From: Reyranella massiliensis 521
GTDB taxonomy: Bacteria; Pseudomonadota; Alphaproteobacteria; Reyranellales; Reyranellaceae
Direction: 5' to 3'
Length of the DNA stretch: 64,000 nucleotides
Assembly: GCF_000312425.1 (NCBI RefSeq)
Contig: NZ_HE997181.1
Span: forward strand, 1,238,601-1,302,600
Part shown: positions 1 through 64,000 of the stretch, one piece after another
Layout of the letters: each line of letters starts with the position of its first letter
How positions within the stretch are numbered: the first letter of the stretch is position 1
Translations under genes and position numbers: made by a program
The notes under the pieces: generated by a model
What the model saw: the letters and a program-made list of their open reading frames with translations, nothing else
Databases searched by the model: none
Told to the model about the DNA's origin: nothing

Positions 1-162
1 TCGCTGCGCCGTGCGAACGCTGTGAAGGACGCTCTGGTGCGTGAAGGCGTGCCGGCGACGGCCATCGCGGTTGTCGGCCGTGGCGAGCAGGGCCTGCTGG
101 TTCAGACCGGCCCGAACGTCCGCGAGCCGCAGAACCGCCGCGTCGAGATCGTCATTCAGTAA
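1..162 (+). CDS. OmpA-family C-terminal domain, 3' end only
   Basis: The last 53 codons of a gene that begins before the window. The reading frame open from base 1 ends with the motif NRRVEI close to the stop, preceded by a helix with RANAVKDALV and GVPATAI. This is the usual end of the peptidoglycan-binding OmpA-like domain, in which the Arg and Asp/Asn residues hold diaminopimelate. The protein probably anchors the outer membrane to peptidoglycan, but the N-terminal part (beta-barrel or lipoprotein) cannot be seen. A strong terminator follows within 30 bases. Confidence 0.8.
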   Translation, partial: SLRRANAVKDALVREGVPATAIAVVGRGEQGLLVQTGPNVREPQNRRVEIVIQ

Positions 163-190
163 GACGATCCGAAGCCAAGTCTTTGAGGAC

Positions 191-223
191 GGCCGGGGGG
201 CGACCCCGGCCGTTTTCTTTTTC
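191..223 (+). terminator. Rho-independent terminator of the OmpA-family gene
   Basis: A perfect 9-bp stem, CGGCCGGGG at 191-199 and CCCCGGCCG at 205-213, with a 5-base loop, followed directly by ttttcttttt at 214-223. It lies 29 bases after the OmpA stop and isolates that gene from the downstream regulator. Confidence 0.9.
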
Positions 224-254
224 AGCTATGCGATGGGATAGGGTGCTTTTCAGG

Positions 255-282
255 TTGGCGGGGCCTGAGACGGCCTCTATAT
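255..282 (+). promoter_or_regulatory. Putative sigma-70 promoter for the TrcR gene
   Basis: TTGGCG at 255-260 and CTATAT at 277-282 are separated by 16 bases. This would start transcription near 290, just before the Shine-Dalgarno-like GGAGAG and the ATG at 304. The match is moderate and rests on position after the terminator; no mapped start site supports it. Confidence 0.35.
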
Positions 283-303
283 CCGGGCGAGGAGAGTGAA
301 TTC

Positions 304-957
304 ATGTCGCAAGTGTTGATGCCCAAGGCGACCGCCGTTTGGCTGGTCGAAAATACGACCCTCACCTTCGACCAGATTTCGGCCTTCACGGGCCTGCATC
401 CGCTCGAAGTGCAGGCGATCGCCGATGGCGAAGTTGCAGGCGGCATGACGGGTCTCGACCCGACCACCAATGGCCAGCTTACCAAGGAAGAGATCAAACG
501 CGTCGAGGCGGACCAGGGGGCACGTCTGAAGCTCAGCCCGCGCGACGTGCCGATGCCGGTGGCCCGCTCCAAGGGCCCACGCTACACGCCGGTCGCCAAG
601 CGCCAGGACCGGCCCGATGCCATTGCCTGGCTGCTCAAGGTTCACCCGGAGTTGCAGGAAAGTCAGGTCGCCAAGCTGGTAGGCTCGACCAAGAGCACGG
701 TCCAGTCGGTGCGGGATCGTACGCACTGGAACATGCAGAACGTCCGTCCACGTGATCCGGTGACGCTCGGCCTTTGTTCGTTGAAGGACCTCAACGATGC
801 GGTCGACAAGGCACGCCGCAAGGCCGCTCGTGAGGACGCCGCGCGCAAGAGGGAGGCCGCCAAGGCCGGCCTTCCGGTTGAGGATGTATCCGACGCTGCG
901 CCAGTCGACCCGGCCGAAGCCGATCAGCCCGACATCGGAGATCCGACACAAAGCTGA
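304..957 (+). CDS. trcR: DUF1013 protein, TrcR-type cell cycle transcriptional regulator
   Basis: A 217-residue protein matching the DUF1013 family, found almost only in alphaproteobacteria and named TrcR. Family members bind DNA and influence cell-cycle genes, which is known from the family rather than from this sequence. The N-terminal half (about 15-60) resembles a small helix-turn-helix unit (TFDQISAFTGLHPLEVQAIA). A second helical unit lies at about 100-140 (AWLLKVHPELQESQVAKLVGSTKSTV) and carries the repeated pattern of a recognition helix. The tail after 160 is charged and low in complexity. The ATG at 304 has GGAGAG upstream. It is a single gene between a terminator and a transporter operon. 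Confidence 0.75.
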   Translation: MSQVLMPKATAVWLVENTTLTFDQISAFTGLHPLEVQAIADGEVAGGMTGLDPTTNGQLTKEEIKRVEADQGARLKLSPRDVPMPVARSKGPRYTPVAKRQDRPDAIAWLLKVHPELQESQVAKLVGSTKSTVQSVRDRTHWNMQNVRPRDPVTLGLCSLKDLNDAVDKARRKAAREDAARKREAAKAGLPVEDVSDAAPVDPAEADQPDIGDPTQS

Positions 958-1068
958 CACCTCCGCCAACTTCGTGCTCGCATTGGAGCGCGAACCTCGG
1001 CAGACTGTCCGCGGGATGAAGGCGCCCCAAAGTGCGCTACGCCCGCAAGGATAGGAGGAAACACCAGC

Positions 1069-2097
1069 ATGGTTCGAATGACTGCGGCGGCTGTTGCTGC
1101 CACGGCAGCCTTGGCGCTTGCTTTGACCGGCGCCGCCACTGCGCAGGACAAGAAGGCCACCGAGCTTCGCTACACGACAGGGGCACCCGAGAAAACGCCA
1201 TGGGTGACACCCCAGCTTCGGCGCTTCGAGCAGGACGTCGCCGAGGAGAGCGGCGGCAAGCTCAAGATTTCCTCCTTCGTCAACGCCCAGCTCGGCAATG
1301 AGCAGGACACGGTGCAGCAGGTCGCGCGCGGCCGCATCGACATGGGTGGTTTTTCCAACGGTGCCGTGGCGTTGATCGTCCCGGAGCTCTCGCTGCTCGG
1401 TTTGCCGTTCTACTTCAAGAACATCGCCGAGCAGGACTGCACGGTCGACGCCATGACCAAGACGGTCTCGGACCTGCTGGCCAAGAAGGGCGTGAAGTTC
1501 CTCGGCTGGACGGAAGTCGGCACCGCCGACATCGTCGGTAAGAAACCTTATCTGGTCCCGGCGGACGTCAAGGGGCTGAAGGCAGCCTCGGCATCGAACA
1601 AGGTTTCGGCGGCGATGTGGTCGACGCTCGGCGCAAACCCAACACCGATCGGCATCACCGAGATTGCGTCGGCGTTCCAGACCGGGCTCACCGACATCAA
1701 CTCCACAGTCGTGACTTTCTACCTCCCGTCGGGCCTCGCGAAGGTTGCGCCGGTGCTGTCGCGCGTCGAACTGTCGGACGCTCCCGGCATCATCCTCATG
1801 AACAAGGCCGCCTACGACAAGCTGCCGGCAGCCGAGCGTGCGGCGCTGGACAAGGCCCTGGCCCGTCGCAGCGCCACTCAGCTCCGGCAGGAGATCCGCG
1901 GCTTCGAGGCAACGCTGCGCGACATGCATGTGAAGGCCGGCGGCACGATTGCGACACCGACCCCTGAGCAGCGCGAAGAGTGGCGCAAGGTCCTGCAGCC
2001 GGTATGGCCGAAGATGGTGCAGGAAGTGGGCGGTGAAGCACAGAACTTCTACAAGCAAATGGAAGCGGCTCGGGCCTCCTGCGACAAGAAGAGTTAA
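1069..2097 (+). CDS. dctP: TRAP transporter substrate-binding protein, DctP family
   Basis: A 342-residue periplasmic binding protein. Residues 1-26 form a Sec signal peptide ending in AATAQ. The mature part begins with the typical LRYTTGAPEKTPWV strand and contains the family pattern of a substrate-bound Arg region near 170-200 and long C-terminal helices. A good GGAGGAA ribosome site precedes the ATG. It is the first gene of a DctP-DctQ-DctM set with 9 bases before the next gene. TRAP systems import organic acids or similar solutes using a sodium gradient. The ligand cannot be read from the sequence, and no enzyme gene accompanies this set. Confidence 0.88.
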   Translation: MVRMTAAAVAATAALALALTGAATAQDKKATELRYTTGAPEKTPWVTPQLRRFEQDVAEESGGKLKISSFVNAQLGNEQDTVQQVARGRIDMGGFSNGAVALIVPELSLLGLPFYFKNIAEQDCTVDAMTKTVSDLLAKKGVKFLGWTEVGTADIVGKKPYLVPADVKGLKAASASNKVSAAMWSTLGANPTPIGITEIASAFQTGLTDINSTVVTFYLPSGLAKVAPVLSRVELSDAPGIILMNKAAYDKLPAAERAALDKALARRSATQLRQEIRGFEATLRDMHVKAGGTIATPTPEQREEWRKVLQPVWPKMVQEVGGEAQNFYKQMEAARASCDKKS

Positions 2098-2106
2098 GCG
2101 CCGTTT

Positions 2107-2670
2107 ATGACTGATGTGTCGGTCGCGACCGCACCGCCTTGGGCGGTGCGGGTGCTGGCTGTCTGGCACCGGCTCGAGTGCTGGCTTGCCGTCGCCTGTT
2201 TCTCCTTCATTGCCATCATTCTCGTGCTCGATGTACTGGGCCGCGAGCTAGTTGGGCCGTTGTTCAATGCGCTGGGAATCGATGTCGGACCGACCGGCAT
2301 CTTCGCGTCGCAACGGTTCTCGATTTATGCGCTGGTCGTCGGCAGTTTCGCGGGCATCGGCATTGCGACGGCGACCGGAAGCCATCTCGTGCCGCGGGTC
2401 GGCTTCGGCTGGGCGCCGGCGGCCTGGGGGCCGGCAATGGACAGGCTGGCGGATGTCGTCACCGGAGTCTGTCTGATCGTGGTCGTCTACTACGGCGTGG
2501 AGTTCGTGCACTCGACCTTCACGGCTGATCTGCGCGCACCCGTGCTCGACTGGGTGGTGTGGCCGTTCCAGATGGCCATCCCGATCGGCTTCCTGTCCGC
2601 GGCCGGCCGTTACTTCGCCTACGCGATCTGGCCGGGTCTCCGGCCCAAGCCGCCAGAGTTCCAGGAATGA
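2107..2670 (+). CDS. dctQ: TRAP transporter small permease, DctQ family
   Basis: A 187-residue membrane protein with four hydrophobic segments at about 22-45, 70-90, 115-140 and 150-175. This is the layout of the small TRAP subunit that links the binding protein to the large permease. The loop between the first two segments is somewhat long. It follows DctP closely, and its stop overlaps the ATG of DctM (ATGA), so translation is probably coupled. Confidence 0.85.
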   Translation: MTDVSVATAPPWAVRVLAVWHRLECWLAVACFSFIAIILVLDVLGRELVGPLFNALGIDVGPTGIFASQRFSIYALVVGSFAGIGIATATGSHLVPRVGFGWAPAAWGPAMDRLADVVTGVCLIVVVYYGVEFVHSTFTADLRAPVLDWVVWPFQMAIPIGFLSAAGRYFAYAIWPGLRPKPPEFQE

Positions 2671-3935
2671 CCACGTTAGCTCTCGTCGGGCTCGTCCTTG
2701 TTCTCCTGTTTCTACGACAGCCTCTCCTGATCATTCTGCTGTCGATCACCGGCTACATCCATCTCGTCTGGGGCCGCGGTCAGCTCGACTACATCGTCGA
2801 GGACATGTGGGTCGGCCTCGACAAGGAGCTGATTCTCTCGATCCCGCTGTTCATCCTGTGCGGCAACGTCATGACGCGCGGCTCGATCGCCCAACGTCTG
2901 ATCGAAATGTTGGCCGCCATCACGCGGCCGTTGCCGGGCGGCATGGCGGTGGCCTGTGTGCTGGCCTGTGCGGTGTTCGCGGCCATCTCGGGATCGTCGA
3001 TCGTCACCATGCTGGCGATCGGCTCGGTGATGCTTCCGGCCATGCGCCAGGCGGGCTACGACCTCAAGTTCACCTTGGGCGCCATCATGTCCGGCGGTAC
3101 GCTGGGCATCATCATCCCGCCCTCGATCCCGATGATCATCTACGGGCTGGTCACCGAAACCTCGATCGTCGATCTGTTCGCGGCAGGCTTCGGACCGGGC
3201 ATCCTGCTCACCGTCGTGTTGTCGGCCTATGCCATCTGGATCAACCGAAAGCGGGCGGCCGAATCCTTCAGCCTGCACGAGTTCCTACACTCATTCCGCC
3301 GTGGCATCTGGGCGCTGCTGATGCCGGTGATCATGCTGGGCGGCATCTACAGCGGCTACTTCACGGCGACCGAAGCCGCGGCGGTCGCGCTCGCCTACGC
3401 GATGGTGATCGAGATCTTCGTGCACAAGGAGCTGCAGTTCCGCGACTTCTACAATGTCGTTCTCGAGGCTTCGAAGCTCGGCGGCTCGTTGTTCCCGGTA
3501 TTGGCCGTCGCACTCAGCCTGAACATCATCCTGATCGAGCACCGCATCCCACAGGGCATGGTGGCCTTGATGCAGGGCTACATCGACAATCCCTGGATGT
3601 TCATGCTGCTGGTCAACGTGCTGCTGCTGATCGTTGGCTGCCTGATGACCACCGGCGAGGCCATCTTGGTTCTGGCGCCGTTGCTGGCGCCGGTCGCAGC
3701 GGCCTACGGCTTCGACAAGGTGACCTTCGGCGTGATCATGATCCTGAATCTGGAGATCGGCTACCTGACGCCGCCTGTGGGATTGAACCTGATCGTGGCG
3801 ATGAGCGCCTTCAAGCAGCCGTTCGGGCTGCTTTGCCGGGCCGCCTTGCCATTTATCGCATTGATGCTGGGCTGCCTCTTCCTGGTGGTGTGGCAGCCCT
3901 GGATCGCGATGTATTTCGTGACCGGAAAGTTCTGA
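2667..3935 (+). CDS. dctM: TRAP transporter large permease, DctM family
   Basis: A 422-residue membrane protein with about eleven hydrophobic segments. It shows the DctM signatures GSSIVTMLAIGSVMLP, GTLGIIIPPSIPMIIYG and, near the end, LEIGYLTPPVGLNL, which line the ion and substrate path. I chose the ATG at 2667 because it overlaps the DctQ stop and begins directly with the first hydrophobic segment. An upstream in-frame ATG lies deep inside DctQ and is unlikely. It completes the first TRAP system of the window. Confidence 0.9.
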   Translation: MTTLALVGLVLVLLFLRQPLLIILLSITGYIHLVWGRGQLDYIVEDMWVGLDKELILSIPLFILCGNVMTRGSIAQRLIEMLAAITRPLPGGMAVACVLACAVFAAISGSSIVTMLAIGSVMLPAMRQAGYDLKFTLGAIMSGGTLGIIIPPSIPMIIYGLVTETSIVDLFAAGFGPGILLTVVLSAYAIWINRKRAAESFSLHEFLHSFRRGIWALLMPVIMLGGIYSGYFTATEAAAVALAYAMVIEIFVHKELQFRDFYNVVLEASKLGGSLFPVLAVALSLNIILIEHRIPQGMVALMQGYIDNPWMFMLLVNVLLLIVGCLMTTGEAILVLAPLLAPVAAAYGFDKVTFGVIMILNLEIGYLTPPVGLNLIVAMSAFKQPFGLLCRAALPFIALMLGCLFLVVWQPWIAMYFVTGKF

Positions 3936-3939
3936 GACC

Positions 3940-4932
3940 TCAGACGGTCATCATGACCTTCCCGACATGGTCGGCGCGTTCCAGTTCGGCATGCGCCTCC
4001 GCGGCCTGCCTGAGCGGGAAGGTCTTGAAGATGATCGGCTTGATCTTGCCGGCCTCGAGCAGCGGCCAGACCTTTTCCTTCAGGCCGCGGGCCATGCGGC
4101 CTTTGTTCTCTACGCTCTGAGGGCGCAGCGTCGAGCCGGTCAGGGTGAGGCGGTTCACCATGACGATGCCGGCGCTGATCGTGGCCGTTGCGCCAAGCTG
4201 TACGGCAATCACCACACAGCGGCCATCGAGCTTCAAGAGGCCGAGATTCTTCGGCAGATACTCTCCTGCCACCATGTCGAGCACGACATCGACGCCGCCC
4301 GACAGCTTCTTCACCTCGGCGGCCCAGTCATTGTCCTTGTAGATGATGGCGTGATCGGCGCCGAGCTCCGTTACCGCCTTGGCTTTCGCCGCTGTGCGGA
4401 CCGTGGTGAACACGGTGGCGCCGAACGCCTTGGCAAGCTGGATCGCCGTCGTGCCGATGCCGCTCGCACCGCCATGGATCAGGACCTTCTCGCCGGCCTT
4501 GAGCTGGCCGCGCTCGAAGAGGTTGTGCCATACCGTGAAGTAATTCTCCGGCAGTGCGGCCGCCTGCAGCATGTCGAAGCCCTTGGGCAGCGGCAGGCAC
4601 TGCGGTGCGGGGACGGTGCAGTATTCCGCATAGGAACCGCCCGGCGTCAGTGCGCAAATCTGATTGCCCACTTTCCAGTCGGTTACACCATCGCCCAGCG
4701 CGGCGACCGTGCCGGCGGCCTCGAGGCCCGGCAGATCGGAGGCCCCCGGCGGCGGCGGATAAAGGCCCGCGCGCTGTGCGATATCGGGCCTGTTCACGGC
4801 CGTGGCCGCGACCTTGACGAGGATCTCGCCGGCCTTAGGCTGCGGTACCGGCCGCGTCGTCGGTACCAGCACCTCGGGGCCGCCCGGCTTGGTGATTTCG
4901 ACGCAGGTCATCGTTGCGGGCAGGGCGCTCAT
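3940..4932 (-). CDS. NAD(P)H-quinone oxidoreductase, zinc-free MDR family
   Basis: A 330-residue medium-chain dehydrogenase/reductase. Residues 1-120 form the GroES-like catalytic domain with NRPDIAQRAG at 47-56, typical of the PIG3/quinone oxidoreductase branch. The Rossmann domain follows, with the nucleotide loop HGGASGIG at 153-160. Cysteines and histidines that would bind catalytic or structural zinc are missing, as expected for quinone oxidoreductases. It would reduce quinones or enones with NADPH in the cytoplasm. It is convergent with DctM, only four bases separating the ends, and looks like a single-gene unit. Confidence 0.8.
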   Translation of the reverse strand: MSALPATMTCVEITKPGGPEVLVPTTRPVPQPKAGEILVKVAATAVNRPDIAQRAGLYPPPPGASDLPGLEAAGTVAALGDGVTDWKVGNQICALTPGGSYAEYCTVPAPQCLPLPKGFDMLQAAALPENYFTVWHNLFERGQLKAGEKVLIHGGASGIGTTAIQLAKAFGATVFTTVRTAAKAKAVTELGADHAIIYKDNDWAAEVKKLSGGVDVVLDMVAGEYLPKNLGLLKLDGRCVVIAVQLGATATISAGIVMVNRLTLTGSTLRPQSVENKGRMARGLKEKVWPLLEAGKIKPIIFKTFPLRQAAEAHAELERADHVGKVMMTV

Positions 4933-4998
4933 GGTCGGCCTTTCGAAGCAAGGGGAGCAATGCTAGTCCTCCCTTAGCCGCTTCCGTGGAGCCGCGCT

Positions 4999-5187
4999 AT
5001 GGCCTTTGACCTCGACGATCTCGACCCCCGGCAGAAGAAGCCGCAACCGAAAAACCTCGATGCGATGAACATCGAGGACCTGAAGGAGTATGTCGCTGCC
5101 CTGAAGGCGGAGCTGGCGAGGGTCGAGAACAAGATCAAGGCCAAGCAGAGCCACGCCGCGGCCGCCGCCTCGCTCTTCAAGAAGTGA
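4999..5187 (+). CDS. DUF1192 family small protein
   Basis: A 62-residue protein with the DUF1192 pattern: an acidic N-terminus, then MNIEDLKEYVAALKAELARVE (shown here as a described segment at about 23-43), and a lysine- and alanine-rich tail. It probably forms a short coiled coil. The family is widespread in alphaproteobacteria and has no known role. It stands divergent from the quinone oxidoreductase and 40 bases before the sulfhydrylase gene. Confidence 0.75.
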   Translation: MAFDLDDLDPRQKKPQPKNLDAMNIEDLKEYVAALKAELARVENKIKAKQSHAAAAASLFKK

Positions 5188-5227
5188 GCTTCATGCGGCA
5201 AGACCGCTTGAGAAAAAGGAAGACATC

Positions 5228-6523
5228 GTGGTCGACGCCAAATTCCTGAAGCCCGATACACTGGCGCTGCACGCAGGCCAGCATCCAGACCCGGTGACCG
5301 GCGCGCGTGCCGTACCGATCTACCAGACGACGTCCTTTGTGTTCCGCGACGTCGACCATGCCGCGAGCCTGTTCAACCTCGAGGTCGGCGGCCATATCTA
5401 CAGCCGCATCTCCAATCCGACGGTGGCGGTGTTCGAGGAGCGTGTGGCCGCTCTCGAGGAAGGCTCGGGGGCGCTCGCGGTGTCGAGCGGGCAGGCAGCG
5501 CTGCATATCGCCATTGCGACCTTGATGGGCGCGGGCAGCCACATCGTCGCGTCGACGTCGCTCTATGGCGGCACGCGCAACATGCTGGGGCTCACCCTGC
5601 CGCGCTTCGGGATCGAGTCGAGCTTCGTGCACCCCGGCGACCACGAGGGTTTCCGCAAGGCCATAAAGCCCAACACGCGACTGGTCCTCGGCGAAACCAT
5701 CGGCAATCCGGGGGGCGAGGTGCTGGACATTCCGGCCATCGCGGCGATCGCGCACGAGGCGAAGATCCCGCTGATGATCGACAATACCTTCGCCTCGCCG
5801 ATGCTCTGCCGGCCGCTGACTCTGGGGGCCGATATCGTCTTCCATTCCGCGACCAAGTTCATCGGCGGTCATGGCGTCGCGATCGGCGGCGTGATCGTCG
5901 AATCCGGCCGTTTCGATTGGGAGGGATCGGGCAAGTTCCCGACCTTGACCGAACCCTATGCCGGTTATCACGGTATCGACTTTGCCGAAGAGTTCGGGCC
6001 GCACGCCTTCATCATGCGGGCCCGCACCGAAGGCGTGCGTGACTTCGGCTGCTGCATGGCGCCGCAGACGGCTTTCTATCTGCTGCAGGGCCTGGAAACC
6101 TTGCCGCTGCGCGTGGCGCGCCATGTCGAGAATGCGCGCAAGGTGATGGCCTTCCTCAAGGCCAACCCGGCGGTCGAGCGCATCGCCTCACCGGATATGC
6201 CCGACCATCCCGACCATGCGCTGGCGCAACGGATGCTGCCCAAGGGCACGGGCTCGATCTTCAGTTTCGACATCAAGGGCGGCCGCGAGGCCGGGCGGCG
6301 TTTCATCGAACGGCTGAAACTCTTCTCGCATCTCGCCAATGTCGGGGATGCCAAGTCGCTGGTAATCCATCCCGCTTCGACCACCCACGCCCAGCTCGAC
6401 GCGGCGGCACTTAAGCAGGCGGGCATCGGCGAGGGCATGATCCGGCTCTCGGTGGGCCTCGAGGACCCCGAAGACCTGATCGACGATCTCGGGCCGGCGC
6501 TGCGCGCCTCGCAGAAGGGCTGA
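5228..6523 (+). CDS. metY: O-acetylhomoserine sulfhydrylase, PLP-dependent (Cys/Met metabolism family)
   Basis: A 431-residue enzyme of the cystathionine-gamma-synthase fold that makes homocysteine (or methionine) from O-acetylhomoserine and sulfide or methanethiol. Lys210 in SATKFIGGHG is the PLP Schiff-base lysine, IDNT at 184-187 holds the ring-nitrogen aspartate, and YSRISNPT at 58-65 is the family PLP-phosphate motif. The length of about 430 residues favours MetY over the shorter MetZ/MetB. The start is GTG with AGGAAG upstream. The next gene begins two bases after the stop, so hydrolase and SDR genes probably share its message. Confidence 0.88.
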   Translation: MVDAKFLKPDTLALHAGQHPDPVTGARAVPIYQTTSFVFRDVDHAASLFNLEVGGHIYSRISNPTVAVFEERVAALEEGSGALAVSSGQAALHIAIATLMGAGSHIVASTSLYGGTRNMLGLTLPRFGIESSFVHPGDHEGFRKAIKPNTRLVLGETIGNPGGEVLDIPAIAAIAHEAKIPLMIDNTFASPMLCRPLTLGADIVFHSATKFIGGHGVAIGGVIVESGRFDWEGSGKFPTLTEPYAGYHGIDFAEEFGPHAFIMRARTEGVRDFGCCMAPQTAFYLLQGLETLPLRVARHVENARKVMAFLKANPAVERIASPDMPDHPDHALAQRMLPKGTGSIFSFDIKGGREAGRRFIERLKLFSHLANVGDAKSLVIHPASTTHAQLDAAALKQAGIGEGMIRLSVGLEDPEDLIDDLGPALRASQKG

Positions 6524-6525
6524 CC

Positions 6526-7314
6526 ATGAATCTCACAGTCGATGGCCGGACCGTCTTTGCGACCACCGGCGGCGCCGAGTTCGATGCGGCCAAGCCCGCG
6601 ATCGTCTTCCTCCATGGCGCAGGCTTCGACCGAACGGCCTGGCGCCTGCAGACGCGCTGGTTTGCCCATCATGGCCGCAGCGTGCTCGCGGTCGACTTCC
6701 CCGCGCACGGCCGATCCGAAGGGCCCGCCCTCGACAGCATCGCCGCGATGGCCGACTGGACGGCAAAGCTCATCGAGACTGCCGGGTTGAAACAGGCCGC
6801 CCTGGTCGGCCATTCGATGGGCGCATTGGTGGCGTTGGATTGCGCGGCGCGACACCCCGAGAAGGTGAGGGCGCTCGGCCTTTGCGGCGTTGCGGTCGAC
6901 ATGCCCGTACATCCCGAGATGCTGGAGTCGGCCAAGGCCAACACGCTCAAAGTCCAGGAACTCATGACCTTCTGGGGCATGGGCAACGCCTTGCACAAAG
7001 GCGGCATGGTCTCGCCGGGCCTGTGGCTGCGTCGTGAGTCGCTCGCCGTGCTGGCTGGCAATCGGCCCGACGTGATCCATGCCGATCTCGCAGCATGCAA
7101 TGCCTACAAGGATGCGCCGCAACGCGCCGCGGCGGTGAAGGCGCCGACCGTGCTGGTGCTGGGCGATGGCGATCTCATGACGCCGGCGGCCAAGGGCAAG
7201 GCTTTGGCCGCGGCCATCTCGGGGGCGAAGACTGTCGTCATCCCGAACTGTGGGCACTTCATGATGGTCGAGCGGCCGGACGAAACGCTGGAGGCTCTGA
7301 AGGCGGATGTCTGA
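6526..7314 (+). CDS. Alpha/beta-fold hydrolase
   Basis: A 262-residue hydrolase with a complete catalytic set: nucleophile Ser97 in GHSMG, an aspartate in LGDGD around 214-216, and His244 in NCGHFM. The oxyanion loop HGAGFDR is at 30-36. The short cap region around 130-190 is typical of esterases and C-C bond hydrolases. The substrate is unknown. It starts two bases after metY and overlaps the following SDR by eight bases, indicating one operon. Confidence 0.82.
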   Translation: MNLTVDGRTVFATTGGAEFDAAKPAIVFLHGAGFDRTAWRLQTRWFAHHGRSVLAVDFPAHGRSEGPALDSIAAMADWTAKLIETAGLKQAALVGHSMGALVALDCAARHPEKVRALGLCGVAVDMPVHPEMLESAKANTLKVQELMTFWGMGNALHKGGMVSPGLWLRRESLAVLAGNRPDVIHADLAACNAYKDAPQRAAAVKAPTVLVLGDGDLMTPAAKGKALAAAISGAKTVVIPNCGHFMMVERPDETLEALKADV

Positions 7315-8044
7315 TCGCGTGGCCCTCGTCACCGGCTCGACCTCGGGCATCGGTGAAGCCATCGCACGTCGGCTCTCCCGCGACGGTTACAGAGTTGCCT
7401 TGCATGGGCGGCGTCAGGCCGATCTCGGCCGCGCCATGGCGGCCGAACTGCCCGGCGCGAGCTACCATCAGGTTGACCTCGCCGACGTCGAACATGCCGG
7501 CAGGCTCGTGCGCGAGGTCGTCGCGCATCATGGACGGCTCGACGTGCTGGTGAACAACGCCGGTATCGTGGCGCGCTTCCCGCATGCCGATCTCAAGGCA
7601 GCGACCCCCGAAATCTGGCGCAGCATGTTCGACGTGAACGTGATTGCGCCGTGGATGTTGATCGCCGAAGCCGAGGCCGCGTTGCGCAAGTCGGCGAAGC
7701 AGGGGCGGCCTGCCTCGATCATCAACATCGGCACGCATGCCGCCGTGCGCCCCAAGGGCTCGTCGATCCCCTACGCCGCAGCCAAGGCGGCGCTGCATCA
7801 TGCCACGCGCCTCCTCGCGCTGACTCTCGGGCCGGATATCCGCGTCAATTGCGTGGCGCCCGGCTTGGTCGACACGCCCATGAGCACGGGCTGGGAGGCG
7901 GCGTATGAGTTGTGGAACACCAAGTCGCCGATGAAGCGTCCGGCGAAGCCGGAAGACATCGCCGACCTCGTGGCTGCCTTGTGTGCCAACGACTATGTCA
8001 CCGGCGAAATCGTCATCGCCGATGGCGGGTTGAACCTCACATAG
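7307..8044 (+). CDS. SDR family oxidoreductase
   Basis: A 245-residue classical short-chain dehydrogenase. It has the cofactor loop TGSTSGIG at 9-16, NNAG at 83-86 and catalytic Tyr156 with Lys160. The residue 13 before the tyrosine, normally Ser, is Thr143 in INIGTHA, which may still bind substrate but is unusual. Arg residues near position 35 (HGRRQ) suggest NADP preference. It is probably co-transcribed with the hydrolase. Its end overlaps the convergent fused hydantoinase gene by eight bases. Confidence 0.85.
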   Translation: MSDRVALVTGSTSGIGEAIARRLSRDGYRVALHGRRQADLGRAMAAELPGASYHQVDLADVEHAGRLVREVVAHHGRLDVLVNNAGIVARFPHADLKAATPEIWRSMFDVNVIAPWMLIAEAEAALRKSAKQGRPASIINIGTHAAVRPKGSSIPYAAAKAALHHATRLLALTLGPDIRVNCVAPGLVDTPMSTGWEAAYELWNTKSPMKRPAKPEDIADLVAALCANDYVTGEIVIADGGLNLT

Positions 8045-11000
8045 TCGTCGAAATGATCCCGTCCTGAGGCGTCGGTCGCTGACGGCGGCGTCGCAGGATC
8101 GCCGTCGAGGCCTGATCGAGCGAGAGATCGTCGTTCACGACGACGCCATAGGCCGTGCGCGCTTCCACGAGGCTGCAGTAGCCGGCGACAACGTCGGCAT
8201 GTACGGCTTCTGCAGGCCGGGTCAGAGGATCGCCCAGGCCACCTCCGCCGGGGCTCTCGACCACCAGGACGTCGTTGGCCGGAATGGTCTGCAGGCCCTT
8301 GGCGGAAAGCGGGCCGGCCGCCTTCAGGCTGACTTTGCCCAGTCTTCCGTCGGCGCCGCCATGCCGTCCGCGTGCGGCATTGGCGACACGCTCGAAGATG
8401 GCCGCCAAAGTCATGTCGCCGCCGTCCCGCGCCCGCAACTCGATCACCTGTCCGAGGCCGCCGCGCCAGCGGCCGGCACCACCGGAGTCGGGCCGCAGCT
8501 CCTTGCGAACATAGAGCACCGGCGCATTGCGTTCGGCCAGTTCGACGGGGATCGAGCGCACGCCGCTCGGATAAGCGGTGGCCGAGAGACCATCGAGGCC
8601 CGGCCGCGCGCCAACGCCACCGGAGTGAAAGAAGAGAGAGATGAAGCGCGGGTGCTTGGTTCCGTCGCTTCCGCCGACGCCTTGGCGCAAGAGGCGGATG
8701 TTCCACAGCGACCCGCTGCCTTCGGCCGGCGCGATCCGGGGATCGGCAGCGCTCAGGCAGCCCAGCATCAGGTCGGGCAGCATCTGGCCGATCATATGTC
8801 GGGATGCGACGGGTGCGGGGTCCGTCGCATTCAGGATCGACCCCTCGGGCGCTTCGATGCGCACTGCGGTCAGCGAGGCGTAATTGTTGGGGATCTCCGG
8901 CCCCACCAGGCAGCGCACGCCATAGCTCGCATAGGCGTCGGTGTAGCAATAGGGCACGTTGATGCCCTTGAGCGAGGGCGCCAATTCGCCCGACAGCGCG
9001 ACACGAATGGCGCCATCGCCGATGGTCATGTCGGCAACCAGATGGATGGGCCGTTCGACGCCGTCCATCTGCAGCTCGGCGCGATAGGTCCCGGCCTTCA
9101 GGGCGCCGATGGCCTCGCGCATGCCGGCTGCCGACCGGGCGAAGATGTACTCGGCGAGATGGTCGACATGAGCGAGGCCGAACTCCTCGCACATGCGGTC
9201 CAGCCGTACGCAGCCGGTGTGGTTGGCCGCGACCAGCGACATGATATCGCCGATCGCCTGCTGCGGCAGGCGGACATTGGTCGACAGGATCGACACCAGC
9301 TTGGCGTCGAGTACGCCGCGTTCGACCAGCTTCACGATCGGGATGCGCAGGCCTTCGTGCCAGATGTCGCGGCCTTCGAAACCCGCGCCCTGACCGCCGA
9401 CATCCATGATGTGGGTCGTACAGGCGAAGAAGCCGACGATCCGTCCGCCGCGGAACGCAGGCGTTACGACGCAGAAATCGTTGAGATGCCCAGTGCCGCT
9501 CCACGGATCGTTGGTGATGCCGACATCGCCCTCGTGCCATTGCTCCAGGGGAATGGCCTTGAGGAAGTGAAACACCGACTGGGCCATGGAATTGACGTGG
9601 CCCGGCGTGCCGGTAACGGCCTGCGCGATCATCCGCCCATCGGGCGTGAAGACACCCGCGGAAAGGTCGCCTGCTTCGCGCGCCACCGAGCTGAACGAGG
9701 TGCGGATCAACGCCTGCGCCTGCTCTTCGACGACCGACAGCAGTCGGTTCCACATGATCTGATTGGCGAGATCGCTTTGTGTCGCCGCGGCTTGCGTCGT
9801 CCGCTTGCCGTGGCGCTGCACGACAATGCAGCCGCTGTCGTCGCGCGCGGCGTCGAAGCCTTCGGGTACGACGATGGTGGTCTGTGCTTCGACGATCAGG
9901 GCGGGACCGGGACGCGGCGTCGTCGTCATGCCGGCGCGGTCGAGCTGGAGGGCGTCGACAGTCCGGCCGCTCACCGGGTCGTAGAGATCGTGCCGGCTCT
10001 CCGCCATCGCGCTGCCGGTCGTCGACGCCGAGGACCAGATCGTCTCGGCATCGTTGCGCATGATGGCGCGCTTGTAGGCCCAGCCGACAATCTCGATGGC
10101 ATTGCCGTCGAGGGTGCGGCCAAACTGTCGGCGATACTCTTCCTCGAACTGCGCCGTCAGCGAGGCGGCAAGGCTCGGGGAAGCGATCTCGGCCGGCAAG
10201 CCATCGAGGCGGATCGCGATGTCGTGGCCCTGGCCGACATAGCGCATGAAGGTCTTCCATTCCTCGGTCGAGGCGCCATGGGCAGCCGCGGAGCGCACCT
10301 GGGTCTCGGCATCGGCACGCATTTCTTCGAGAATGCTACGCACAATGGCGGGATCGAGATCGGCCAGGCGCATGTAGTGCGTGCGGCGCGTCGTGTAGGA
10401 GACCGGCGAGACCAGGAAGCCGATGGCCGAGCCGACACCGGCATTGGGGGGAATGACTACCCGCTCGATCCCGAGCTTCTCGGCAACGCGCAGCGCATGC
10501 AGGGGGGCCGCGCCGCCGAAGGCCACCATGGTGTAGCCGGCGATGTCTTTCCCCTTCTCGGTGGCGTGGATGTGCGCGGCGTTGGCCATATTCTCGTCGA
10601 CCATTTCGCCGATCGCGGCGGCGGCAGCGGCATCGTCGAGGCCAAGGGGCGTGCCGATGCCGGCCTTGATCGCGGCCGCTGCGGCGCGCTTGTCGAGCGC
10701 CATGGCGCCACCGGCAAACCGTGCGGGATCGATCTTGCCCACGACCAGGTCGGCGTCGGTCACGGTCGGCAGGGTGCCGCCCTTGCCGAAGCAGGCCGGG
10801 CCGGGCTCGCTGCCGGCGCTGTCCGGGCCGATCCGGATGCTTCCCAGCGCATCGATGCGGGCGATGGACCCGCCGCCGGCGCCGATCTCGACCAGATCGA
10901 CCACGGGGATACGCAGGGGCAGGCCGCTGCCCTTGCGGAACCGGTAGGAGCGATCGACCTCGAACGAGGTTTCAAACTCGGGCACGCCATCGTCGATCAG

Positions 11001-11879
11001 GCAGATCTTGGCAGTCGTCCCGCCCATGTCGAAAGAGAACAGGCGGTCGATGCCGAGCCGGCGGCCGATCGAGGCGGCGAGAAGTGCGCCGCCGGCCGGG
11101 CCGCTCTCGATCAGCCGCACCGGGAAACGGCAGGCCGTCTCGACGGAGGTCAGGCCGCCTTCCGACATCATCACCAGCATCGGCGCCACCACTCCCTTCG
11201 CGGTGAGCTGTGTCTGCAGGCGTTCGAGGTAGCGGGCCATCAAGGGCTGGACATAGGCGTTGGCGCAAACGGTGGTGCCACGCTCGTACTCGCCAGCGAT
11301 GGGCGACACTTCACTCGACAGCGACACCGACAGGCCGGGCAGGGCACGGCGCAGATGCTCGCCCACGCGGCGCTCGTGGGCGTCGTTGAGATAGGCGTGC
11401 AGCAGGCACACCGCCACGCTTTCGGCTTCCTGTGCGCGCACGAAGGCTTCCAGCCGCTCCAGGGCGGCGTCTTCCAGCGTCTCGACGACCGAACCATCGA
11501 CGGCGACACGTTCCTTGAGGCCGAAGCGGAGGGGGCGCGGGACCAGCGGCCGCGGCTTCTCGATATTGAGATTGTACTGGTCGAAGCGGTTCTCGAGGCC
11601 GATTTCGAGTGAATCGGTGAGGCCCTCCGTGCCGACGAACACCGTACGGGCGCCCTTGCGCTCGATCACCGCGTTGGTCGCCAGGGTCGTGCCGTGGATG
11701 AACAAATCGATTTCGGAAGGGGTGGTGCCGGTCTCGCTGAGAAGCTGCTCCAGCCCGGCCATCACCGCCTGGTCGGGCTCCGACGGCGTGGTCGGGACCT
11801 TGGTGCTGAAGATACGCCCGTCGCGCTCCAGGGCCAGATCGGTGAAAGTGCCGCCGATGTCGGACGCAACGCGGATCAT
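8037..11879 (-). CDS. Fused hydantoinase A / hydantoinase B (5-oxoprolinase-type) protein
   Basis: A 1280-residue ATP-dependent cyclic amide hydrolase. Residues 1 to about 690 are the HyuA part, an ASKHA-type ATPase with ASDIGGTFTDLAL near the start, HGTTLATNAVIERKGAR at about 64-80, and a second phosphate loop DMGGTTAK. From about 705 onward it is HyuB-like, with QIMWNRLLSVVEEQAQ, EAGDLSAGVF and TNDPWSGTGHLND. A single chain of this length is the architecture of 5-oxoprolinase. Many bacteria instead use two proteins, as this same window does at 49056-52818. It follows a Bug-type binding protein gene by five bases, so substrate uptake and opening are probably linked. The substrate (oxoproline, hydantoin or another lactam) is not resolved. 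Confidence 0.88.
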   Translation of the reverse strand: MIRVASDIGGTFTDLALERDGRIFSTKVPTTPSEPDQAVMAGLEQLLSETGTTPSEIDLFIHGTTLATNAVIERKGARTVFVGTEGLTDSLEIGLENRFDQYNLNIEKPRPLVPRPLRFGLKERVAVDGSVVETLEDAALERLEAFVRAQEAESVAVCLLHAYLNDAHERRVGEHLRRALPGLSVSLSSEVSPIAGEYERGTTVCANAYVQPLMARYLERLQTQLTAKGVVAPMLVMMSEGGLTSVETACRFPVRLIESGPAGGALLAASIGRRLGIDRLFSFDMGGTTAKICLIDDGVPEFETSFEVDRSYRFRKGSGLPLRIPVVDLVEIGAGGGSIARIDALGSIRIGPDSAGSEPGPACFGKGGTLPTVTDADLVVGKIDPARFAGGAMALDKRAAAAAIKAGIGTPLGLDDAAAAAAIGEMVDENMANAAHIHATEKGKDIAGYTMVAFGGAAPLHALRVAEKLGIERVVIPPNAGVGSAIGFLVSPVSYTTRRTHYMRLADLDPAIVRSILEEMRADAETQVRSAAAHGASTEEWKTFMRYVGQGHDIAIRLDGLPAEIASPSLAASLTAQFEEEYRRQFGRTLDGNAIEIVGWAYKRAIMRNDAETIWSSASTTGSAMAESRHDLYDPVSGRTVDALQLDRAGMTTTPRPGPALIVEAQTTIVVPEGFDAARDDSGCIVVQRHGKRTTQAAATQSDLANQIMWNRLLSVVEEQAQALIRTSFSSVAREAGDLSAGVFTPDGRMIAQAVTGTPGHVNSMAQSVFHFLKAIPLEQWHEGDVGITNDPWSGTGHLNDFCVVTPAFRGGRIVGFFACTTHIMDVGGQGAGFEGRDIWHEGLRIPIVKLVERGVLDAKLVSILSTNVRLPQQAIGDIMSLVAANHTGCVRLDRMCEEFGLAHVDHLAEYIFARSAAGMREAIGALKAGTYRAELQMDGVERPIHLVADMTIGDGAIRVALSGELAPSLKGINVPYCYTDAYASYGVRCLVGPEIPNNYASLTAVRIEAPEGSILNATDPAPVASRHMIGQMLPDLMLGCLSAADPRIAPAEGSGSLWNIRLLRQGVGGSDGTKHPRFISLFFHSGGVGARPGLDGLSATAYPSGVRSIPVELAERNAPVLYVRKELRPDSGGAGRWRGGLGQVIELRARDGGDMTLAAIFERVANAARGRHGGADGRLGKVSLKAAGPLSAKGLQTIPANDVLVVESPGGGGLGDPLTRPAEAVHADVVAGYCSLVEARTAYGVVVNDDLSLDQASTAILRRRRQRPTPQDGIISTTM

Positions 11880-11884
11880 CTCAG

Positions 11885-12859
11885 CTACTCCACCTTGGCG
11901 CCGGAAAGGGTGACCAGTTCCTGCCAGCGCGGCGAGGTCTCGCGCAGCCAGGCCGTGAAGTCTTCGGACGAATTCAGGACCAGCTCGATGCCGAGTTCGA
12001 GGTGGCGCTTGCGGATTTCCGGATCGGAAAGGGCCTTGCGGATCGCGTCGTTCAGCTTGTGCACGAGTTCAGGTGGCAGGCCGGCGGGAGCGAACAGGGC
12101 CTGGTATGAATCGAACTTGATCGACGGCAGCACGCTTTCGGTGATCGAGGGGATTTCGGGCAGGAGCTGCGATCGCTTGGGGCTCGTGACGGCGATGGCC
12201 TTGAGCTTGCCGCTGGTCAGGAAAGGCAACACGGTCGAAATCTGGTCGATGACGATAGGCACTTCGCCGGCAACGGCAGCACCCGTGGCCAGACCGCCGC
12301 TGCGATAGGGCACGTGTGAAATGTCGAGGCCCAGCTCCTTGTTGAGGTAGGCACCGATCAGGTGGTTCGACGTGCCGATGCCGGCCGTCGCGTAGCCGGC
12401 ACCGGGGTTGGCCTTCGCCCAGGCGATGAGCTCCGGCATCGTGTTGGCGGGAATCGTCGGATTGACCGCGATGACGTTGGGCTGCGTGCCGACCAGGGTC
12501 AGCGCCGTGAAGTCCTTCAGCGGATCGAACGGCAGCTTGCCGCCATGCAGGAAGGGCAGGATGGAGTGGGTCGTGGTCGAGCCGAAGCAGATCGTGTAGC
12601 CGTCGGCAGGCGCTCGTGCGCAGGCCTCGGTGCCGACAATGCCGGCGCCGCCCGGCTTGTTCTCGACGATCACGGTCGTGCCCAGCGTGCGACCGAGCGG
12701 TTCGGACAGCAGGCGCGCCATGATGTCGGCCGAGCCGCCGGGAGCGTAAGCGACCATGAGGCGGATCGGCTTGTTGGGATAGGCCTGCTGTGCCACCGCA
12801 GGCGAGGCGACCGGGAGTGCTGCCAGAGCTGCTAGAATGCTGATGAATTTCAGGCGCAT
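11885..12859 (-). CDS. Bug/TctC-family solute-binding protein of a tripartite tricarboxylate transporter
   Basis: A 324-residue periplasmic receptor. Residues 1-23 are a Sec signal peptide (ending SPAVAQQ). The mature start YPNKPIRLMVAYAPGGSADI and the motif ENKPGGAG are diagnostic of Bug receptors, whose two loops close over carboxylates without charged contacts. GGGGAAAG lies just before its ATG. No TctA or TctB membrane genes are nearby, which is common for orphan Bug proteins that borrow a permease. It is the first gene of the leftward unit facing the IclR gene across a 97-base gap. Confidence 0.88.
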   Translation of the reverse strand: MRLKFISILAALAALPVASPAVAQQAYPNKPIRLMVAYAPGGSADIMARLLSEPLGRTLGTTVIVENKPGGAGIVGTEACARAPADGYTICFGSTTTHSILPFLHGGKLPFDPLKDFTALTLVGTQPNVIAVNPTIPANTMPELIAWAKANPGAGYATAGIGTSNHLIGAYLNKELGLDISHVPYRSGGLATGAAVAGEVPIVIDQISTVLPFLTSGKLKAIAVTSPKRSQLLPEIPSITESVLPSIKFDSYQALFAPAGLPPELVHKLNDAIRKALSDPEIRKRHLELGIELVLNSSEDFTAWLRETSPRWQELVTLSGAKVE

Positions 12860-12946
12860 GGTCTTTCCCCACGTTTGCCCGCCCCCGGGCGCGTTCCGGC
12901 ATTCTCCGCAGCGCGCCTTGATTGCCTAGCCGCCGGATTGCTCTAA

Positions 12947-12963
12947 TGTTCACCTGGTGAACA
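12947..12963. promoter_or_regulatory. Perfect 17-bp palindrome, probable IclR operator
   Basis: TGTTCACC-T-GGTGAACA is a perfect inverted repeat around one central base, and it covers the GTG start codon (12957) of the IclR gene. It lies in the only divergent spacer of the unit, so a bound regulator could control both directions. A second, near-identical site is found at 13745-13759. A hexamer pair TTGATT (12918-12923) and TCTAAT (12942-12947), 18 bases apart, could drive the regulator gene with a nearly leaderless message. Confidence 0.7.
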
Positions 12964-13757
12964 CCCGCCGGTCCGTCACCCGTCCTGCCTTCGAGCCCGT
13001 GCGCGCCGTCTTGCGCAGTCTCGATCTCCTGGCGGCCGTCAATCGGGGCCAGGCCCGGTCGATTGCCGAACTGGCGCAGGAGGCCAAGTTGCCCCGCGCC
13101 ACGGCGATCCGTCTTCTCGAGACGCTGGAAGGGGCGGGCTATGTCGCACGGGTGCCGGGCAGCGCGCGCTACGGTGCCTCGCCGCGGGTCACGGCGCTCT
13201 CCGCCGGCTTCGACTACAACGCCTGGCTGACGGCCATCGCCCAGCCGCGGCTGCGGCGCCTGATGCGTCGGATCCGGTGGCCGTCGGATCTCATGGTCCG
13301 CAGCGCCGAGAACATGTTTGTGCTGACGTCGAACCGCGACAGCTCGGGCCTCAACATCAACACGCGCTACGACGGCATGACGTCGTCGATCTTCCGTTCG
13401 GCCTCGGGCTCGGCCTACCTTGCATGGTGCGATGCCGATGAACGCGAGCGGATTTTGAGGCAGCTTGCCGATCCGGCGGAACGTGCCGCGGTCGACGCGG
13501 AAATCGAGCGGACCCAGGAGCGTGGCTACGGCGTTCGCGATGCCACGATCGCACCCGGCGTGGGCGCGATTGCCGTCCCGGTGCTCGTCGGCGGCCGGGC
13601 AATGGCCTGCCTCAACGTCGTTTTCCTGCCGAAGATGTCGACGCCGGAGGCAATCGCACGGGAATGCCTGTCGGCTCTGCGTACCGCGGCGCAAAATCTC
13701 GGGCGTGAAATGCAGCGTGGGCTCGAAGCGGGCGGCCCTCAAGCGTTCAGCAGGTGA
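12957..13757 (+). CDS. IclR family transcriptional regulator
   Basis: A 266-residue regulator. Residues 14-75 form the winged helix-turn-helix (RSIAELAQEAKLPRATAIRLLETLE), and the rest is the IclR effector domain with the family ends RDSSGLNI and AIAVPVLV. The start is GTG inside a palindrome, which suggests self-repression. The gene stands divergent from the Bug-hydantoinase unit and upstream of the DUF169 gene. A role in controlling both, in response to the imported amide or its product, is an inference from layout and from the two shared sites. Confidence 0.88.
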   Translation: MNTRRSVTRPAFEPVRAVLRSLDLLAAVNRGQARSIAELAQEAKLPRATAIRLLETLEGAGYVARVPGSARYGASPRVTALSAGFDYNAWLTAIAQPRLRRLMRRIRWPSDLMVRSAENMFVLTSNRDSSGLNINTRYDGMTSSIFRSASGSAYLAWCDADERERILRQLADPAERAAVDAEIERTQERGYGVRDATIAPGVGAIAVPVLVGGRAMACLNVVFLPKMSTPEAIARECLSALRTAAQNLGREMQRGLEAGGPQAFSR

Positions 13758-13759
13758 AC
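13745..13759. promoter_or_regulatory. Second IclR-type box overlapping the IclR stop codon
   Basis: GTTCAGCAGGTGAAC matches the core of the first palindrome (GTTCACCTGGTGAAC) at 13 of 15 positions and keeps the 5-bp outer arms exact. It overlaps the end of the IclR gene and sits about 80 bases before the DUF169 start. That position suits control of the downstream pair. Its location inside coding sequence leaves a modest chance of coincidence. Confidence 0.5.
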
Positions 13760-13837
13760 GTCGGTCGATAAGCCCACTAGGCAGCCGGCCTCGATTGCGA
13801 CCAGTATCGCTGAGAAGACTGAAGGATGGAGGAGTAG

Positions 13838-14665
13838 ATGAACGTCCAGACCCTGCCGCCGGGCTACAAGACCGCGCCATGGTCGCCGCCGGAGAAGATT
13901 ACCGGCGCGATGCTGAGCGAGGCCAGCACCAAGCTGATCGACCTCCTGCGCATCCGCACGCAGCCGATCGGCATGCGGCTGTTCGAGGACCCGGCCGAAA
14001 TGGACAAGATCAAGGGCCTGCGCAAGCCGACCGAAGGGTTCAAGTTCACCATGTGCCAGATGGTGACGCAGGCGCGCTGGTACGGCTTTACGCTCGGCAT
14101 CACCGTCGACAATACGCGCGGCGGCAATTGCGGCGGCGTGGTCGGCCTCAACCACCCGGGCGAGGGCTTCCTGTCGGGCGATCACATGAACGGCGTGTGG
14201 TTCGGCAACAAGGAAGCGTCGGCGGCGCATCAGGCGCAGATGCCGCGGGTGCCGCACGGCACCTACAACGGCTTGGTCGTGGCGCCGCTGCGCTCCGGCC
14301 GCCTCGATCCGCCGGACATTTGCCTGTTCTACGGATCGCCCGGCCAGATGATCTACTTCATCAACGGCCTGCAGTATCACCGCTATCGCCGTTACGACTT
14401 CACCGTGACGGGCGAGAGCGCCTGCGCCGACTCGTGGGGCCGCGCGCTTGCCACCCGTCAGACCTCGCTGTCGCTGCCGTGCTTCGCCGAGCGTCGCTAT
14501 GGCGGCGTGGCCGACGACGAGCTTCTGATGGCCTGCCCGCCGGACGAGTTCCTGCGGGCCATCGAAGGCATGATCCAGCTCGGCAAGAATGGGCTGCGCT
14601 ATCCGTTCCCGCCCTACGGCGCGGCGATGGATCCGGCGCTGGGCATGGCCAAGAGCTACAGCTGA
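13838..14665 (+). CDS. DUF169-like protein of unknown function
   Basis: A 275-residue soluble protein without signal peptide. It resembles the DUF169 family: a beginning with RTQPIGMRLF near 45, a conserved cysteine in FTMCQMV near 72, and a CGG turn near 100 (GGNCGGVVGL). The later region has GSPGQMIYFINGLQY and many cysteines spaced through the chain (SACADS, LPCFAE, MACPP), which could bind a metal or cofactor. No enzymatic role is known to me. GGAGGAG precedes the ATG. Its TGA shares one base with the next ATG, so the 2H phosphoesterase is translationally coupled. Family assignment is moderately sure, function unknown. Confidence 0.6.
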   Translation: MNVQTLPPGYKTAPWSPPEKITGAMLSEASTKLIDLLRIRTQPIGMRLFEDPAEMDKIKGLRKPTEGFKFTMCQMVTQARWYGFTLGITVDNTRGGNCGGVVGLNHPGEGFLSGDHMNGVWFGNKEASAAHQAQMPRVPHGTYNGLVVAPLRSGRLDPPDICLFYGSPGQMIYFINGLQYHRYRRYDFTVTGESACADSWGRALATRQTSLSLPCFAERRYGGVADDELLMACPPDEFLRAIEGMIQLGKNGLRYPFPPYGAAMDPALGMAKSYS

Positions 14666-15162
14666 TGCTCTATGTCGTGGCCTTGCCGACCCTCGGCGAG
14701 GCCGACGATACCGCGCTGCGCCGCCTGCGGGCGCAGTACCATCCGGGCGAGGCCGACCTGATCGGCCCGCATTTCACCCTGGTGTTTGGCGCGCCGCTCG
14801 ATCGCGAAATCTCTTTGCGCGCCGCGCTGGAGGGTATCGAGCGCCGGCCCTTCTGGTTCGTGCTGGAGCGCCTCCTGCGGCACGATCAGCCGCCGCCGTC
14901 GCGTGGCGCCTATCTCTATGCGACGCCGGCCGACGGCGCGGTCGAGCTGGTCGAGCTTCACGAGACGTTCAATCCTTCGGGAAGCGGCGAGCCGTTCGAA
15001 CCGCACATGACTCTCGGCCTCTTCGAGCGCGCGGCCGATGCCGAACAGATCGCGCGTATCGTCGAGCGCCAGCACCTGCCCATGCACGGCCGTGTCGAGG
15101 AGCTGGCGCTACTGCGCCGCACGGCCGACGGGCTGGAGACGTTGAAGAGCGTCCGGCTCTAG
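14665..15162 (+). CDS. 2'-5' RNA ligase / 2H phosphoesterase-like protein
   Basis: A 165-residue protein with two HxT motifs, HFTLVF near residue 35 and HMTLGL near 114, which are the paired catalytic elements of the 2H phosphoesterase superfamily (RNA ligase LigT, cyclic phosphodiesterases). It would act on a cyclic phosphate or 2'-5' bond, but the natural substrate of such stand-alone members is generally unknown. The ATG at 14665 overlaps the DUF169 stop (TGATG). The 3' end overlaps the convergent gene by the four bases CTAG. Confidence 0.75.
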   Translation: MLYVVALPTLGEADDTALRRLRAQYHPGEADLIGPHFTLVFGAPLDREISLRAALEGIERRPFWFVLERLLRHDQPPPSRGAYLYATPADGAVELVELHETFNPSGSGEPFEPHMTLGLFERAADAEQIARIVERQHLPMHGRVEELALLRRTADGLETLKSVRL

Positions 15163-15812
15163 CTCGCCTTGCCGTCCTTCAGCAAGCCGACAAGCGGGTT
15201 TGGCGAGGCTGGTTCGACACGCCGCATGGTGTTCGTGTCGTGATGATTGAAGGCCGGCTCCTTGCCTCGAACCGCAAGATCGGTGCGGGTCAGATAGGTC
15301 CAGCTGTCATCGTCGTTGAAGGTGATGTCGATGCGGTAGTAGTCGGTGCGGAAAGCCTCTTCCAGGAAGGTGGTCGAGCAGATCCCGAACCGGGTATCGC
15401 CGCGCCTCGCTTCGACTGAAATGTGCTTGCCGTCGGCGCTCGCCTTGCCGCCTGCCAGAACCACCTGGCCGCGCGGAATGGCGATGGTTTGCATGATCAG
15501 GCCAGTGGCCGGTTCCCACAGCCAGTAACCGACTTGATCGTGAAAGGTGATGGCCTCTTCCGGCGTATTGATGTGGATGTGGTAGCGCAGCCCGTAAAGG
15601 AGTTGCGGACCGTTGGCCTGCGGGTCGCACGGCTCCATTCGGATATGCTCGCGGTACACCCGCCGTTCGGGGCCGTCCGCCTTGGGGCTGACATCGACGC
15701 CCTTGTCTGACTGCCAGACGCCGGCCAGGCGACGCAACGGTCCCAGATTGGCCAGCGTATCGGGCGAGACGTCCTCGGGCTCGGTGAAGATGTCATCCGG
15801 AATATTCGACAT
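15159..15812 (-). CDS. FABP-like / nitrobindin-type beta-barrel protein
   Basis: A 217-residue protein with the opening pattern LGPLRRLAGVWQSDKG near 22-37 and a run of alternating beta strands (TFHDQVGYWLWEPATGLIMQ region near 88-107, then GKHISVEAR). This resembles the THAP4/nitrobindin heme-binding barrel family. A clear proximal histidine cannot be assigned, so heme binding is uncertain. It follows sppA on the same strand after 119 bases, too far for certain co-transcription. Confidence 0.55.
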   Translation of the reverse strand: MSNIPDDIFTEPEDVSPDTLANLGPLRRLAGVWQSDKGVDVSPKADGPERRVYREHIRMEPCDPQANGPQLLYGLRYHIHINTPEEAITFHDQVGYWLWEPATGLIMQTIAIPRGQVVLAGGKASADGKHISVEARRGDTRFGICSTTFLEEAFRTDYYRIDITFNDDDSWTYLTRTDLAVRGKEPAFNHHDTNTMRRVEPASPNPLVGLLKDGKAS

Positions 15813-15931
15813 GGAGTTCCTTGTGCAGCGTTGACGCGCTCACGATACCACGGCGTGCGAGCGGACGAGACAGAGGCGGCGAAACGTCATCGGAGAAAAT
15901 CCTCCGCGCTCCCGCATCGCTTGTGGCGGCG

Positions 15932-17689
15932 CTAGTGCCAGAGCGGTGGCAGGGGCGGCAGTCGGACATTGCCCGGTCGCGCCGTGATGCCGAACTGAGC
16001 AAGGGCGTCGCGCACTTCGCGCGGCAGGCGAACGGTCGGGCCGGCATCGGTACTGGCCAGCTTGAACAGGCGTTCGAACATGCGCTGCCAGCGGTCGGTT
16101 TCGTCGGGATAACGCCTGATCTCGACCTTCTTCGTCTCGTCCAGGTCGGCCTTGGCCCGGGCAATATTGAGAGCGAGTTGCAGTCCGCCCAGCTCGTCGA
16201 CCAGACCGGCCTTCTTGGCGTCGACGCCGCTAAAAACACGACCGCGAGCGGCGGCATCCATGCGTTCGGCGTTCAGCTTGCGCGCGTCGGCGACGATGCG
16301 GGTGAACTCCGAGTAGATCGTGTCGAGTTCCCGGGCGACGGCCCGCCGTTGCGCCGGGCTGGGCGGCTGAAAGGTCGAGTACATGCCAGCGTTGGTGCCG
16401 ACCGAGACCCGCTCGACATTGACGCCCAGCGAGGCCAGCAGTTCGTGCGCCATCGGCCAGATGCTGAAGACGCCGATCGAGGCGGTGATGGTCGTGGGTT
16501 GCGCCACGATGACATCGGCCCTGACGGCCGCGAGATAGCCACCGGAAGCGGCGACGTCGCTCATCGATACGATGACCGGCTTTCCGGCCGCCCGCGCACG
16601 ACCCACCGCGTCTGCAATAGCATCGGCTGCAGGGTACGTGCCGCCGGGTGAGTCGATTCGCAGGACGATGGCGCGCACGTCCTTTGCCTTGGAGGCTTCG
16701 TCGAGTGCATCGACCACGTCCTCCGAATTGGCCGAGGTTTCCTCCTGGAACGGGTTGTCGCCGGAGGGACCGGACATGATGGCGCCACTGGCATGGATCA
16801 GGGCGATGACTTCGCCTTGCGCCTTGGGCCGCGTCTCGTCGCCGGCATATTCGGAGAGCGTCACGAGGTCTCGTTTGCCACCGGCTCGCTTATAGACTTC
16901 GTCGAGGGCATCGGTGCGATAGCCGATCTTGTCGACCAGGCCGTCGCGCCGCGCATGTTCGGGTTCGAGCGGCGCCGTGTCGATCAGGCGGCGCAGCTCG
17001 GCAGGCTCGAGGTGGCGGTCGCGCGCCACGTCGGCGACGAACTGACCGAACAGACTGTCGAGGAGCTGTTGGAGGTTCTCACGGGCCGGACGGGTGTAGC
17101 CGCTCTCGAGAAAGCTGTCGGGGGCGCTCTTGTACTCGTAGCGCTTGCCGCCCTCGACCTTCACGCCGAGCTTGTCGAGGCCACCCTTGAGAAAGGGTGT
17201 CTCGACGGCGATGCCCGCGACGCCGAAGCCACCGCTGGGCTGCAGCCATATCTGCTCCAGAGAGGCGGCGAGATAATAGTCGGCGAAATGACTGCCGCCG
17301 CTGCCCAGGGATTCGGCAAAGCCAATGGCGAATTTGCCCTTGCCGCGGAAATGCGCAATCGCCTGTCGCAGTTCCTGAACGCGCGCGAGGCCTGCACGCT
17401 CGTCGCCGATCTCGATGTAGAGGCCGGCAACCCGTGGATCGTCGGCTGCCTGCCAGAGGAGTTGTACGGTCTCGACGATGTCGCGCGAGCCATGGAACAA
17501 GCCGCCACTCAGGATATCGGTGGAAGTCCTCTCCGGCGGCAGCGACCTCAGATCGAGCGACAGCACCATCTGCTGGGGGAGCGGTTTGGCCGAGAAGGGG
17601 CTCGATGCGACGAAGGCTATGCCAGCTGCAATTGCGAGCAGGGTGAGCGTGCCCACGGTCGCAAGAAGGCCGACGATGTATCGCCGCAT
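15932..17689 (-). CDS. sppA: Signal peptide peptidase SppA, 67K type
   Basis: A 585-residue membrane-anchored serine protease that cuts remnant signal peptides. Residues 4-28 form the single N-terminal membrane anchor. Two tandem ClpP-like domains follow, as in the long (67K) form. The likely general-base lysine is in GKRYEYKSAPDSF of the first domain, and the nucleophile serine is in SDVAASGGYLA of the second. It is the last of a tight leftward series after fabI, aroC and a small membrane protein. Confidence 0.9.
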   Translation of the reverse strand: MRRYIVGLLATVGTLTLLAIAAGIAFVASSPFSAKPLPQQMVLSLDLRSLPPERTSTDILSGGLFHGSRDIVETVQLLWQAADDPRVAGLYIEIGDERAGLARVQELRQAIAHFRGKGKFAIGFAESLGSGGSHFADYYLAASLEQIWLQPSGGFGVAGIAVETPFLKGGLDKLGVKVEGGKRYEYKSAPDSFLESGYTRPARENLQQLLDSLFGQFVADVARDRHLEPAELRRLIDTAPLEPEHARRDGLVDKIGYRTDALDEVYKRAGGKRDLVTLSEYAGDETRPKAQGEVIALIHASGAIMSGPSGDNPFQEETSANSEDVVDALDEASKAKDVRAIVLRIDSPGGTYPAADAIADAVGRARAAGKPVIVSMSDVAASGGYLAAVRADVIVAQPTTITASIGVFSIWPMAHELLASLGVNVERVSVGTNAGMYSTFQPPSPAQRRAVARELDTIYSEFTRIVADARKLNAERMDAAARGRVFSGVDAKKAGLVDELGGLQLALNIARAKADLDETKKVEIRRYPDETDRWQRMFERLFKLASTDAGPTVRLPREVRDALAQFGITARPGNVRLPPLPPLWH

Positions 17690-17710
17690 GCGAGAACTCC
17701 GCTGTGTTGT

Positions 17711-18244
17711 CTAGGACTGCACCAGATTCGGCCGGAAGCGCTTCACGGCGTCAAGCATGACGGTGGCCTTGGTGTCGAGCCCGTTGTCGCGCACCAGTAC
17801 GGCCGTCGGCATGCCACGGATCGGACGCAGGCTGTCGTCGAGATTGAGCAGGGAGAGCCGCAAGTCCGCTGCAATAAAAGCTTCAGGTGCGATGCCGACC
17901 TGAAGCTGCGGGCGCAAGGCCAGGCGGCGAAGACGGACCCATTGAACATCCTGCCAGGGGATGCGCTTGTTGCGCCCGAAACCGAGGATCAACCCCTCGT
18001 GATCGATGACGATTTGGGGGGCACGGTCGAGGGTGTGACGAATTCCAAGGAAGATGTAGTAGGCCAGCGCCAACGCCAGGACTGAGAAGAGAACGAAGCG
18101 CGGGTCGTTCAGGGAGAGCGTCGGTGCGTTGGCAGAGCCCGATGCAAAGTGGACGATGGCCGCACCGATCATGAAGATCGACACGGCTGCCATCCCGGCA
18201 TTGTGCAGCACGCCGTAACGGGCTTCGAGCTTGGGCTGCGCCAA
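17711..18244 (-). CDS. Small membrane protein with PH-like domain, function unknown
   Basis: A 177-residue protein with two hydrophobic segments near 15-35 and 48-68, then a cytoplasmic part with the pattern of bacterial PH-like domains: a strand IVIDHEGLILGFGRNKRIPWQDVQWVRL (about 76-103) followed by further strands. Such proteins occur next to many unrelated genes. It lies 18 bases after aroC and 21 bases before sppA on the same strand. No function is assigned. Confidence 0.5.
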   Translation of the reverse strand: MAQPKLEARYGVLHNAGMAAVSIFMIGAAIVHFASGSANAPTLSLNDPRFVLFSVLALALAYYIFLGIRHTLDRAPQIVIDHEGLILGFGRNKRIPWQDVQWVRLRRLALRPQLQVGIAPEAFIAADLRLSLLNLDDSLRPIRGMPTAVLVRDNGLDTKATVMLDAVKRFRPNLVQS

Positions 18245-18261
18245 CGCTCAGCCGCCTGCGA

Positions 18262-19332
18262 TCAGCCGCATTGGGCGCGATGGCGCATCAGGTGATCGGC
18301 CAATACGCAGGCCATCATCGCCTCGGCTACCGGCACCGCGCGGATACCGACGCAGGGATCGTGACGCCCCTTGGTGCGCAGCTCGATATCGCGGCCATTG
18401 CGGTCGACGCTGCGGACGGGCGTCAGGATCGAGCTGGTGGGCTTTATGGCGAGTCGGCAGACGATGTCCTGACCGGTCGAGATACCTGCCAGGATGCCGC
18501 CAGCGTGATTGCTGAGGAAGGAGGGCTCGCCGTCCTTCATACGCATCTCGTCGGCATTCTCCTCGCCGCTCATGGCGGCCGTGGCGAAGCCGTCGCCGAT
18601 CTCCACGCCCTTGACGGCGTTGATGCTCATCAGCGCCTTGGCGAGGTCGGCGTCGAGCTTGTCGTAGACAGGATCACCGAGGCCGATGGGGACGCCGGAA
18701 GCGACGACTTCGATGACGGCGCCGCAGGAGCTGCCGCGCTTGCGTACGTCGTCGAGATAGCCTTCCCAGCCTTGGGCGGCCTGGCGGTCGGGGCACCAGA
18801 AGGGGTTGTCCCCGGTCGCGTCCCACTCCCAATTGGCCCGGTCGATCTTTTGCGTGCCGATCTGGATCACCGCGCCGCGGATGCTGACGCCGTCTCCCAG
18901 GATCTTGCGGGCGATCGCACCGGCGGCGACGCGCACGGCCGTCTCGCGTGCCGACTGGCGGCCGCCGCCGCGATAGTCGCGCGCGCCGTACTTCTTCCAG
19001 TAGGTGTAGTCGCCATGGGAGGGGCGGAATTGGTCCTTGATCTCGCCGTAGTCGCGGCTGCGCTGGTCGACGTTCTCGATGTGCAGTGCGATCGGGGTGC
19101 CGGTCGTGACGCCTTCAAAGACGCCGGACAGGATCTTGACGGTATCGGGTTCCTGGCGCTGCGTGACGAAGCGCGACTGGCCCGGCCGGCGCTTGTCCAT
19201 CCACACCTGGATATCGGCTTCGGCCAACGGGATGCGCGGCGGCGTGCCGTCGACGACGCAGCCGATGGCCGGGCCGTGGCTTTCGCCCCAGCTCGTGAAC
19301 CGGAAAAGGGTACCGAAACTGCTGCCGGCCAT
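18262..19332 (-). CDS. aroC: Chorismate synthase
   Basis: A 356-residue enzyme that converts 5-enolpyruvylshikimate 3-phosphate to chorismate with reduced FMN, the last step of the shikimate pathway. It has the signatures GESHGPAIG near 12-20, [14 protein letters not shown] near 48-61, RPSHGDYTY near 104-112 and [12 protein letters not shown] near 121-132. Length is normal. It follows fabI by 18 bases, a pairing common in alphaproteobacteria. Confidence 0.97.
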
Positions 19333-19350
19333 GGTCGCCGGCTCCTCGCT

Positions 19351-20187
19351 TTAATCGCCTTCGAAGGTGCCGAGCAATTCGGCGATCTGCTTCGCGGACG
19401 AGGTGTTGATCATGCCGACGACGTGATAGCCCGCATCGACGTGCATCACTTCGCCGGTCACGCCGGTGCCGAGGTCGGACAGGAGGTAGAGGCCGGCATT
19501 GCCGACTTCTTCCGTCGAGACGTTACGCTTCAGCGGCGAATTGAGTTCGTTCCACTTGAGAATGTAGCGACCGTCGTTGATGCCAGCGAAGGCGAGCGTC
19601 TTGATCGGGCCGGCGGAAATTGCGTTGACGCGGATCTTCTGTTCGCCGAGATCGGCCGCGAGATAGCGGACGCTGGCCTCGAGGGCGGCCTTGGCGACGC
19701 CCATGACGTTGTAATGGGGGATGACCCGTTCGGCGCCGTAGTAGGTGAGCGTGAGCAGGCTGCCGCCGTTCTTCATCATCGGCACCGCCCGTTGGGCAAC
19801 GGCCGTGAATGAATAGACGCTCACGTTCATGGTGAGGGCGAAGTTGTCCGCGGTCGTGTCGAGATAGCGACCGCGCAGCTCATCCTTGTTCGAGAAGGCG
19901 ATGGCATGGACCACGAAATCGAGGTCGCCCCACTGCTTCTGGATCTCGGCAAAGGTGGCGTCGATGCTCGCCGGGTTGGTGACATCGCAGGGCAGGATGA
20001 TTTCGCTGCCGATGGAACTCGCCAGGGGCCGGACGCGCTTCTCAAGGGCCTCCCCCTGGAAGGTGAAGGCTACCTTGGCGCCAGCGTCGTGGCAGGCCTT
20101 GGCAATACCCCAAGCAATCGAGCGTTCGTTGGCAACGCCCATGACGAGGCCTTTTTTGCCGGCCATCAGTTGTGCAGCAGCGGTCAT
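19351..20187 (-). CDS. fabI: Enoyl-[acyl-carrier-protein] reductase, FabI type
   Basis: A 278-residue NADH-dependent reductase for the final step of fatty-acid elongation. The cofactor region shows [13 protein letters not shown] near 17-29. The catalytic set [18 protein letters not shown] contains the two tyrosines and the lysine of the FabI Y-x6-Y-x6-K arrangement. This is the target class of triclosan. It heads the leftward fabI-aroC series and is divergent from pdxH, with a short shared promoter space. Confidence 0.95.
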
Positions 20188-20265
20188 CCCTTGTTCTTAG
20201 CGGGGGATGGCTATTGGGACAAGATGCCGGTGGTGGAAGGCTTCCAACCCCCTCATATTGTGGTC

Positions 20266-20859
20266 ATGATCCGGCAAACGACCGACCCGCTGGAGCTTTT
20301 CGGCACGTGGTATGCCGAGGCCGAGAAGAGCGAGCCCAATGACCCCTCCGCCATGGCGTTGGCCACGGTGGGGCCCGACGGAACACCGTCTGTCCGCATG
20401 GTCCTGCTAAAGGACTATGATGCCGACGGCTTCGTCTTCTACACCAACTACGAGAGCCGCAAAGGCACGCAGTTGCTGGCCCATGCCAAGGCTGGGCTCC
20501 TGTTCCATTGGAAGTCGCTGCGCCGGCAGGTTCGCCTGGAGGGACCGGTCAGCCAGACGACGGCGGAAGAGGCCGATGCCTATTTCGCCTCGCGCGCGCG
20601 GGGCAGCCAGATCGGTGCCTGGGCGTCGGAGCAGTCGCGACCCCTGGAAAGCCGTTTCGCCCTCGAAAAGCGAGTCGCCGAGGTGACGGCCCGGCATGTG
20701 GTCGGCAAGGTGCCGCGGCCGCCGCACTGGTCGGGATTCCGGCTGCAGCCGACCCTGATCGAATTCTGGCAGGACGGTGCTTTCCGTCTGCACGACCGGC
20801 TCGAATACCGGCGCGGCTCGGCGGCCGAGCCGTGGACCACGCGCGCCCTCTATCCCTGA
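20266..20859 (+). CDS. pdxH: Pyridoxamine 5'-phosphate oxidase
   Basis: A 197-residue FMN enzyme that makes pyridoxal phosphate. It carries the family strings [34 protein letters not shown] and the C-terminal signature with WSGFRLQPT and [10 protein letters not shown]. An earlier ATG at 20224 would add fourteen residues ([14 protein letters not shown]) and has a GGGA four bases upstream. I prefer 20266 because alignable family sequence starts there, but either is possible. It is divergent from fabI. Confidence 0.9.
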
Positions 20860-20866
20860 GACTACG

Positions 20867-21742
20867 ATGGCGATGGACCCCCAGCGGCTGATGCGGCTGG
20901 CGACCGTCGCCTCCACATCGGTCGCCTTGACCCTGTTGGGAGCCAAGGCCGTCGCCTGGGTGGTCACGGATTCGGTGAGCATGCTGTCGTCGCTGGTCGA
21001 CACCTCGCTCGACCTGGTGGGGTCACTGATCACCTTCTTCGCCGTCCGTCAGGCGCTCGTCCCGGCCGATGCCGATCATCGCTTCGGTCATGGCAAGGCC
21101 GAGGCACTGTCCGGACTGGTGCAGGCCGGCTTCATCGCTGCGTCGGGCTGCGCCTTGCTGTTCGCCGTCGTCGAGCGGTTCAACGCGCCGAAGCAGGTGC
21201 GGGAGGAAGGTGTCGGCCTGGTGATCAGCGCGCTGGCGCTGGTTCTGGCGATCGGTCTCGTCGCCTTCCAGCGCCATGTCGTGCGTCGTACCGGCTCGAT
21301 CGCAATCGGCGCCGACATGGCGCATTACGGCACGGACGTCGTGGCCACGCTGGTGACAGGCGTCGGCCTCTTTCTTTCGGGGCAGTTCGACCTGCCGCTG
21401 ATCGACAGCTCGATCGCGGGTTTCGTGGCACTGTATCTATTGCACGGCGCGTGGAAGATCGGCCGCGACTCGCTCGACATCCTGATGGACCGCGAACTGC
21501 CGGACGAAGATCGCCGACAGATTGAAGAGATTGCCCGACGGAATCCCGGCGTGAAGGACGTTCACGAGCTACGCACACGCTCCGGCGGCGCCACGCGGTT
21601 CATCCAGCTTCACATCGATGTCGATCGAAACCTGTCCCTGATCGCCGGTCACGATATCGGCCGTCAGGTGCAGGGTGAGATCGCCAAGGCCTTTCCCGGG
21701 GCCGAGATCATTCTCCACGTCGATCCATCGCACGCATCATGA
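20867..21742 (+). CDS. Cation diffusion facilitator (CDF) divalent metal exporter
   Basis: A 291-residue membrane transporter for metals such as zinc or iron, with about six membrane segments and a C-terminal cytoplasmic domain near 205-291. Metal-site residues are visible as SLVDTSLD in segment two and AHYGTD in segment five. The conserved DHRFGHGKAEAL loop lies between segments two and three. I chose the ATG at 20867, eight bases after pdxH; an earlier start would lie inside pdxH. Its stop overlaps the next ATG by four bases. Confidence 0.85.
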   Translation: MAMDPQRLMRLATVASTSVALTLLGAKAVAWVVTDSVSMLSSLVDTSLDLVGSLITFFAVRQALVPADADHRFGHGKAEALSGLVQAGFIAASGCALLFAVVERFNAPKQVREEGVGLVISALALVLAIGLVAFQRHVVRRTGSIAIGADMAHYGTDVVATLVTGVGLFLSGQFDLPLIDSSIAGFVALYLLHGAWKIGRDSLDILMDRELPDEDRRQIEEIARRNPGVKDVHELRTRSGGATRFIQLHIDVDRNLSLIAGHDIGRQVQGEIAKAFPGAEIILHVDPSHAS

Positions 21743-23238
21743 CCGACAAGCCCGCTTTCGTCGTCGAGGACCAGTCCGAGACCGTGGCCTTTCTCGAGAG
21801 GCAGTTGAAGCCCGAGCGGCGCATCGACACGCACGGCGCCGTGGTCTTTCTCGGGCGCGAGCGCGCCTACAAGATGAAGCGCGCGGTGAAGTTTCCCTAC
21901 ATGGATTTCTCGACGGCACCGCGACGTGCCGCCATGTGTGCCGCCGAGATCGACGTCAACCGGCGGCTGGCGCCGGAGATCTATCTGGGCGTCATGCCGG
22001 TGTTCTGCCGTAACGGGCAGTTGACCCTGGGCGAGATCGGCGAGGATGGGGAGGAGGCCGTCGACTGGCTGGTCGTCATGCGCCGCTTCGACGAGGAGGG
22101 GATGCTCGACCGCATGGCGGCGCGGGGAGCGCTGACGCCGGCCCTGATGGCGTCGCTCGGCGCTCGCGTCGCACGTTTTCACGACGGCCTGCCTCCGATC
22201 GTGGCGGGCTTTTGCTCGCCCGACGATTACCGCCATTCCGTCGCGGCCGACGTGCGCCAGATGCGCGAGGCAGGCGAACGGCTCGATCCGCCGACCAGCG
22301 AAGCGCTGGCCGAGGCGATGCCGCGCTCGCTCGAGCCCTTCGTCGAACTGGTGGCGCGCCGGGTCGCGGTCGGCGCCGTGCGCCGCTGCCATGGCGATCT
22401 CCACCTGCGCAACATCGTGATGCTGCAGGGCGAGCCTGTGCCGTTCGATGCCATCGAATTCTCCGACAAGATCGCCAACATCGACGTGCTCTACGATCTC
22501 GCCTTCACGCTGATGGATCTGGCGCGACAAGGGCTCGGTGCTCTGGCCAACCGGCTGTTGAACGAATGGCTGTGGCGCGTCGGCGAACTGCCGGAGGCTT
22601 CGCACGAGGAGGCACTGGCGCTCCTGCCGATGTTCCTCGCCCGCCGGGCTGCAATCCGCGCCTACGTCGATTCGGCCATCACGGCCGTGAGCGGCGCCGA
22701 CAATGCACCGGCGCGGGCCTACCAGAAAGCCGCGCTGGATTTCCTGCGACCCGCGCCGCCGCAGCTGCTGGCGGTAGGCGGACTCTCCGGCAGCGGCAAG
22801 ACTACTTTAGCGCTGAAGCTCGCCCCGGACGTTGGTCGCTCACCAGGGGCGGTCGTGGTCCGGAGCGACGTCGAGCGCAAGCGACAGGCCGGCGTTGCTC
22901 TGGAAGAGCGCATGCCGGCGGGCAGCTATACGCCGGAAGCCTCGGCTGCTGTCTATGCTGCTTTCATGGCACGGGCGGAGCGGGTGCTGCGGGCCGGCCA
23001 TAGCGTCGTGCTCGACGCCGTCTTTGCCCGCGAGCCCGAGCGGGTGGCGGCGGAAGCCCTGGCGACTAAAGTAGGGGTGCCCTTCCAGGGCATCTGGCTC
23101 GATGTGCCGAAGGAAGTCGCCCAGGAGCGCGTGGCCGCGCGCAAGGCCGATGCGTCCGACGCTACTCCCCAAGTCGTCGAACGGCAGTTTGGCTACGATC
23201 TCGGGACGATCCGCTGGGAGCGGCGCACTCCCAGCTAG
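21739..23238 (+). CDS. Bifunctional aminoglycoside-phosphotransferase-like / ATP-binding kinase protein
   Basis: A 499-residue fusion. Residues about 30-320 form an APH-like kinase domain with the catalytic motif [11 protein letters not shown] and the metal aspartate region FDAIEF. Residues about 335-499 form a P-loop kinase domain with Walker [13 protein letters not shown]. The architecture is known in proteobacteria, but the substrates are unknown. It is a predicted small-molecule kinase rather than a resistance gene. ATGA overlap with the metal exporter implies coupled translation. It ends in a CTAG shared with uvrA. Confidence 0.82.
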
Positions 23239-26123
23239 GCCCGCTTCTTCGCCGCCGAACTGCGTGGCAGCAGGCGGGCGAGGTACTGGCCCGTGTAGCT
23301 CTCGGCGACCTTCACGACCTCCTCGGGCGGACCTTCGGCGACCAGACGGCCGCCGCCCGAACCGCCGTCGGGGCCCATGTCGAGAATCCAGTCCGCTGTC
23401 TTGATGACTTCGAGATTGTGCTCGATCACCAGCACGGTATTGCCGGTTTCGACTAGCCGATGCAGGACTTCGAGGAGCTTGCGCACATCCTCGAAATGCA
23501 GGCCGGTCGTCGGCTCGTCGAGGATGTAGAGCGTGCGGCCGGTGGCCCGGCGCGACAGTTCCTTGGCGAGCTTGACCCTCTGGGCTTCGCCGCCCGAGAG
23601 CGTCGTCGCCTGCTGGCCGATATGGATGTAGCCCAGGCCGACCTGCTGAAGCGTCAGCAGCTTGTCGCGGATCACCGGCACGGCCTTGAAGAACTCGCAG
23701 CCTTCGTCGACGGTCATGTCCAGTACATCGGCAATTGACTTGCCGCGGAACACGATCTCCAGGGTCTCGCGGTTGTAGCGCTTGCCCTTGCAGACGTCGC
23801 ACTGGACGTAGACGTCCGGCAGGAAGTGCATCTCGATCTTGATGACACCGTCGCCCTGGCAGGCCTCGCAGCGGCCACCCTTGACGTTGAACGAGAAGCG
23901 CCCAGGCTTGTAACCGCGCTCGGTCGATTCCGGCAGTTGCGAGAACCAGTCGCGGATCGGCGAGAAGGCGCCGGTGTAGGTCGCAGGATTGGAGCGCGGC
24001 GTGCGGCCGATCGGCGACTGGTCGATGTCGACGATCTTGTCGAGCTGGCCGACGCCGTCGAGACCGGTGTGTGCGCCGGGATGTTCGCGGGCCCCATTCA
24101 GCCGCTTGGCCAGCGCCTTGTAGAGCGTCTCGACGATCAGGGTGCTCTTGCCGCTGCCCGATACACCGGTGACGCAGGTGAAAGTGCCGAGCGGAATGCT
24201 GGCCGTCACGTTCTGGAGATTGTTCTCCCTGGCGCCCTTCACCGTCAGCCAGCGGCCGTTTTTCGGCGGCGGCTCGCGCCGCACCTTGGGGACGGGGATC
24301 TGTCGGAAGCCCGAGAGATATTGGCCGGTGAGGCTGGCGCTGTTCTGCATCACCTCCTCGGGCGTGCCTTGGGCGATGACCTTGCCGCCATGCGCGCCAG
24401 CGCCGGGACCCATGTCGACGAGATGGTCGGCGGCGCGGATCGCATCTTCGTCGTGCTCGACCACCAGCACCGTGTTGCCGAGGTCGCGCAGACGGGTCAG
24501 CGTCTTCAGCAGCCGGTCGTTGTCGCGCTGATGCAGGCCGATCGACGGTTCGTCGAGGACGTAGAGCACGCCGGTAAGTCCGGAGCCGATCTGCGACGCC
24601 AGACGGATGCGCTGGCTCTCGCCGCCCGACAGCGTGCCGGAGGTGCGGTTCAGCGTCAGGTAGGACAGGCCGACATTGTCGAGGAAGCCCAGCCGCTCGT
24701 TGATCTCCTTCAGGATGCGTTCGGCGATCTCGCGCTGCTTGGGCGTCAGTTTGGGTGTCAGTTCCAGGAACCACTTCACCGCATCGCCGATCGAGAATTC
24801 GGTCGTCTGGCTGATGTTGAGGCCGGCGATCTTCACCGCCAGCGCCTCTGGCTTCAGTCGGGCGCCGCCACAGGCCTCGCACTTGCTCTCGTGCTGGAAG
24901 CGCTCCAGCTCCTCGCGCACCCAGGAGGAGTCGGTTTCCCTCCACCGGCGGTCCAGGTTGGGGATCACGCCTTCGAACGGCTTGGTGGTCTGATACTGAC
25001 GAATGCCGTCGTCGTAACGCATGGCGATGGACTCGCCGCCGCTGCCTTGCAGGATCGTGTCGCGCACTTTCTTCGGCAGGTCGCGCCAGGGCACCGACAT
25101 CTTGACCTTGAAGTGCTTGGCGATGCTCTCGAGCGTCTGCATGTAATACTGGCCCGAACTGTCGGCCCAGGGCGCGATCGCGCCTTCGGACAATGACAGA
25201 CGGTCGTCCGGCACCACCATTTCGGGATCGAAGAACATCTTCACGCCGAGCCCGTCGCAGGACGGGCATGCGCCCTGTGGCGCATTGAAGGAGAAGAGGC
25301 GGGGCTCGATCTCCTCGATGGTGAAGCCCGAGACCGGGCAGGCGAAGCGTGCCGAGAAGACGGTACGTTCGCCGTTGTCGGCATTCTCCGCGACAGCCAG
25401 GCCTTCGGCCAGATTGAGCGCCGTCTCGATGGAATCGGCGAGCCGGTTGCCGAGGTCCGGCTTCACGACGAGGCGGTCCACCACGACGTCGATGTCGTGC
25501 TTGAACTTCTTGTCGAGCGATGGCGCTTCGGTAATCTCGTAGAGCTTGCCGTCGATCTTGACCCTCTGGAAGCCCTTCTTCTGCAGCTCCTGCAGTTCCT
25601 TGCGATACTCGCCCTTACGACCGCGCACGATGGGCGCCATCAGGTAGAGGCGCGTGCCGTCGGGCATCGCCTTCACGCGATCGACCATCTGCGACACGGT
25701 CTGGCTTTCGATCGGCAGGCCGGTCGCCGGCGAGTAGGGCACGCCGACGCGCGCGAACAGCAGGCGGAGATAGTCGTAGATCTCGGTGACGGTGCCGACC
25801 GTCGATCGCGGATTGCGCGACGTCGTCTTCTGCTCGATCGAGATCGCCGGCGACAGGCCCTCGATCGAATCGACGTCGGGCTTCTGCATCAATTCGAGGA
25901 ACTGGCGGGCATAGGCCGAGAGGCTCTCGACGTAGCGCCGCTGGCCCTCGGCATAGACCGTATCGAAGGCGAGCGAGGACTTGCCCGAGCCCGACAGGCC
26001 GGTGATCACCACCAGCCGGTCGCGCGGCAGATCGAGGTCGACGTTCTTGAGATTGTGCTCGCGCGCACCGCGGATCGAGATGAAGCGGTGCGGCTCGGCG
26101 GCAGGTAAGCGTGACTTAGCCAT
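23235..26123 (-). CDS. uvrA: Excinuclease ABC subunit A (UvrA)
   Basis: A 962-residue damage-recognition ATPase of nucleotide excision repair. It has two ABC cassettes. Walker A sites are GLSGSGKSS at 42-50 and GVSGSGKST in the second half. Signature motifs are [12 protein letters not shown] and [15 protein letters not shown]. Zinc-binding cysteines are seen in [17 protein letters not shown] and the pair CEACQGDG with CDVCKGKR. Length is normal. No alphaproteobacterial SOS box (GTTC-N7-GTTC) is visible in its upstream 85 bases. Confidence 0.97.
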
Positions 26124-26208
26124 GTGGACCGGGAGAATAGGGGAAGCGCGGGATCATCGCATATGGCGATTCACCCCCAACCGCGCCAGTCCTCCACAAG
26201 CCGCAAGA

Positions 26209-27453
26209 TCAGGCTGCGGATGCCTGCGCTGCTAGCACCCGGTCGGTCGGCCGGTCGTTCATGAGGAGCTGCATGGTGCCCGCGATCAGGCCGATCAGGA
26301 CGCCGATCTTCCAGGCCAGATCGTAGGAGCCCATCAGATCGAAGAGATAGCCGCCGCCCCAGGCGCCGAGGAAAGAGCCTGCCTGGTGGCTGAGGAAAGC
26401 GATGCCGGTCAGGGTCGACAGGAACCGCAGGCCGAAGATCTGCACCACCAGCCCGTTGACCAGCGGAATGACCCCCAGCCAGAGGGTGCCCATGGCCGCG
26501 CCGAACAGCACCACCGAGAGCGGCGTCGGCGGGTACATGAAGAAAAGGAGAAGGGTGAGCGAGCGCAGCAGGTAGATCGCGCCCAGCAATAGCCGCTTGG
26601 GATACTTGTCGCCCAGCCAGCCGAACAGCCACGAACTCAGGATGTTGAAGCCACCAATCAGCATGAGCGCCACGGCGCTGTAACTTGCATCCATGCCGCA
26701 CTGGGCGAGGTAGGTCGGCAGGTGCGTGGTGAGGAAGACGAGCTGCAGGCCGCAGACGAAGAAGGCGATGGCCATCACGACATAGCCGCTGTGGCGCCGC
26801 GCCTCGTCGAGTGCGCCCATGAGCGTGAGGTCCCGGTCGCTCGCCAGCGTGTTGGGCAGCTTGTCGGCACGGCTGCCGATCCAGGCGGCCGGCAGCATGG
26901 CGATGGCCAGGATCACGAACGACCACGAGGCGGCCCGCCAGCCATCGGAGGTCAGGAGGTAGGCCGCAATCGGTGCCGTCACCATCGTGCCGACGGAGCC
27001 GGCGGCCGAGACGATGCCGAAGGCCAGGGTACGCCGGCCGGGTTCGACGACGCGCGCCGCGATGTTGGCGGTGATGCCCGAGGTCGTGCAGGCCAGCGCA
27101 ATGCCGATCAGGACGCCGGCCCCCAGAATGATCGCCAGGGCGCCCTGCGCGGTGGCCGTGAGCCAGATGCCCAGGATGAACATGGCGCTGCCCAGGAGGG
27201 CCACCCAGCGGGTGCCGTACTTGTCGGCGAAGACGCCGGCAATCGGCTGGCTCAGCCCCCAGGCGACCTGCTGGACAGAAATGGCCAGCGCGAAGTCGGA
27301 GATGGCGATGCCCAGTTCCTTGGAGGCCGGCGCCTGGAACAGGCCGAGGTTCTGACGGATGCCCATGGCCAGGGTCATCATCAGCGCGGCGCCGCCCAGC
27401 ATGGCGTAGGCCTGACCGGTCGAAACCTGGGGGACGTGAAAGGGTTTACTCAT
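26209..27453 (-). CDS. MFS transporter, oxalate/formate-antiporter-like group
   Basis: A 414-residue permease with twelve hydrophobic segments in two halves. The loop after segment two reads [11 protein letters not shown], a form of the MFS motif A, and the equivalent in the second half is [13 protein letters not shown] place the start at the ATG at 27453 (MSKPFHVPQ), since upstream codons give an unlikely cysteine-rich extension. The substrate is unknown, although the general look is that of monocarboxylate carriers. It separates uvrA from ssb. Confidence 0.82.
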
Positions 27454-27611
27454 GACGCGGCAAGATAGGGGAGGGGTTGCTGCGGAAACCAATGAATTGT
27501 CGGAGGGCTGGCATGAGTGAAGCTCACGGCGTCTGCAGCCCAAAGGGGGACACAACCCAAATTAGGTGGCTGCCCACAGGCTGCCGGAGCTAGGTTCGCC
27601 GCCATGAGGTA

Positions 27612-27632
27612 GGTGCCGCGCCCCGCGGCACC
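27612..27632 (+). other. Stable hairpin in the ssb leader
   Basis: GGTGCCGCG (27612-27620) and CGCGGCACC (27624-27632) form a perfect 9-bp stem with a 3-base loop. It ends eight bases before the Shine-Dalgarno sequence GAGGAGG at 27641-27647. It lacks a T run, so it is more likely an mRNA leader structure than a terminator. Confidence 0.5.
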
Positions 27633-27652
27633 GGGAATGCGAGGAGGCCCCC

Positions 27653-28150
27653 ATGGCGGGCAGCGTCAATAAAGTCATCCTGGTCGGCAATCTCGGCCGC
27701 GACCCCGAAGTGAGGTCCATGCAGGATGGCCGTTCCATGGTGAACATGTCGGTGGCTACGTCGGATACATGGCGCGATCGCCAGAGCGGCGAGCGCAAGG
27801 AGCGCACCGAATGGCACCGTGTCGTGATCTTCAACGAGAAGCTCGCCGAGGTTGCGCAGAAGTTCGTGCGCAAAGGCTCGAAGGTCTATGTCGAAGGCCA
27901 GCTCGCGACGCGCAAGTGGACCGACCAGAGCGGCCAGGAGCGCTACACGACGGAGGTCGTGATCCCGCGCTTCGGCGGCGCGCTCACCATGCTCGATGGC
28001 CGTAGCGGCGGCGAGGGCGGTGGTCCTGGCGGTGGACCGGACGACGATTTCGGAGGTGGCGGCATGTCCGGTGGCGGCGGCGGCGGCGGAGGTGGCCGGT
28101 CGGCGTCTCGCGGCAGCAAGCCGGAACTCGACGACGACATTCCGTTCTAG
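27653..28150 (+). CDS. ssb: Single-stranded DNA-binding protein
   Basis: A 165-residue SSB. Residues 1-110 are the OB fold, starting [18 protein letters not shown]. Residues about 118-150 are a glycine-rich linker, and the chain ends with the acidic partner-binding tip DDDIPF. This is the normal plan for the replication and repair protein. GAGGAGG precedes the ATG. It lies near uvrA as usual in this class, but an MFS gene is interposed. The amidohydrolase begins nine bases after its stop. Confidence 0.97.
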
Positions 28151-28159
28151 AGGCGCCAC

Positions 28160-29158
28160 ATGCGTCGCATTGCCGTGGAAGAGGCGTTCATCACGCCTGA
28201 GATTCTTGCCGCCTGGAAAGAATGCCTGAAGCGAGACGACGTCGAGCCAGGGTTCGCGAAGATGGCGGGCGCTCTCTTGAGCCCTGCCGGTAGGCCCTTG
28301 TTCGAGAAGATGCTCGATATCGGGGCGGGCCGCATCGCCCACATGGACAAGGTCGGCGTCGACATGCAGGTGCTGTCGCTGACCTCGCCCGGAGTGCAGG
28401 TGCTCGACGCGGCCACGGCGATTCGGCTGGCGGCCCAGTCGAATGACATGCTGGCGGCGGCCGTGAAGGCCTATCCGACGCGGCTGGCCGGGCTGGCGGC
28501 CATTGCGCCGCAAGATCCTGCCGTGGCGGCCAAGGAGATCGAGCGGGGGGCGAGGCAGCTCGGCATGCGGGGTGTCATCGTCAATTCCCACACCGGGGGC
28601 GAGTATCTCGATCTGCCCAAGTATCGGCCGATCCTCGAAGCGGCCGAAGCGCTCGACATGCCGATCTATCTCCATCCGCGCGAGCCGTCGACGCCGATGG
28701 TCACGCCGTTCCTCGACTATGGGCTCTACTTCGCCATGTGGGGCTTCTCCGCCGAGACCGGCCTGCATGCCATGCGCCTGATCGTGTCGGGTACCTTCGA
28801 TCGGTTTCCCAAGCTCAAGATCGTGCTCGGCCACATGGGCGAGGGCATTCCTTATTACCTGCAGCGCATCGACAATCGCCATGCGATGCAGGTCAAGCTC
28901 GGTGCCACGCCCGCGCTGGCCAGGAAGCCCAGCGAGTACTTCCGCGAGAACTTCTACGTCACGACGGCCGGCGTCACGTCCTTGCCGACGTTGCGCCTCT
29001 GCCTCGACGTGCTCGGCAGCGAGCGTGTCCTGTTCGCAGCGGACTATCCCTACGAAGACGACGATGAAGCCGTACACTTCATCAAGGAGACGGTCCTGAC
29101 CGCCGAGGAGCGGAAACGGGTCTGCGAGACCAACGCCGTGAACCTCTTCAAGCTGTAA
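28160..29158 (+). CDS. Amidohydrolase-family decarboxylase-like enzyme (gamma-resorcylate / 2,3-dihydroxybenzoate type)
   Basis: A 332-residue TIM-barrel enzyme of the ACMSD-like branch. The metal site starts with VEEAF at residues 6-10, where the glutamate is kept and the usual second histidine is alanine, as in 2,3-dihydroxybenzoate decarboxylases. Further ligands are likely the histidine of YLHPREPS and the aspartate of FAADYPYE, with LGHMGEGIPYYLQRID as the third conserved block. It probably decarboxylates or hydrates an aromatic acid, but the substrate is open. It follows ssb by nine bases and may ride on the ssb message. Confidence 0.75.
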   Translation: MRRIAVEEAFITPEILAAWKECLKRDDVEPGFAKMAGALLSPAGRPLFEKMLDIGAGRIAHMDKVGVDMQVLSLTSPGVQVLDAATAIRLAAQSNDMLAAAVKAYPTRLAGLAAIAPQDPAVAAKEIERGARQLGMRGVIVNSHTGGEYLDLPKYRPILEAAEALDMPIYLHPREPSTPMVTPFLDYGLYFAMWGFSAETGLHAMRLIVSGTFDRFPKLKIVLGHMGEGIPYYLQRIDNRHAMQVKLGATPALARKPSEYFRENFYVTTAGVTSLPTLRLCLDVLGSERVLFAADYPYEDDDEAVHFIKETVLTAEERKRVCETNAVNLFKL

Positions 29159-29177
29159 GTCTGATCGTCTCAGGCCT

Positions 29178-29852
29178 TCACGCAGGCAGGCCCATGGCGC
29201 GCAGTTCCGCCACAGTATCTTCGGCCGATCGGTGGTGGATGGCGTTCATGCCGACGGCGCGGGCGCCTTCGACGTTGGCGATCACATCGTCGATGAACAC
29301 CGCATCCTGGGGCTGGAAGCCGCCGGTCCGGCAAACTAACTCGTAGATCGCGGCATCGGGCTTGGAGACGCCGACAAGGCCCGAGACCACGTAGTCGCGG
29401 AAATGGCCGAAGAAGGGATGCCGGGTGCGGCCGGGGCCGCGCAGCCACGGATCGAGCAGGTTCGGCGCGTTCGAGAGAACGTAGAGCGGTGTGCCAGCAC
29501 GGTGCAGCCGGTCGACCAGTTCGATCATCGGGCGGAAGGTCTGCGTGCACATCTCGTCGAACCGGCCGTAGAAGGCGGCGATCAGTTCCTCCTTGCCGGG
29601 GTGGAGGGCCTGCAGCGCCCGCGTCGCCGCCACAGGGTCTCCACCATGGTCCTGCTTTTCGTGCCACGCCCTCGTGGTCACATTGGCCAGGAAATCCTCC
29701 ATCTCGTCGGGGTCCGGAATGAGCTGCCGGTAGAGGTGCCGGGGGTTCCAGTCGACCAGGACTCCGCCGAAATCGAATATGGCGACCGAGGGCCGGGGAG
29801 GGGGCGTTCGAGGGCTCAAATCGCAGCCTTTCTGAGGGGTGTTTGTGCGCAT
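29178..29852 (-). CDS. HAD-family phosphatase (YihX-like)
   Basis: A 224-residue hydrolase. The nucleophile motif is IFDFGGVLVDW near 25-35, where the second acid of the usual DxD is Gly as in YihX-type sugar phosphatases. Later motifs are the serine/asparagine pair in VLSNAP, a lysine in VGVSKPD, and the acidic pair in FIDDVI. The annotated ATG at 29852 has no ribosome site. An in-frame TTG start at 29819 has AAAGG seven bases upstream and fits the family N-terminus equally well. It is convergent with the amidohydrolase and divergent from gyrA. Confidence 0.82.
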   Translation of the reverse strand: MRTNTPQKGCDLSPRTPPPRPSVAIFDFGGVLVDWNPRHLYRQLIPDPDEMEDFLANVTTRAWHEKQDHGGDPVAATRALQALHPGKEELIAAFYGRFDEMCTQTFRPMIELVDRLHRAGTPLYVLSNAPNLLDPWLRGPGRTRHPFFGHFRDYVVSGLVGVSKPDAAIYELVCRTGGFQPQDAVFIDDVIANVEGARAVGMNAIHHRSAEDTVAELRAMGLPA

Positions 29853-29890
29853 AATTTAATCAATAAAATCAATTAGTTAAAGCTATGTGC
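29845..29890. promoter_or_regulatory. AT-rich spacer with AATCAAT direct repeats between HAD gene and gyrA
   Basis: One of the most A+T-rich stretches of the window. AATCAAT occurs at 29858-29864 and again at 29867-29873, nine bases apart, close to one helical turn. It lies between two divergent genes and probably holds their promoters or a regulator site. No convincing sigma-70 pair can be fixed. Confidence 0.35.
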
Positions 29891-29981
29891 GAGAGTCGAT
29901 TTTAGTTGGTCTTCGGGGGCCGTTTTGCTAGTGTTCGAAATCGCCCAGCCGGAGTCTCCGGAACGGCCACCAATACGAGAT

Positions 29982-29996
29982 AAAAACCAGGTTTTT
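29982..29996. other. Palindrome at the gyrA translation start
   Basis: AAAAACC-A-GGTTTTT is a perfect 7-bp inverted repeat ending one base before the GTG start of gyrA (29998). The base-paired right arm contains the only purine-rich ribosome-site-like bases (CAGG). Folding could therefore limit initiation, or the site could be bound by a protein. Confidence 0.45.
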
Positions 29997-29997
29997 C

Positions 29998-32817
29998 GTG
30001 AGCGACGATACGACTCTGCCACCGGCGCCGCCGCCCTCTGACGCGCCTCCGCCCCCTCCGCACGATATCGCGCCGATCACGATCGAAGAGGAGATGCGCC
30101 GGTCGTACCTCGATTACGCCATGAGCGTGATCGTGTCGCGTGCGCTTCCCGACGCGCGCGACGGGCTGAAGCCGGTGCAGCGCCGCATCCTGTACGCGAT
30201 GAAGGAAAGCGGCTTCGACTCGACGCACGCCTTCCGCAAGTCGGCGCGTATCGTCGGCGAGGTGATGGGTAAGTATCACCCGCATGGCGACAGCGCGATC
30301 TACGACGCCATGGTGCGCATGGCGCAGGATTTCTCCATGCGCCTGCCGCTGATCTCGGGGCAGGGCAATTTCGGCTCGATGGATGCCGATCCGCCGGCGG
30401 CGATGCGTTATACCGAGGCGCGCCTGGCGCGCGCGGCGGAAGCGCTGCTGGCCGACATCGACAAGGACACGGTCGAGTTCCAGGCCAACTACGACGAGAC
30501 CACGCTGGAGCCGACGGTTTTGCCGGCGGCCTTTCCGAACCTGCTGGCCAACGGTGCGGGCGGTATCGCCGTCGGCATGGCGACCAATATTCCGCCGCAC
30601 AATCTCGGTGAGTTGATCGACGCCTGCTGTGCGCTGATCGACACGCCCGAGCTTACCATGCAGCAGGTGATGGAATATGTGCCGGGGCCGGATTTCCCGA
30701 CCGGCGCCACCATCCTCGGCCGCAACGGTATCCGCGCGGCCTATGAGCTTGGCCGCGGCTCCATCGTCATGCGGGCGCGCACTCGGATCGAGGAGGGGCG
30801 CGGCGGACGCGAGATGATCGTCGTGTCCGAAATTCCCTATCAGGAAAACAAGGCCCGCCTGCACGAACGCATCGCGGAAGTGGTGCGCGACAAGAAGGTC
30901 GAGGGCATCTCCGAAATTCGCGACGAGAGCGACCGCGACGGCGTGCGTCTGGTGATCGAGTTGAAGCGCGACGCCATGGCCGATGTCGTGCTGAACCAGC
31001 TTTACCGCTACACGCCGCTGCAGACGACGTTCGGCGTCAACGCGCTGGCACTCGACGGCGGCCGGCCGAAGCTGATGAGCCTCAAGGAGCTGCTGGAGGC
31101 GTTCATCCGCTTCCGCGCCGAGGTCATCACGCGGCGGACCAAGTATGAGCTGAACCATGCCCGCGACCGCGCCCATGTGTTGGTCGGTCTTGCCATCGCC
31201 GTCGCCAATATCGACGAAGTGATCGAGATGATCCGTCGCGCGCCCGATCCGGTGGTGGCGCGCGAACGCCTGATGGCCAAGGACTGGCCGGCCCACGACG
31301 TGGCGCCGCTGATCGCCCTGATCGCCGAACCCGGCCGCGAGGTTTCGCCCGAGGGCACCTATCGCCTTTCCGAGGCACAGGCGCGCGCCATCCTCGAGCT
31401 GCGCCTTCAGCGCCTGACGGGTCTTGAACGTGACAAGATTGCCGAAGAGCTGACCGAAGTGGCCAAGCTCATCGAGGGCTACCTCGAGCTGCTGGGGGAC
31501 CGCGACAAGCTTTTCGCGTTGATGCGGAAGGAACTGCTCGAGATCAAGGAGCAGTTCGCGACGCCGCGTCGGACGGAGATCCTCGACAACGAGTTCGAGC
31601 AGGACATCGAGGACCTGATCCAGCGCGAGGACATGGTCGTGACGGTGACGCACGGCGGCTACGTCAAGCGCGTGCCGGTCTCCGCCTATCGCGCCCAGCG
31701 CCGCGGCGGCAAAGGCCGCTCGGGCATGGCCACGCGCGAGGACGACTTTGTTTCGAGCCTGTTCGTTGCCAATACGCACACGCCGGTATTGTTCTTCTCC
31801 AGCCGGGGCATCGTCTACAAGCTCAAGGTCTGGCGGCTGCCCCTCGGCGCGCCGCAGGCCCGGGGCAAGGCGTTCGTGAACCTTCTGCCGCTGAACGAGG
31901 GCGAGACCATCAGCGCCGTGATGCCGATGCCGGAGGACGAGGCGAGCTGGGCGACCCTGCACGTCATGTTCGCCACGGCTCGTGGCGGCGTGCGGCGCAA
32001 CGAGCTGAGTGATTTTGTCAGTGTCAATCAGAGCGGCAAGATCGCCATGAAGTTCGAGGGCGACGATGCCGGCGACCGCCTGATCGGCGTGGGGGTCTGC
32101 AGCGAAGAGCAGGACGTGCTGCTGGCCACCCGCCAGGGCCGCGCCATGCGCTTCCCGGTCTCGACCGTGCGCGTTTTCCAGAGCCGCGCCTCGACCGGCG
32201 TGCGCGGCATCGCCCTGGCCGATGGCGACGAGGTGATCTCCATGTCGCTGGTCGACAACGGCAAGGGCATTCCGACCGAGGACCGCGACGCTTACCTTCG
32301 TCAGTCGCGTGCGCTGCGACAGGCCGAGAACGCGGCCGAAGCGGCCGATGAGGATGCCGCGGCGACGGCCGAGGAGGCTGCCGCACCCGCGACGACGCTC
32401 ACGGCGGAACGGTTCGCCGAACTGCAGGGCAAGGAGGAGTTCGTCCTTACCGTCGCTTCGTCCGGCTTTGGCAAGCGCACCTCTGCCTACGAGTATCGAG
32501 TGACGGGCCGCGGTGGCAAGGGTGTGGAGTTGATGAACCTGGGCAAGGGCGGCGAGGTCGTCGCGGCTTTCCCCGTACTCGACAACGACCAGATCATGCT
32601 TGTCACCGATGGTGGCACGCTGATCCGCTGCCCGGTCGACGGGATTCGCATCGCAGGTCGAGGCACGCGCGGTGTCCGCATCGTCAATGTGAGCGAAGGC
32701 GAGCGCGTCGTTTCTGCTGTGCGCATCGGCGAGGACGATGCTGGGAACGGCAACGGCGAGGCGAGTTCCGAAATGCCCGATTCCGAAACGCCCAGTTCCG
32801 AAACAAACGGTGGATAA
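29998..32817 (+). CDS. gyrA: DNA gyrase subunit A
   Basis: A 939-residue type IIA topoisomerase subunit. The catalytic tyrosine is Tyr138 in [10 protein letters not shown]. The quinolone region reads [10 protein letters not shown], with Ser99 and Asp103 corresponding to E. coli Ser83 and Asp87, the susceptible form. The GyrA box is QRRGGKG near 570. Two features lengthen the chain: a proline-rich N-terminal extension of about 24 residues before ITIEEEM, and an acidic alanine-rich insert near 780-805 in the C-terminal domain. The start is GTG. The C-terminus is encoded by a 15-bp triple repeat. Confidence 0.97.
32764..32808 (+). repeat. Three 15-bp direct repeats at the gyrA 3' end
   Basis: Units agTTCCGAAatgccc, gaTTCCGAAacgccc and agTTCCGAAacaaac run head to tail and encode [10 protein letters not shown] and SSETN at the gyrase A C-terminus. 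This is a small in-frame expansion, likely from replication slippage. Confidence 0.85.
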
Positions 32818-32887
32818 GGACCGGCCGTGTCGCTAAGACCTTGCAGTCGCAGTCTGCGAACAAGTCGTTGCGGAGTGGGGGGAAGAC

Positions 32888-33394
32888 ATGGCCGTAGAAC
32901 GCACCGGAGTTTATCCGGGCACGTTCGATCCCATCACGAGCGGGCACATGGAAGTCGTGCGCCGTTCGCTGCGGCTCGTGGACAAGCTGGTGATCGGCCC
33001 GGCGATGAACATCAGCAAGGGCCCGATGTTCTCGCTCGAGGAGCGCATCGACATCATCAAGGACGACATCGCCGACTTTCCCCAGGCCGACCGGGACCGG
33101 ATCGAGATCGTTCCGTTCGAGGGCCTGCTGATTCACTTCGCACGACAGGTGAATGCGTCGGTGATCATCCGCGGCCTGCGGGCCGTTTCGGATTTCGAGT
33201 ACGAAATTCAGATGGCCAACATGAACGCCCGCATGGAGCCTGCGATCGAGACCATCTTCCTCATGGCCTCGGACCGGCACCAGTTCATCGCCTCCTCGCT
33301 GGTGAAGGATATTGCCCGACTGGGCGGCGACACGTCGCAGTTCGTTTCCAAGCGGGTATTCGAGCGTCTGAAGAAGAAGTTCGCCAAGGAGTAA
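32888..33394 (+). CDS. coaD: Phosphopantetheine adenylyltransferase
   Basis: A 168-residue nucleotidyltransferase for the fourth step of coenzyme A synthesis. The catalytic loop reads YPGTFDPITSGH (8-19), containing TxGH. The second ATP site is SSLVKDIARLGGD near 137-149. Length is normal. It follows gyrA by 70 bases in the same direction with GGGGGGAA before the ATG. A gyrA-coaD neighbourhood is common in alphaproteobacteria. Confidence 0.95.
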   Translation: MAVERTGVYPGTFDPITSGHMEVVRRSLRLVDKLVIGPAMNISKGPMFSLEERIDIIKDDIADFPQADRDRIEIVPFEGLLIHFARQVNASVIIRGLRAVSDFEYEIQMANMNARMEPAIETIFLMASDRHQFIASSLVKDIARLGGDTSQFVSKRVFERLKKKFAKE

Positions 33395-33447
33395 TTTCCG
33401 GTCTGCGAGCCCCTGAATTGGCTTTCTTGCCATCCCAAGCGGCTGCG

Positions 33448-33476
33448 TTGACCGGAACGCCCGCACACCTTATACG
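33448..33476 (+). promoter_or_regulatory. Sigma-70 promoter of tRNA-Lys
   Basis: TTGACC at 33448-33453 and TATACG at 33471-33476 with a 17-base spacer. The predicted start near 33483 gives a 35-base leader that contains a GC-rich hairpin (around 33483-33510) before the mature tRNA. Spacing and sequence are close to consensus. Confidence 0.65.
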
Positions 33477-33517
33477 GGCGCCGCGCGGGACTACGGCCCG
33501 CGGCGCGGAACCGGGAC

Positions 33518-33592
33518 GAGCCCGTAGCTCAGCGGTAGAGCATCTGACTTTTAATCAGGTGGTCGTAGGTTCGATCCCTACCGGGCTCACCA
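33518..33592 (+). tRNA. tRNA-Lys (anticodon UUU)
   Basis: A 75-base tRNA with CCA encoded at 33590-33592. The acceptor stem is GAGCCCG (33518-33524) with CGGGCTC (33582-33588). The anticodon loop CTTTTAA at 33548-33554 holds TTT at 33550-33552. The T arm contains GGTTCGATCC. All four stems pair. It lies after coaD and 28 bases before the polysaccharide export genes. Confidence 0.97.
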
Positions 33593-33620
33593 CTGGACCC
33601 AAGAAGGAGAAGCGCGGCTC

Positions 33621-34499
33621 ATGCCGTCGGTGAAAGTCGTCAACGGCAAGCAGATCGTGGTCGAGAATCTCGGCCCGATCGAGCGGATCGTGAGCTTCCT
33701 GGTGAAGCCGTTCGCGCAGATGTGGCAGCATCGGGACCTCGTGTTCGCGATTCTGCGCCGCGAAGTGCGCGAGCGCTTCAAGGGCTCGATCGCCGGCTGG
33801 ATCTGGGCGATCATTGCGCCGCTTCTTATGATCGCCGTCTATTCCCTGGTATTCAGCACGACTCTGACGCTACCGCTGCCCGACAAACTCGCCGAGAGCC
33901 AGGCTGGCTATGCCCTGTTCATCTTCGGCGGCCTCATCATCTTCAATTTCTTCTCGGAGATGGCGTTTCGCGCGCCGATGCTGCTGCACGAGTACACTCA
34001 CTTCATCAAGCAGACGATCTTTCCCAGCGATATGCTGGCGGTGATCTCGACGCTGCGCGCCACGGCCTACACGCTGATCTCGATGGGAGTGATGCTGCTG
34101 TTCCAACTGGCGGTGATCGGCGAGCTTCCCGTGACGGTACTGCTGCTGCCGTTGATTTTCATCCCGTTTATGGCGTTCTTGATCGGCATGTCGTGGTTCC
34201 TGGCGGCTCTCGGAGCGTTCACGCGCGATGCCGGCTATCTGATGATCACGATCGTGCCGCTTTTCATGTTTGCAACGCCGATATTCTATCCGCAGTCGAT
34301 GGTGCCGGCACCCTACGATTTCTGGATTTACGGCAACGCTTTGGTCTGCTTCGTCGAAATTCTGCGCGACATAGTACTGGTGGGCAAGCTGCCCAACATG
34401 ATCCTCTATGGCTGGACACTGTTTATTTCACTGTTCAGCTTCTATTTCGGCTACTGGTTCTTCGACAGGTATCGGAATGTCATCGTCGACGTCCTCTGA
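33621..34499 (+). CDS. ABC-2 type polysaccharide/polyol phosphate export permease (Wzm/KpsM-like)
   Basis: A 292-residue inner-membrane protein with six hydrophobic segments from about 63 onwards. The short amphipathic helix before the first one, LRREVRERFKGSIAGWIW, is typical of Wzm/KpsM permeases. The ATG has AGAAGGAGAA upstream. It pairs with the following ATPase gene, which overlaps by 23 bases. It would move a lipid-linked glycan across the inner membrane. Confidence 0.88.
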   Translation: MPSVKVVNGKQIVVENLGPIERIVSFLVKPFAQMWQHRDLVFAILRREVRERFKGSIAGWIWAIIAPLLMIAVYSLVFSTTLTLPLPDKLAESQAGYALFIFGGLIIFNFFSEMAFRAPMLLHEYTHFIKQTIFPSDMLAVISTLRATAYTLISMGVMLLFQLAVIGELPVTVLLLPLIFIPFMAFLIGMSWFLAALGAFTRDAGYLMITIVPLFMFATPIFYPQSMVPAPYDFWIYGNALVCFVEILRDIVLVGKLPNMILYGWTLFISLFSFYFGYWFFDRYRNVIVDVL

Positions 34500-35289
34500 G
34501 GTCGTCGTCGAGGCGAAACACCTCGGCAAGGCCTTCCAACTCTACGCTCACCGCAACGACTGGCTGAAACAGGTCCTGTTCGGCTGGTGGAAGTCGTACT
34601 TCAAGCCGTTCTGGGTGCTGCGCGACATCAGCCTCGAAGTGCGGCGCGGCGAGAGCATCGGCATCCTCGGCCGCAACGGCTGCGGCAAGTCCACCCTGCT
34701 GCAGGTGATCTGCGGCATGACCTTGCCCAGCCATGGCGAGCTCCGGGTGAACGGCCGTATCGCGCCGGTCCTGGCGCTGGGCTCGACGTTCGACATGGAG
34801 CTGTCGGGCCGCGAGAACGTCATGATCGGTGGCGCGGTGCTGGGGTTGAAGCGCGCCGAGGTGCTGCGCAAGTTCGACTCGATCGCCGAGTTCGCCGGGA
34901 TCGGCGATTACATGGACCAGCCGGTGAAGCACTACTCGATGGGCATGCGTACGCGCCTTGCCTTCTCGATCTGTGCCCACGTCGAAGCCGAGATCCTGGT
35001 CGTCGACGAGGCGCTGTCGGTCGGCGATGCCGCCTTCCAGCGCAAGTGCCTCGACTGGATCGACAATTTCCGCAAGACCGGCACGCTGCTCTTCGTCTCG
35101 CATTCGATGGCGGAAGTGCGCCGCCTGTGCACCCGGGCGATCTGGATCGAGGAGGGGCGCATCCGCGAGGAGGGCGACCCCAACGACGTGATCCGCAACT
35201 ATCACCGCGCATTGCTGGTCGAGAAGGACGACGTCAACCGCTTTACGGCGGGCAAGGCCGAAACCAAGCCCGTAGCGGCAGGCGAGTAA
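34477..35289 (+). CDS. ABC transporter ATPase for polysaccharide export (Wzt/KpsT-like)
   Basis: A 270-residue ATPase with Walker A GRNGCGKST near 66-74, signature YSMGMRTRLAF, and Walker B ILVVDEALSVGD. The chain stops soon after the ATPase domain, so it lacks the C-terminal glycan-binding domain of long Wzt proteins and resembles KpsT. The start at 34477 (MSSSTSSE) lies in the permease gene; upstream codons would go deeper still. It forms the energising half of the exporter. Confidence 0.88.
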   Translation: MSSSTSSEVVVEAKHLGKAFQLYAHRNDWLKQVLFGWWKSYFKPFWVLRDISLEVRRGESIGILGRNGCGKSTLLQVICGMTLPSHGELRVNGRIAPVLALGSTFDMELSGRENVMIGGAVLGLKRAEVLRKFDSIAEFAGIGDYMDQPVKHYSMGMRTRLAFSICAHVEAEILVVDEALSVGDAAFQRKCLDWIDNFRKTGTLLFVSHSMAEVRRLCTRAIWIEEGRIREEGDPNDVIRNYHRALLVEKDDVNRFTAGKAETKPVAAGE

Positions 35290-35295
35290 TGCGCC

Positions 35296-36438
35296 ATGGA
35301 GCCGGGCGCCCTGGCGTGGCTCGGAGTGGGCTGGTGGTCGTTCGGGACGGCCGTGCATTGGGCGAGCGCCGCTCTCGCACGCACCCCTAGGCAGGGTGCC
35401 GCCGTGCATCACAGGGCGGCGGATTTCAGCATCGTTGCGCCGATGGCGGGCGCGGAGGATGCCTCCACGCCCTACGTGCGGTCGCTCCAACGTCTCGCCC
35501 AGGCGGGCGCCGAGATCCTGATCTGTGTGGCGACCGTCGACGATGGCGCGGTGGCGCCGACCAGATCGCTCTGGCCCGATGCGCCGATCCTGGTGGGCAA
35601 CGGCGATACCTTCAATCCCAAGATGAATAATGTCCGCAAGGGACTCGAAGCCGCTTGCCGCAAGGTGGTGGCGCTTTGCGACGCGGGCATCCTGATCGAT
35701 GCTGAGGAGCTCTGCCAGGCCGCCGCGCCGCTCTCGGACAAGGTCGGCCTCGTGCTGGCCTTGAAGGCTGCCGAGGCGCCGGAGACGTTCGCAGCCGAGA
35801 TCGAGCGCGCCTATATCGATGGCCATCAGGCGCGCTTCCTGCTTGCAGCGGACCGGCTCGGGATTCCCGTTGCGTCGGGAGGTGTCACGCTTCTGACGAA
35901 TGACACGCTCCAGCGCATCGGCAACTGGCGCGGTTTCAATCGGTGGATCGCCGACGACTATTCCGTCGTGCGTTCGGTCCGCGAGCTGGGATTGTCCACT
36001 CAACTCGGCGAAGTCATGCCGCGGTTGCCGCTGGGTATACGGCCATGGCCGGCGGTTTGGCGCCGCCAGGTCCGTTGGGCGCGCACCCGCCTGCGTCTGC
36101 CTGTCTGGCCTCTCGTCCTCTGGGAGCCGGCGATCGGCTGCACGGTCACCGGCCTGGTCGGGGCTGCCGCATTGCTGGCAAGCGGCGTTGCGCCCGGGCT
36201 GGTGGCGGCCGCTTTGGCTGCACACGTGTTGGCCTGGCTTGCTGGGGAAAAGTGGTTCATGGCGGGGCGCCATCTCTCGTTTGGCTGGTCGGCTGCCGGG
36301 GCGGCCTTGGTTCGCGAAGCCCTGGCGCCGGTGTTGGCTGTATCCGCGATCGGGGGCCGCCGAATTCCCTGGCGCGGGACAGACCTTGGTGGTGAGTGGC
36401 GCAGCCGCGGTAAAAGCGCTTCGAGGACATCCGTATGA
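35296..36438 (+). CDS. Membrane glycosyltransferase, GT21 (ceramide glucosyltransferase)-like
   Basis: A 380-residue transferase with an N-terminal hydrophobic segment (5-27) and C-terminal membrane helices (about 270-350). The GT2/GT21 positions are recognisable but degenerate: VDD at 81-83, NPKMNN at 107-112, CDAG at 128-131, ADDY at 219-222 and RQVRW at 257-261, the latter matching the (Q/R)xxRW motif of GT21. NPKxNN is typical of ceramide-glucosyltransferase and HpnI-like enzymes, so a lipid acceptor is possible. It starts six bases after the ATPase gene and overlaps the STAS gene by four bases. Confidence 0.65.
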   Translation: MEPGALAWLGVGWWSFGTAVHWASAALARTPRQGAAVHHRAADFSIVAPMAGAEDASTPYVRSLQRLAQAGAEILICVATVDDGAVAPTRSLWPDAPILVGNGDTFNPKMNNVRKGLEAACRKVVALCDAGILIDAEELCQAAAPLSDKVGLVLALKAAEAPETFAAEIERAYIDGHQARFLLAADRLGIPVASGGVTLLTNDTLQRIGNWRGFNRWIADDYSVVRSVRELGLSTQLGEVMPRLPLGIRPWPAVWRRQVRWARTRLRLPVWPLVLWEPAIGCTVTGLVGAAALLASGVAPGLVAAALAAHVLAWLAGEKWFMAGRHLSFGWSAAGAALVREALAPVLAVSAIGGRRIPWRGTDLGGEWRSRGKSASRTSV

Positions 36439-36818
36439 AAGACCTGAACATCGACAAATCGATATCGACGGTCATGCTGCCGGCGCGCGTCGACTCGGCG
36501 ACGGCGGCGTCGGTGGAAAAGCTGCTGCTGGGCGAAGTGCGACCGAATGCGCGCGTCATCGTCGACGGCAGCGACGTTACCTACATGAGCGCAGCGGGGG
36601 TGCGAACTCTTGCAACGGTACTCCATCGCGCGGCGGAGGTGGGCGCGCGGGTCGTGCTGTGTCGTTTCTCGGGGCCGGCTGCCGATTGCCTGCTCGTCAG
36701 CGGCTTTTCGGAGCTGTTCGATGTTGCCGAAAACACTGCAGACGCCGCCCTTCGGTTGAAACGCGGGCCTGTGGGTGATCCAGCGGGGCGCTTGCACCGG
36801 CGTGGCGCCACGGGTTAA
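36435..36818 (+). CDS. STAS-domain protein (anti-sigma-factor-antagonist-like)
   Basis: A 127-residue single STAS domain. The core reads VIVDGSDVTYMSAAGVRTLATVL near 38-60, in which Ser51 occupies the place of the serine phosphorylated in SpoIIAA-type antagonists. No kinase or anti-sigma factor is encoded nearby. Embedded in a polysaccharide operon by ATGA overlap, it may instead regulate synthesis or export by binding a partner. The tail (QRRG region after 110) is basic and disordered. Confidence 0.8.
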   Translation: MKDLNIDKSISTVMLPARVDSATAASVEKLLLGEVRPNARVIVDGSDVTYMSAAGVRTLATVLHRAAEVGARVVLCRFSGPAADCLLVSGFSELFDVAENTADAALRLKRGPVGDPAGRLHRRGATG

Positions 36819-36826
36819 TTACTGCC

Positions 36827-36840
36827 CCTGCTGAAGCAGG
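36827..36840 (+). other. Hairpin before the export lipoprotein gene
   Basis: CCTGC (36827-36831), loop TGAA, GCAGG (36836-36840) directly precede the ATG at 36844. The right arm is the only Shine-Dalgarno-like sequence for that ATG. It is a possible control of initiation or a sign that the real start is further downstream. Confidence 0.4.
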
Positions 36841-36843
36841 ACC

Positions 36844-38067
36844 ATGCGATGGGACGCGGCGCTGGCGATCAACGCGGCGACCGTTCCGGACGGAGACAGG
36901 GATTTGACAGTTTGGAGTTGGCTGCGCGCGACTGCGCGCCCTATCGCCATTGTCCTCGGCTTGGGCATCGGTGTTTCAGCCTGCACGGCGATCCCGGGCG
37001 ATGGGCCGTGGATGGGAGGCGCCGCTGCCACCAGCACTGAGGCTCTCCCGTTCGATGTGATCGACCTCACGCCGACGACGATCGCCAGCTACAATCAGTT
37101 GGCGCCCTTCGACGTCCCCTCGACGGTGGGCAACCTCTCCGCAACAGGCGGCCGCATTTCCGTGGCGCCGGGAGATGTGCTCAAGGTGCGCATTTTCGAA
37201 CCCTACGAAGGCAGCATCTTCCCGACGATTCAGCGGCCGGGCGCCGACTTCGGCGTCCAGAGAGTGACGGACGATGGCACGATCAGCGTGCCGTTCGTCG
37301 GCACCGTAGCCGTTGCCGGCATGGATCTCAGCCAGATCGAGAAGAAGATCTCCCAGCAAGTGGCGGCATCGGGCAAGGCTCAGGACCCGCAGGTAATCGT
37401 CGAGTTCGTTGCTGATCGCACCCACACCGTCATGGTTTCGGGCGACGTCAAGCAACCCGGGCGCATCTCGATGCTCGACGGCGTGCGGACCCTTGCCGAA
37501 GCCATCAGCCGTGCGGGCGGTCCGGTCGGCGGCAGTTCGCAGCCTGGCTTCGCTACGAGCCCGTCGAACCAGGTCGAGGTCGTGCTCCGCCGGCAGGGGC
37601 AGGTGATCCTGCAGACGCAGTATTCCGACCTGCTGGCTGGTCGCGACGTGGCACTCCAGAAGAACGACGAGATCGTCGTGCGCCCCAATTCGCGCGTCTA
37701 CACCGTGCTGGGCGCCGTCATGAAGTCGGGTAACGTCGAGCTGTCAAAGCAGAATACCAGCCTGCTCGAGGCACTGGGCACGGTTGGCGGTTTGGCCGAT
37801 CAGCGAGCAAACAAAACGGGCGTTTATGTGTTCAGAATGGGGGATTTGCAGAAGAATCCCACAGCCCGGGCTCGCGTTTTTCGACTGGACCTCTACCAGC
37901 CAGTCTCTATTTTCATTGCGCAGCAGTTCCCGATCCAGGCACGCGATGTCATCTACGTCACGAACGCACCGCTTTACGAGTACGACAAGATCCTGACTTC
38001 GATCTATCGCACGTTCTCGATTGTGGGTGTCGCGAGGGGCACGGTGATCCCGGCGACATCGTTCTGA
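36844..38067 (+). CDS. Polysaccharide export outer-membrane lipoprotein (Wza/BexD family)
   Basis: A protein of up to 407 residues. The chain has a lipobox GVSAC, with cysteine near residue 47 if the ATG is used. It continues with the poly_export domain (GDVLKVRIFEPYEG and DGTISVPFVGTVAVAG near 115-165) and SLBB repeats (VMVSGDVKQPG and YTVLGAVMKSGNV). The in-frame TTG at 36904 has GGAG nearby and gives a normal 27-residue lipoprotein signal peptide, so it may be the true start. The protein would form the outer-membrane channel of the glycan exporter. Confidence 0.88.
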   Translation: MRWDAALAINAATVPDGDRDLTVWSWLRATARPIAIVLGLGIGVSACTAIPGDGPWMGGAAATSTEALPFDVIDLTPTTIASYNQLAPFDVPSTVGNLSATGGRISVAPGDVLKVRIFEPYEGSIFPTIQRPGADFGVQRVTDDGTISVPFVGTVAVAGMDLSQIEKKISQQVAASGKAQDPQVIVEFVADRTHTVMVSGDVKQPGRISMLDGVRTLAEAISRAGGPVGGSSQPGFATSPSNQVEVVLRRQGQVILQTQYSDLLAGRDVALQKNDEIVVRPNSRVYTVLGAVMKSGNVELSKQNTSLLEALGTVGGLADQRANKTGVYVFRMGDLQKNPTARARVFRLDLYQPVSIFIAQQFPIQARDVIYVTNAPLYEYDKILTSIYRTFSIVGVARGTVIPATSF

Positions 38068-38109
38068 TCTAGGGGCAGCAATCCCAGCCGTTTTTTGGTA
38101 TAATTCCGT

Positions 38110-39108
38110 ATGGCGCAGGCAAGAAAATTTACATGGGGTGCGGCGGGATTGGTGGCGTTGCTCGTCGTCGGCGCCATTCTTCTCTGGGTGACCCCCAGCC
38201 GGCAGACCAGCAGTGCCCAGGACGCGGCGCGGCAGGCCCCGCCGCTGATTTCGCGTGGCTATACGGATGCTCCGTCGGGTACGGCGATCATCGCTGGCGA
38301 TCCGCAGGGCGGCGGCGTGCTGATCGAACTCAAGATCGCTGATGGCCAGAAGGTGAAGAAGGGCGAGGTAATCGCCGTCCTTTCCAATTATCCCAAGGCC
38401 GACATTGCCGTCCGGACGACCGAGGCTGAGCTCGCCAAGACCAAGCAGCAGCGCGAAGCCATGATCAGCGGTTTCCGGACCGCCGAAATCGCGATGCAGG
38501 AAGTCGTCGTGAAGTCGTCGGCCGAGGAGCTGAAGCTCAAGACGCTGGAGATGCAGCGGTCGGGCAAGCCGCCGGATCAGAAGCAGCTCGAAATGTCGAT
38601 CTCGCAGCAGAACCTAGAGCGCGAGCAGGCGAAGCTGCGCGTGCAGAAGGAAACGCTGCAGAGTGATTTGGCGCAAATCGACACCGAAATCGCCATCACA
38701 GAGACCAAGCTCTCGAACGCCCGCAATACACGCGAGCAAGCCCTGGTGCGGTCGCCGCTCGATGGCGTCGTGATCCAGATCTACACGCGGCAGGGCGAGC
38801 GCGTCTCGACGAACGGCATCGCCAAGATCGTGGACCTCTCCCAGCTCCGCGTGCTGGCCGACGTCGACGAGCTTCAGGTCGGACGGATATCGCCCGGCGG
38901 CAAGGTTGAAGTCACGTTCCGCGGGAGCCCGACTGTCTACAAGGGGACGATCTCGCGCGTGGCGCCCACGGTGAAGCGTATGCAGCGTATCGAGCCGGAT
39001 GGCGGCTCTTCGACCGACGCGCGTGTCGTGCAGGTCGAAATTGAGCTCGATGACCCCTCCAGCATGCCGCAGGTGCTGGGACGCGAGACGCGCGTCACTT
39101 TCCTCTAA
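38110..39108 (+). CDS. HlyD/DevB-type periplasmic adaptor of an ABC exporter
   Basis: A 332-residue membrane-fusion protein. Residues 10-30 form the inner-membrane anchor. Two lipoyl half-motifs (GGVLIELKIADGQKVKKGE and VRSPLDGVVIQIYTRQGERV) flank a coiled coil of about 90-215, and a beta-barrel domain follows. It starts a HlyD-DevC-DevA triplet. A TATAAT at 38099-38104 lies five bases before the ATG, which could give a leaderless message but lacks a good -35 box. The stop overlaps the next ATG. Confidence 0.85.
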   Translation: MAQARKFTWGAAGLVALLVVGAILLWVTPSRQTSSAQDAARQAPPLISRGYTDAPSGTAIIAGDPQGGGVLIELKIADGQKVKKGEVIAVLSNYPKADIAVRTTEAELAKTKQQREAMISGFRTAEIAMQEVVVKSSAEELKLKTLEMQRSGKPPDQKQLEMSISQQNLEREQAKLRVQKETLQSDLAQIDTEIAITETKLSNARNTREQALVRSPLDGVVIQIYTRQGERVSTNGIAKIVDLSQLRVLADVDELQVGRISPGGKVEVTFRGSPTVYKGTISRVAPTVKRMQRIEPDGGSSTDARVVQVEIELDDPSSMPQVLGRETRVTFL

Positions 39109-40385
39109 TGGCCGTTACGCTGCCTGCCGTTCCGTCGTCGCGGCGACGGCAATGGTTCCAGTGGTGGCCACAGTTTTCGCTGGCCCGCCTAAAGGCTGCC
39201 GCCCGGACCGCCACGGCGATGCCGCTGGGATCCCAGCAGCTCAAGCGTCAGCGGACCAGTACGCTGCTGTCGCTTGCCGGCGTTACCGCGAGCCTGCTGG
39301 TGATCTTCGCCCAGCTCGGCATCGAGCGCGCGGTCTACGACTCGGCGATCCGGCTTCACCGTTCCGTGACAGGGGACCTTGTGCTGGTTCCCTATGGCTT
39401 CAAGTCGCTCCAGCTTCACGGCGAGGTCCCGGCCGCCATGACGGACGTGGTCTCCGCCAACTCGCATGTCGCGATGACGATGCCGTTCTGGTTCGGCGTC
39501 ATGTCGATGACCCATGCCGGAATGACGACGCCCCGCCGTATCGCCTGGTACGCCATCGACGTTGAGCGGCCGGCCATCGACGTTCCGGGGCTGCGTGAGA
39601 ATCTCTACCGGCTGCGCGAAGCCCGCCGCATGCTCTACGATCGGGACTCGCGGCCTTATTTCGGCAATCTCGCCGAATCGGTCGGGCCCGGTAAGCCGGA
39701 GTTTCAGGTTCTGGGGCCGCCCGACAATCGCGGTCTCCTGCGTCAGCTTTTCGTGGTCGGCAACTTCGCCCTTGGACCCAACGTGCTGAACGACGGCGCG
39801 ATCCTGATGTCCGAGGACACGATGGCGGAAGTCTTCGGAGCCTGGTGGTCCGACCGGCCGGCCTTCATCGGCATCAAGCTCGTGAAGGGTGCCGATCCGG
39901 ATGCGGTACGGGAGGAGATCAACAAGGCTCTTGCAGGCCGCGGCGAAGTGATCACCATCCGCGATTTCGAGAAGCGCGAACGCGCCTACTGGTCGCGCGA
40001 GACGCCGGTTGGTTACATCACGGACCTGGGCTTCATCATGGGCGTGATGATCGGCATGGTGTTCATCTACTACGCCCAGTACCAGATCATCCGTTTCTAT
40101 CTGCCCGAATACGCAATCTTGAAGAGCCTGGGTTATGACTGGTGGTTCTTCCTGTTCATGATCGGACAGATCGGCGCGGCCATCATCACGCCGGCCTTCC
40201 TGGTGGCCTTCACGCTGGGCCGGTTCGTGTATGGGGCGACCGAGGCCGCAATGCATCTCGGCATGACCATGGGGCTGCGCGAGATGGTCGTGGCGCTGGT
40301 CGCCTGCGTGATCATGACCGTGGTTTCCAGCCTCTTCGCCATCCGCCGCCTGTGGAAGGTCGATCCCATCATGCTGTTCGAGTGA
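39108..40385 (+). CDS. ABC exporter permease, DevC / FtsX-MacB-like family
   Basis: A 425-residue membrane protein with a first hydrophobic segment near 50-70, a large periplasmic domain of about 75-300, and three hydrophobic segments near 305-415. This is the MacB/FtsX/LolC type VII topology. The sequence around LKRQRTSTLLSLAGV resembles DevC of the cyanobacterial DevBCA glycolipid exporter. The ATG shares one base with the adaptor stop. Confidence 0.8.
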   Translation: MAVTLPAVPSSRRRQWFQWWPQFSLARLKAAARTATAMPLGSQQLKRQRTSTLLSLAGVTASLLVIFAQLGIERAVYDSAIRLHRSVTGDLVLVPYGFKSLQLHGEVPAAMTDVVSANSHVAMTMPFWFGVMSMTHAGMTTPRRIAWYAIDVERPAIDVPGLRENLYRLREARRMLYDRDSRPYFGNLAESVGPGKPEFQVLGPPDNRGLLRQLFVVGNFALGPNVLNDGAILMSEDTMAEVFGAWWSDRPAFIGIKLVKGADPDAVREEINKALAGRGEVITIRDFEKRERAYWSRETPVGYITDLGFIMGVMIGMVFIYYAQYQIIRFYLPEYAILKSLGYDWWFFLFMIGQIGAAIITPAFLVAFTLGRFVYGATEAAMHLGMTMGLREMVVALVACVIMTVVSSLFAIRRLWKVDPIMLFE

Positions 40386-40387
40386 CC

Positions 40388-41104
40388 ATGACGACGGACA
40401 CCCACGGCTTCGGGCCGCCAGTCGTCGAGGCGGTCGACGTCCATCACCACTACGGCGAGGGGCCGCAGCGGGTCGACGTGCTGTTCGACATCAACATGCA
40501 GGTCCGCGAGGGCGAGCTGCTGATCGTCACGGGGCCGTCCGGCTCGGGCAAGACGACCCTGCTCACCATTCTCGGCACGATGCGCAAACCCTCGGAAGGC
40601 AAGCTGCGCCTGCTGGGCACAGATATCGTCGGCCTGGGCGGCGCCGAGTTGGATACGCTGCGCAATCGCGTGCGCTTCCTGTTCCAGAAGCGCAATCTTC
40701 TGTCCTCGCTAACGGCGCTGCAGAACGTCATTGCCGGCGTCTCGACCACGCCGCTTGCCGACCCGAACTGGGACGAGAGGCGCGCGCGCCATCTGCTCGG
40801 ACTGCTGGGGCTCGCCGACAAGGCTGAAGCCTGGCCCGACGAGCTGTCGGGCGGCCAGCAGCAGCGCGTCGCCATTGCCCGAGTCATGATTGGGCTGCCG
40901 GATCTCATCATCGCGGACGAGCCGACCTCGGCCCTGGATCGCGTGTCCGGCCGTGTCGTGGTCGATCAGCTCAAGGATCTCGCCATGCGCGCCAAGTGCG
41001 CCGTCGTGCTGTCGACGCACGACGAGCGGATCTTCGACGTCGCTTCGCGCCGTCTCCACATCGAGGATGGGCGGTGCTTCGAAGTGCCGATCCATTATCA
41101 CTGA
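40388..41104 (+). CDS. ABC exporter ATPase, DevA / LolD-MacB-like
   Basis: A 238-residue ATPase with Walker [10 protein letters not shown] near 49-57, signature [13 protein letters not shown] and Walker [13 protein letters not shown]. The start at 40388 follows the DevC stop by two bases. Together with the preceding two genes it forms a DevB-DevC-DevA exporter, a class that pushes glycolipids, lipoproteins or peptides across the envelope from the periplasmic side. Confidence 0.88.
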
Positions 41105-41117
41105 CGGGCAGCAAGGA

Positions 41118-42362
41118 ATGCTGCTTTTCGCCGTCGACCTGATCGTCCTTGTCTGTCTCCTCGCGCAGTTCGCCATCGCGGGCTACTTCCTCTACCTGAT
41201 CTACTGGCTGCGGGAGTTGCCGCCGGATCAGGCGGCCGAAGCCTCGCTGCCGGCCGACCTGCCGCGCGTTCTCATCCAGATTCCGGTCTATAACGAACCT
41301 CTGGTCGTGGAGCGTGCCGTGACCGCAGCAGGCGCGCTCGTCTGGCCGCGCGATCGGCTCACCATCCAGCTCCTAGACGACAGCAACGACCTCACTTCGG
41401 ACATCGCCGTTCACGCCGTCGCCCGTCTTCGGCGGGAGGGCATCGACGCCCATCACGTTCGCCGGAGCGATCGCAGCGGCTTCAAGGCCGGGGCTCTGGC
41501 TGCTGGCCTGGCGCTCGACGACGCGCCCTATGTCGCCGTGTTCGATGCCGATTTCGTGCCGCCGCCCGATTGGCTCCGTCGAGCGATGGCCGCAATGCTG
41601 GCCAATCCGAGGGCAGCCTTCGTGCAGACCCGCATCGAGTGGGGCAATGGCGACAGCAATTGGCTGACCCGTGCCCAGCGGCTCATGCAGGATGCGCATT
41701 TCGCGGTCGAGCAGGATGTGCGGGCGCGGCGCGGCGTACCTTTCCAGTTCAACGGCACCGGCGGCATCTGGCGCCGGGCGGCGGTGGAGGAGGCGGGCGG
41801 CTGGTCGCACGACACGCTGTCGGAGGATCTCGACCTCGTGCTGCGGACTTACCTCAAGGGGTGGACCGGCGTTTTCCTGATGGAGCCCCATGTCGTGGGC
41901 GAGCTGCCGCAGAAGGTCGACGAGTTCGGAGTTCAGCAGAGCCGCTGGTCCAAGGGGTTCATCCAGGTCGCGCGCAAGCTCCTGGGACCGATCTGGAATG
42001 CCGATTGGTCGACAGAGGCGAAATTCACGACCACGGTGGCGCTCGGCCAGCAGCTCATCTTTCCGCTGCTCGCGGTCGGCATCGTCGGGCTTTTCATTTC
42101 GATCCTGGGGCACGGCAAGCTGCTGGGCCTGTTCCGCTTCGGCCTCTGGCTGTGGCTGATCGGCATGCTGGCCGTGCTGCTGGGAATGACCTGGGGGGCC
42201 TATCGTCGCCTGCAACGTGGCGATCTGATGCGCTACCTCGTCACGGCGGCAAGCGTGCCGGCGCTGATCGTGTACCTTGCCTTCGTCAATACCGCCTCGA
42301 TCGTCGGCGCGGGCTTTGGCAAGAAGACCGAGTTCAAACGTACGCCGAAGACAGGAATCTGA
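41118..42362 (+). CDS. CslA-like processive GT2 glycosyltransferase 1
   Basis: A 414-residue membrane synthase. The N-terminal segment 5-29 and the C-terminal helices (about 305-400) embed it in the inner membrane. Catalytic positions are complete: DD at 87-88, DAD at 143-145, ED at 236-237 and QQSRW at 273-277. The strings IPVYNE, QLLDDSND, FKAGAL and FNGTGGIWRR closely follow plant CslA mannan synthases and their bacterial relatives, so a beta-linked mannose or glucose chain is likely. I chose ATG 41118 with AAGGAA upstream. A paralogue follows eight bases later. Confidence 0.85.
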   Translation: MLLFAVDLIVLVCLLAQFAIAGYFLYLIYWLRELPPDQAAEASLPADLPRVLIQIPVYNEPLVVERAVTAAGALVWPRDRLTIQLLDDSNDLTSDIAVHAVARLRREGIDAHHVRRSDRSGFKAGALAAGLALDDAPYVAVFDADFVPPPDWLRRAMAAMLANPRAAFVQTRIEWGNGDSNWLTRAQRLMQDAHFAVEQDVRARRGVPFQFNGTGGIWRRAAVEEAGGWSHDTLSEDLDLVLRTYLKGWTGVFLMEPHVVGELPQKVDEFGVQQSRWSKGFIQVARKLLGPIWNADWSTEAKFTTTVALGQQLIFPLLAVGIVGLFISILGHGKLLGLFRFGLWLWLIGMLAVLLGMTWGAYRRLQRGDLMRYLVTAASVPALIVYLAFVNTASIVGAGFGKKTEFKRTPKTGI

Positions 42363-42369
42363 GCGAGCT

Positions 42370-43671
42370 ATGGCGGTAATCCTGGCGACTTTGGCCCTCC
42401 TGCTCGCCGCGATCTTTGCGGTGTGCTGCGTGTTGCTCGCCTCCTTCATCGGCAGCCTGCTCTATATGGTCGTGCTGCACCATCGGCTGAAGGAAGCGGG
42501 ATTGCGCCGCGAGGAGACGCTGCTCGCCACGCCACTGCCGCCCGACGCCGAGCTGCCGCATGTGGTGGTGCAGATTCCTTCGTTCAACGAAGGAGCCGTG
42601 GTACGCCGCGGGGCACAGGCGGCCGCCGATCTCGACTGGCCGCGCGACAAGCTGCACATCCAGCTTCTCGACGACAGTACGGACGAGACTGCCGAAATGG
42701 TGCGTGCCGTGGCGGCAGAGTTGCGGGCCAAGGGCTTCGACATCGTGGCTCTGCAGCGCACCGATCGCAGCGGCTACAAGGGCGGGGCCCTGCATGAGGC
42801 GATGCAGAAGACGCCTTACGACTACTTCGCGATCTTCGACGTCGACTACATCCCGTCGCCTGATTTCCTGCGCGTCTGCATGCGGCCATTCTTCGCCGAG
42901 CCGAAGACCGCCTTCGTCCAGGCCCGTTTCGACTTCCTCAATCCGCACGAAAATGCGCTCACCGAGATGCAGATGGTGACGCTCGATGCCCATCTCGGGA
43001 TCGAGCAGGCGACCCGCTGCTGGGCAGGCCATCCGCTGCCCTTCAACGGGACCTGTGGCATCTGGCAGCGCGCGGCGATCGAAGCGGGAGGCGGCTGGAA
43101 GGGCGATACCGTCACCGAGGATCTCGACCTGACCTACCGCGGCTGGGTCAAGGGCTGGCGCGCGCTGTTCCTGACCAGCGTGGGCGTGCCGGGCGAGTTG
43201 CCGGCCGACACCAAGACCTGGCTGCGCCAGCAGCAGCGCTGGCAGGATGGATTTCGCCACGTTTCTTGGCGGATGTTTCCTGAGATCCTGAAGAGCCGCA
43301 CGATCAAGCCTGCGGCCAAGGGAGCGGCGCTCTTGCACCTGTGCATGTCGCTCAATCAGCCGGTGTTGCTGGTTGGCGTTTCCGCCGGTCTGCTGGCCGC
43401 GCTGCTGGCGCCATCGCTGATCCCGTTGCTGCTGACGCTGTTCATCATCACCTTTGCCTGGGTGCTGTTCTGCGCCACCACCTTCCTGCGTGCGGGTCAC
43501 AATTTCATTCGCGGCGGTGAAATCCCGCCGGGCCAGTTCGCGATTGTGCTGCTGCGCTTCGTCGGCGGTCAGGCCGCGACGGTGGTCCGCTCGCTCGGTG
43601 TCCATATCAAGAAGCTGTTCAGCAAGCCCAAGCCTGTCGTCTTCGACCGCACACCCAAGCGCGGCACCTGA
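42370..43671 (+). CDS. CslA-like processive GT2 glycosyltransferase 2
   Basis: A 433-residue synthase of the same family as the preceding gene. It has DD at 101-102, DVD at 157-159, ED at 250-251 and QQQRW at 287-291, with FNGTCGIWQR near 225-234. N-terminal and three or four C-terminal membrane segments are clear. The pair is divergent in sequence, so two different linkages, or two subunits of one synthase, are possible. It is the last gene of the rightward locus. Confidence 0.85.
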   Translation: MAVILATLALLLAAIFAVCCVLLASFIGSLLYMVVLHHRLKEAGLRREETLLATPLPPDAELPHVVVQIPSFNEGAVVRRGAQAAADLDWPRDKLHIQLLDDSTDETAEMVRAVAAELRAKGFDIVALQRTDRSGYKGGALHEAMQKTPYDYFAIFDVDYIPSPDFLRVCMRPFFAEPKTAFVQARFDFLNPHENALTEMQMVTLDAHLGIEQATRCWAGHPLPFNGTCGIWQRAAIEAGGGWKGDTVTEDLDLTYRGWVKGWRALFLTSVGVPGELPADTKTWLRQQQRWQDGFRHVSWRMFPEILKSRTIKPAAKGAALLHLCMSLNQPVLLVGVSAGLLAALLAPSLIPLLLTLFIITFAWVLFCATTFLRAGHNFIRGGEIPPGQFAIVLLRFVGGQAATVVRSLGVHIKKLFSKPKPVVFDRTPKRGT

Positions 43672-43689
43672 ACCGGAGTTGGCTAGGCG

Positions 43690-44652
43690 TTAGGCGAGGG
43701 CGCCTTCGCGCAATAGCGGATGGTGCGCACAGCGCAGGCCGCCGCCCGTTGCGATCGGGCCGTCGAAGGGCAGAGGGATGACCTCGACCTTGCGCCGCTT
43801 CAGCTCATCGATGACGCGAGCATTATCGGCATCGACGATCGCGTGGCCTTCTTCGAGGACCAGGCAGTTGGTGGCCAGCAGGGTCGCTTCTTCGACGGAG
43901 ACTTCGATCTTGTCCCAGTCGCGTAGCGACATGGGGAGGCCGTCGATCAGCTTCTGCGGGCAGTAGATCAGCAGGCCGGGCTTGACCAGCGCCATTGCGC
44001 AGTCGAGGTGCAGCACGTTGGAGCGCAACGCCACGGGGATCACCCGGTATCGGTCACCCAGCAGCGCCTGCAGCCAGTCGGCGCCCGCCAGATCGGAGGC
44101 GCAGCCGGAGATGCCGACATAGATTTCGTAACCGTTCAGCAGCGTATCGCCGCCTTCGAGGAACGGTCCGTCGACGCAGCCGGGCGAGCCCAGCGGTACG
44201 CTGGACCAGCGAGCGCCGCGTTGCTGAACGACTTGCTGGATGATCGGGCGCAAGCCAAAACGTTCGCGCTGCCGGCACTTCAGGCGCAGCGACGCGTCGA
44301 TGACGTGGTGTCCAACGACGATCATGCCGTCGCGCGGGAAAAGCTGGGCGCCTTCACCGTTGGGCGCCATGAAGGTTCGTTCTTCGCCCTTCAGCCGCTC
44401 GGGGCGATGGACGGTGACGCCTTGGCGCGCCACCAGTTCGGCTAAGGCATCGGCCTGATCTTCGATGAGCTTTGCCCTCGCCGGATCGACGTCGATCAGA
44501 CGTTGACCAACATGAGCCCGGCAGAACGCCGCGCCGTCTGATGTCAGCCAGCGCTGCGAAGGCTCGTGGAAAACAACGAAGTCCTCGGCGGGCGATATCC
44601 CGATGACGACTTCGCGCAGTTGGCCCCATTCGTGATGAGCGCCGAACAGCAT
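43690..44652 (-). CDS. Amidinotransferase-family protein (scyllo-inosamine/glycine amidinotransferase-like)
   Basis: A 320-residue member of the guanidino-group-modifying superfamily. It shows PRDG at 106-109, the EGGD substrate motif at 166-169, His215 in HLDC and the nucleophile Cys308 in GGGLRCAHHP. GGG-RC-HHPL is typical of amidinotransferases rather than arginine deiminases. It would transfer an amidino group from arginine to an amine acceptor, or hydrolyse a guanidine. It lies three bases after manC on the same strand, so the product may be a sugar or polyol, but this is inference. Confidence 0.72.
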   Translation of the reverse strand: MLFGAHHEWGQLREVVIGISPAEDFVVFHEPSQRWLTSDGAAFCRAHVGQRLIDVDPARAKLIEDQADALAELVARQGVTVHRPERLKGEERTFMAPNGEGAQLFPRDGMIVVGHHVIDASLRLKCRQRERFGLRPIIQQVVQQRGARWSSVPLGSPGCVDGPFLEGGDTLLNGYEIYVGISGCASDLAGADWLQALLGDRYRVIPVALRSNVLHLDCAMALVKPGLLIYCPQKLIDGLPMSLRDWDKIEVSVEEATLLATNCLVLEEGHAIVDADNARVIDELKRRKVEVIPLPFDGPIATGGGLRCAHHPLLREGALA

Positions 44653-44655
44653 CCG

Positions 44656-46062
44656 TCACACGCGCGCGTAGATGTCTTCGTAGCGGACGATGTCGTCTTC
44701 CTCGACATAGTCGCCGGTCTGAACCTCGACCACTTCCAGAAGGTCGGGGCCCGGATTGGCGAGACGGTGGATGCCGCCGATCGGGATGTAGGTCGATTCG
44801 TTTTCGTGCAAGGTCGTGATCTGGCCGTCGAGCGTCACTTCGGCAACACCCTTCACGACCACCCAATGCTCGGCGCGGCGGTTGTGGCTCTGCAGGCTGA
44901 GCTTGGCGCCCGGATTGACCGTCAGACGCTTTGCGCGGAAACGTTCGCCGCGATCGATGTCCTGATAGCTGCCCCAGGGCCGGTGAATCACCGTGTGCTC
45001 CGTAGCCGCGCGATGATTGCCGTCCGACATGCGCTGCACAACGTCCTTCAATCGCGGGAGGTTGTCGCGATGACCGACCAGCACGGCATCGTTCATCGCC
45101 ACGACCACGACATCCTCGACGCCGATCACCGCTGTCAGCGGACCGTCGGAGCGGATGTAGGAGTTGCGGACATGGTCGACCTCGACCGGACCTTCGGTGA
45201 CGTTGCCGGCACTGTCGGCCTCGCCGACATCGAGCAGGGCGTCCCAGGTGCCAAGATCGGACCAGCGGAACTTGGCCGGCACCACCCAGCATTTGTCGGT
45301 GCGTTCCATCACGGCGTAGTCGATCGACTTAGCCGGTGCCTTGGCGAAGGCTTCGGCGTCGAGAAATATCGTCGAACCCATCTTCTTCGCTTTGGCGACA
45401 GCCTCTTCGGCAGCGGCGGCCATGGCAGGCTCGAAGCGAGCCATCTCCGACAGCATCAGTTCGGGCGGGAACAGGAAGTTGCCGCTGTTCCACAGAAGGC
45501 CCTCGGCGATATAGCGCAGCGCCGTCTGGGCATTAGGCTTTTCGACGAAAGCGGCGACCTTCTGGACGGGGCCGATGCGCTCGCTGCCCGGCCGGATGTA
45601 GCCGTAGTCGGTCTTGGGCTCCGTCGGTGGAATGCCGAAGGTCACGATGCCGCCCTTCTGCACGGCGTTGAGCCCGTCGCGGCAGCCCGCGAGGAACTCC
45701 TCCGCCCCGATCACCAGATGGTCCGACGCCAGCGCCAGCACAGCCTTGGCGCCGAGGTTGCGCGTATAGACGGCGGCCGCGGCCATGGCCGGACCGGAAT
45801 CTCGGCGTGACGGCTCGACCAGAATGTCGATCTCGATGCCGACTTCACTGGCCTGCTTCTCGGCCATGAAGCGGTAGGCTTCGTTGGTCGCGATCACGGG
45901 CCGACCGAACAGGCCGCGGTCGGCTACGCGCACCAGAGTCTGCTGGAAGGTCGATTGCTTGCCCAGCAGCGGGACGAACTGCTTGGGCATGCTTTCGCGC
46001 GACAGCGGCCACAGGCGCTTGCCGGAGCCTCCGACCAGGATGACGGGCGTGATCTGCGACAT
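44656..46062 (-). CDS. manC: Mannose-1-phosphate guanylyltransferase / mannose-6-phosphate isomerase
   Basis: A 468-residue bifunctional enzyme. The nucleotidyltransferase part opens with GGSGKRLWPLSRESMPKQF near 11-29. The C-terminal cupin part shows RPWGSYQ, SLQSHNRRAEHWVVVKG and IGGIHRLANPG of type II phosphomannose isomerase. It makes GDP-mannose for glycan synthesis, which fits the CslA-like synthases on the other strand. Length is standard for the AlgA/XanB/ManC family. Confidence 0.93.
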   Translation of the reverse strand: MSQITPVILVGGSGKRLWPLSRESMPKQFVPLLGKQSTFQQTLVRVADRGLFGRPVIATNEAYRFMAEKQASEVGIEIDILVEPSRRDSGPAMAAAAVYTRNLGAKAVLALASDHLVIGAEEFLAGCRDGLNAVQKGGIVTFGIPPTEPKTDYGYIRPGSERIGPVQKVAAFVEKPNAQTALRYIAEGLLWNSGNFLFPPELMLSEMARFEPAMAAAAEEAVAKAKKMGSTIFLDAEAFAKAPAKSIDYAVMERTDKCWVVPAKFRWSDLGTWDALLDVGEADSAGNVTEGPVEVDHVRNSYIRSDGPLTAVIGVEDVVVVAMNDAVLVGHRDNLPRLKDVVQRMSDGNHRAATEHTVIHRPWGSYQDIDRGERFRAKRLTVNPGAKLSLQSHNRRAEHWVVVKGVAEVTLDGQITTLHENESTYIPIGGIHRLANPGPDLLEVVEVQTGDYVEEDDIVRYEDIYARV

Positions 46063-46091
46063 GGCGACTGCTTTCGTTATTGACGGGCGTT

Positions 46092-47780
46092 CTACCGGGC
46101 GGCCGAGGCCGCATGTCGGGCCGCGATATAGCCGAAGGTGAGGGCCGGGCCAATGGTGATGCCCGCACCTGGATAGGTGCCACCCATGACGCTGGTCATG
46201 TCGTTGCCGGCGGCATAGAGGCCGCGAATGGGCGCGCCTGCACTATCGAGGACACGGGCATGGCCGTCGACCCTGAGGCCCAGGAAGGTGCCGATATCGC
46301 CCGGAATCATTTTCATGGCGTAGAACGGCGCTTGCACGAGCGGTGCGAGACAGGGGTTGGGGCCGTGGGTGGGGTCTCCGTTGAAGCGGTGATAGGCGTC
46401 CGTTCCCTTGCCGAACTCGGGATCTTCACCGCGCGCCGCGTTCGCGTTGAAGCGGTCGATAGTGGCCTGCAGGGCGTCTGCGGAAATGCCGGTCTTGCCT
46501 GCCAGCTCCGCCCAGCTTCCGGCACTCAGCAAGTAGCCGCTTCGGAGATGTGGCCCGAGGGGCAGCGGTGCCGGCCCAATGGCGCCCATGCCGTAGCGGC
46601 GGATCGCACGATGGTCACAGATCAACCAGCAGCTCGTTTCCGCGCGGCCGCGGCAGGTCTCGACCATGGCGGGCACGAAGTCATGGTAGGAGGCGGACTC
46701 GTTGGTGAATCGCCGGCCGGTGGCATCGACGGCGATGTAGCCCGGCTTGCCGCGTTCGTAGAAGTGCGGAAAGGGCAGGGTCGATCCGTCGGGCTGCGGG
46801 ACCAGCGAGACCGGCACCCAGGCCGCGGCGTAGGCGACGTCCTCCGCCATCACCCCGCCTGCCGACTGGCCGAGCCGAATGCCGTCGCCGCGATTGCCGG
46901 GCGGCGGAGCCGAACGGTGCGCATGTCCCTCGTGAACATGGCCGTAGTAGCGGCGCTTCAATTCATCGTCGGCCGGGAAGCCGCCGCAGGCCAGCACAAC
47001 ACCATGGCGTGCACGGATTTCTTGCCGCTGGCCGTTGCGCTTCACAGCCGCGCCGACGACGGCGCCGTCGCGTTGCACCAACTCCACCACCGGGCTTTCC
47101 AGCCAAAGATCGATGCCGCGTTCCTGGGCCGAAAGCGCCATCCCGGCGATCAACGCATTGCCATTGGTGAGGCGTGTTCCGCGGGCGTGGCTGGTTCGGT
47201 CGACGGCATAGCGGATCGTCATGCCCGCCACGTGGAGCGCCGAACGGGCGGAACGGGTCATGCGGAAGACATGCGGGAGGTCGTTGCGGCCGAGCATCAT
47301 GCCGCCGAAGGCCATCATGGTGCGTAGCGGGGCCCGCAGCTCGGCGAAGCGCTTGCCGAGGCGACGTCCGTCGAACGGCAACGGCAGGAGCGAACGGCCG
47401 CCCTGTGCAGCGCCTGCTTTGGTCGGATGATAGTCCGCCCAGATCGGCACCGCCTCGTAGCGGACATAGGTGTTGTTCTCGATGAACTCGACCGCCGGAT
47501 TGCAGTTGTCGAGGAAGGCGTTGGCGAGTTCGAGGTTCAGTCGGTTGCCTGCCTCCTGCTGTAGGTAGGTGAGCGCATCCTCCTTGGAGTCGGCAATGCC
47601 CAGAGCCCGGCCGTGTCGGTTACCGGGAATCCAGATGACGCCGGCGGAGTAGGCCGTGGTGCCGCCGAACAGCGGCTCCTTCTCGACCATCAGCACGCTC
47701 AGGCCTGCATGGGAGGCGGTCAGTGCCGCCGAGAAGCCGGCGGCACCCGAGCCGACGACGAGAAGGTCGGTTTCGATCAT
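46092..47780 (-). CDS. FAD-binding dehydrogenase (3-ketosteroid dehydrogenase / fumarate reductase flavoprotein-like)
   Basis: A 562-residue flavoprotein with the dinucleotide loop VVGSGAAGFSAA at 7-18 and GGTTAYSAGVIWIPGN near 39-54. The C-terminal end YAAGNDMTSVMGGTYPGAGITIGPALTFGY is split over about 515-545. These mark the family of 3-ketosteroid-delta1-dehydrogenases and urocanate/fumarate reductases. No signal peptide is seen. The substrate is unresolved. Its ATG overlaps the stop of the ion-channel gene (ATGA), an unusual partner. Confidence 0.8.
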   Translation of the reverse strand: MIETDLLVVGSGAAGFSAALTASHAGLSVLMVEKEPLFGGTTAYSAGVIWIPGNRHGRALGIADSKEDALTYLQQEAGNRLNLELANAFLDNCNPAVEFIENNTYVRYEAVPIWADYHPTKAGAAQGGRSLLPLPFDGRRLGKRFAELRAPLRTMMAFGGMMLGRNDLPHVFRMTRSARSALHVAGMTIRYAVDRTSHARGTRLTNGNALIAGMALSAQERGIDLWLESPVVELVQRDGAVVGAAVKRNGQRQEIRARHGVVLACGGFPADDELKRRYYGHVHEGHAHRSAPPPGNRGDGIRLGQSAGGVMAEDVAYAAAWVPVSLVPQPDGSTLPFPHFYERGKPGYIAVDATGRRFTNESASYHDFVPAMVETCRGRAETSCWLICDHRAIRRYGMGAIGPAPLPLGPHLRSGYLLSAGSWAELAGKTGISADALQATIDRFNANAARGEDPEFGKGTDAYHRFNGDPTHGPNPCLAPLVQAPFYAMKMIPGDIGTFLGLRVDGHARVLDSAGAPIRGLYAAGNDMTSVMGGTYPGAGITIGPALTFGYIAARHAASAAR

Positions 47781-48997
47781 CGTTTGCCTTCGCGACCGAG
47801 GTTTTCTTCGCGCCGCCGTGTGGCCTCGTTCTCCACCGCTTCGGCCAGTGCCGGGATATGCGAGGCAATCTCGTAGAAGTCGCTGGCATAAAGAACCAGC
47901 AGGGTAGTTGGCCGAGTCGTCGCGACCGAAGCGGCGCGCGGCTGGCGATTGAGCAGCGCCATTTCACCGAAGAACGCTCCGTCGTCCAACCGTACCGAGC
48001 CGCCGGTCGGCAATCGCACCTCGACCTCGCCGTTCGAGATGAAAAACATCGAGTCGCCGGGATCGCCCCGACGCAACACCGTCACATGGGCGGGGTAGTA
48101 GCGCGTGCGCAACTTGCCCACGATCTCCGACAAGGTAACGACGCCGAGGGAGGCGAAGATGGGAACCCGCGAGACCTGATCCCAAACGCGCAGATATTCG
48201 CGTCGCCGCTCTTCCTGTGCAAAGCCGGTCGCGAGCACGCCGGTCATCAGCGCGAGCACGGCGATGCCGCTGATCATCAGCAGCGAGCCGATCATCCGGC
48301 CGCCGACGGTAAGAGGCACGACGTCGCCGTAGCCCGTGGTCGTCAGAGTAACGACCGCCCACCACATGGCATTGGGCAGGCTGCCGAAAGCCTCGGGCTG
48401 CTTCACGCGCTCGAACATGTGCGCAGCAGTGGCCGCGGCCATCAACAGGATGGCAAAGACAATCAGCACACTGGCGATCGGCGCGCGTTCGTTCGAGATC
48501 ACGCGGGCCAGGGTGCCGAAGGCCGGCGCATGCAGACCGAGCTTCATGATCCACAGGATGCAGAAGACGGACGCCGTATCGGTACCTGTGATGCCGTAGC
48601 CGCCGGTCATCATGACGGCCGGCATGGTCGCCAGCAGGCCGATCAAGCCAGGAAGGGTGGCGACCCAGTGCAGTCGTGCCCGCATCGGCGGCATCTCGGC
48701 ATAGAGCGGCATCTCGGGGGCGATCCAGAGCCGGACGAGATATTCAACCAGGAAGACAATCGTGACGATCCAGATTGCGCTGCGGAGATAGACGCGATGC
48801 CCCGCCGCGAATTCGTCGATCGAGAGCAGGATCACTGCCAGCAGGCCGACAGCCAGAACGATAAGATGGAAGGCCCGCCAGCGCCGCGCAGCGGGGCTGG
48901 GCTCGGCAGGACGCAGGACCGAGAAAACCTGCGATCGGAGTGTCTTTGACGCGGCCGTCACAGGGCGACCATAGGCGGCTTGGCGTGCCAATTGCAA
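47777..48997 (-). CDS. Cyclic-nucleotide-gated potassium channel (MloK1-like)
   Basis: A 406-residue channel with six membrane segments (about 42-60, 75-90, 115-130, 142-158, 172-192 and 232-258). The selectivity filter TTTGYGD is at 219-225. The C-terminal cyclic-nucleotide domain spans about 276-390, with the phosphate-binding cassette FFGEMALLNRQPRAAS at 342-357, including the glutamate and arginine that bind cAMP. This is the plan of bacterial CNG channels. The arginine-rich voltage-sensor pattern is weak in segment four. Confidence 0.88.
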   Translation of the reverse strand: MQLARQAAYGRPVTAASKTLRSQVFSVLRPAEPSPAARRWRAFHLIVLAVGLLAVILLSIDEFAAGHRVYLRSAIWIVTIVFLVEYLVRLWIAPEMPLYAEMPPMRARLHWVATLPGLIGLLATMPAVMMTGGYGITGTDTASVFCILWIMKLGLHAPAFGTLARVISNERAPIASVLIVFAILLMAAATAAHMFERVKQPEAFGSLPNAMWWAVVTLTTTGYGDVVPLTVGGRMIGSLLMISGIAVLALMTGVLATGFAQEERRREYLRVWDQVSRVPIFASLGVVTLSEIVGKLRTRYYPAHVTVLRRGDPGDSMFFISNGEVEVRLPTGGSVRLDDGAFFGEMALLNRQPRAASVATTRPTTLLVLYASDFYEIASHIPALAEAVENEATRRREENLGREGKR

Positions 48998-49055
48998 CGC
49001 GGGGAGGCCCGGTTTACGGTCGTGTCCGCGTCGCGGTTAGGGGTATCAGATCAAG

Positions 49056-51134
49056 GTGGTTAACGATTTGCGCATTGCCGTCGATATCGGCGGCACTTTC
49101 ACGGATGTGGTGCTGGAACAGGGGGCTAGGCGGCTCACGCGCAAGCTGCTGACGACGCCCCAGCGGCCCGAAGAAGCGGTGCTTCAAGGCGTCCGCCTGA
49201 TCCTGGGGGATGCCGGCAAGGGTTTTGGCGACATCGCTGTGTTCGTGCACGGCACGACGCTCGCGACCAACGCCGTCATCGAACGGCGCGGCGCGCGCAC
49301 GGCCCTGATCGCGACGGAAGGCTTCCGCGACGTTCTCGATATTGCCAACGAAAGCCGCTACGACCAGTACGACCTGACCATCGAGAAGCCCAAGCCCCTG
49401 GTGCCGCGCGCGCTGCGCTTTACCGTGCCGGAACGCATGGACGTGCACGGCAAGGAGCGACTGCCGCTCGACGAGGCGGCCGTCCGGGAGTTGGCCAAGC
49501 AGCTCAAGCGCGAGAGCATCGAAAGCGTGGCCATCGCCTTCATGCACTCCTACGTCAATCCCGTGCACGAGCGCCGGGTGCGCGACATCCTGAAAGCCGA
49601 GCTGCCTGATCTCTGGGTGACGCTCTCCAGCGAGGTCTGTCCCGAGGTGCGCGAATACGAGCGCACGTCGACGGCCGTTGCCAATGCCTACGTGCAGCCG
49701 CTGATGGATTCCTACCTCGCGCGCATGCAGTCGGCCTTCGTGGCCGAGAAGTTCAAGGGCACGATCTATCTCGTGACGTCCGGCGGCGGTCTCACCGCCA
49801 TCGAGACGGCGCGGCGCTTTCCGGTGCGTCTGGTCGAGTCCGGCCCGGCCGGTGGCGCGATCTTTGCTGCACAGGTTGCGGCCCGCGCCGGCGAGAAGCG
49901 GGCGCTGAGCTACGACATGGGGGGCACCACGGCCAAGATCTGCCTGATCGACGATTATCAGCCGCACACGGCGCGGCTCTTCGAGGTCGACCGCGCGGCG
50001 CGCTTCCTCAAGGGCTCCGGCCTGCCCGTACGCATCCCGGTCATCGAGATGGTCGAGATCGGCGCGGGCGGCGGCTCGATTGCACGGCTCGATGCGTTGA
50101 AGCGGGTCACCGTCGGGCCGGAGAGCGCAGGCGCGGAGCCGGGACCGGCCTGCTATGGCCGCGGCGGCAGGCATCCCGCCGTCACCGACGCCAACGTCGT
50201 GCTGGGCACCATCGATCCTGCGCACTTCGCGGGTGGCTCGATCGCGCTCGATATCGAGGCGGCCCGCGGCGCGCTGGAGCGCGATGTCGCGGAAGGTATC
50301 GGCCTGTCGACCGAGATGGGCGCATACGCCGTCTACGAGATGGTGTCGGAGAACATGGCGAGTGCGGCGCGAGTCCACGCCGTCGAGCGCGGCTCGGTGG
50401 TCAATCAATATACGCTGGTCGCCTTCGGCGGCGGCGCACCGCTCCATGCCGCGCGCGTTGCCGAGAAGATCGGCGTCCAGCGCGTGATCGTGCCGCCCAA
50501 TGCCGGTGTCGGTTCGGCGGTGGGCTTTCTCGCTGCACCTGTGTCCTATGAACTCGTGCGCAGCCGCTACATGCGTCTCGACACGTTCGATGCGGTGGGA
50601 GCGACAGAGCTTCTCAACGAGATGAGCGCGGAAGCGACGGCCCTGGTGGCGCCGGGGGCGCGCGGTCTGCCGACCTTCGAGCGCCGTGTCGCGTTCATGC
50701 GTTACGTCGGTCAGGGCCACGAAATCATGGTGACTTTGCCGCAGCGGCCGCTCACCGAAGCGGATACCCAGGCGCTGCGCGAGGCCTATGAGAAGGACTA
50801 TGCCGTCCTGTTCGAGCGGCACATCCCCAACGCCGCGATCGAGGTGCTGAGCTGGTCGGTGCAGGTCTCGACCGAGGCCAAGCGACCGGAGGTGCAGGGC
50901 AAGGCGGGGACCGCAGCTGCGCCCGAGCCCGTAGGCCGGCGGCCGGTGTTCGATGGCCGCAGCGGCAAGTCGGCCGAGGTGCCGGTGTATCTCCGCGAGA
51001 GTCTGCCACCGGGGAGCGCATTCCAGGGGCCGGCAATCGTCGCCGAAGACGAGACTTCGACCTTCATTTCCGCGAGTTTTGCCGCGCATATCGATGCGTC
51101 CGGCTGTATCGTCATGGATCGCAAAGACGCGTGA
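49056..51134 (+). CDS. Hydantoinase/oxoprolinase subunit A (HyuA)
   Basis: A 692-residue ATPase subunit of an ATP-dependent cyclic amide hydrolase, with IAVDIGGTFTDVVLE near 6-20, HGTTLATNAVIERRGAR near 67-83 and DMGGTTAKICLID near 287-299. The start is GTG with a weak ribosome site. It pairs with the HyuB gene ten bases downstream. Strong resemblance to the first half of the fused protein at 8037-11879 makes them paralogues. It heads a rightward catabolic run that ends at 60795. Confidence 0.9.
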   Translation: MVNDLRIAVDIGGTFTDVVLEQGARRLTRKLLTTPQRPEEAVLQGVRLILGDAGKGFGDIAVFVHGTTLATNAVIERRGARTALIATEGFRDVLDIANESRYDQYDLTIEKPKPLVPRALRFTVPERMDVHGKERLPLDEAAVRELAKQLKRESIESVAIAFMHSYVNPVHERRVRDILKAELPDLWVTLSSEVCPEVREYERTSTAVANAYVQPLMDSYLARMQSAFVAEKFKGTIYLVTSGGGLTAIETARRFPVRLVESGPAGGAIFAAQVAARAGEKRALSYDMGGTTAKICLIDDYQPHTARLFEVDRAARFLKGSGLPVRIPVIEMVEIGAGGGSIARLDALKRVTVGPESAGAEPGPACYGRGGRHPAVTDANVVLGTIDPAHFAGGSIALDIEAARGALERDVAEGIGLSTEMGAYAVYEMVSENMASAARVHAVERGSVVNQYTLVAFGGGAPLHAARVAEKIGVQRVIVPPNAGVGSAVGFLAAPVSYELVRSRYMRLDTFDAVGATELLNEMSAEATALVAPGARGLPTFERRVAFMRYVGQGHEIMVTLPQRPLTEADTQALREAYEKDYAVLFERHIPNAAIEVLSWSVQVSTEAKRPEVQGKAGTAAAPEPVGRRPVFDGRSGKSAEVPVYLRESLPPGSAFQGPAIVAEDETSTFISASFAAHIDASGCIVMDRKDA

Positions 51135-51144
51135 GGAACCACCG

Positions 51145-52818
51145 ATGAGCCAATCCAACAGCGTCGGCCTGATCGACCTGCAGATCATGTGGAACCGCTT
51201 GATCGCGGTGGTCGAAGAGCAGGCGCAGACCCTGATGCGCACTGCCTTCAGCCCGATCGTGCGCGAGTGCGGCGACCTCTCCGCCGGCGTCTTCGACCTT
51301 CAGGGGCGGATGCTCGCCCAGGCGGTGACGGGCACGCCGGGCCATGTGAACTCGATGGCCGAATCGGTGAAGCACTTCCTGCGTTACTTTCCGGTCGAGA
51401 GCATGAAGCCGGGGGATGCCTACATCACCAACGATCCCTGGATGGGTACGGGCCATCTCAACGATTTCGTCATCACCACGCCCTGCTTCCACAACGGCAA
51501 GCTGGTGGCGCTGTTCTCCTGCACCAGCCATCTCATGGATATCGGTGGCATCGGCTTCGGTCCCGATGCGACCGACGTCTTCATGGAAGGCCTCTATATT
51601 CCGATGCTGAAGCTCTTCGACCAGGGCAAGGCAAACGAGACATTGTTTGCGATGATCCGCGCCAACACGCGCCAGCCGGTCGACACCGAAGGCGACGTCT
51701 ACTCTCTGGCCGGCTGTAACGATGTCGGCGCGCGCCGTCTGGTCGAGATGCTGGACGAGTTCGGCATCGACTCGCTGGACGAACTCGGCGACCACATCAT
51801 CGCCCGCTCGCGCGAGGCCGTGCTGGCGGAGATCGCCAAGCTGCCCAAAGGCACCTGGCACAACACCATGACGGTCGACGGCTACGACGAGCCGGTGACC
51901 TTGTCGGCCTCGCTCACCGTGTCCGACACGGGCATCCATGTCGATTACACCGGTACCACCGGCGTGTCGCGGCGTGGCATCAACGTGCCGCACGCCTATA
52001 CGACGGCCTATACGGTGTTCGGCCTGGGATGCGTGGTCTCCACACATATTCCCAACAACGCAGGCTCGCTCGAGCCGCTTACCGTATCGGCGCCCGAGGG
52101 CTCCATCCTGAATGCACCCAAGCCCAGCGCCGTGGCCTCGCGTCATGTCATCGGCCAGATGCTGCCGGACGTGACCTTTGGCTGCCTGCGCCAGGCGGTG
52201 CCCGAGCGGGTGCCTGCCGAGGGCACTTCCTGCCTGTGGAACATCAACGTGCGCGGCCACGTGAAAGGCGGCGAGGGCGGCAACTACGGATTCGGCATGG
52301 CCATCACCTCCAACGGCGGTACAGGTGCGCGTCCGGACAAGGACGGGCTCTCTGCCACGGCCTATCCCAGCGGCGTGCGTGGCACGCCCGTCGAGATCGC
52401 CGAGACACAGACGCCGCTCATTTTCTGGCGCAAGGAGTTCCGTCCCGACTCCGGCGGTGCCGGCCGCACGCGTGGCGGGCTGGGCCAGATCATGGAAATC
52501 GAAAGCGGCATCGCGGAGCCGTTTGATCTGTTGGCCGCTTTTGACCGCATCGACCATCCGCCGCGCGGCCGCGACGGTGGCGCCGATGGCGAGGCGGGGT
52601 TCGTGGCGCTTAAGTCCGGTGGTAAGCTCAAAGGCAAGGGCTTCCAGCTGATTCCACCGGGCGACCGCCTCGTAATCATGACGCCGGGTGGTGCCGGTAT
52701 CGGCGCGCCGGCCGAACGCGATCGGGTTCAAGTCGCTAACGATCTCGCCGACGGCTTGATCTCCGAGGAAGCAGCTAGCAAGCTATATGCATATAAGCCG
52801 CTTCAAGCGGCAGAATAG
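51145..52818 (+). CDS. Hydantoinase/oxoprolinase subunit B (HyuB)
   Basis: A 557-residue catalytic partner of HyuA. It begins LIDLQIMWNRLIAVVEEQA and carries ECGDLSAGVF, TGTPGHVNSMA and TNDPWMGTGHLNDF, the conserved N-terminal block of the family, and ends with PGGAGIG. I chose ATG 51145 with GAGGAA upstream; an earlier in-frame start lies inside hyuA. Substrate may be a hydantoin, N-methylhydantoin or lactam. The next gene encodes a binding protein 31 bases away. Confidence 0.9.
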   Translation: MSQSNSVGLIDLQIMWNRLIAVVEEQAQTLMRTAFSPIVRECGDLSAGVFDLQGRMLAQAVTGTPGHVNSMAESVKHFLRYFPVESMKPGDAYITNDPWMGTGHLNDFVITTPCFHNGKLVALFSCTSHLMDIGGIGFGPDATDVFMEGLYIPMLKLFDQGKANETLFAMIRANTRQPVDTEGDVYSLAGCNDVGARRLVEMLDEFGIDSLDELGDHIIARSREAVLAEIAKLPKGTWHNTMTVDGYDEPVTLSASLTVSDTGIHVDYTGTTGVSRRGINVPHAYTTAYTVFGLGCVVSTHIPNNAGSLEPLTVSAPEGSILNAPKPSAVASRHVIGQMLPDVTFGCLRQAVPERVPAEGTSCLWNINVRGHVKGGEGGNYGFGMAITSNGGTGARPDKDGLSATAYPSGVRGTPVEIAETQTPLIFWRKEFRPDSGGAGRTRGGLGQIMEIESGIAEPFDLLAAFDRIDHPPRGRDGGADGEAGFVALKSGGKLKGKGFQLIPPGDRLVIMTPGGAGIGAPAERDRVQVANDLADGLISEEAASKLYAYKPLQAAE

Positions 52819-52849
52819 CAAAACAGGGAAACAGGGAAGGGAGACTTCG

Positions 52850-53854
52850 ATGAAACTGGGACGCCGAACCGCACTGAAGGTTGGCGCCGGCGCGGCAATG
52901 TTCGCACCGGCGATCGTGAAGGCGCAGTCGGGCATGAAGCTTGACCTGGCAACGGTCTGGCCCGATGGCAACTACCACACCAAGAACGCCAAGAAGTTCG
53001 CCGAGGAAGTCGGCAAGGCGACCAACGGCGGCGTGGCGATCACCGTCCATTCCGGCGGGTCGCTGGGCTACAAGGGACCCGAACAGCTCAACGCCGTGCG
53101 CGACGGGCTGGTGCCGATGGCCGATATCCTGAACATCCAGCAGGTCGGCGATGCGCCGCTGCTGGGCATCGAGGGCGTGCCCTTCCTCGTCGGCAATGCC
53201 GATGAACTCAAGGTGCTGCAGAAGTATGCGCGGCCCGAGTTCGACAAGATCGCCACCAAGTTCAACCAGACGATCCTCTACACGGTGCCGTGGCCCACGC
53301 AGTACATCCATTGCAATGTCAAGGCGGACACGGTCGACGGCCTGAAGGGCCTCAAGATCCGTGTGCCCGACCGTCAGGCCGGCGACATGATCAATCTGCT
53401 CGGCATGTCGGCCGTGCAGATCCCCTGGGGCGAGACGGTGCCGGCGCTGGCGTCGGGCGCCGTGGTGGGCGTCAGCACCTCCTCGGTGTCGGGCGTCGAC
53501 GGCAAGTTCTGGGAGTTCCTCAAGGTCTTCTACAAGACCAATCATGTCTGGAGCAGCCAGATCGTCACCATCAACAACGACACCTGGAAGAAGATTTCGC
53601 CGGCCAATCAGAAGGCGATCACCGATCTCGCGGCGAAGCTGCAGCCGGAGTTCTGGCAGGTCTCGATCGATGCCGACCAGGCCAGCGCCAAGCGGATGAT
53701 CGAAGGCGGCATGACCATGATCGAAGTGCCGCCGGCCATGTTGGCCGACATGCGCAAGCGGACCGCCTCGCTCGAGAAGGCCTTCATCGATCGCGCCGGT
53801 CCGGTCTCGGCCGACATCATCGCCAAGTACAAGAAAGAGCTGGGCCGCTCGTAG
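52850..53854 (+). CDS. dctP: TRAP transporter substrate-binding protein with Tat signal
   Basis: A 334-residue DctP-family receptor. The leader GRRTALKVGAGAAMFAPAIV (residues 4-23) is a twin-arginine signal, cleaved near VKAQS, so the protein is exported folded. The mature part has the family pattern VHSGGSLGYKGPEQL and LKIRVPDRQAGD. The ATG at 52850 follows GGGAAGGGAG. It is the receptor of the second TRAP set, between hydantoinase and downstream catabolic enzymes. Confidence 0.88.
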   Translation: MKLGRRTALKVGAGAAMFAPAIVKAQSGMKLDLATVWPDGNYHTKNAKKFAEEVGKATNGGVAITVHSGGSLGYKGPEQLNAVRDGLVPMADILNIQQVGDAPLLGIEGVPFLVGNADELKVLQKYARPEFDKIATKFNQTILYTVPWPTQYIHCNVKADTVDGLKGLKIRVPDRQAGDMINLLGMSAVQIPWGETVPALASGAVVGVSTSSVSGVDGKFWEFLKVFYKTNHVWSSQIVTINNDTWKKISPANQKAITDLAAKLQPEFWQVSIDADQASAKRMIEGGMTMIEVPPAMLADMRKRTASLEKAFIDRAGPVSADIIAKYKKELGRS

Positions 53855-53926
53855 CCGGTCTTTGTCGGGAGCGGGTCGGTTGGACGGCGCGCTCCCGCCG
53901 AATCTCAAAAGAAAAGAGGAGTATGG

Positions 53927-54466
53927 ATGAAGGCGGATCCGGCGGGCCGTGTCCTTGACCTGATCGATGGGCTGTCGATGTGGGGTGCCTGGGCATCCGC
54001 GCTCTGCATCGTCTCGATTCTCGGCCTGATCGTAGCCGAAGTTCTGTCGCGCAACTTCTTCAATGTCAGCCTCTACTTCGCCTGGGAGTTCAGTGCGTAC
54101 CTCATGGGCGCGGCCTTCCTGATGGGCGCGGCCTATGCGCTGCGCGCCGGGGCGCAAATCCGCGTCAATGTGCTGCTGGAGAACGTGCCGAAGCCTATGG
54201 CGCGGCTGCTGGATATCTTCGCCACGATCTGTGGCGTGCTGATCGCCGTCTACCTTACCTGGGCGCTGGGCGAACTCACCTGGCTGTCCTACGTCCGCGA
54301 GTCACGCTCGCCGGAAAAGAGCGAGATCCTGCGCTGGATCACCCAGTTCCCGTTGGCGCTGGGCTCGCTCCTCTTCACGTTGCAAACGATTGCACGGCTC
54401 GGCCGCCTGCTGCGCGGCGAGCCGGGCGATGATTCCCGTCTCCGTATCGGTCAGGACATCGAATAA
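53927..54466 (+). CDS. dctQ: TRAP transporter small permease, DctQ family
   Basis: A 179-residue membrane protein with four hydrophobic segments at about 19-42, 54-70, 95-115 and 138-155. EVLSRNFFNVSLYFAWEFS after the first segment is the typical DctQ region. AGAGGAG precedes the ATG. DctM starts three bases after its stop. Confidence 0.87.
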   Translation: MKADPAGRVLDLIDGLSMWGAWASALCIVSILGLIVAEVLSRNFFNVSLYFAWEFSAYLMGAAFLMGAAYALRAGAQIRVNVLLENVPKPMARLLDIFATICGVLIAVYLTWALGELTWLSYVRESRSPEKSEILRWITQFPLALGSLLFTLQTIARLGRLLRGEPGDDSRLRIGQDIE

Positions 54467-54469
54467 CGC

Positions 54470-55771
54470 ATGAGTGCCATCCTGACCTGGTTGCTGGTTC
54501 TGATGACCGCAACCCTCTGTCTCGGTATCTGGATCGGTCCTGCGCTTCTCGCGGTGGGCGTCGGCCTCCTGGAGATGTTCACGAACCGGCCGACGCACAA
54601 GCTGATCGGTGCCTGGGCGTTCAACGTCCTCACTTCGTCGGACATCGTCTCGCTGCCGCTGTTCATCTTGATGGGTGAGCTGCTGTTCCGTACGCGGCTG
54701 TCGCAGTCCCTGTTCTCGGGAATTGCCCCCTGGATGAGCTTCCTGCCGGGGCGGCTGTTCCACACAACGGTGATCGGCTGCTCGATGTTTGCCGCCATCT
54801 CGGGGTCGTCGGCCGCGACGACGCAGGTGGTGGGCCGCATCACCCTGACCGAGCTCTTGAACCGCGGTTATGACAGGGGGCTCGCGGTCGGCAGCCTGGC
54901 GGGAGGGGGAACGCTCGGCTTCCTGATCCCGCCATCGATCCCCATGATCATCTACGCGGTGCTGGCCGAGGAATCGCTGCTGCGATTGTTTACGGCGGGC
55001 TTCCTGCCGGGGATCGCGTTGGCCGGCTGTTTCATGGCCTATATGGGCTTGCGGGCGACCCTCAATCCGAAGCTTTTGCCGAGTGACGATCACGGCAACT
55101 GGACGTGGTCCGATCGCTTCCGCAGCCTGATCGAGCTGGGGCCGGTCGCCTTCCTGATCCTCTCGGTGCTCGGCACCATGTATGCCGGCATCGCCAGCCC
55201 CTCCGAGGCTTCGGCGATCGGCGTGCTGGGAGCCTTGGCGGTGGCCGCCTTCCAGCGCACGTTGAGCTGGAAGGGGCTGCGCGATGCCCTGCTGGGCTCG
55301 GTTCAGACGACCTGCATGATCGGGATGATCGTCCTTGGCGCCTTCGTGGTCGGCACGGTGCTCGCCAACCTGCGCGTGCCGCAGTTCGTCTCGGCGGAAA
55401 TCACCTCGTGGAACCTGTCGCCCTTCGTGTTGATCATGTTCCTGATGTTCTTCTACATCCTGCTCGGCACGGTGCTGGAAGGCTTCTCCATGATCGTACT
55501 GACCCTGCCGATCGTGCTGCCGGTCGTGCTGGCGGCGGGCTTCGACAAGGTGTGGTTCGGCGTCTTCCTGATCCTGACCATCGAGATGGCGCAGATCACC
55601 CCGCCGGTGGCCTTCAACCTGTTCGTCATCCAGAACATCACGGGCGACTCGCAGACCTACGTCGCCTGGAAGGTCATCCCATTCTTCCTGATCATGATGG
55701 GCTTTACGGCCCTGATGACCATCTTCCCCAGCTTCGTGACCTGGCCGGCCGATTTCATCCTGTCGAGGTAG
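54470..55771 (+). CDS. dctM: TRAP transporter large permease, DctM family
   Basis: A 433-residue permease with about eleven to twelve hydrophobic segments and the DctM signatures GSSAATTQVVG, GTLGFLIPPSIPMIIYA and EMAQITPPVAFNL. It completes the second TRAP system. Its place after hyuAB and before three amine-related enzymes suggests that the imported solute feeds that pathway. Confidence 0.92.
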   Translation: MSAILTWLLVLMTATLCLGIWIGPALLAVGVGLLEMFTNRPTHKLIGAWAFNVLTSSDIVSLPLFILMGELLFRTRLSQSLFSGIAPWMSFLPGRLFHTTVIGCSMFAAISGSSAATTQVVGRITLTELLNRGYDRGLAVGSLAGGGTLGFLIPPSIPMIIYAVLAEESLLRLFTAGFLPGIALAGCFMAYMGLRATLNPKLLPSDDHGNWTWSDRFRSLIELGPVAFLILSVLGTMYAGIASPSEASAIGVLGALAVAAFQRTLSWKGLRDALLGSVQTTCMIGMIVLGAFVVGTVLANLRVPQFVSAEITSWNLSPFVLIMFLMFFYILLGTVLEGFSMIVLTLPIVLPVVLAAGFDKVWFGVFLILTIEMAQITPPVAFNLFVIQNITGDSQTYVAWKVIPFFLIMMGFTALMTIFPSFVTWPADFILSR

Positions 55772-55817
55772 ATCGGCCTCTGCCAAACTCCCGAGACTGG
55801 AAGTTCTCGGGGGATGA

Positions 55818-57182
55818 ATGGAACCGCGTCAGGTCAAGACAGGCGCCGATGCGCGCAAGATCGTCAAGCAACGCGGACTGACCCACGTCAAGGTGGGCGT
55901 CCACGACATAGACGGGGTCCTACGCGGCAAGTACCTGCACGTCGACAAGTTCAACTCGGCGCTCGACGGCGGCTTCGGCTTCTGTGACGTCGTGCTGGGC
56001 TGGGACATCAACGACCAGCTTTACGACAACGTCACCTATACCGGCTGGCACACCGCCTACCCCGACGCCATGGTGCGCATCCTGCCCGAGACGTGCCGCG
56101 AGATCGCGACCGAGCCGGGCAACCTGATGTTTCTCTGCGAGTTCGTGGACCGAGCCGAGGAGATCTGTCCACGCGGGGTGCTGCGGCGCGTGCTGGCACG
56201 GGCAGCCAGGCTCGGCTTCGAGGTCAAGGTGGGCTTCGAATACGAGTTCTTCGTCTTCGCCGAGACGCCCGAGTCGATCCGCGAGAAAGGCTACAGGAAC
56301 CTGAAGCCAATCTCGCCGGGCTTCTTCGGTTACTCGGTGCTGCGCAACTCCGTGCTGAGCGACTGGTACAAGGACCTCCTCGCCATGTGCGAGGCGATGG
56401 ACATGGGCATCGAGGGGCTGCACACCGAGACCGGCGCGGGCGTGCTGGAAGCGGCGTTGCGCGTCGACGATGCGCTGGCGGCGACCGACAAGGCCGCGCT
56501 CTTCAAGCTCTTCACCAAGGTGCTGGCGCAGAAGCGCGGCTGGCTCGCCACCTTCATGGCTAAATGGTCGAAGGACTGGCCCGGCTGCGGCGGCCACATG
56601 CACATGTCGCTGTGGAAGGGCGGCAAGCCGGTGTTCTTCGACGAGAAGGCGCCTTATCGCATGAGCCCGACCATGCGCCATTTCGTGGGAGGCCAGGCGG
56701 CGCTGATGCCCGAGCTGCTGGGCATGGTGGCATCCAACGTGAACTCCTATCGCCGGTTGATTCCGGGCTTCTGGGCGCCGACCGTGTCGAGCTGGGGTGT
56801 GGAGAACCGCACGACCTCGCTGCGTGTCATTCCGGGCTCGGCCAAGTCGACGCGCGTGGAGTATCGCGTCGCCGCGGCGGATGCGAACCCGTACCTCGCC
56901 CTGGCGGCAGCGGTCGGCGCAGGCCTGTGGGGCATCGAGAACAAGGTCGATCCCGGCGAGCCGGTTAAGGGCAATTCCTACGAGAAGAAGCATCCGGCGA
57001 GGGCAGAGCTTCCGCGCACCCTGATGGAGGCGGCGGGCCGGCTGAAGGCATCGAAGGTGGCACGCGACCTGTTCGGCGATGCCTTCGTCGATCATTATGC
57101 TGCAACACGTGAGTGGGAAGAGCGGGAGTTCCGCAAGGCCATCACGGAATGGGAACTCGACCGCTATATGGAAATCATCTGA
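55818..57182 (+). CDS. Glutamine-synthetase-family ligase (gamma-glutamylpolyamine / gamma-glutamylmethylamide synthetase-like)
   Basis: A 454-residue enzyme with the GS fold: GFEYEFFVF (metal site) near 136-144, GCGGHMHMSLW near 257-267 and RLIPGFWAPTVSSWGVENR near 312-330, with the substrate arginine. The N-terminal domain is short and differs from housekeeping GlnA, placing it with PuuA/GlnT-like ligases. These join glutamate to an amine with ATP. The amine here is unknown. Its stop overlaps the alcohol dehydrogenase start (TGATG). Confidence 0.87.
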   Translation: MEPRQVKTGADARKIVKQRGLTHVKVGVHDIDGVLRGKYLHVDKFNSALDGGFGFCDVVLGWDINDQLYDNVTYTGWHTAYPDAMVRILPETCREIATEPGNLMFLCEFVDRAEEICPRGVLRRVLARAARLGFEVKVGFEYEFFVFAETPESIREKGYRNLKPISPGFFGYSVLRNSVLSDWYKDLLAMCEAMDMGIEGLHTETGAGVLEAALRVDDALAATDKAALFKLFTKVLAQKRGWLATFMAKWSKDWPGCGGHMHMSLWKGGKPVFFDEKAPYRMSPTMRHFVGGQAALMPELLGMVASNVNSYRRLIPGFWAPTVSSWGVENRTTSLRVIPGSAKSTRVEYRVAAADANPYLALAAAVGAGLWGIENKVDPGEPVKGNSYEKKHPARAELPRTLMEAAGRLKASKVARDLFGDAFVDHYAATREWEEREFRKAITEWELDRYMEII

Positions 57183-58342
57183 TGTCACTCGTCGGCAACT
57201 GGAACTATCCGACCTCGATTCGCTTCGGCGCTGGCCGTATCCGCGAGCTGGCCGACGCTTGCAAGGCCGTGGGGCTGCGCCGCCCGTTGCTGGTCACCGA
57301 TCCCGGCCTCGCCAAGCTGCCGATGATCGGCGACGCCGTGACGGGCCTGCGCAAGGCCGGCCTCGAAGTGGCGCTGTTCAGCGACGTGAAGCCCAATCCG
57401 GTGGCTGCCAATGTCGAGGCCGGCATCCGGGTGCTGCGGGCCGGCAAGCATGATGGCGTGATCGCCTGGGGCGGCGGCTCTGGCATCGACGCGGCCAAGG
57501 CCATTGCCTTCATGGCGGGCCAGACGCGGCCGCTCTGGGATTTCGAGGATGTCGGCGACTGGTGGACACGCGCCAATCCGGCCGGGATCTATCCCTCGAT
57601 CGCCGTGCCCACGACGGCCGGCACCGGCTCTGAGACGGGCCGGGCGTCGGTGATCACCAACGAGCAGACGCACACCAAAAAGGTGATCTTCCATCCCAAG
57701 ATGATGCCCTCGATTGTCATTGCCGATCCCGAACTGTCGGTCGGCCTGCCGGCCAAGCTCACGGCCGGCACGGGCATGGATGCCTTCATCCATTGCTTCG
57801 AGGCGTATTGCGCGCCGGGCTATCATCCCTATGCCGAAGGCATCGCCGTCGAGGGCATGCGGCTGGTGAAGGAGAACCTGGCGCGTGCGGTGAAGGACGG
57901 CCGCGACATCGAGGCCCGCAGCCACATGCTGGCGGCCTCGCAGATGGGCTCGACGGCCTTCCAGAAGGGGCTGGGGGCCATCCATTCCCTGTCGCATCCG
58001 GTGGGCGCCGTGCTCGACACGCATCATGGCCTCACCAACGCCGTCGCCATGCCTTACGTCGTGAAGTTCAATCGCGCGGCGATCGAGGAGAAGGTCGTCC
58101 GGCTGGCGCGCTGGCTCGACCTGCGCACGCCCACCTTCGACGGCTTCATGCAGTGGACCCTCGATCTGCGCCGAGAGATCGGCATTCCCCATACGCTCGC
58201 CGAGCTTGGCGTGAAGGTCGAACACCTCGACAAATTCGCTGCCATGGCCGCCGAAGATCCGACGGCGGGCGGCAATCCGATCAAGGCGGGCGTGCCGGAA
58301 ATGCGCAAGATGTACGAAGCCGCCGTGGCGGGCCGGCTCTGA
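57182..58342 (+). CDS. Iron-containing alcohol dehydrogenase
   Basis: A 386-residue group III alcohol dehydrogenase. The NAD loop WGGGSGIDAAKAIAF is near 96-110, and the metal site includes the aspartate and histidines of GTGMDAFIHCFEA, HSLSHPVGA and DTHHGLTNA. It oxidises or reduces an alcohol/aldehyde pair. The ATG at 57182 overlaps the ligase stop and its own stop overlaps the flavoprotein start, so all three are translationally coupled. Confidence 0.88.
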   Translation: MSLVGNWNYPTSIRFGAGRIRELADACKAVGLRRPLLVTDPGLAKLPMIGDAVTGLRKAGLEVALFSDVKPNPVAANVEAGIRVLRAGKHDGVIAWGGGSGIDAAKAIAFMAGQTRPLWDFEDVGDWWTRANPAGIYPSIAVPTTAGTGSETGRASVITNEQTHTKKVIFHPKMMPSIVIADPELSVGLPAKLTAGTGMDAFIHCFEAYCAPGYHPYAEGIAVEGMRLVKENLARAVKDGRDIEARSHMLAASQMGSTAFQKGLGAIHSLSHPVGAVLDTHHGLTNAVAMPYVVKFNRAAIEEKVVRLARWLDLRTPTFDGFMQWTLDLRREIGIPHTLAELGVKVEHLDKFAAMAAEDPTAGGNPIKAGVPEMRKMYEAAVAGRL

Positions 58343-60795
58343 TGGCCGCCAGCTTTCCGACGCAGGCCCGGGTCGTCATCGTCGGTGGTGGCATCATGGG
58401 ATGTTCCACGGCCTACCATCTCGCCAAGCTCGGCTGGAAGGACGTGGTGCTGCTGGAGCAGGGCCGGTTGAGCGGCGGCACGACCTGGCACGCGGCAGGA
58501 CTCGTCGGTCAGTTGCGCAGCTACCAGAACCTGACGCGCCTCATCCGCTATAGCACCGAGCTTTACTCTAAGCTCGAGGCCGAAACCGGCCTTGCCACCG
58601 GCTGGAAGCAGTGCGGCTCGCTCTCCGTTGCGCGCACCGAGGAGCGCATGGTGCTGCTGCGCCGCTCGGCGGCCATGGCCAATGCCCAGGGCGTGGCCTG
58701 CGAGCCGCTGACGCCGAAGCAGGCGGGCGAGAAATATCCCATCATGCGCACCGACGACCTGGTCGGCGCCGTGTGGCTGCCAGGAGACGGCAAGGCCAAC
58801 CCGGCCGACATCACCCAGGCGCTGGCCAAGGGCGCGCGCAATGGCGGCGTGCGCATCTTCGAGAAGGTCCGGGTCACGGACGTCGATACCAAGGACGGCC
58901 GCGTCACCGGCGTGCAGACGACCGAGGGGCCGATCACGGCCGAGATCGTGGTCAATTGCGCGGGGCAGTGGGCGCGCCAGCTTGGCCGCAAGGTCGGTGT
59001 CACCGTGCCGCTCTATTCCTGCGAGCACATGTACATCGTCACCGAGAAGATGGAGGGCGTGCCGCGCGATCTGCCGGTGATGCGCGATCCTGATGGCTAC
59101 ATCTACTTCAAGGAAGAGGTCGGCGGCCTGCTGATGGGCGGCTTCGAGCCCGAGGCCAAGCCCTGGAACAAGGACATCATTCCCGACGATTTCGAGTTCG
59201 GTATGCTGCCGGACGACTGGGATCAGTTCCAGATCCTGATGGACAATGCGCTGATCCGCGTCCCGTCGCTGGAGAAGACCGGCATCAAGACGTTCATGAA
59301 CGGGCCGGAGAGCTTTACGCCCGACCTGAACTATATCCTGGGCGAGGCGCCGCAGGTCCGTGGTTTCTTCGTCGGCGCAGGATTCAACTCGATGGGCATC
59401 GCAAGTTCCGGCGGCGCCGGCATGGCGCTTGCCGAATGGATCGTGGCCGGCGAGCCGACGATGGACCTCTGGCCGGTCGATATCCGCCGCTTCGCCAATT
59501 TCCACGGCAACGATGCCTGGCTGCGCGAAAGGGTCAGCGAGACCTTGGGGCTTCACTACAAGATGTCCTGGCCGCAGCGTGAGCAGGAGAGTGGCCGGCC
59601 GTTTCGTCGTTCGCCGCTCTACGATCGCCTGAAGGCGCGAGGCGCGTGGTTCGGCAACAAGATGGGCTGGGAGCGGCCCAACTGGTTCGCCGGAATCGGC
59701 AAAACGCCGGAAATGCAATACGGCTGGGGCCGCGGCGCCTGGTTCGATGCGGTCGCTGCCGAGCATCGCGCGACGCGCGAAGGCGTGACGGTGGTCGACG
59801 AGACCTCGTTCGGCAAGATCCTGGTACAGGGGCGCGATGCCGAAGCAGCCCTGCAACAGCTCTGCGCCAATGACGTTGCTCTGCCGGTCGGGCAGACTGC
59901 CTACACAGGCGCTTTTAATGCGCGGGGCACCTTCGAGAGCGACTTCACCGTGGCGCGGCTGGCGCGCGACAAGTTCCTGATTATCACCGGCTCGGCCCAG
60001 CCGACGCGCGACATGGATTGGCTGGGCCGCAACCTGCTGCCCGACGCACATGTCGTGCTGACGGATGTGACGTCCGCCTGGACCGTGCTGTCGGTGATGG
60101 GGCCTAAGAGCCGCGCGCTCCTGCAGAAGGTGAGCCGCGCCGACTTCTCCAACGAAGGCTTTCCATTCGCAGCGATTCGCGAGATCGGCGTGGGCTACGC
60201 CACGGTGCTGGCGGCGCGTCGCACCTATATGGGCGAACTGGGCTGGGAGCTTTACGTGCCGGCCGAGTTCGCCGCGACGGTGTTCGAGACCCTACACGAG
60301 GCAGGTGCCGAGTTCGGCCTGCGCGATGCCGGTTACTATGCGGTCGAAGGCCTGCGTCTGGAGAAGGGCTACCGCGCCTGGGGGCGCGAGTTGACTCCGG
60401 ACGACACGCCGTTCCAGGCCGGCCTCGCCTGGGCCGTGAAACTCGACAAGCCCGGTGGCTTTATCGGTCAGGAGGCGCTGGTCGAGGCCAAGACCAAGCC
60501 ACTGACGCGGCGGCTGGTATCGGTAGTGCTCGAGGACCGCGAACCGTTGCTATGGGGCGGTGAAGCTCTTCTGCGCGACGGAGCGCCGGTGGGTGATCTC
60601 ACCTCGGCTGCCTACGGCCACACGATCGGCGCTGCGCTCGGGCTGGGTTACGTGAAGCGCGCCGACGGTTCGGCAATCGATGCAGCCTGGCTGGAAGCGG
60701 GCCGGTTCGAAGTCGATCTTGCCGGCACCCGGCTCAAGGCCAAGGTCTCGCTGCGGCCGCCTTACGATTCCGCCGGAGCCCGCATCAAGGTCTGA
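58342..60795 (+). CDS. Dimethylglycine/sarcosine-dehydrogenase-like flavoprotein with GcvT domain
   Basis: An 817-residue two-domain enzyme. Residues 1 to about 430 are the DAO-type flavin domain with GGGIMG at 15-20 and TTWHAAGL at 47-54, where His50 is the likely covalent FAD histidine. From about 435 a GcvT/aminomethyltransferase-like domain follows, which passes the one-carbon unit to tetrahydrofolate. It would oxidatively demethylate an N-methyl amino acid. Coupled by TGATG to the alcohol dehydrogenase. Its end overlaps the convergent phosphate-transporter gene by 34 bases. Confidence 0.88.
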   Translation: MAASFPTQARVVIVGGGIMGCSTAYHLAKLGWKDVVLLEQGRLSGGTTWHAAGLVGQLRSYQNLTRLIRYSTELYSKLEAETGLATGWKQCGSLSVARTEERMVLLRRSAAMANAQGVACEPLTPKQAGEKYPIMRTDDLVGAVWLPGDGKANPADITQALAKGARNGGVRIFEKVRVTDVDTKDGRVTGVQTTEGPITAEIVVNCAGQWARQLGRKVGVTVPLYSCEHMYIVTEKMEGVPRDLPVMRDPDGYIYFKEEVGGLLMGGFEPEAKPWNKDIIPDDFEFGMLPDDWDQFQILMDNALIRVPSLEKTGIKTFMNGPESFTPDLNYILGEAPQVRGFFVGAGFNSMGIASSGGAGMALAEWIVAGEPTMDLWPVDIRRFANFHGNDAWLRERVSETLGLHYKMSWPQREQESGRPFRRSPLYDRLKARGAWFGNKMGWERPNWFAGIGKTPEMQYGWGRGAWFDAVAAEHRATREGVTVVDETSFGKILVQGRDAEAALQQLCANDVALPVGQTAYTGAFNARGTFESDFTVARLARDKFLIITGSAQPTRDMDWLGRNLLPDAHVVLTDVTSAWTVLSVMGPKSRALLQKVSRADFSNEGFPFAAIREIGVGYATVLAARRTYMGELGWELYVPAEFAATVFETLHEAGAEFGLRDAGYYAVEGLRLEKGYRAWGRELTPDDTPFQAGLAWAVKLDKPGGFIGQEALVEAKTKPLTRRLVSVVLEDREPLLWGGEALLRDGAPVGDLTSAAYGHTIGAALGLGYVKRADGSAIDAAWLEAGRFEVDLAGTRLKAKVSLRPPYDSAGARIKV

Positions 60796-62444
60796 TCGGC
60801 AGGCTTGAGGCGCGTTTCGGCAAGTTCGCCGGCCGCTTCCAGGATGGGATAGGCGACCGTCGTCAGATGGCCGTTGATGCGCTTCAGGTCGCGGATCACA
60901 TCCATGTGGATCGAGCTGGTCTCGATGGATTCCGGCCGGCCCTCGCGCAAGCGTGCGAAGTGGCTGTCGCCGGCGTGCATCTCCGCCTCGCGCATGGACG
61001 TCTTCTCGGCGACAAGACGCCGGGCCAGCGTGATGTCGCGGGTCGTGAACACGTTCAGGGCCAGCCGCAGGTTCTCGAGGACGCGGGCATGGAAGGCGCG
61101 GAGCTCCTTCGTGCCCTCGGCCGAGAAGGAATAGCGGTTCCTGATCTTCTTGGCGGCGAGTTCCATCAGGTTCTTGTCGATGATGTCGCCGACATGTTCG
61201 AGATTCGTGGTGAATGTCAGGATCTCGACGTAGCGCCGGCCATCCTCCTCGCCGAGCTCGTTGCGCGAGGTCTGGACGAGGTAGAGCTTGATCGCCTCGT
61301 AGAGGTGATCGACGGCATCGTCGGCCGCCTCAATCGCCTTAACCGCCCGGGCGTCGTTGTTCTCCAGGGCGTCCATGGTCTGGCGCAGCATGTCGGCGAC
61401 CTTGTCGCCGAGATTGAGCGTCTCGCGCATGGCACAGGCCAACGCCTCGGCGGGCGTGTCGAGCACGTTGGGGTCGAGATGGCGAGGGCGGCCGGGGTCG
61501 TCGGCCTGAGGCCGATCAGGCACCAGCCGCCGACAGAGAGCGGCCAGGGGGTCGTTCAGCGGCAGGAAGACGATGGCTGCCACCACGCTGAACGCGGTGT
61601 GGAAATTCACCAGGAGCCGGGCGGGCGCGGGATCGATGAACGCCAGCCAGTGGTGAATGGGACCGAGGAAGAACAGCAATCCGGCCCCGACCGCGACACG
61701 CGTGATCAGATTGCCGAGAGGCACGCGACGGGCATCGACATCGGTGGTCGACTGGTCGAAGTAGGGCGCAATCGCGCCGCCGATATTGGCGCCGATGATC
61801 AGCGCAAGGCCGAGCTTGGGTTCGATAATGCCGCTGCTCGCAAAAGACATGACCAGCAGGACCGACGACAGGCTGGAATGTACGAACCACGTCGCTGCGG
61901 CAGCGAAGACGACGGCCAGCACGTATTCGTCCTGCAGGCCCGAGAGCACGGCGACGAAGGTTGGCGAGGCCCGCAGCGGCGCGGCGGCGGCTTCCAGAAG
62001 ATGCAGCGACAGCAGCATCAGGCCGAGGCCAATCGCGACGCGGCCAAGATGGCGGGCCTTGTCCGAACTGTTGGACAGGAAGGCGATTACGCCGACGGCA
62101 ATCATGAACGGCGACACCCAACCCAGGTTGAACGACAGGATCTGGGCGGTGAGGGTGGTGCCGACATTGGCGCCGAGCATGACGGCGAGCGCGATCGACA
62201 GCGGGATGAGTCCGCGGCTGGCAAACGAGGCCAGCAGCAGCGCTGTCGCCGTGCTCGACTGCAGGATACCGGTGAGGCCGACGCCGCCGGCAAAGGCGGT
62301 GAAGCGATTGCGCGCGCAAGCGCCGATGGCGCGGCGCAGGGTGGCGCCGAATGCGCGCGTCAGTCCGGTGCGGACCATGCGGACGCCCCAGAGCAGCAGG
62401 CAGACGCTGCCCAGCACGTTCAGAACTGTGTCGACACCCTGCAT
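60762..62444 (-). CDS. Na+/phosphate cotransporter with PhoU-like domain (NptA/YjbB type)
   Basis: A 560-residue protein. Residues 1 to about 310 hold the two Na/Pi repeats, the first with GLTGILQSSTATALLLASF, the second with SSLSSVLLVMSFASSG. Residues about 350-550 form the helical PhoU-like domain. Such proteins move phosphate, often outward in bacteria. It lies downstream of a LysR gene on the same strand, 55 bases away. Confidence 0.9.
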   Translation of the reverse strand: MQGVDTVLNVLGSVCLLLWGVRMVRTGLTRAFGATLRRAIGACARNRFTAFAGGVGLTGILQSSTATALLLASFASRGLIPLSIALAVMLGANVGTTLTAQILSFNLGWVSPFMIAVGVIAFLSNSSDKARHLGRVAIGLGLMLLSLHLLEAAAAPLRASPTFVAVLSGLQDEYVLAVVFAAAATWFVHSSLSSVLLVMSFASSGIIEPKLGLALIIGANIGGAIAPYFDQSTTDVDARRVPLGNLITRVAVGAGLLFFLGPIHHWLAFIDPAPARLLVNFHTAFSVVAAIVFLPLNDPLAALCRRLVPDRPQADDPGRPRHLDPNVLDTPAEALACAMRETLNLGDKVADMLRQTMDALENNDARAVKAIEAADDAVDHLYEAIKLYLVQTSRNELGEEDGRRYVEILTFTTNLEHVGDIIDKNLMELAAKKIRNRYSFSAEGTKELRAFHARVLENLRLALNVFTTRDITLARRLVAEKTSMREAEMHAGDSHFARLREGRPESIETSSIHMDVIRDLKRINGHLTTVAYPILEAAGELAETRLKPADQTLMRAPAES

Positions 62445-62499
62445 GATCGCCGAACCCTACGCCTCGCTCTCTAGATGTTAAAGTTTTTTGACTAATTTG

Positions 62500-63366
62500 T
62501 TACGACGCAAGCTTGCTTGCTTCGTCCATGAAGGCCCGGACCAGTGCGACGCGGCGGCGTTCCTGGAGGCAGACCGCATACTCGGCCACGGCAAGATCAC
62601 GATCGGCGATGACGATGCGGCGGAAGCGGCGGTCTTCGCCGAGTTCGCTCGCAAACACTGCGCCGATACCGAAGCCTGCCGCCACCGCCTCGCGCACGCC
62701 TTCGCGCGTCTGCACTTCGACGATGGAGGCTGGCTTGATATCGGCAGCGGCCATCGCCTGTTCAAGCACTTCTCGTGTGATCGAACCGCGTTCACGCAGG
62801 ACCAGTTCCTGCCCGGCAAGCGCGGCAAGAGGGGTGCGGCCACGCCGCGAGAGCGCATGGCGCGCCGGTACGAACAGGACCACTCGGTCCGTGCGCAGCC
62901 GCACCGTATGAAGCCGTGGGTCGGAAATGCTCTTGGCCATGACTGCCACATCGGCCTCGTGACGCAGCAGGCGTTCCAGCACGCCGGCGGAATTGTCGAT
63001 GGAGAGCGCAAAGGTGAGGCCGCCGGCTCGTTTGCGCAGCGCGGCCATGATCGGCACGACATGATGGGCGGAGTCCGCGGCGATGCGCAAATGGCCGCGC
63101 ACCAGCGCCTGCTCGCCGGCCAGCAGTGCCTGCGCCTCGTCCTGAACGGCGAAAAGGCGCGTCGTGATGCCGTGCAACTGACGGCCGGTCTCCGTTGGCG
63201 TCACGGCGCGGCTCTTCCGGTCGAACAGGCGCACGCCGTAGCTCTTCTCGAGGGCGGTTACTTGGCCCGACAGGTTGGGCTGGCTGAGGCCGGAGGCGCG
63301 CGCGGCGGCGGAAAAGGAGCCGGCTTCGGCGACAAGATGAAAGGCGCGGAGCTGCGTGGGTGTCAT
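62500..63366 (-). CDS. LysR family transcriptional regulator
   Basis: A 288-residue regulator with the N-terminal winged helix (TPTQLRAFHLVAEAGSFSAAARA, near 2-24, then LSQPNLSGQVTALE) and a type 2 periplasmic-binding-like effector domain. I placed the start at 63366 since family sequence begins there; the upstream in-frame extension to 63531 would run into the divergent gene. Facing the transaminase gene across 73 bases, it is probably its activator. This matches LysR control of 2-aminoethylphosphonate use in other proteobacteria. Confidence 0.88.
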   Translation of the reverse strand: MTPTQLRAFHLVAEAGSFSAAARASGLSQPNLSGQVTALEKSYGVRLFDRKSRAVTPTETGRQLHGITTRLFAVQDEAQALLAGEQALVRGHLRIAADSAHHVVPIMAALRKRAGGLTFALSIDNSAGVLERLLRHEADVAVMAKSISDPRLHTVRLRTDRVVLFVPARHALSRRGRTPLAALAGQELVLRERGSITREVLEQAMAAADIKPASIVEVQTREGVREAVAAGFGIGAVFASELGEDRRFRRIVIADRDLAVAEYAVCLQERRRVALVRAFMDEASKLAS

Positions 63367-63398
63367 ATAGAGAAAACCAATAGGTAGCATATGGAATA

Positions 63399-63404
63399 TA
63401 TACT
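63399..63404 (+). promoter_or_regulatory. -10 element of the transaminase gene
   Basis: TATACT, five of six matches to consensus, sits 35 bases before the ATG. No good -35 hexamer is seen 17 bases upstream, as is usual for a promoter that needs a LysR activator. The surrounding 63381-63404 is A+T-rich. Confidence 0.4.
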
Positions 63405-63439
63405 GGACGGATAGAACATGCGAGCCGATCATTGATCTC

Positions 63440-64000
63440 ATGACGACCCCGAAAGCCTCTTCCGAAACCGGCGATCCACTGCTGCTGACGCCTGGTCCGC
63501 TCACCACCTCGGCCAGCGTGAAGCAGGCCATGGTCCACGACTGGGGCTCGCGCGATCAGGGATTCATCGCCATCAACAAGATGGTGTTGGAGAAGATCGC
63601 CGAACTGGCCGGCGCGCAGGACACCCATGTCACCGTGCCAGTGCAGGGGTCGGGGACCTTCGCCGTCGAGGCGATGATCACGTCCTTCGTGCCGAAGACG
63701 GGCAAGCTCCTGGTCGTCATCAACGGCGCCTACGGCCAGCGCGCCAGGAAGATTGCGGAGATCGCAGGTCGCGGCGTTGCGACCTACGAGACGCCGGAGG
63801 ACACACCGCCCGATCTCGCCAAGCTCGAAGCGATACTGGTGGCCGACAAGGCAATCACCCATGTCTTTGCGGTTCACTGCGAGACGACCTCGGGCATTCT
63901 CAATCCCATCGTCGAAATCGCTGCGCTGGTTGCGAAGCAGGGCCGCCGCCTGTTGGTCGACTCGATGTCTGCCTTCGGAGCCCTTGAGATCGATGCGCGC
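63440..64000 (+). CDS. phnW: 2-aminoethylphosphonate-pyruvate transaminase-like enzyme, 5' part
   Basis: The first 187 codons of a class V aminotransferase, cut by the window end. It begins with LLTPGPLTTSASVKQAM and DWGSRDQGF, the pattern of PhnW. VPVQGSGTFAVEAMI and HCETTSGILNP are further family blocks, and the aspartate in VDSMSAFGA near 180 contacts the PLP ring. The Schiff-base lysine would lie beyond the end. PhnW turns 2-aminoethylphosphonate into phosphonoacetaldehyde. An alanine-glyoxylate transaminase is the main alternative. Confidence 0.78.
   Translation, partial: MTTPKASSETGDPLLLTPGPLTTSASVKQAMVHDWGSRDQGFIAINKMVLEKIAELAGAQDTHVTVPVQGSGTFAVEAMITSFVPKTGKLLVVINGAYGQRARKIAEIAGRGVATYETPEDTPPDLAKLEAILVADKAITHVFAVHCETTSGILNPIVEIAALVAKQGRRLLVDSMSAFGALEIDAR

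Follow-up and report, generated by a model that had tools for sequence, protein, structure and literature searches.

The eight genes that run rightward through positions 49056–60795 of the window (by which we mean the whole 64,000-nucleotide stretch of Reyranella massiliensis 521 DNA analysed here) form a real run in content, order and strand. An earlier note had read this run as a possible single pathway for an N-methylated cyclic amide; we give an even chance to a composite reading, in which three catabolic modules lie side by side and have been joined in this lineage. These would be a lactam uptake and opening module, a gamma-glutamyl-ethanolamide-type cassette and a folate-coupled N-demethylase.

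Organization of the run and its right flank

ORF calls and Pfam domains place all eight genes on the + strand, as had been claimed. The first two encode the HyuA-like ATP-binding subunit of a hydantoinase/oxoprolinase-type lactam hydrolase (49056..51134, GTG start; Hydant_A_N, Hydantoinase_A and Hydant_A_C) and a HyuB-like metal-binding subunit (51145..52818; Hydantoinase_B). They are followed by the genes of a TRAP transporter: a pyroglutamate-type solute-binding protein (52850..53854; Pfam DctP, with the type taken from nearest PDB sequences and structural ranking), the small permease DctQ (53927..54466; DctQ) and the large permease DctM (54470..55771; DctM, with NCBIfam TIGR00786 above cut-off). 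The last three genes encode a glutamine-synthetase-like ligase that is probably an ethanolamine (amino alcohol) gamma-glutamylase (55818..57182; Gln-synt_C), an iron alcohol dehydrogenase (Fe-ADH) that is probably a gamma-glutamyl-ethanolamide dehydrogenase (57182..58342; Fe-ADH and ADH_Fe_C), and a DMGDH-like protein in which an FAD amine dehydrogenase is fused to a folate-binding GCV_T domain (58342..60795; DAO, FAO_M, GCV_T and GCV_T_C).

Successive intergenic gaps are 10, 31, 72, 3 and 46 nt, and the coupling proposed for the last three genes is borne out by two 1-nt TGATG overlaps, ligase/Fe-ADH and Fe-ADH/DMGDH; we presume that the genes are co-transcribed. None of the eight encodes a carbamoylase, an aldehyde dehydrogenase or a regulator, again as reported earlier. 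A search of the run for promoter-like sites of consensus type returned 0, and its 9 terminator-like sites were dropped as candidates in view of the 6.7 ± 3.4 found in shuffled sequences. We likewise set aside the idea of a conserved regulatory hairpin in the dctM–ligase interval: its stem can be made out well in the window and in L046–L048, the nearest relatives, but not in others.

Convergent with the run is a gene for a Na/Pi cotransporter family protein (60762..62444, − strand; Na_Pi_cotrans and PhoU), followed by a LysR-type regulator gene (62500..63531, − strand; LysR_substrate and HTH_1) that is divergent from phnW. The LysR start codon may have been called too far upstream, as homologues in L060–L062 are shorter, at 289–309 aa. 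The 2-aminoethylphosphonate transaminase gene phnW begins at 63434 on the + strand and runs beyond the window end (63434..64000), with tblastn matches of 49–51% to PhnW of S. meliloti; phnA and phnY come after it past the window, PhnA scoring above the cut-off of its equivalog model. The cotransporter and LysR genes thus stand between the run and PhnW-PhnA-PhnY. A Na/Pi cotransporter gene also adjoins DMGDH and aminoethylphosphonate (AEP) genes in S. meliloti and Aminobacter.

Conservation of gene order

Many genomes of the genus share the HyuAB-TRAP-ligase-FeADH-DMGDH order, often with a closely spaced 3' half. Both features favour the single pathway of the earlier note, in which the TRAP transporter would import the N-methylated cyclic amide, the N-methyl amino acid formed from it through ring opening by HyuAB would be demethylated by the DMGDH-like enzyme, and the ligase and alcohol dehydrogenase would deal with by-products. 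The Fe-ADH/DMGDH TGATG recurs in relatives L047–L051 and L202, and the ligase/Fe-ADH overlap in L046, L047, L048, L051 and L065, other relatives having gaps of 11–20 nt or far longer ones (338 nt in L202, 2378 nt in L064, and about 1.4–1.5 kb where an aldehyde dehydrogenase gene lies in between). ORFs in these relatives were chosen with a codon score of our own making, for which nine genes of the window served as the training set, and neighbours were labelled by tblastn to 37–43 labelled proteins, which left most other neighbours unnamed.

Against the single pathway, the 5' and 3' halves of the run are separate loci in sister genera. Ligase and hyuB genes are on different contigs in all six sister-genus genomes that have both, outside G070, these being draft assemblies, and no ligase gene was found in the examined flanks of eight sister hyu loci. 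Taken with the evidence from the binding protein and the ligase given below, this makes the N-methylated cyclic amide pathway very unlikely in our estimation.

The hyuAB and TRAP genes

In the first module the TRAP system would import, and HyuA and HyuB would open with ATP, a small carboxylate-bearing lactam, either pyroglutamate or an N-substituted relative. The nearest PDB sequences to DctP are 2pfz, 2pfy and 6wgm, and structural ranking also places three pyroglutamate binders at the top (Z 32.5, 32.5 and 32.2, against 31.2 at rank 4, a margin of about 1 from a model with a mean pLDDT of only 74.8). By sequence and structure alike these top three are the pyroglutamate-binding subfamily of Bordetella DctP6 and DctP7 and of 6wgm; the primary account of DctP6/7 is Rucktooa (2007), as cited in PMC5812351. 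Window DctP shares the carboxylate arginine of this subfamily, and Arg171, which occupies that position, is invariant together with Trp148 in 14 aligned sequences; identity to DctP6, DctP7 and 6wgm is about 25%, and window DctP reads WPTQY where they have WPPQG or WPGQG. Since the carboxylate arginine, which follows a rule for TRAP binding proteins (PMC4646407), is kept and the nearest structures bind pyroglutamate, the uncharged compounds N-methylhydantoin, creatinine and N-methylpyrrolidone, named in the earlier note, are unlikely cargoes; they have no carboxylate, which also tells against the single pathway.

HyuA and HyuB are two subunits with Pfam domains of the ATP-dependent lactam hydrolase family, which takes in 5-oxoprolinases and the caprolactamase CapAB, and like the members described in PMC8453981 the window pair has ATP-site and metal-site motifs. 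The ATP-site Asp motifs of HyuA were placed by motif, without alignment or structure, at residues 10 and 287, and the Asp-His-Asp-His metal set of HyuB was found by motif only, against residues given in PMC8453981. CapA is the best NCBIfam model for HyuA, at 499.6 bits against a cut-off of 1000. We rejected an identification as CapAB, as the pair scores 499.6 and 210 bits where the CapA and CapB cut-offs are 1000; moreover, caprolactamase as described in PMC8453981 has a vicinal disulfide, whereas window HyuB has no Cys-Cys pair. The window holds one further hydantoinase/oxoprolinase-type frame.

A pyroglutamate cargo could also be read as a glutamate supply: taken up by TRAP and opened by HyuAB, it would yield the glutamate that the glutamine-synthetase-like enzyme needs as acyl donor when it gamma-glutamylates an amino alcohol. 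The pyroglutamate ligands of the closest DctP structures and the 5-oxoprolinases of the HyuAB family agree with this, as does the TRAP system of L057 and L201, which stays with the ligase where hyuAB is absent. Of 75 family genomes, window included, 46 have a HyuB of at least 87% identity, and 41 have it on the ligase contig (counts by eye), so that the arrangement exceeds chance. This company of hyuB-TRAP and ligase, with the TRAP genes of L057 and L201, speaks against the composite reading, since a real functional tie may exist. Against a glutamate supply, in the published ethanolamine pathway, as far as it is described in PMC10132767, a hydrolase acts on the gamma-glutamyl product, and it would return the glutamate, so that no net supply would be needed. 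The further oxoprolinase-type frame in the window argues in the same direction, and the sister-genus partner of hyuB-TRAP is an oxidase, not the ligase. We therefore think a glutamate supply improbable.

Under the composite reading the likely partners of HyuAB and TRAP are an FAD amine oxidase and an agmatinase-family ureohydrolase. HyuA, HyuB, TRAP and the oxidase occur together in sister-genus loci L191, L192, L193 and L195, HyuB, TRAP and the oxidase in L194 and L198, and HyuB and the oxidase in L196; no HyuA was found beside HyuB in L194, L196 or L198, a point against this grouping. The ureohydrolase gene lies 3' of the oxidase gene in L194, L195, L196 and L198, all from one genus. In the window genome the oxidase is encoded at about G000:1320.8–1321.9 kb (69% to the L195 copy) and the ureohydrolase at 1323334–1324302 (77%), 21–24 kb downstream of the run, which ends at 1299395 in the same coordinates. 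In 22 of 75 family genomes (by eye) the ureohydrolase gene shares contig and strand with the DMGDH gene and lies 19–56 kb downstream of it. In G002, G004 and G005, from another sister genus, it is 17–20 kb from HyuB and not adjoining, which also counts against the grouping. Three of the 22 genomes (G033, G047 and G048) are without a HyuB of at least 87% identity, so that the ureohydrolase may go with the AEP genes rather than with HyuAB.

The sister-genus oxidases have N-methyltryptophan and sarcosine oxidases as their best models, both below cut-off, which makes a secondary amine after ring opening plausible and is the third point for the single pathway. The best solved match of the ureohydrolase is 3-guanidinopropionase, so that a guanidino compound is a possible substrate for the hyuAB-TRAP-oxidase-ureohydrolase set. 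On purely chemical grounds we have also considered an N-substituted pyroglutamate lactam, such as the opine lactams, or N-methyl-pyroglutamate. A possible course is that an N-alkylated lactam with a carboxylate is opened by HyuAB and then oxidised by the FAD amine oxidase that now lies about 21 kb away.

The ligase and alcohol dehydrogenase genes

The second module is probably of the gamma-glutamyl-ethanolamide (eto) cassette type, with ethanolamine as the probable ligase substrate, judging by sequence relationships and gene company. Ethanolamine, or an amino alcohol like it, would be coupled to glutamate by the glutamine-synthetase-like enzyme, and Fe-ADH would oxidise the glutamylated alcohol to the aldehyde; a general aldehyde dehydrogenase would replace the missing dedicated one, and a hydrolase encoded elsewhere would release glutamate and glycine. 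The ligase scores below cut-off for the GlnA, GS III and GGputSyn models. Fe-ADH has 4-hydroxybutyrate dehydrogenase as its best NCBIfam model, at 340 bits with a cut-off of 500, and carries the expected segments of what we take to be the metal site.

The ligase is 71% identical to a copy in L135 that adjoins an EtoX-type binding protein in an eto-like order. That binding protein matches 4uab, whose ligand is presumably ethanolamine, at E 1e-133. The Chromohalobacter homologue binds ethanolamine (PMC10132767). We rejected an EtoX-type identity for the window transporter, as a BLASTP comparison of the L135 binding protein with window DctP reaches no better than E 0.002 and the former reads RVFGVP where the latter has Arg171.

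Across the class, 40 ligase loci, taken from 63 genomes with a ligase match, show an aldehyde dehydrogenase and/or alcohol dehydrogenase match in 37 cases and an Fe-ADH of at least 55% in 32 (by eye), with HyuA-like genes nearby only in L146 and L155. These two exceptions apart, ligase and aldehyde or alcohol dehydrogenase form a cassette without hyuAB, which also tells against the single pathway. In L058 and L063 no Fe-ADH accompanies the ligase. We dropped a tie between the ligase itself and AEP genes as weak: of the 40 loci, two (L143 and L164) have AEP genes above 40% identity.

In Phaeobacter sp. MED193 the eto operon encodes a TRAP transporter, ethanolamine gamma-glutamylase, aldehyde dehydrogenase and gamma-glutamyl-ethanolamide dehydrogenase (PMC10132767). 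Compared with the system described there, the window run likewise has ligase, alcohol dehydrogenase and TRAP genes, but differs in the absence of an aldehyde dehydrogenase and a gamma-glutamyl-glycine hydrolase, in its P-Q-M TRAP order and non-EtoX-type binding protein, and in the addition of hyuAB and the DMGDH-like gene. The GlnA4 ethanolamine cluster of Streptomyces coelicolor also has a glutamine-synthetase-like ligase, together with an aldehyde dehydrogenase, a dehydrogenase of short-chain type and a glutamine-amidotransferase-type hydrolase; TRAP, hyuAB and DMGDH genes are not mentioned in the portion of PMC6529630 used here. Some sister genomes have an aldehyde dehydrogenase gene between ligase and Fe-ADH, and at a threshold of E ≤ 1e-110 an eto-type aldehyde dehydrogenase turns up in 7 of the 75 genomes of the family; the window genome yielded no orthologue, the best match being 31%. 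No gamma-glutamyl-glycine hydrolase was found in the run, and the genome has seven PF07722 matches, two of them full length and both elsewhere. These absences, the non-EtoX-type binding protein, the best-scoring model of Fe-ADH and the loci with a ligase but no Fe-ADH count against the composite reading.

The DMGDH-like enzyme

A bolder reading, which we hold to be clearly less likely than not, is that the DMGDH-like protein stands for a clade not described before, whose members would strip N-methyl groups from methylated ethanolamine head-groups in a folate-coupled reaction. In Proteobacteria, beside PhnWAY, the substrate would be N-methyl-AEP; in Actinobacteria and Reyranella, where the neighbours are choline/ethanolamine-kinase and gamma-glutamyl-ethanolamide genes, it would be N-methyl(phospho)ethanolamine. 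The methyl carbon would be saved as 5,10-methylene-tetrahydrofolate, and plain AEP or ethanolamine would go back to known pathways. As the third module of the run, the enzyme would take the N-methyl group off a methylated ethanolamine- or aminoethylphosphonate-type compound and pass its carbon to tetrahydrofolate, the product feeding the second module and/or the neighbouring PhnWAY route.

The closest PDB chains are mammalian DMGDH and Arthrobacter DMGO, which share the DAO-FAO_M-GCV_T-GCV_T_C architecture with the window protein. His50, His229, Tyr255 and Asp534 are invariant in eight clade members; His50 aligns with its counterpart in both solved enzymes and Asp534 with that of DMGO, mammalian DMGDH having Glu. 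We take these two to be the flavin-linking His and the folate-site Asp, and the conserved His predicts covalent FAD. Such relatives, and the retention of aligned catalytic positions, would equally suit an ordinary sarcosine or dimethylglycine dehydrogenase acting after choline, betaine or N-methylethanolamine breakdown, among standard modules that are not linked and with AEP neighbours that reflect only shared scavenging of organophosphorus head-groups; in Phaeobacter, DMGDH is induced on phosphocholine (PMC10132767). Unlike DMGDH and DMGO, however, the window clade has aminoethylphosphonate, amino-alcohol-kinase or gamma-glutamyl-amine genes as neighbours. AEP genes are at the locus in 15 of 22 rows of the clade. 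Its sister clade has them in 0 of 18 rows and a further clade in 1 of 15, so that related paralogues are without such company. The kinase genes paired with the clade in Actinobacteria suit an amino alcohol or its phosphate better than a glycine derivative. We consider the ordinary dehydrogenase unlikely, albeit likelier than the other rival readings.

A larger tree gives AEP genes in 35 of 68 clade rows against 5 of 70, for a node of weak support (0.665) picked after the labels were seen; about half of the 68 rows have no AEP gene within reach, and among the seven AEP-free rows of the 22, L211 and L212 have full-extent flanks. Of 12 actinobacterial and acidobacterial clade rows, 11 have a gene of the choline/ethanolamine-kinase family upstream, separated by one further gene in L274, and all nine scanned pass the Pfam cut-off. 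Among named DMGDH loci (the best 80 of 573, from patterns built on a mostly AEP-linked alignment and thus biased toward the clade), AEP genes are present in 23 of the 80: 9 of the 17 that reach 60% identity once five Reyranella-type loci are set apart, and 9 of 58 below 60%. As a rough control, the taurine gene Xsc (at least 40%) is found in 2 of the 80.

FAD amine oxidoreductases that recur in AEP clusters have precedent in PbfB, PbfC and PbfD (PMC10590968). PbfC and PbfD act on N-methyl-AEP, which is not a PhnW substrate, to give phosphonoacetaldehyde, and their FAD is non-covalent (PMC10590968). By comparison with the published description of that set, the window enzyme would differ in its predicted flavin-linking His and in its folate domain; the main text of PMC10590968 is without the word 'folate', and DMGDH serves there as a comparison sequence. 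Among open-licence PMC texts, a scope that gives no proof of absence, we found no paper tying a DMGDH/folate enzyme to aminoethylphosphonate, phosphonate catabolism or ethanolamine kinase.

Conclusions

Gene by gene, the roles given by the earlier note are plausible, whether ring opening with uptake, the amine–glutamate ligase or N-demethylation coupled to folate. Their union in one N-methyl cyclic-amide route is not supported, given the split in sister genera, the eto-type cassette, the pyroglutamate-type binding protein and the AEP- or kinase-linked DMGDH clade. The run thus cautions against inferring one pathway from one co-directional set of genes, since its halves separate in sister genera. 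If the proposed demethylase function is correct, the clade would provide a carbon-saving entry to aminoethylphosphonate and ethanolamine breakdown for methylated head-groups, and would tie together phosphonate use, phospholipid head-groups and one-carbon metabolism.

A conserved run with separable halves

ORF calls and Pfam matches bear out the eight-gene run described in the earlier note (HyuA, HyuB, DctP, DctQ, DctM, a GS-like ligase, an iron alcohol dehydrogenase and a DMGDH-like protein; window 49056-60795, + strand), together with the TGATG overlaps at its last two junctions; the likely starts of HyuB, DctP, the alcohol dehydrogenase and the DMGDH-like gene lie at 51145, 52850, 57182 and 58342 (all +). 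Within a single-contig genome of 5.79 Mb, the window occupies G000:C1:1238601-1302600. Within the genus, a ligase orthologue (whole or partial, at least 83% identity) is present in 59 of 65 genomes, the remaining six giving 30%-type matches only; HyuB of at least 87% identity is found in 46 of the 75 Reyranellaceae genomes and shares one contig with the ligase in 41 of the 75 (both read by eye). Eight sister-genus genomes carry a HyuB of 77-80%; in all six of those having both genes, HyuB and the ligase are on separate contigs of draft assemblies, and no ligase was found beside hyu genes in the sister-genus loci fetched. In view of this genus-wide conservation and the sister-genus split, the run is a genuine arrangement, conserved in this genus and in one neighbour-genus genome (G070), but its two halves can also exist separately. 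The proposal of one run-wide pathway for an N-methylated cyclic amide is only partly supported: the run and its gene content stand, the halves separate in sister genera, and the locus is probably composite.

To the left, genes for a cyclic-nucleotide-gated ion channel and for an FAD protein resembling ketosteroid dehydrogenase (46092-48997, -) stay beside the run in most genus loci fetched. A strong stem-loop (CCCGAGA...TCTCGGG, 55788-55811) overlaps the sequence leading up to the ligase start; it is confined to the window and the nearest relatives and is not kept elsewhere.

The hyuAB-TRAP module and its cargo

In the sister-genus loci L191, L192, L193 and L195, HyuA, HyuB, DctP, DctQ and DctM are followed by an FAD oxidase of ~400 aa; in L191, HyuA and HyuB are separated by an MFS gene. 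HyuA was not found adjoining the HyuB-TRAP-oxidase genes of L194 and L198, neither HyuA nor TRAP was found in L196, and the 5-kb contig L197 carries HyuB and TRAP alone. The best models for the oxidase are N-methyltryptophan and sarcosine oxidase, every one below cut-off. An agmatinase-family ureohydrolase comes after it in L194, L195, L196 and L198, four loci from a single genus, and lies 17-20 kb from HyuB in G002, G004 and G005. The window genome has the oxidase (~1320.8-1321.9 kb, 69% identity) and the ureohydrolase (1323334-1324302, 77%) 21 and 24 kb past the run end at 1299395, and 22 of the 75 family genomes, counted by eye, have the ureohydrolase 19-56 kb downstream of the DMGDH gene on the same contig and strand. 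The simplest reading is that a block of ligase, DMGDH and 2-aminoethylphosphonate (AEP) genes sits between parts that the sister genus keeps together; either arrangement may be ancestral. Alternatively, the oxidase and ureohydrolase may go with the AEP genes; HyuB of at least 87% is missing from three of those 22 genomes (G033, G047 and G048). In a further genome, G035, the ureohydrolase and a DMGDH paralogue of 52% identity share one contig but lie far apart and in opposite orientation. The solved protein closest to the ureohydrolase is a 3-guanidinopropionase (E 5e-147), which suggests that a guanidino compound may be involved.

Elsewhere in the window, a 1280-aa frame with a Hydantoinase_B match (8037-11879, -), one of seven such places in the genome, apparently encodes a single-chain hydantoinase/oxoprolinase-type protein. 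In two genomes of another family (G309 and G209; loci L146, L155, L330 and L331), a HyuA-HyuB pair of 55-58% identity lies ~9 kb downstream of a ligase-iron alcohol dehydrogenase pair, which places these modules near each other a second time, though more loosely.

The best PDB sequences for DctP are 2pfz, 2pfy and 6wgm (E 9e-34 to 1e-29; next, 4e-18), the titles of which name pyroglutamate or pyroglutamic acid. These are also the top three by structure (Z 32.5, 32.5 and 32.2; rmsd 2.2-2.4 over 296-300 residues), with a fourth at 31.2; since this Z margin is small and the predicted model used is of middling confidence (pLDDT 74.8), the comparison supports a pyroglutamate-type ligand without proving it. 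Arg171 is invariant in 14 aligned DctP sequences, including both TRAP versions and the sister loci; according to PMC4646407, this arginine serves as the carboxylate filter, 96.8% of DctP-type proteins have it, and Phe is what most commonly takes its place. Creatinine, N-methylhydantoin and N-methylpyrrolidone, lacking a carboxylate, would be unlikely cargoes. Two TRAP versions (window 52850-55771; L049, L057 and others) occupy the identical site before the ligase within one genus. DctP identity to the window is ~62-66% in one and 83-99% in the other, whereas the ligase and, where present, HyuB remain 87-98% identical across both, a sequence pattern that suggests transporter replacement within the genus.

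The ligase and alcohol dehydrogenase

Among 40 class-wide ligase loci (57-75% identity to the window ligase; counts by eye), an aldehyde and/or alcohol dehydrogenase match was seen in 37 and a class-I amidotransferase match in eight. Plasmids of three species carry cassettes of the same kind. In Legionella lytica the ligase is followed in the set by an aldehyde dehydrogenase, an iron alcohol dehydrogenase and an amidotransferase-type protein, and in Burkholderia vietnamiensis by an aldehyde dehydrogenase and an amidotransferase; the Rhizobium leguminosarum set consists of a gamma-glutamyl hydrolase, a GMC oxidoreductase, the ligase and an aldehyde dehydrogenase. Locus L135 has the order DctQ-DctM-binding protein-ligase-aldehyde dehydrogenase; its binding protein, which reads RVFGVP near the Arg171 position (placed by eye), matches the Chromohalobacter protein 4uab (E 1e-133), a structure with bound ethanolamine. 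According to PMC10132767, the Chromohalobacter homologue binds ethanolamine and a Phaeobacter operon for the gamma-glutamyl-ethanolamide (eto) pathway comprises RpiR, a hydrolase, EtoVWX, ligase, aldehyde dehydrogenase and alcohol dehydrogenase. On these comparisons, both the ligase of the window and its alcohol dehydrogenase are of this type. Against this assignment, the alcohol dehydrogenase scores highest with the 4-hydroxybutyrate dehydrogenase model (340 bits against a cut-off of 500), and the solved proteins that it matches best are methanol and propanediol dehydrogenases. In addition, no aldehyde dehydrogenase orthologue was found in the window genome (best match 31%); the orthologue is kept in seven of the 75 family genomes, three from the window's genus, including G012 and G063, in which it lies inside the run.

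In the plasmid-borne loci L124 and L125, more distant ligase homologues (53%) form another amine cluster, together with a spermidine/putrescine-type ABC transporter, an aminotransferase, a P1-family peptidase and a dimethylformamidase-like protein.

The DMGDH-like clade

The domain set and aligned catalytic positions of the DMGDH-like protein agree with those of DMGDH and DMGO; its nearest named relatives among the best 80 of 573 matches are Reyranella assemblies (88-89% identity), which marks the organism as Reyranella-like. In a 58-row tree its clade comprises 22 rows (support 100/97), and AEP genes share the locus in 15 of them. Of the other seven, L064, L059, L208 and L153 are truncated where the locus or contig stops, L210 is truncated on one side, and L211 and L212 are not truncated. 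AEP genes accompany 0/18 rows of the sister clade and 1/15 of a further clade; a long-branch paralogue in the Aminobacter locus likewise carries the AEP label through sharing that locus. AEP-linked copies outside the family include those on Sinorhizobium (S.) meliloti and Aminobacter plasmids and, in named genomes, those of Mesorhizobium, Thalassobium, Roseobacter, Ruegeria, Pandoraea, Cupriavidus, Paraburkholderia, Neoroseomonas and Methylobacterium; among the best 80 of 573 named loci, 23 have AEP genes (18 of 75 without five Reyranella-type ones). A 138-row FastTree tree gave 35/68 clade rows with AEP genes against 5/70 outside, for a node of support 0.665 picked once the labels were known.

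Past the window, L170 (G000:1302601-1322600) encodes PhnA, PhnY, an AEP-type ABC transporter, a PrpF isomerase and the FAD oxidase described above, the phnS2 binding protein and PrpF both scoring above cut-off. On a Ruegeria sp. THAF33 plasmid (L329), glyA (serine hydroxymethyltransferase) has the AEP cluster and a DeoR regulator as neighbours, in keeping with one-carbon chemistry close to AEP use. In twelve family genomes, one contig carries both the first DMGDH-like gene and, ~6-25 kb away, another paralogue of 44-48% identity (for example G061:C26, G056:C9, G013:C7 and G002:C6); a search of the window genome found no such second copy.

A choline/ethanolamine-kinase-family gene lies upstream of the DMGDH-like gene in 11 of the 12 actinobacterial/acidobacterial rows of the 138-row FastTree clade (L266, L268-L272, L274, L275, L280, L285 and L289; Actinobacteria and one Acidobacteriota assembly), with one gene intervening in L274; it was not found on the short contig L267. 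All nine kinase genes scanned exceed the Pfam cut-off, and this conserved pair may merit its own study. A GS-like ligase (33-35%) and an aldehyde dehydrogenase are nearby in five of the 12 rows; L266 also has a Peptidase_C26 hydrolase and a short-chain dehydrogenase, a set of the type that PMC6529630 describes for the GlnA4 cluster.

These gene neighbourhoods point to a methylated 2-aminoethyl compound as the shared chemical thread. N-Methyl-AEP would be the substrate where PhnWAY is the neighbour, and N-methylethanolamine, free or phosphorylated, where the kinase and gamma-glutamyl genes are; the DMGDH-like enzyme would transfer the methyl group to folate, so that AEP or ethanolamine would re-enter the known route in each case. 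PbfC and PbfD convert N-methyl-AEP to phosphonoacetaldehyde, AEP plus formaldehyde being an alternative outcome weighed in the same source (PMC10590968); judged by its neighbours, the enzyme in the window would be a distinct solution, coupled to folate. The DMGDH-like clade is the most interesting part of the locus.
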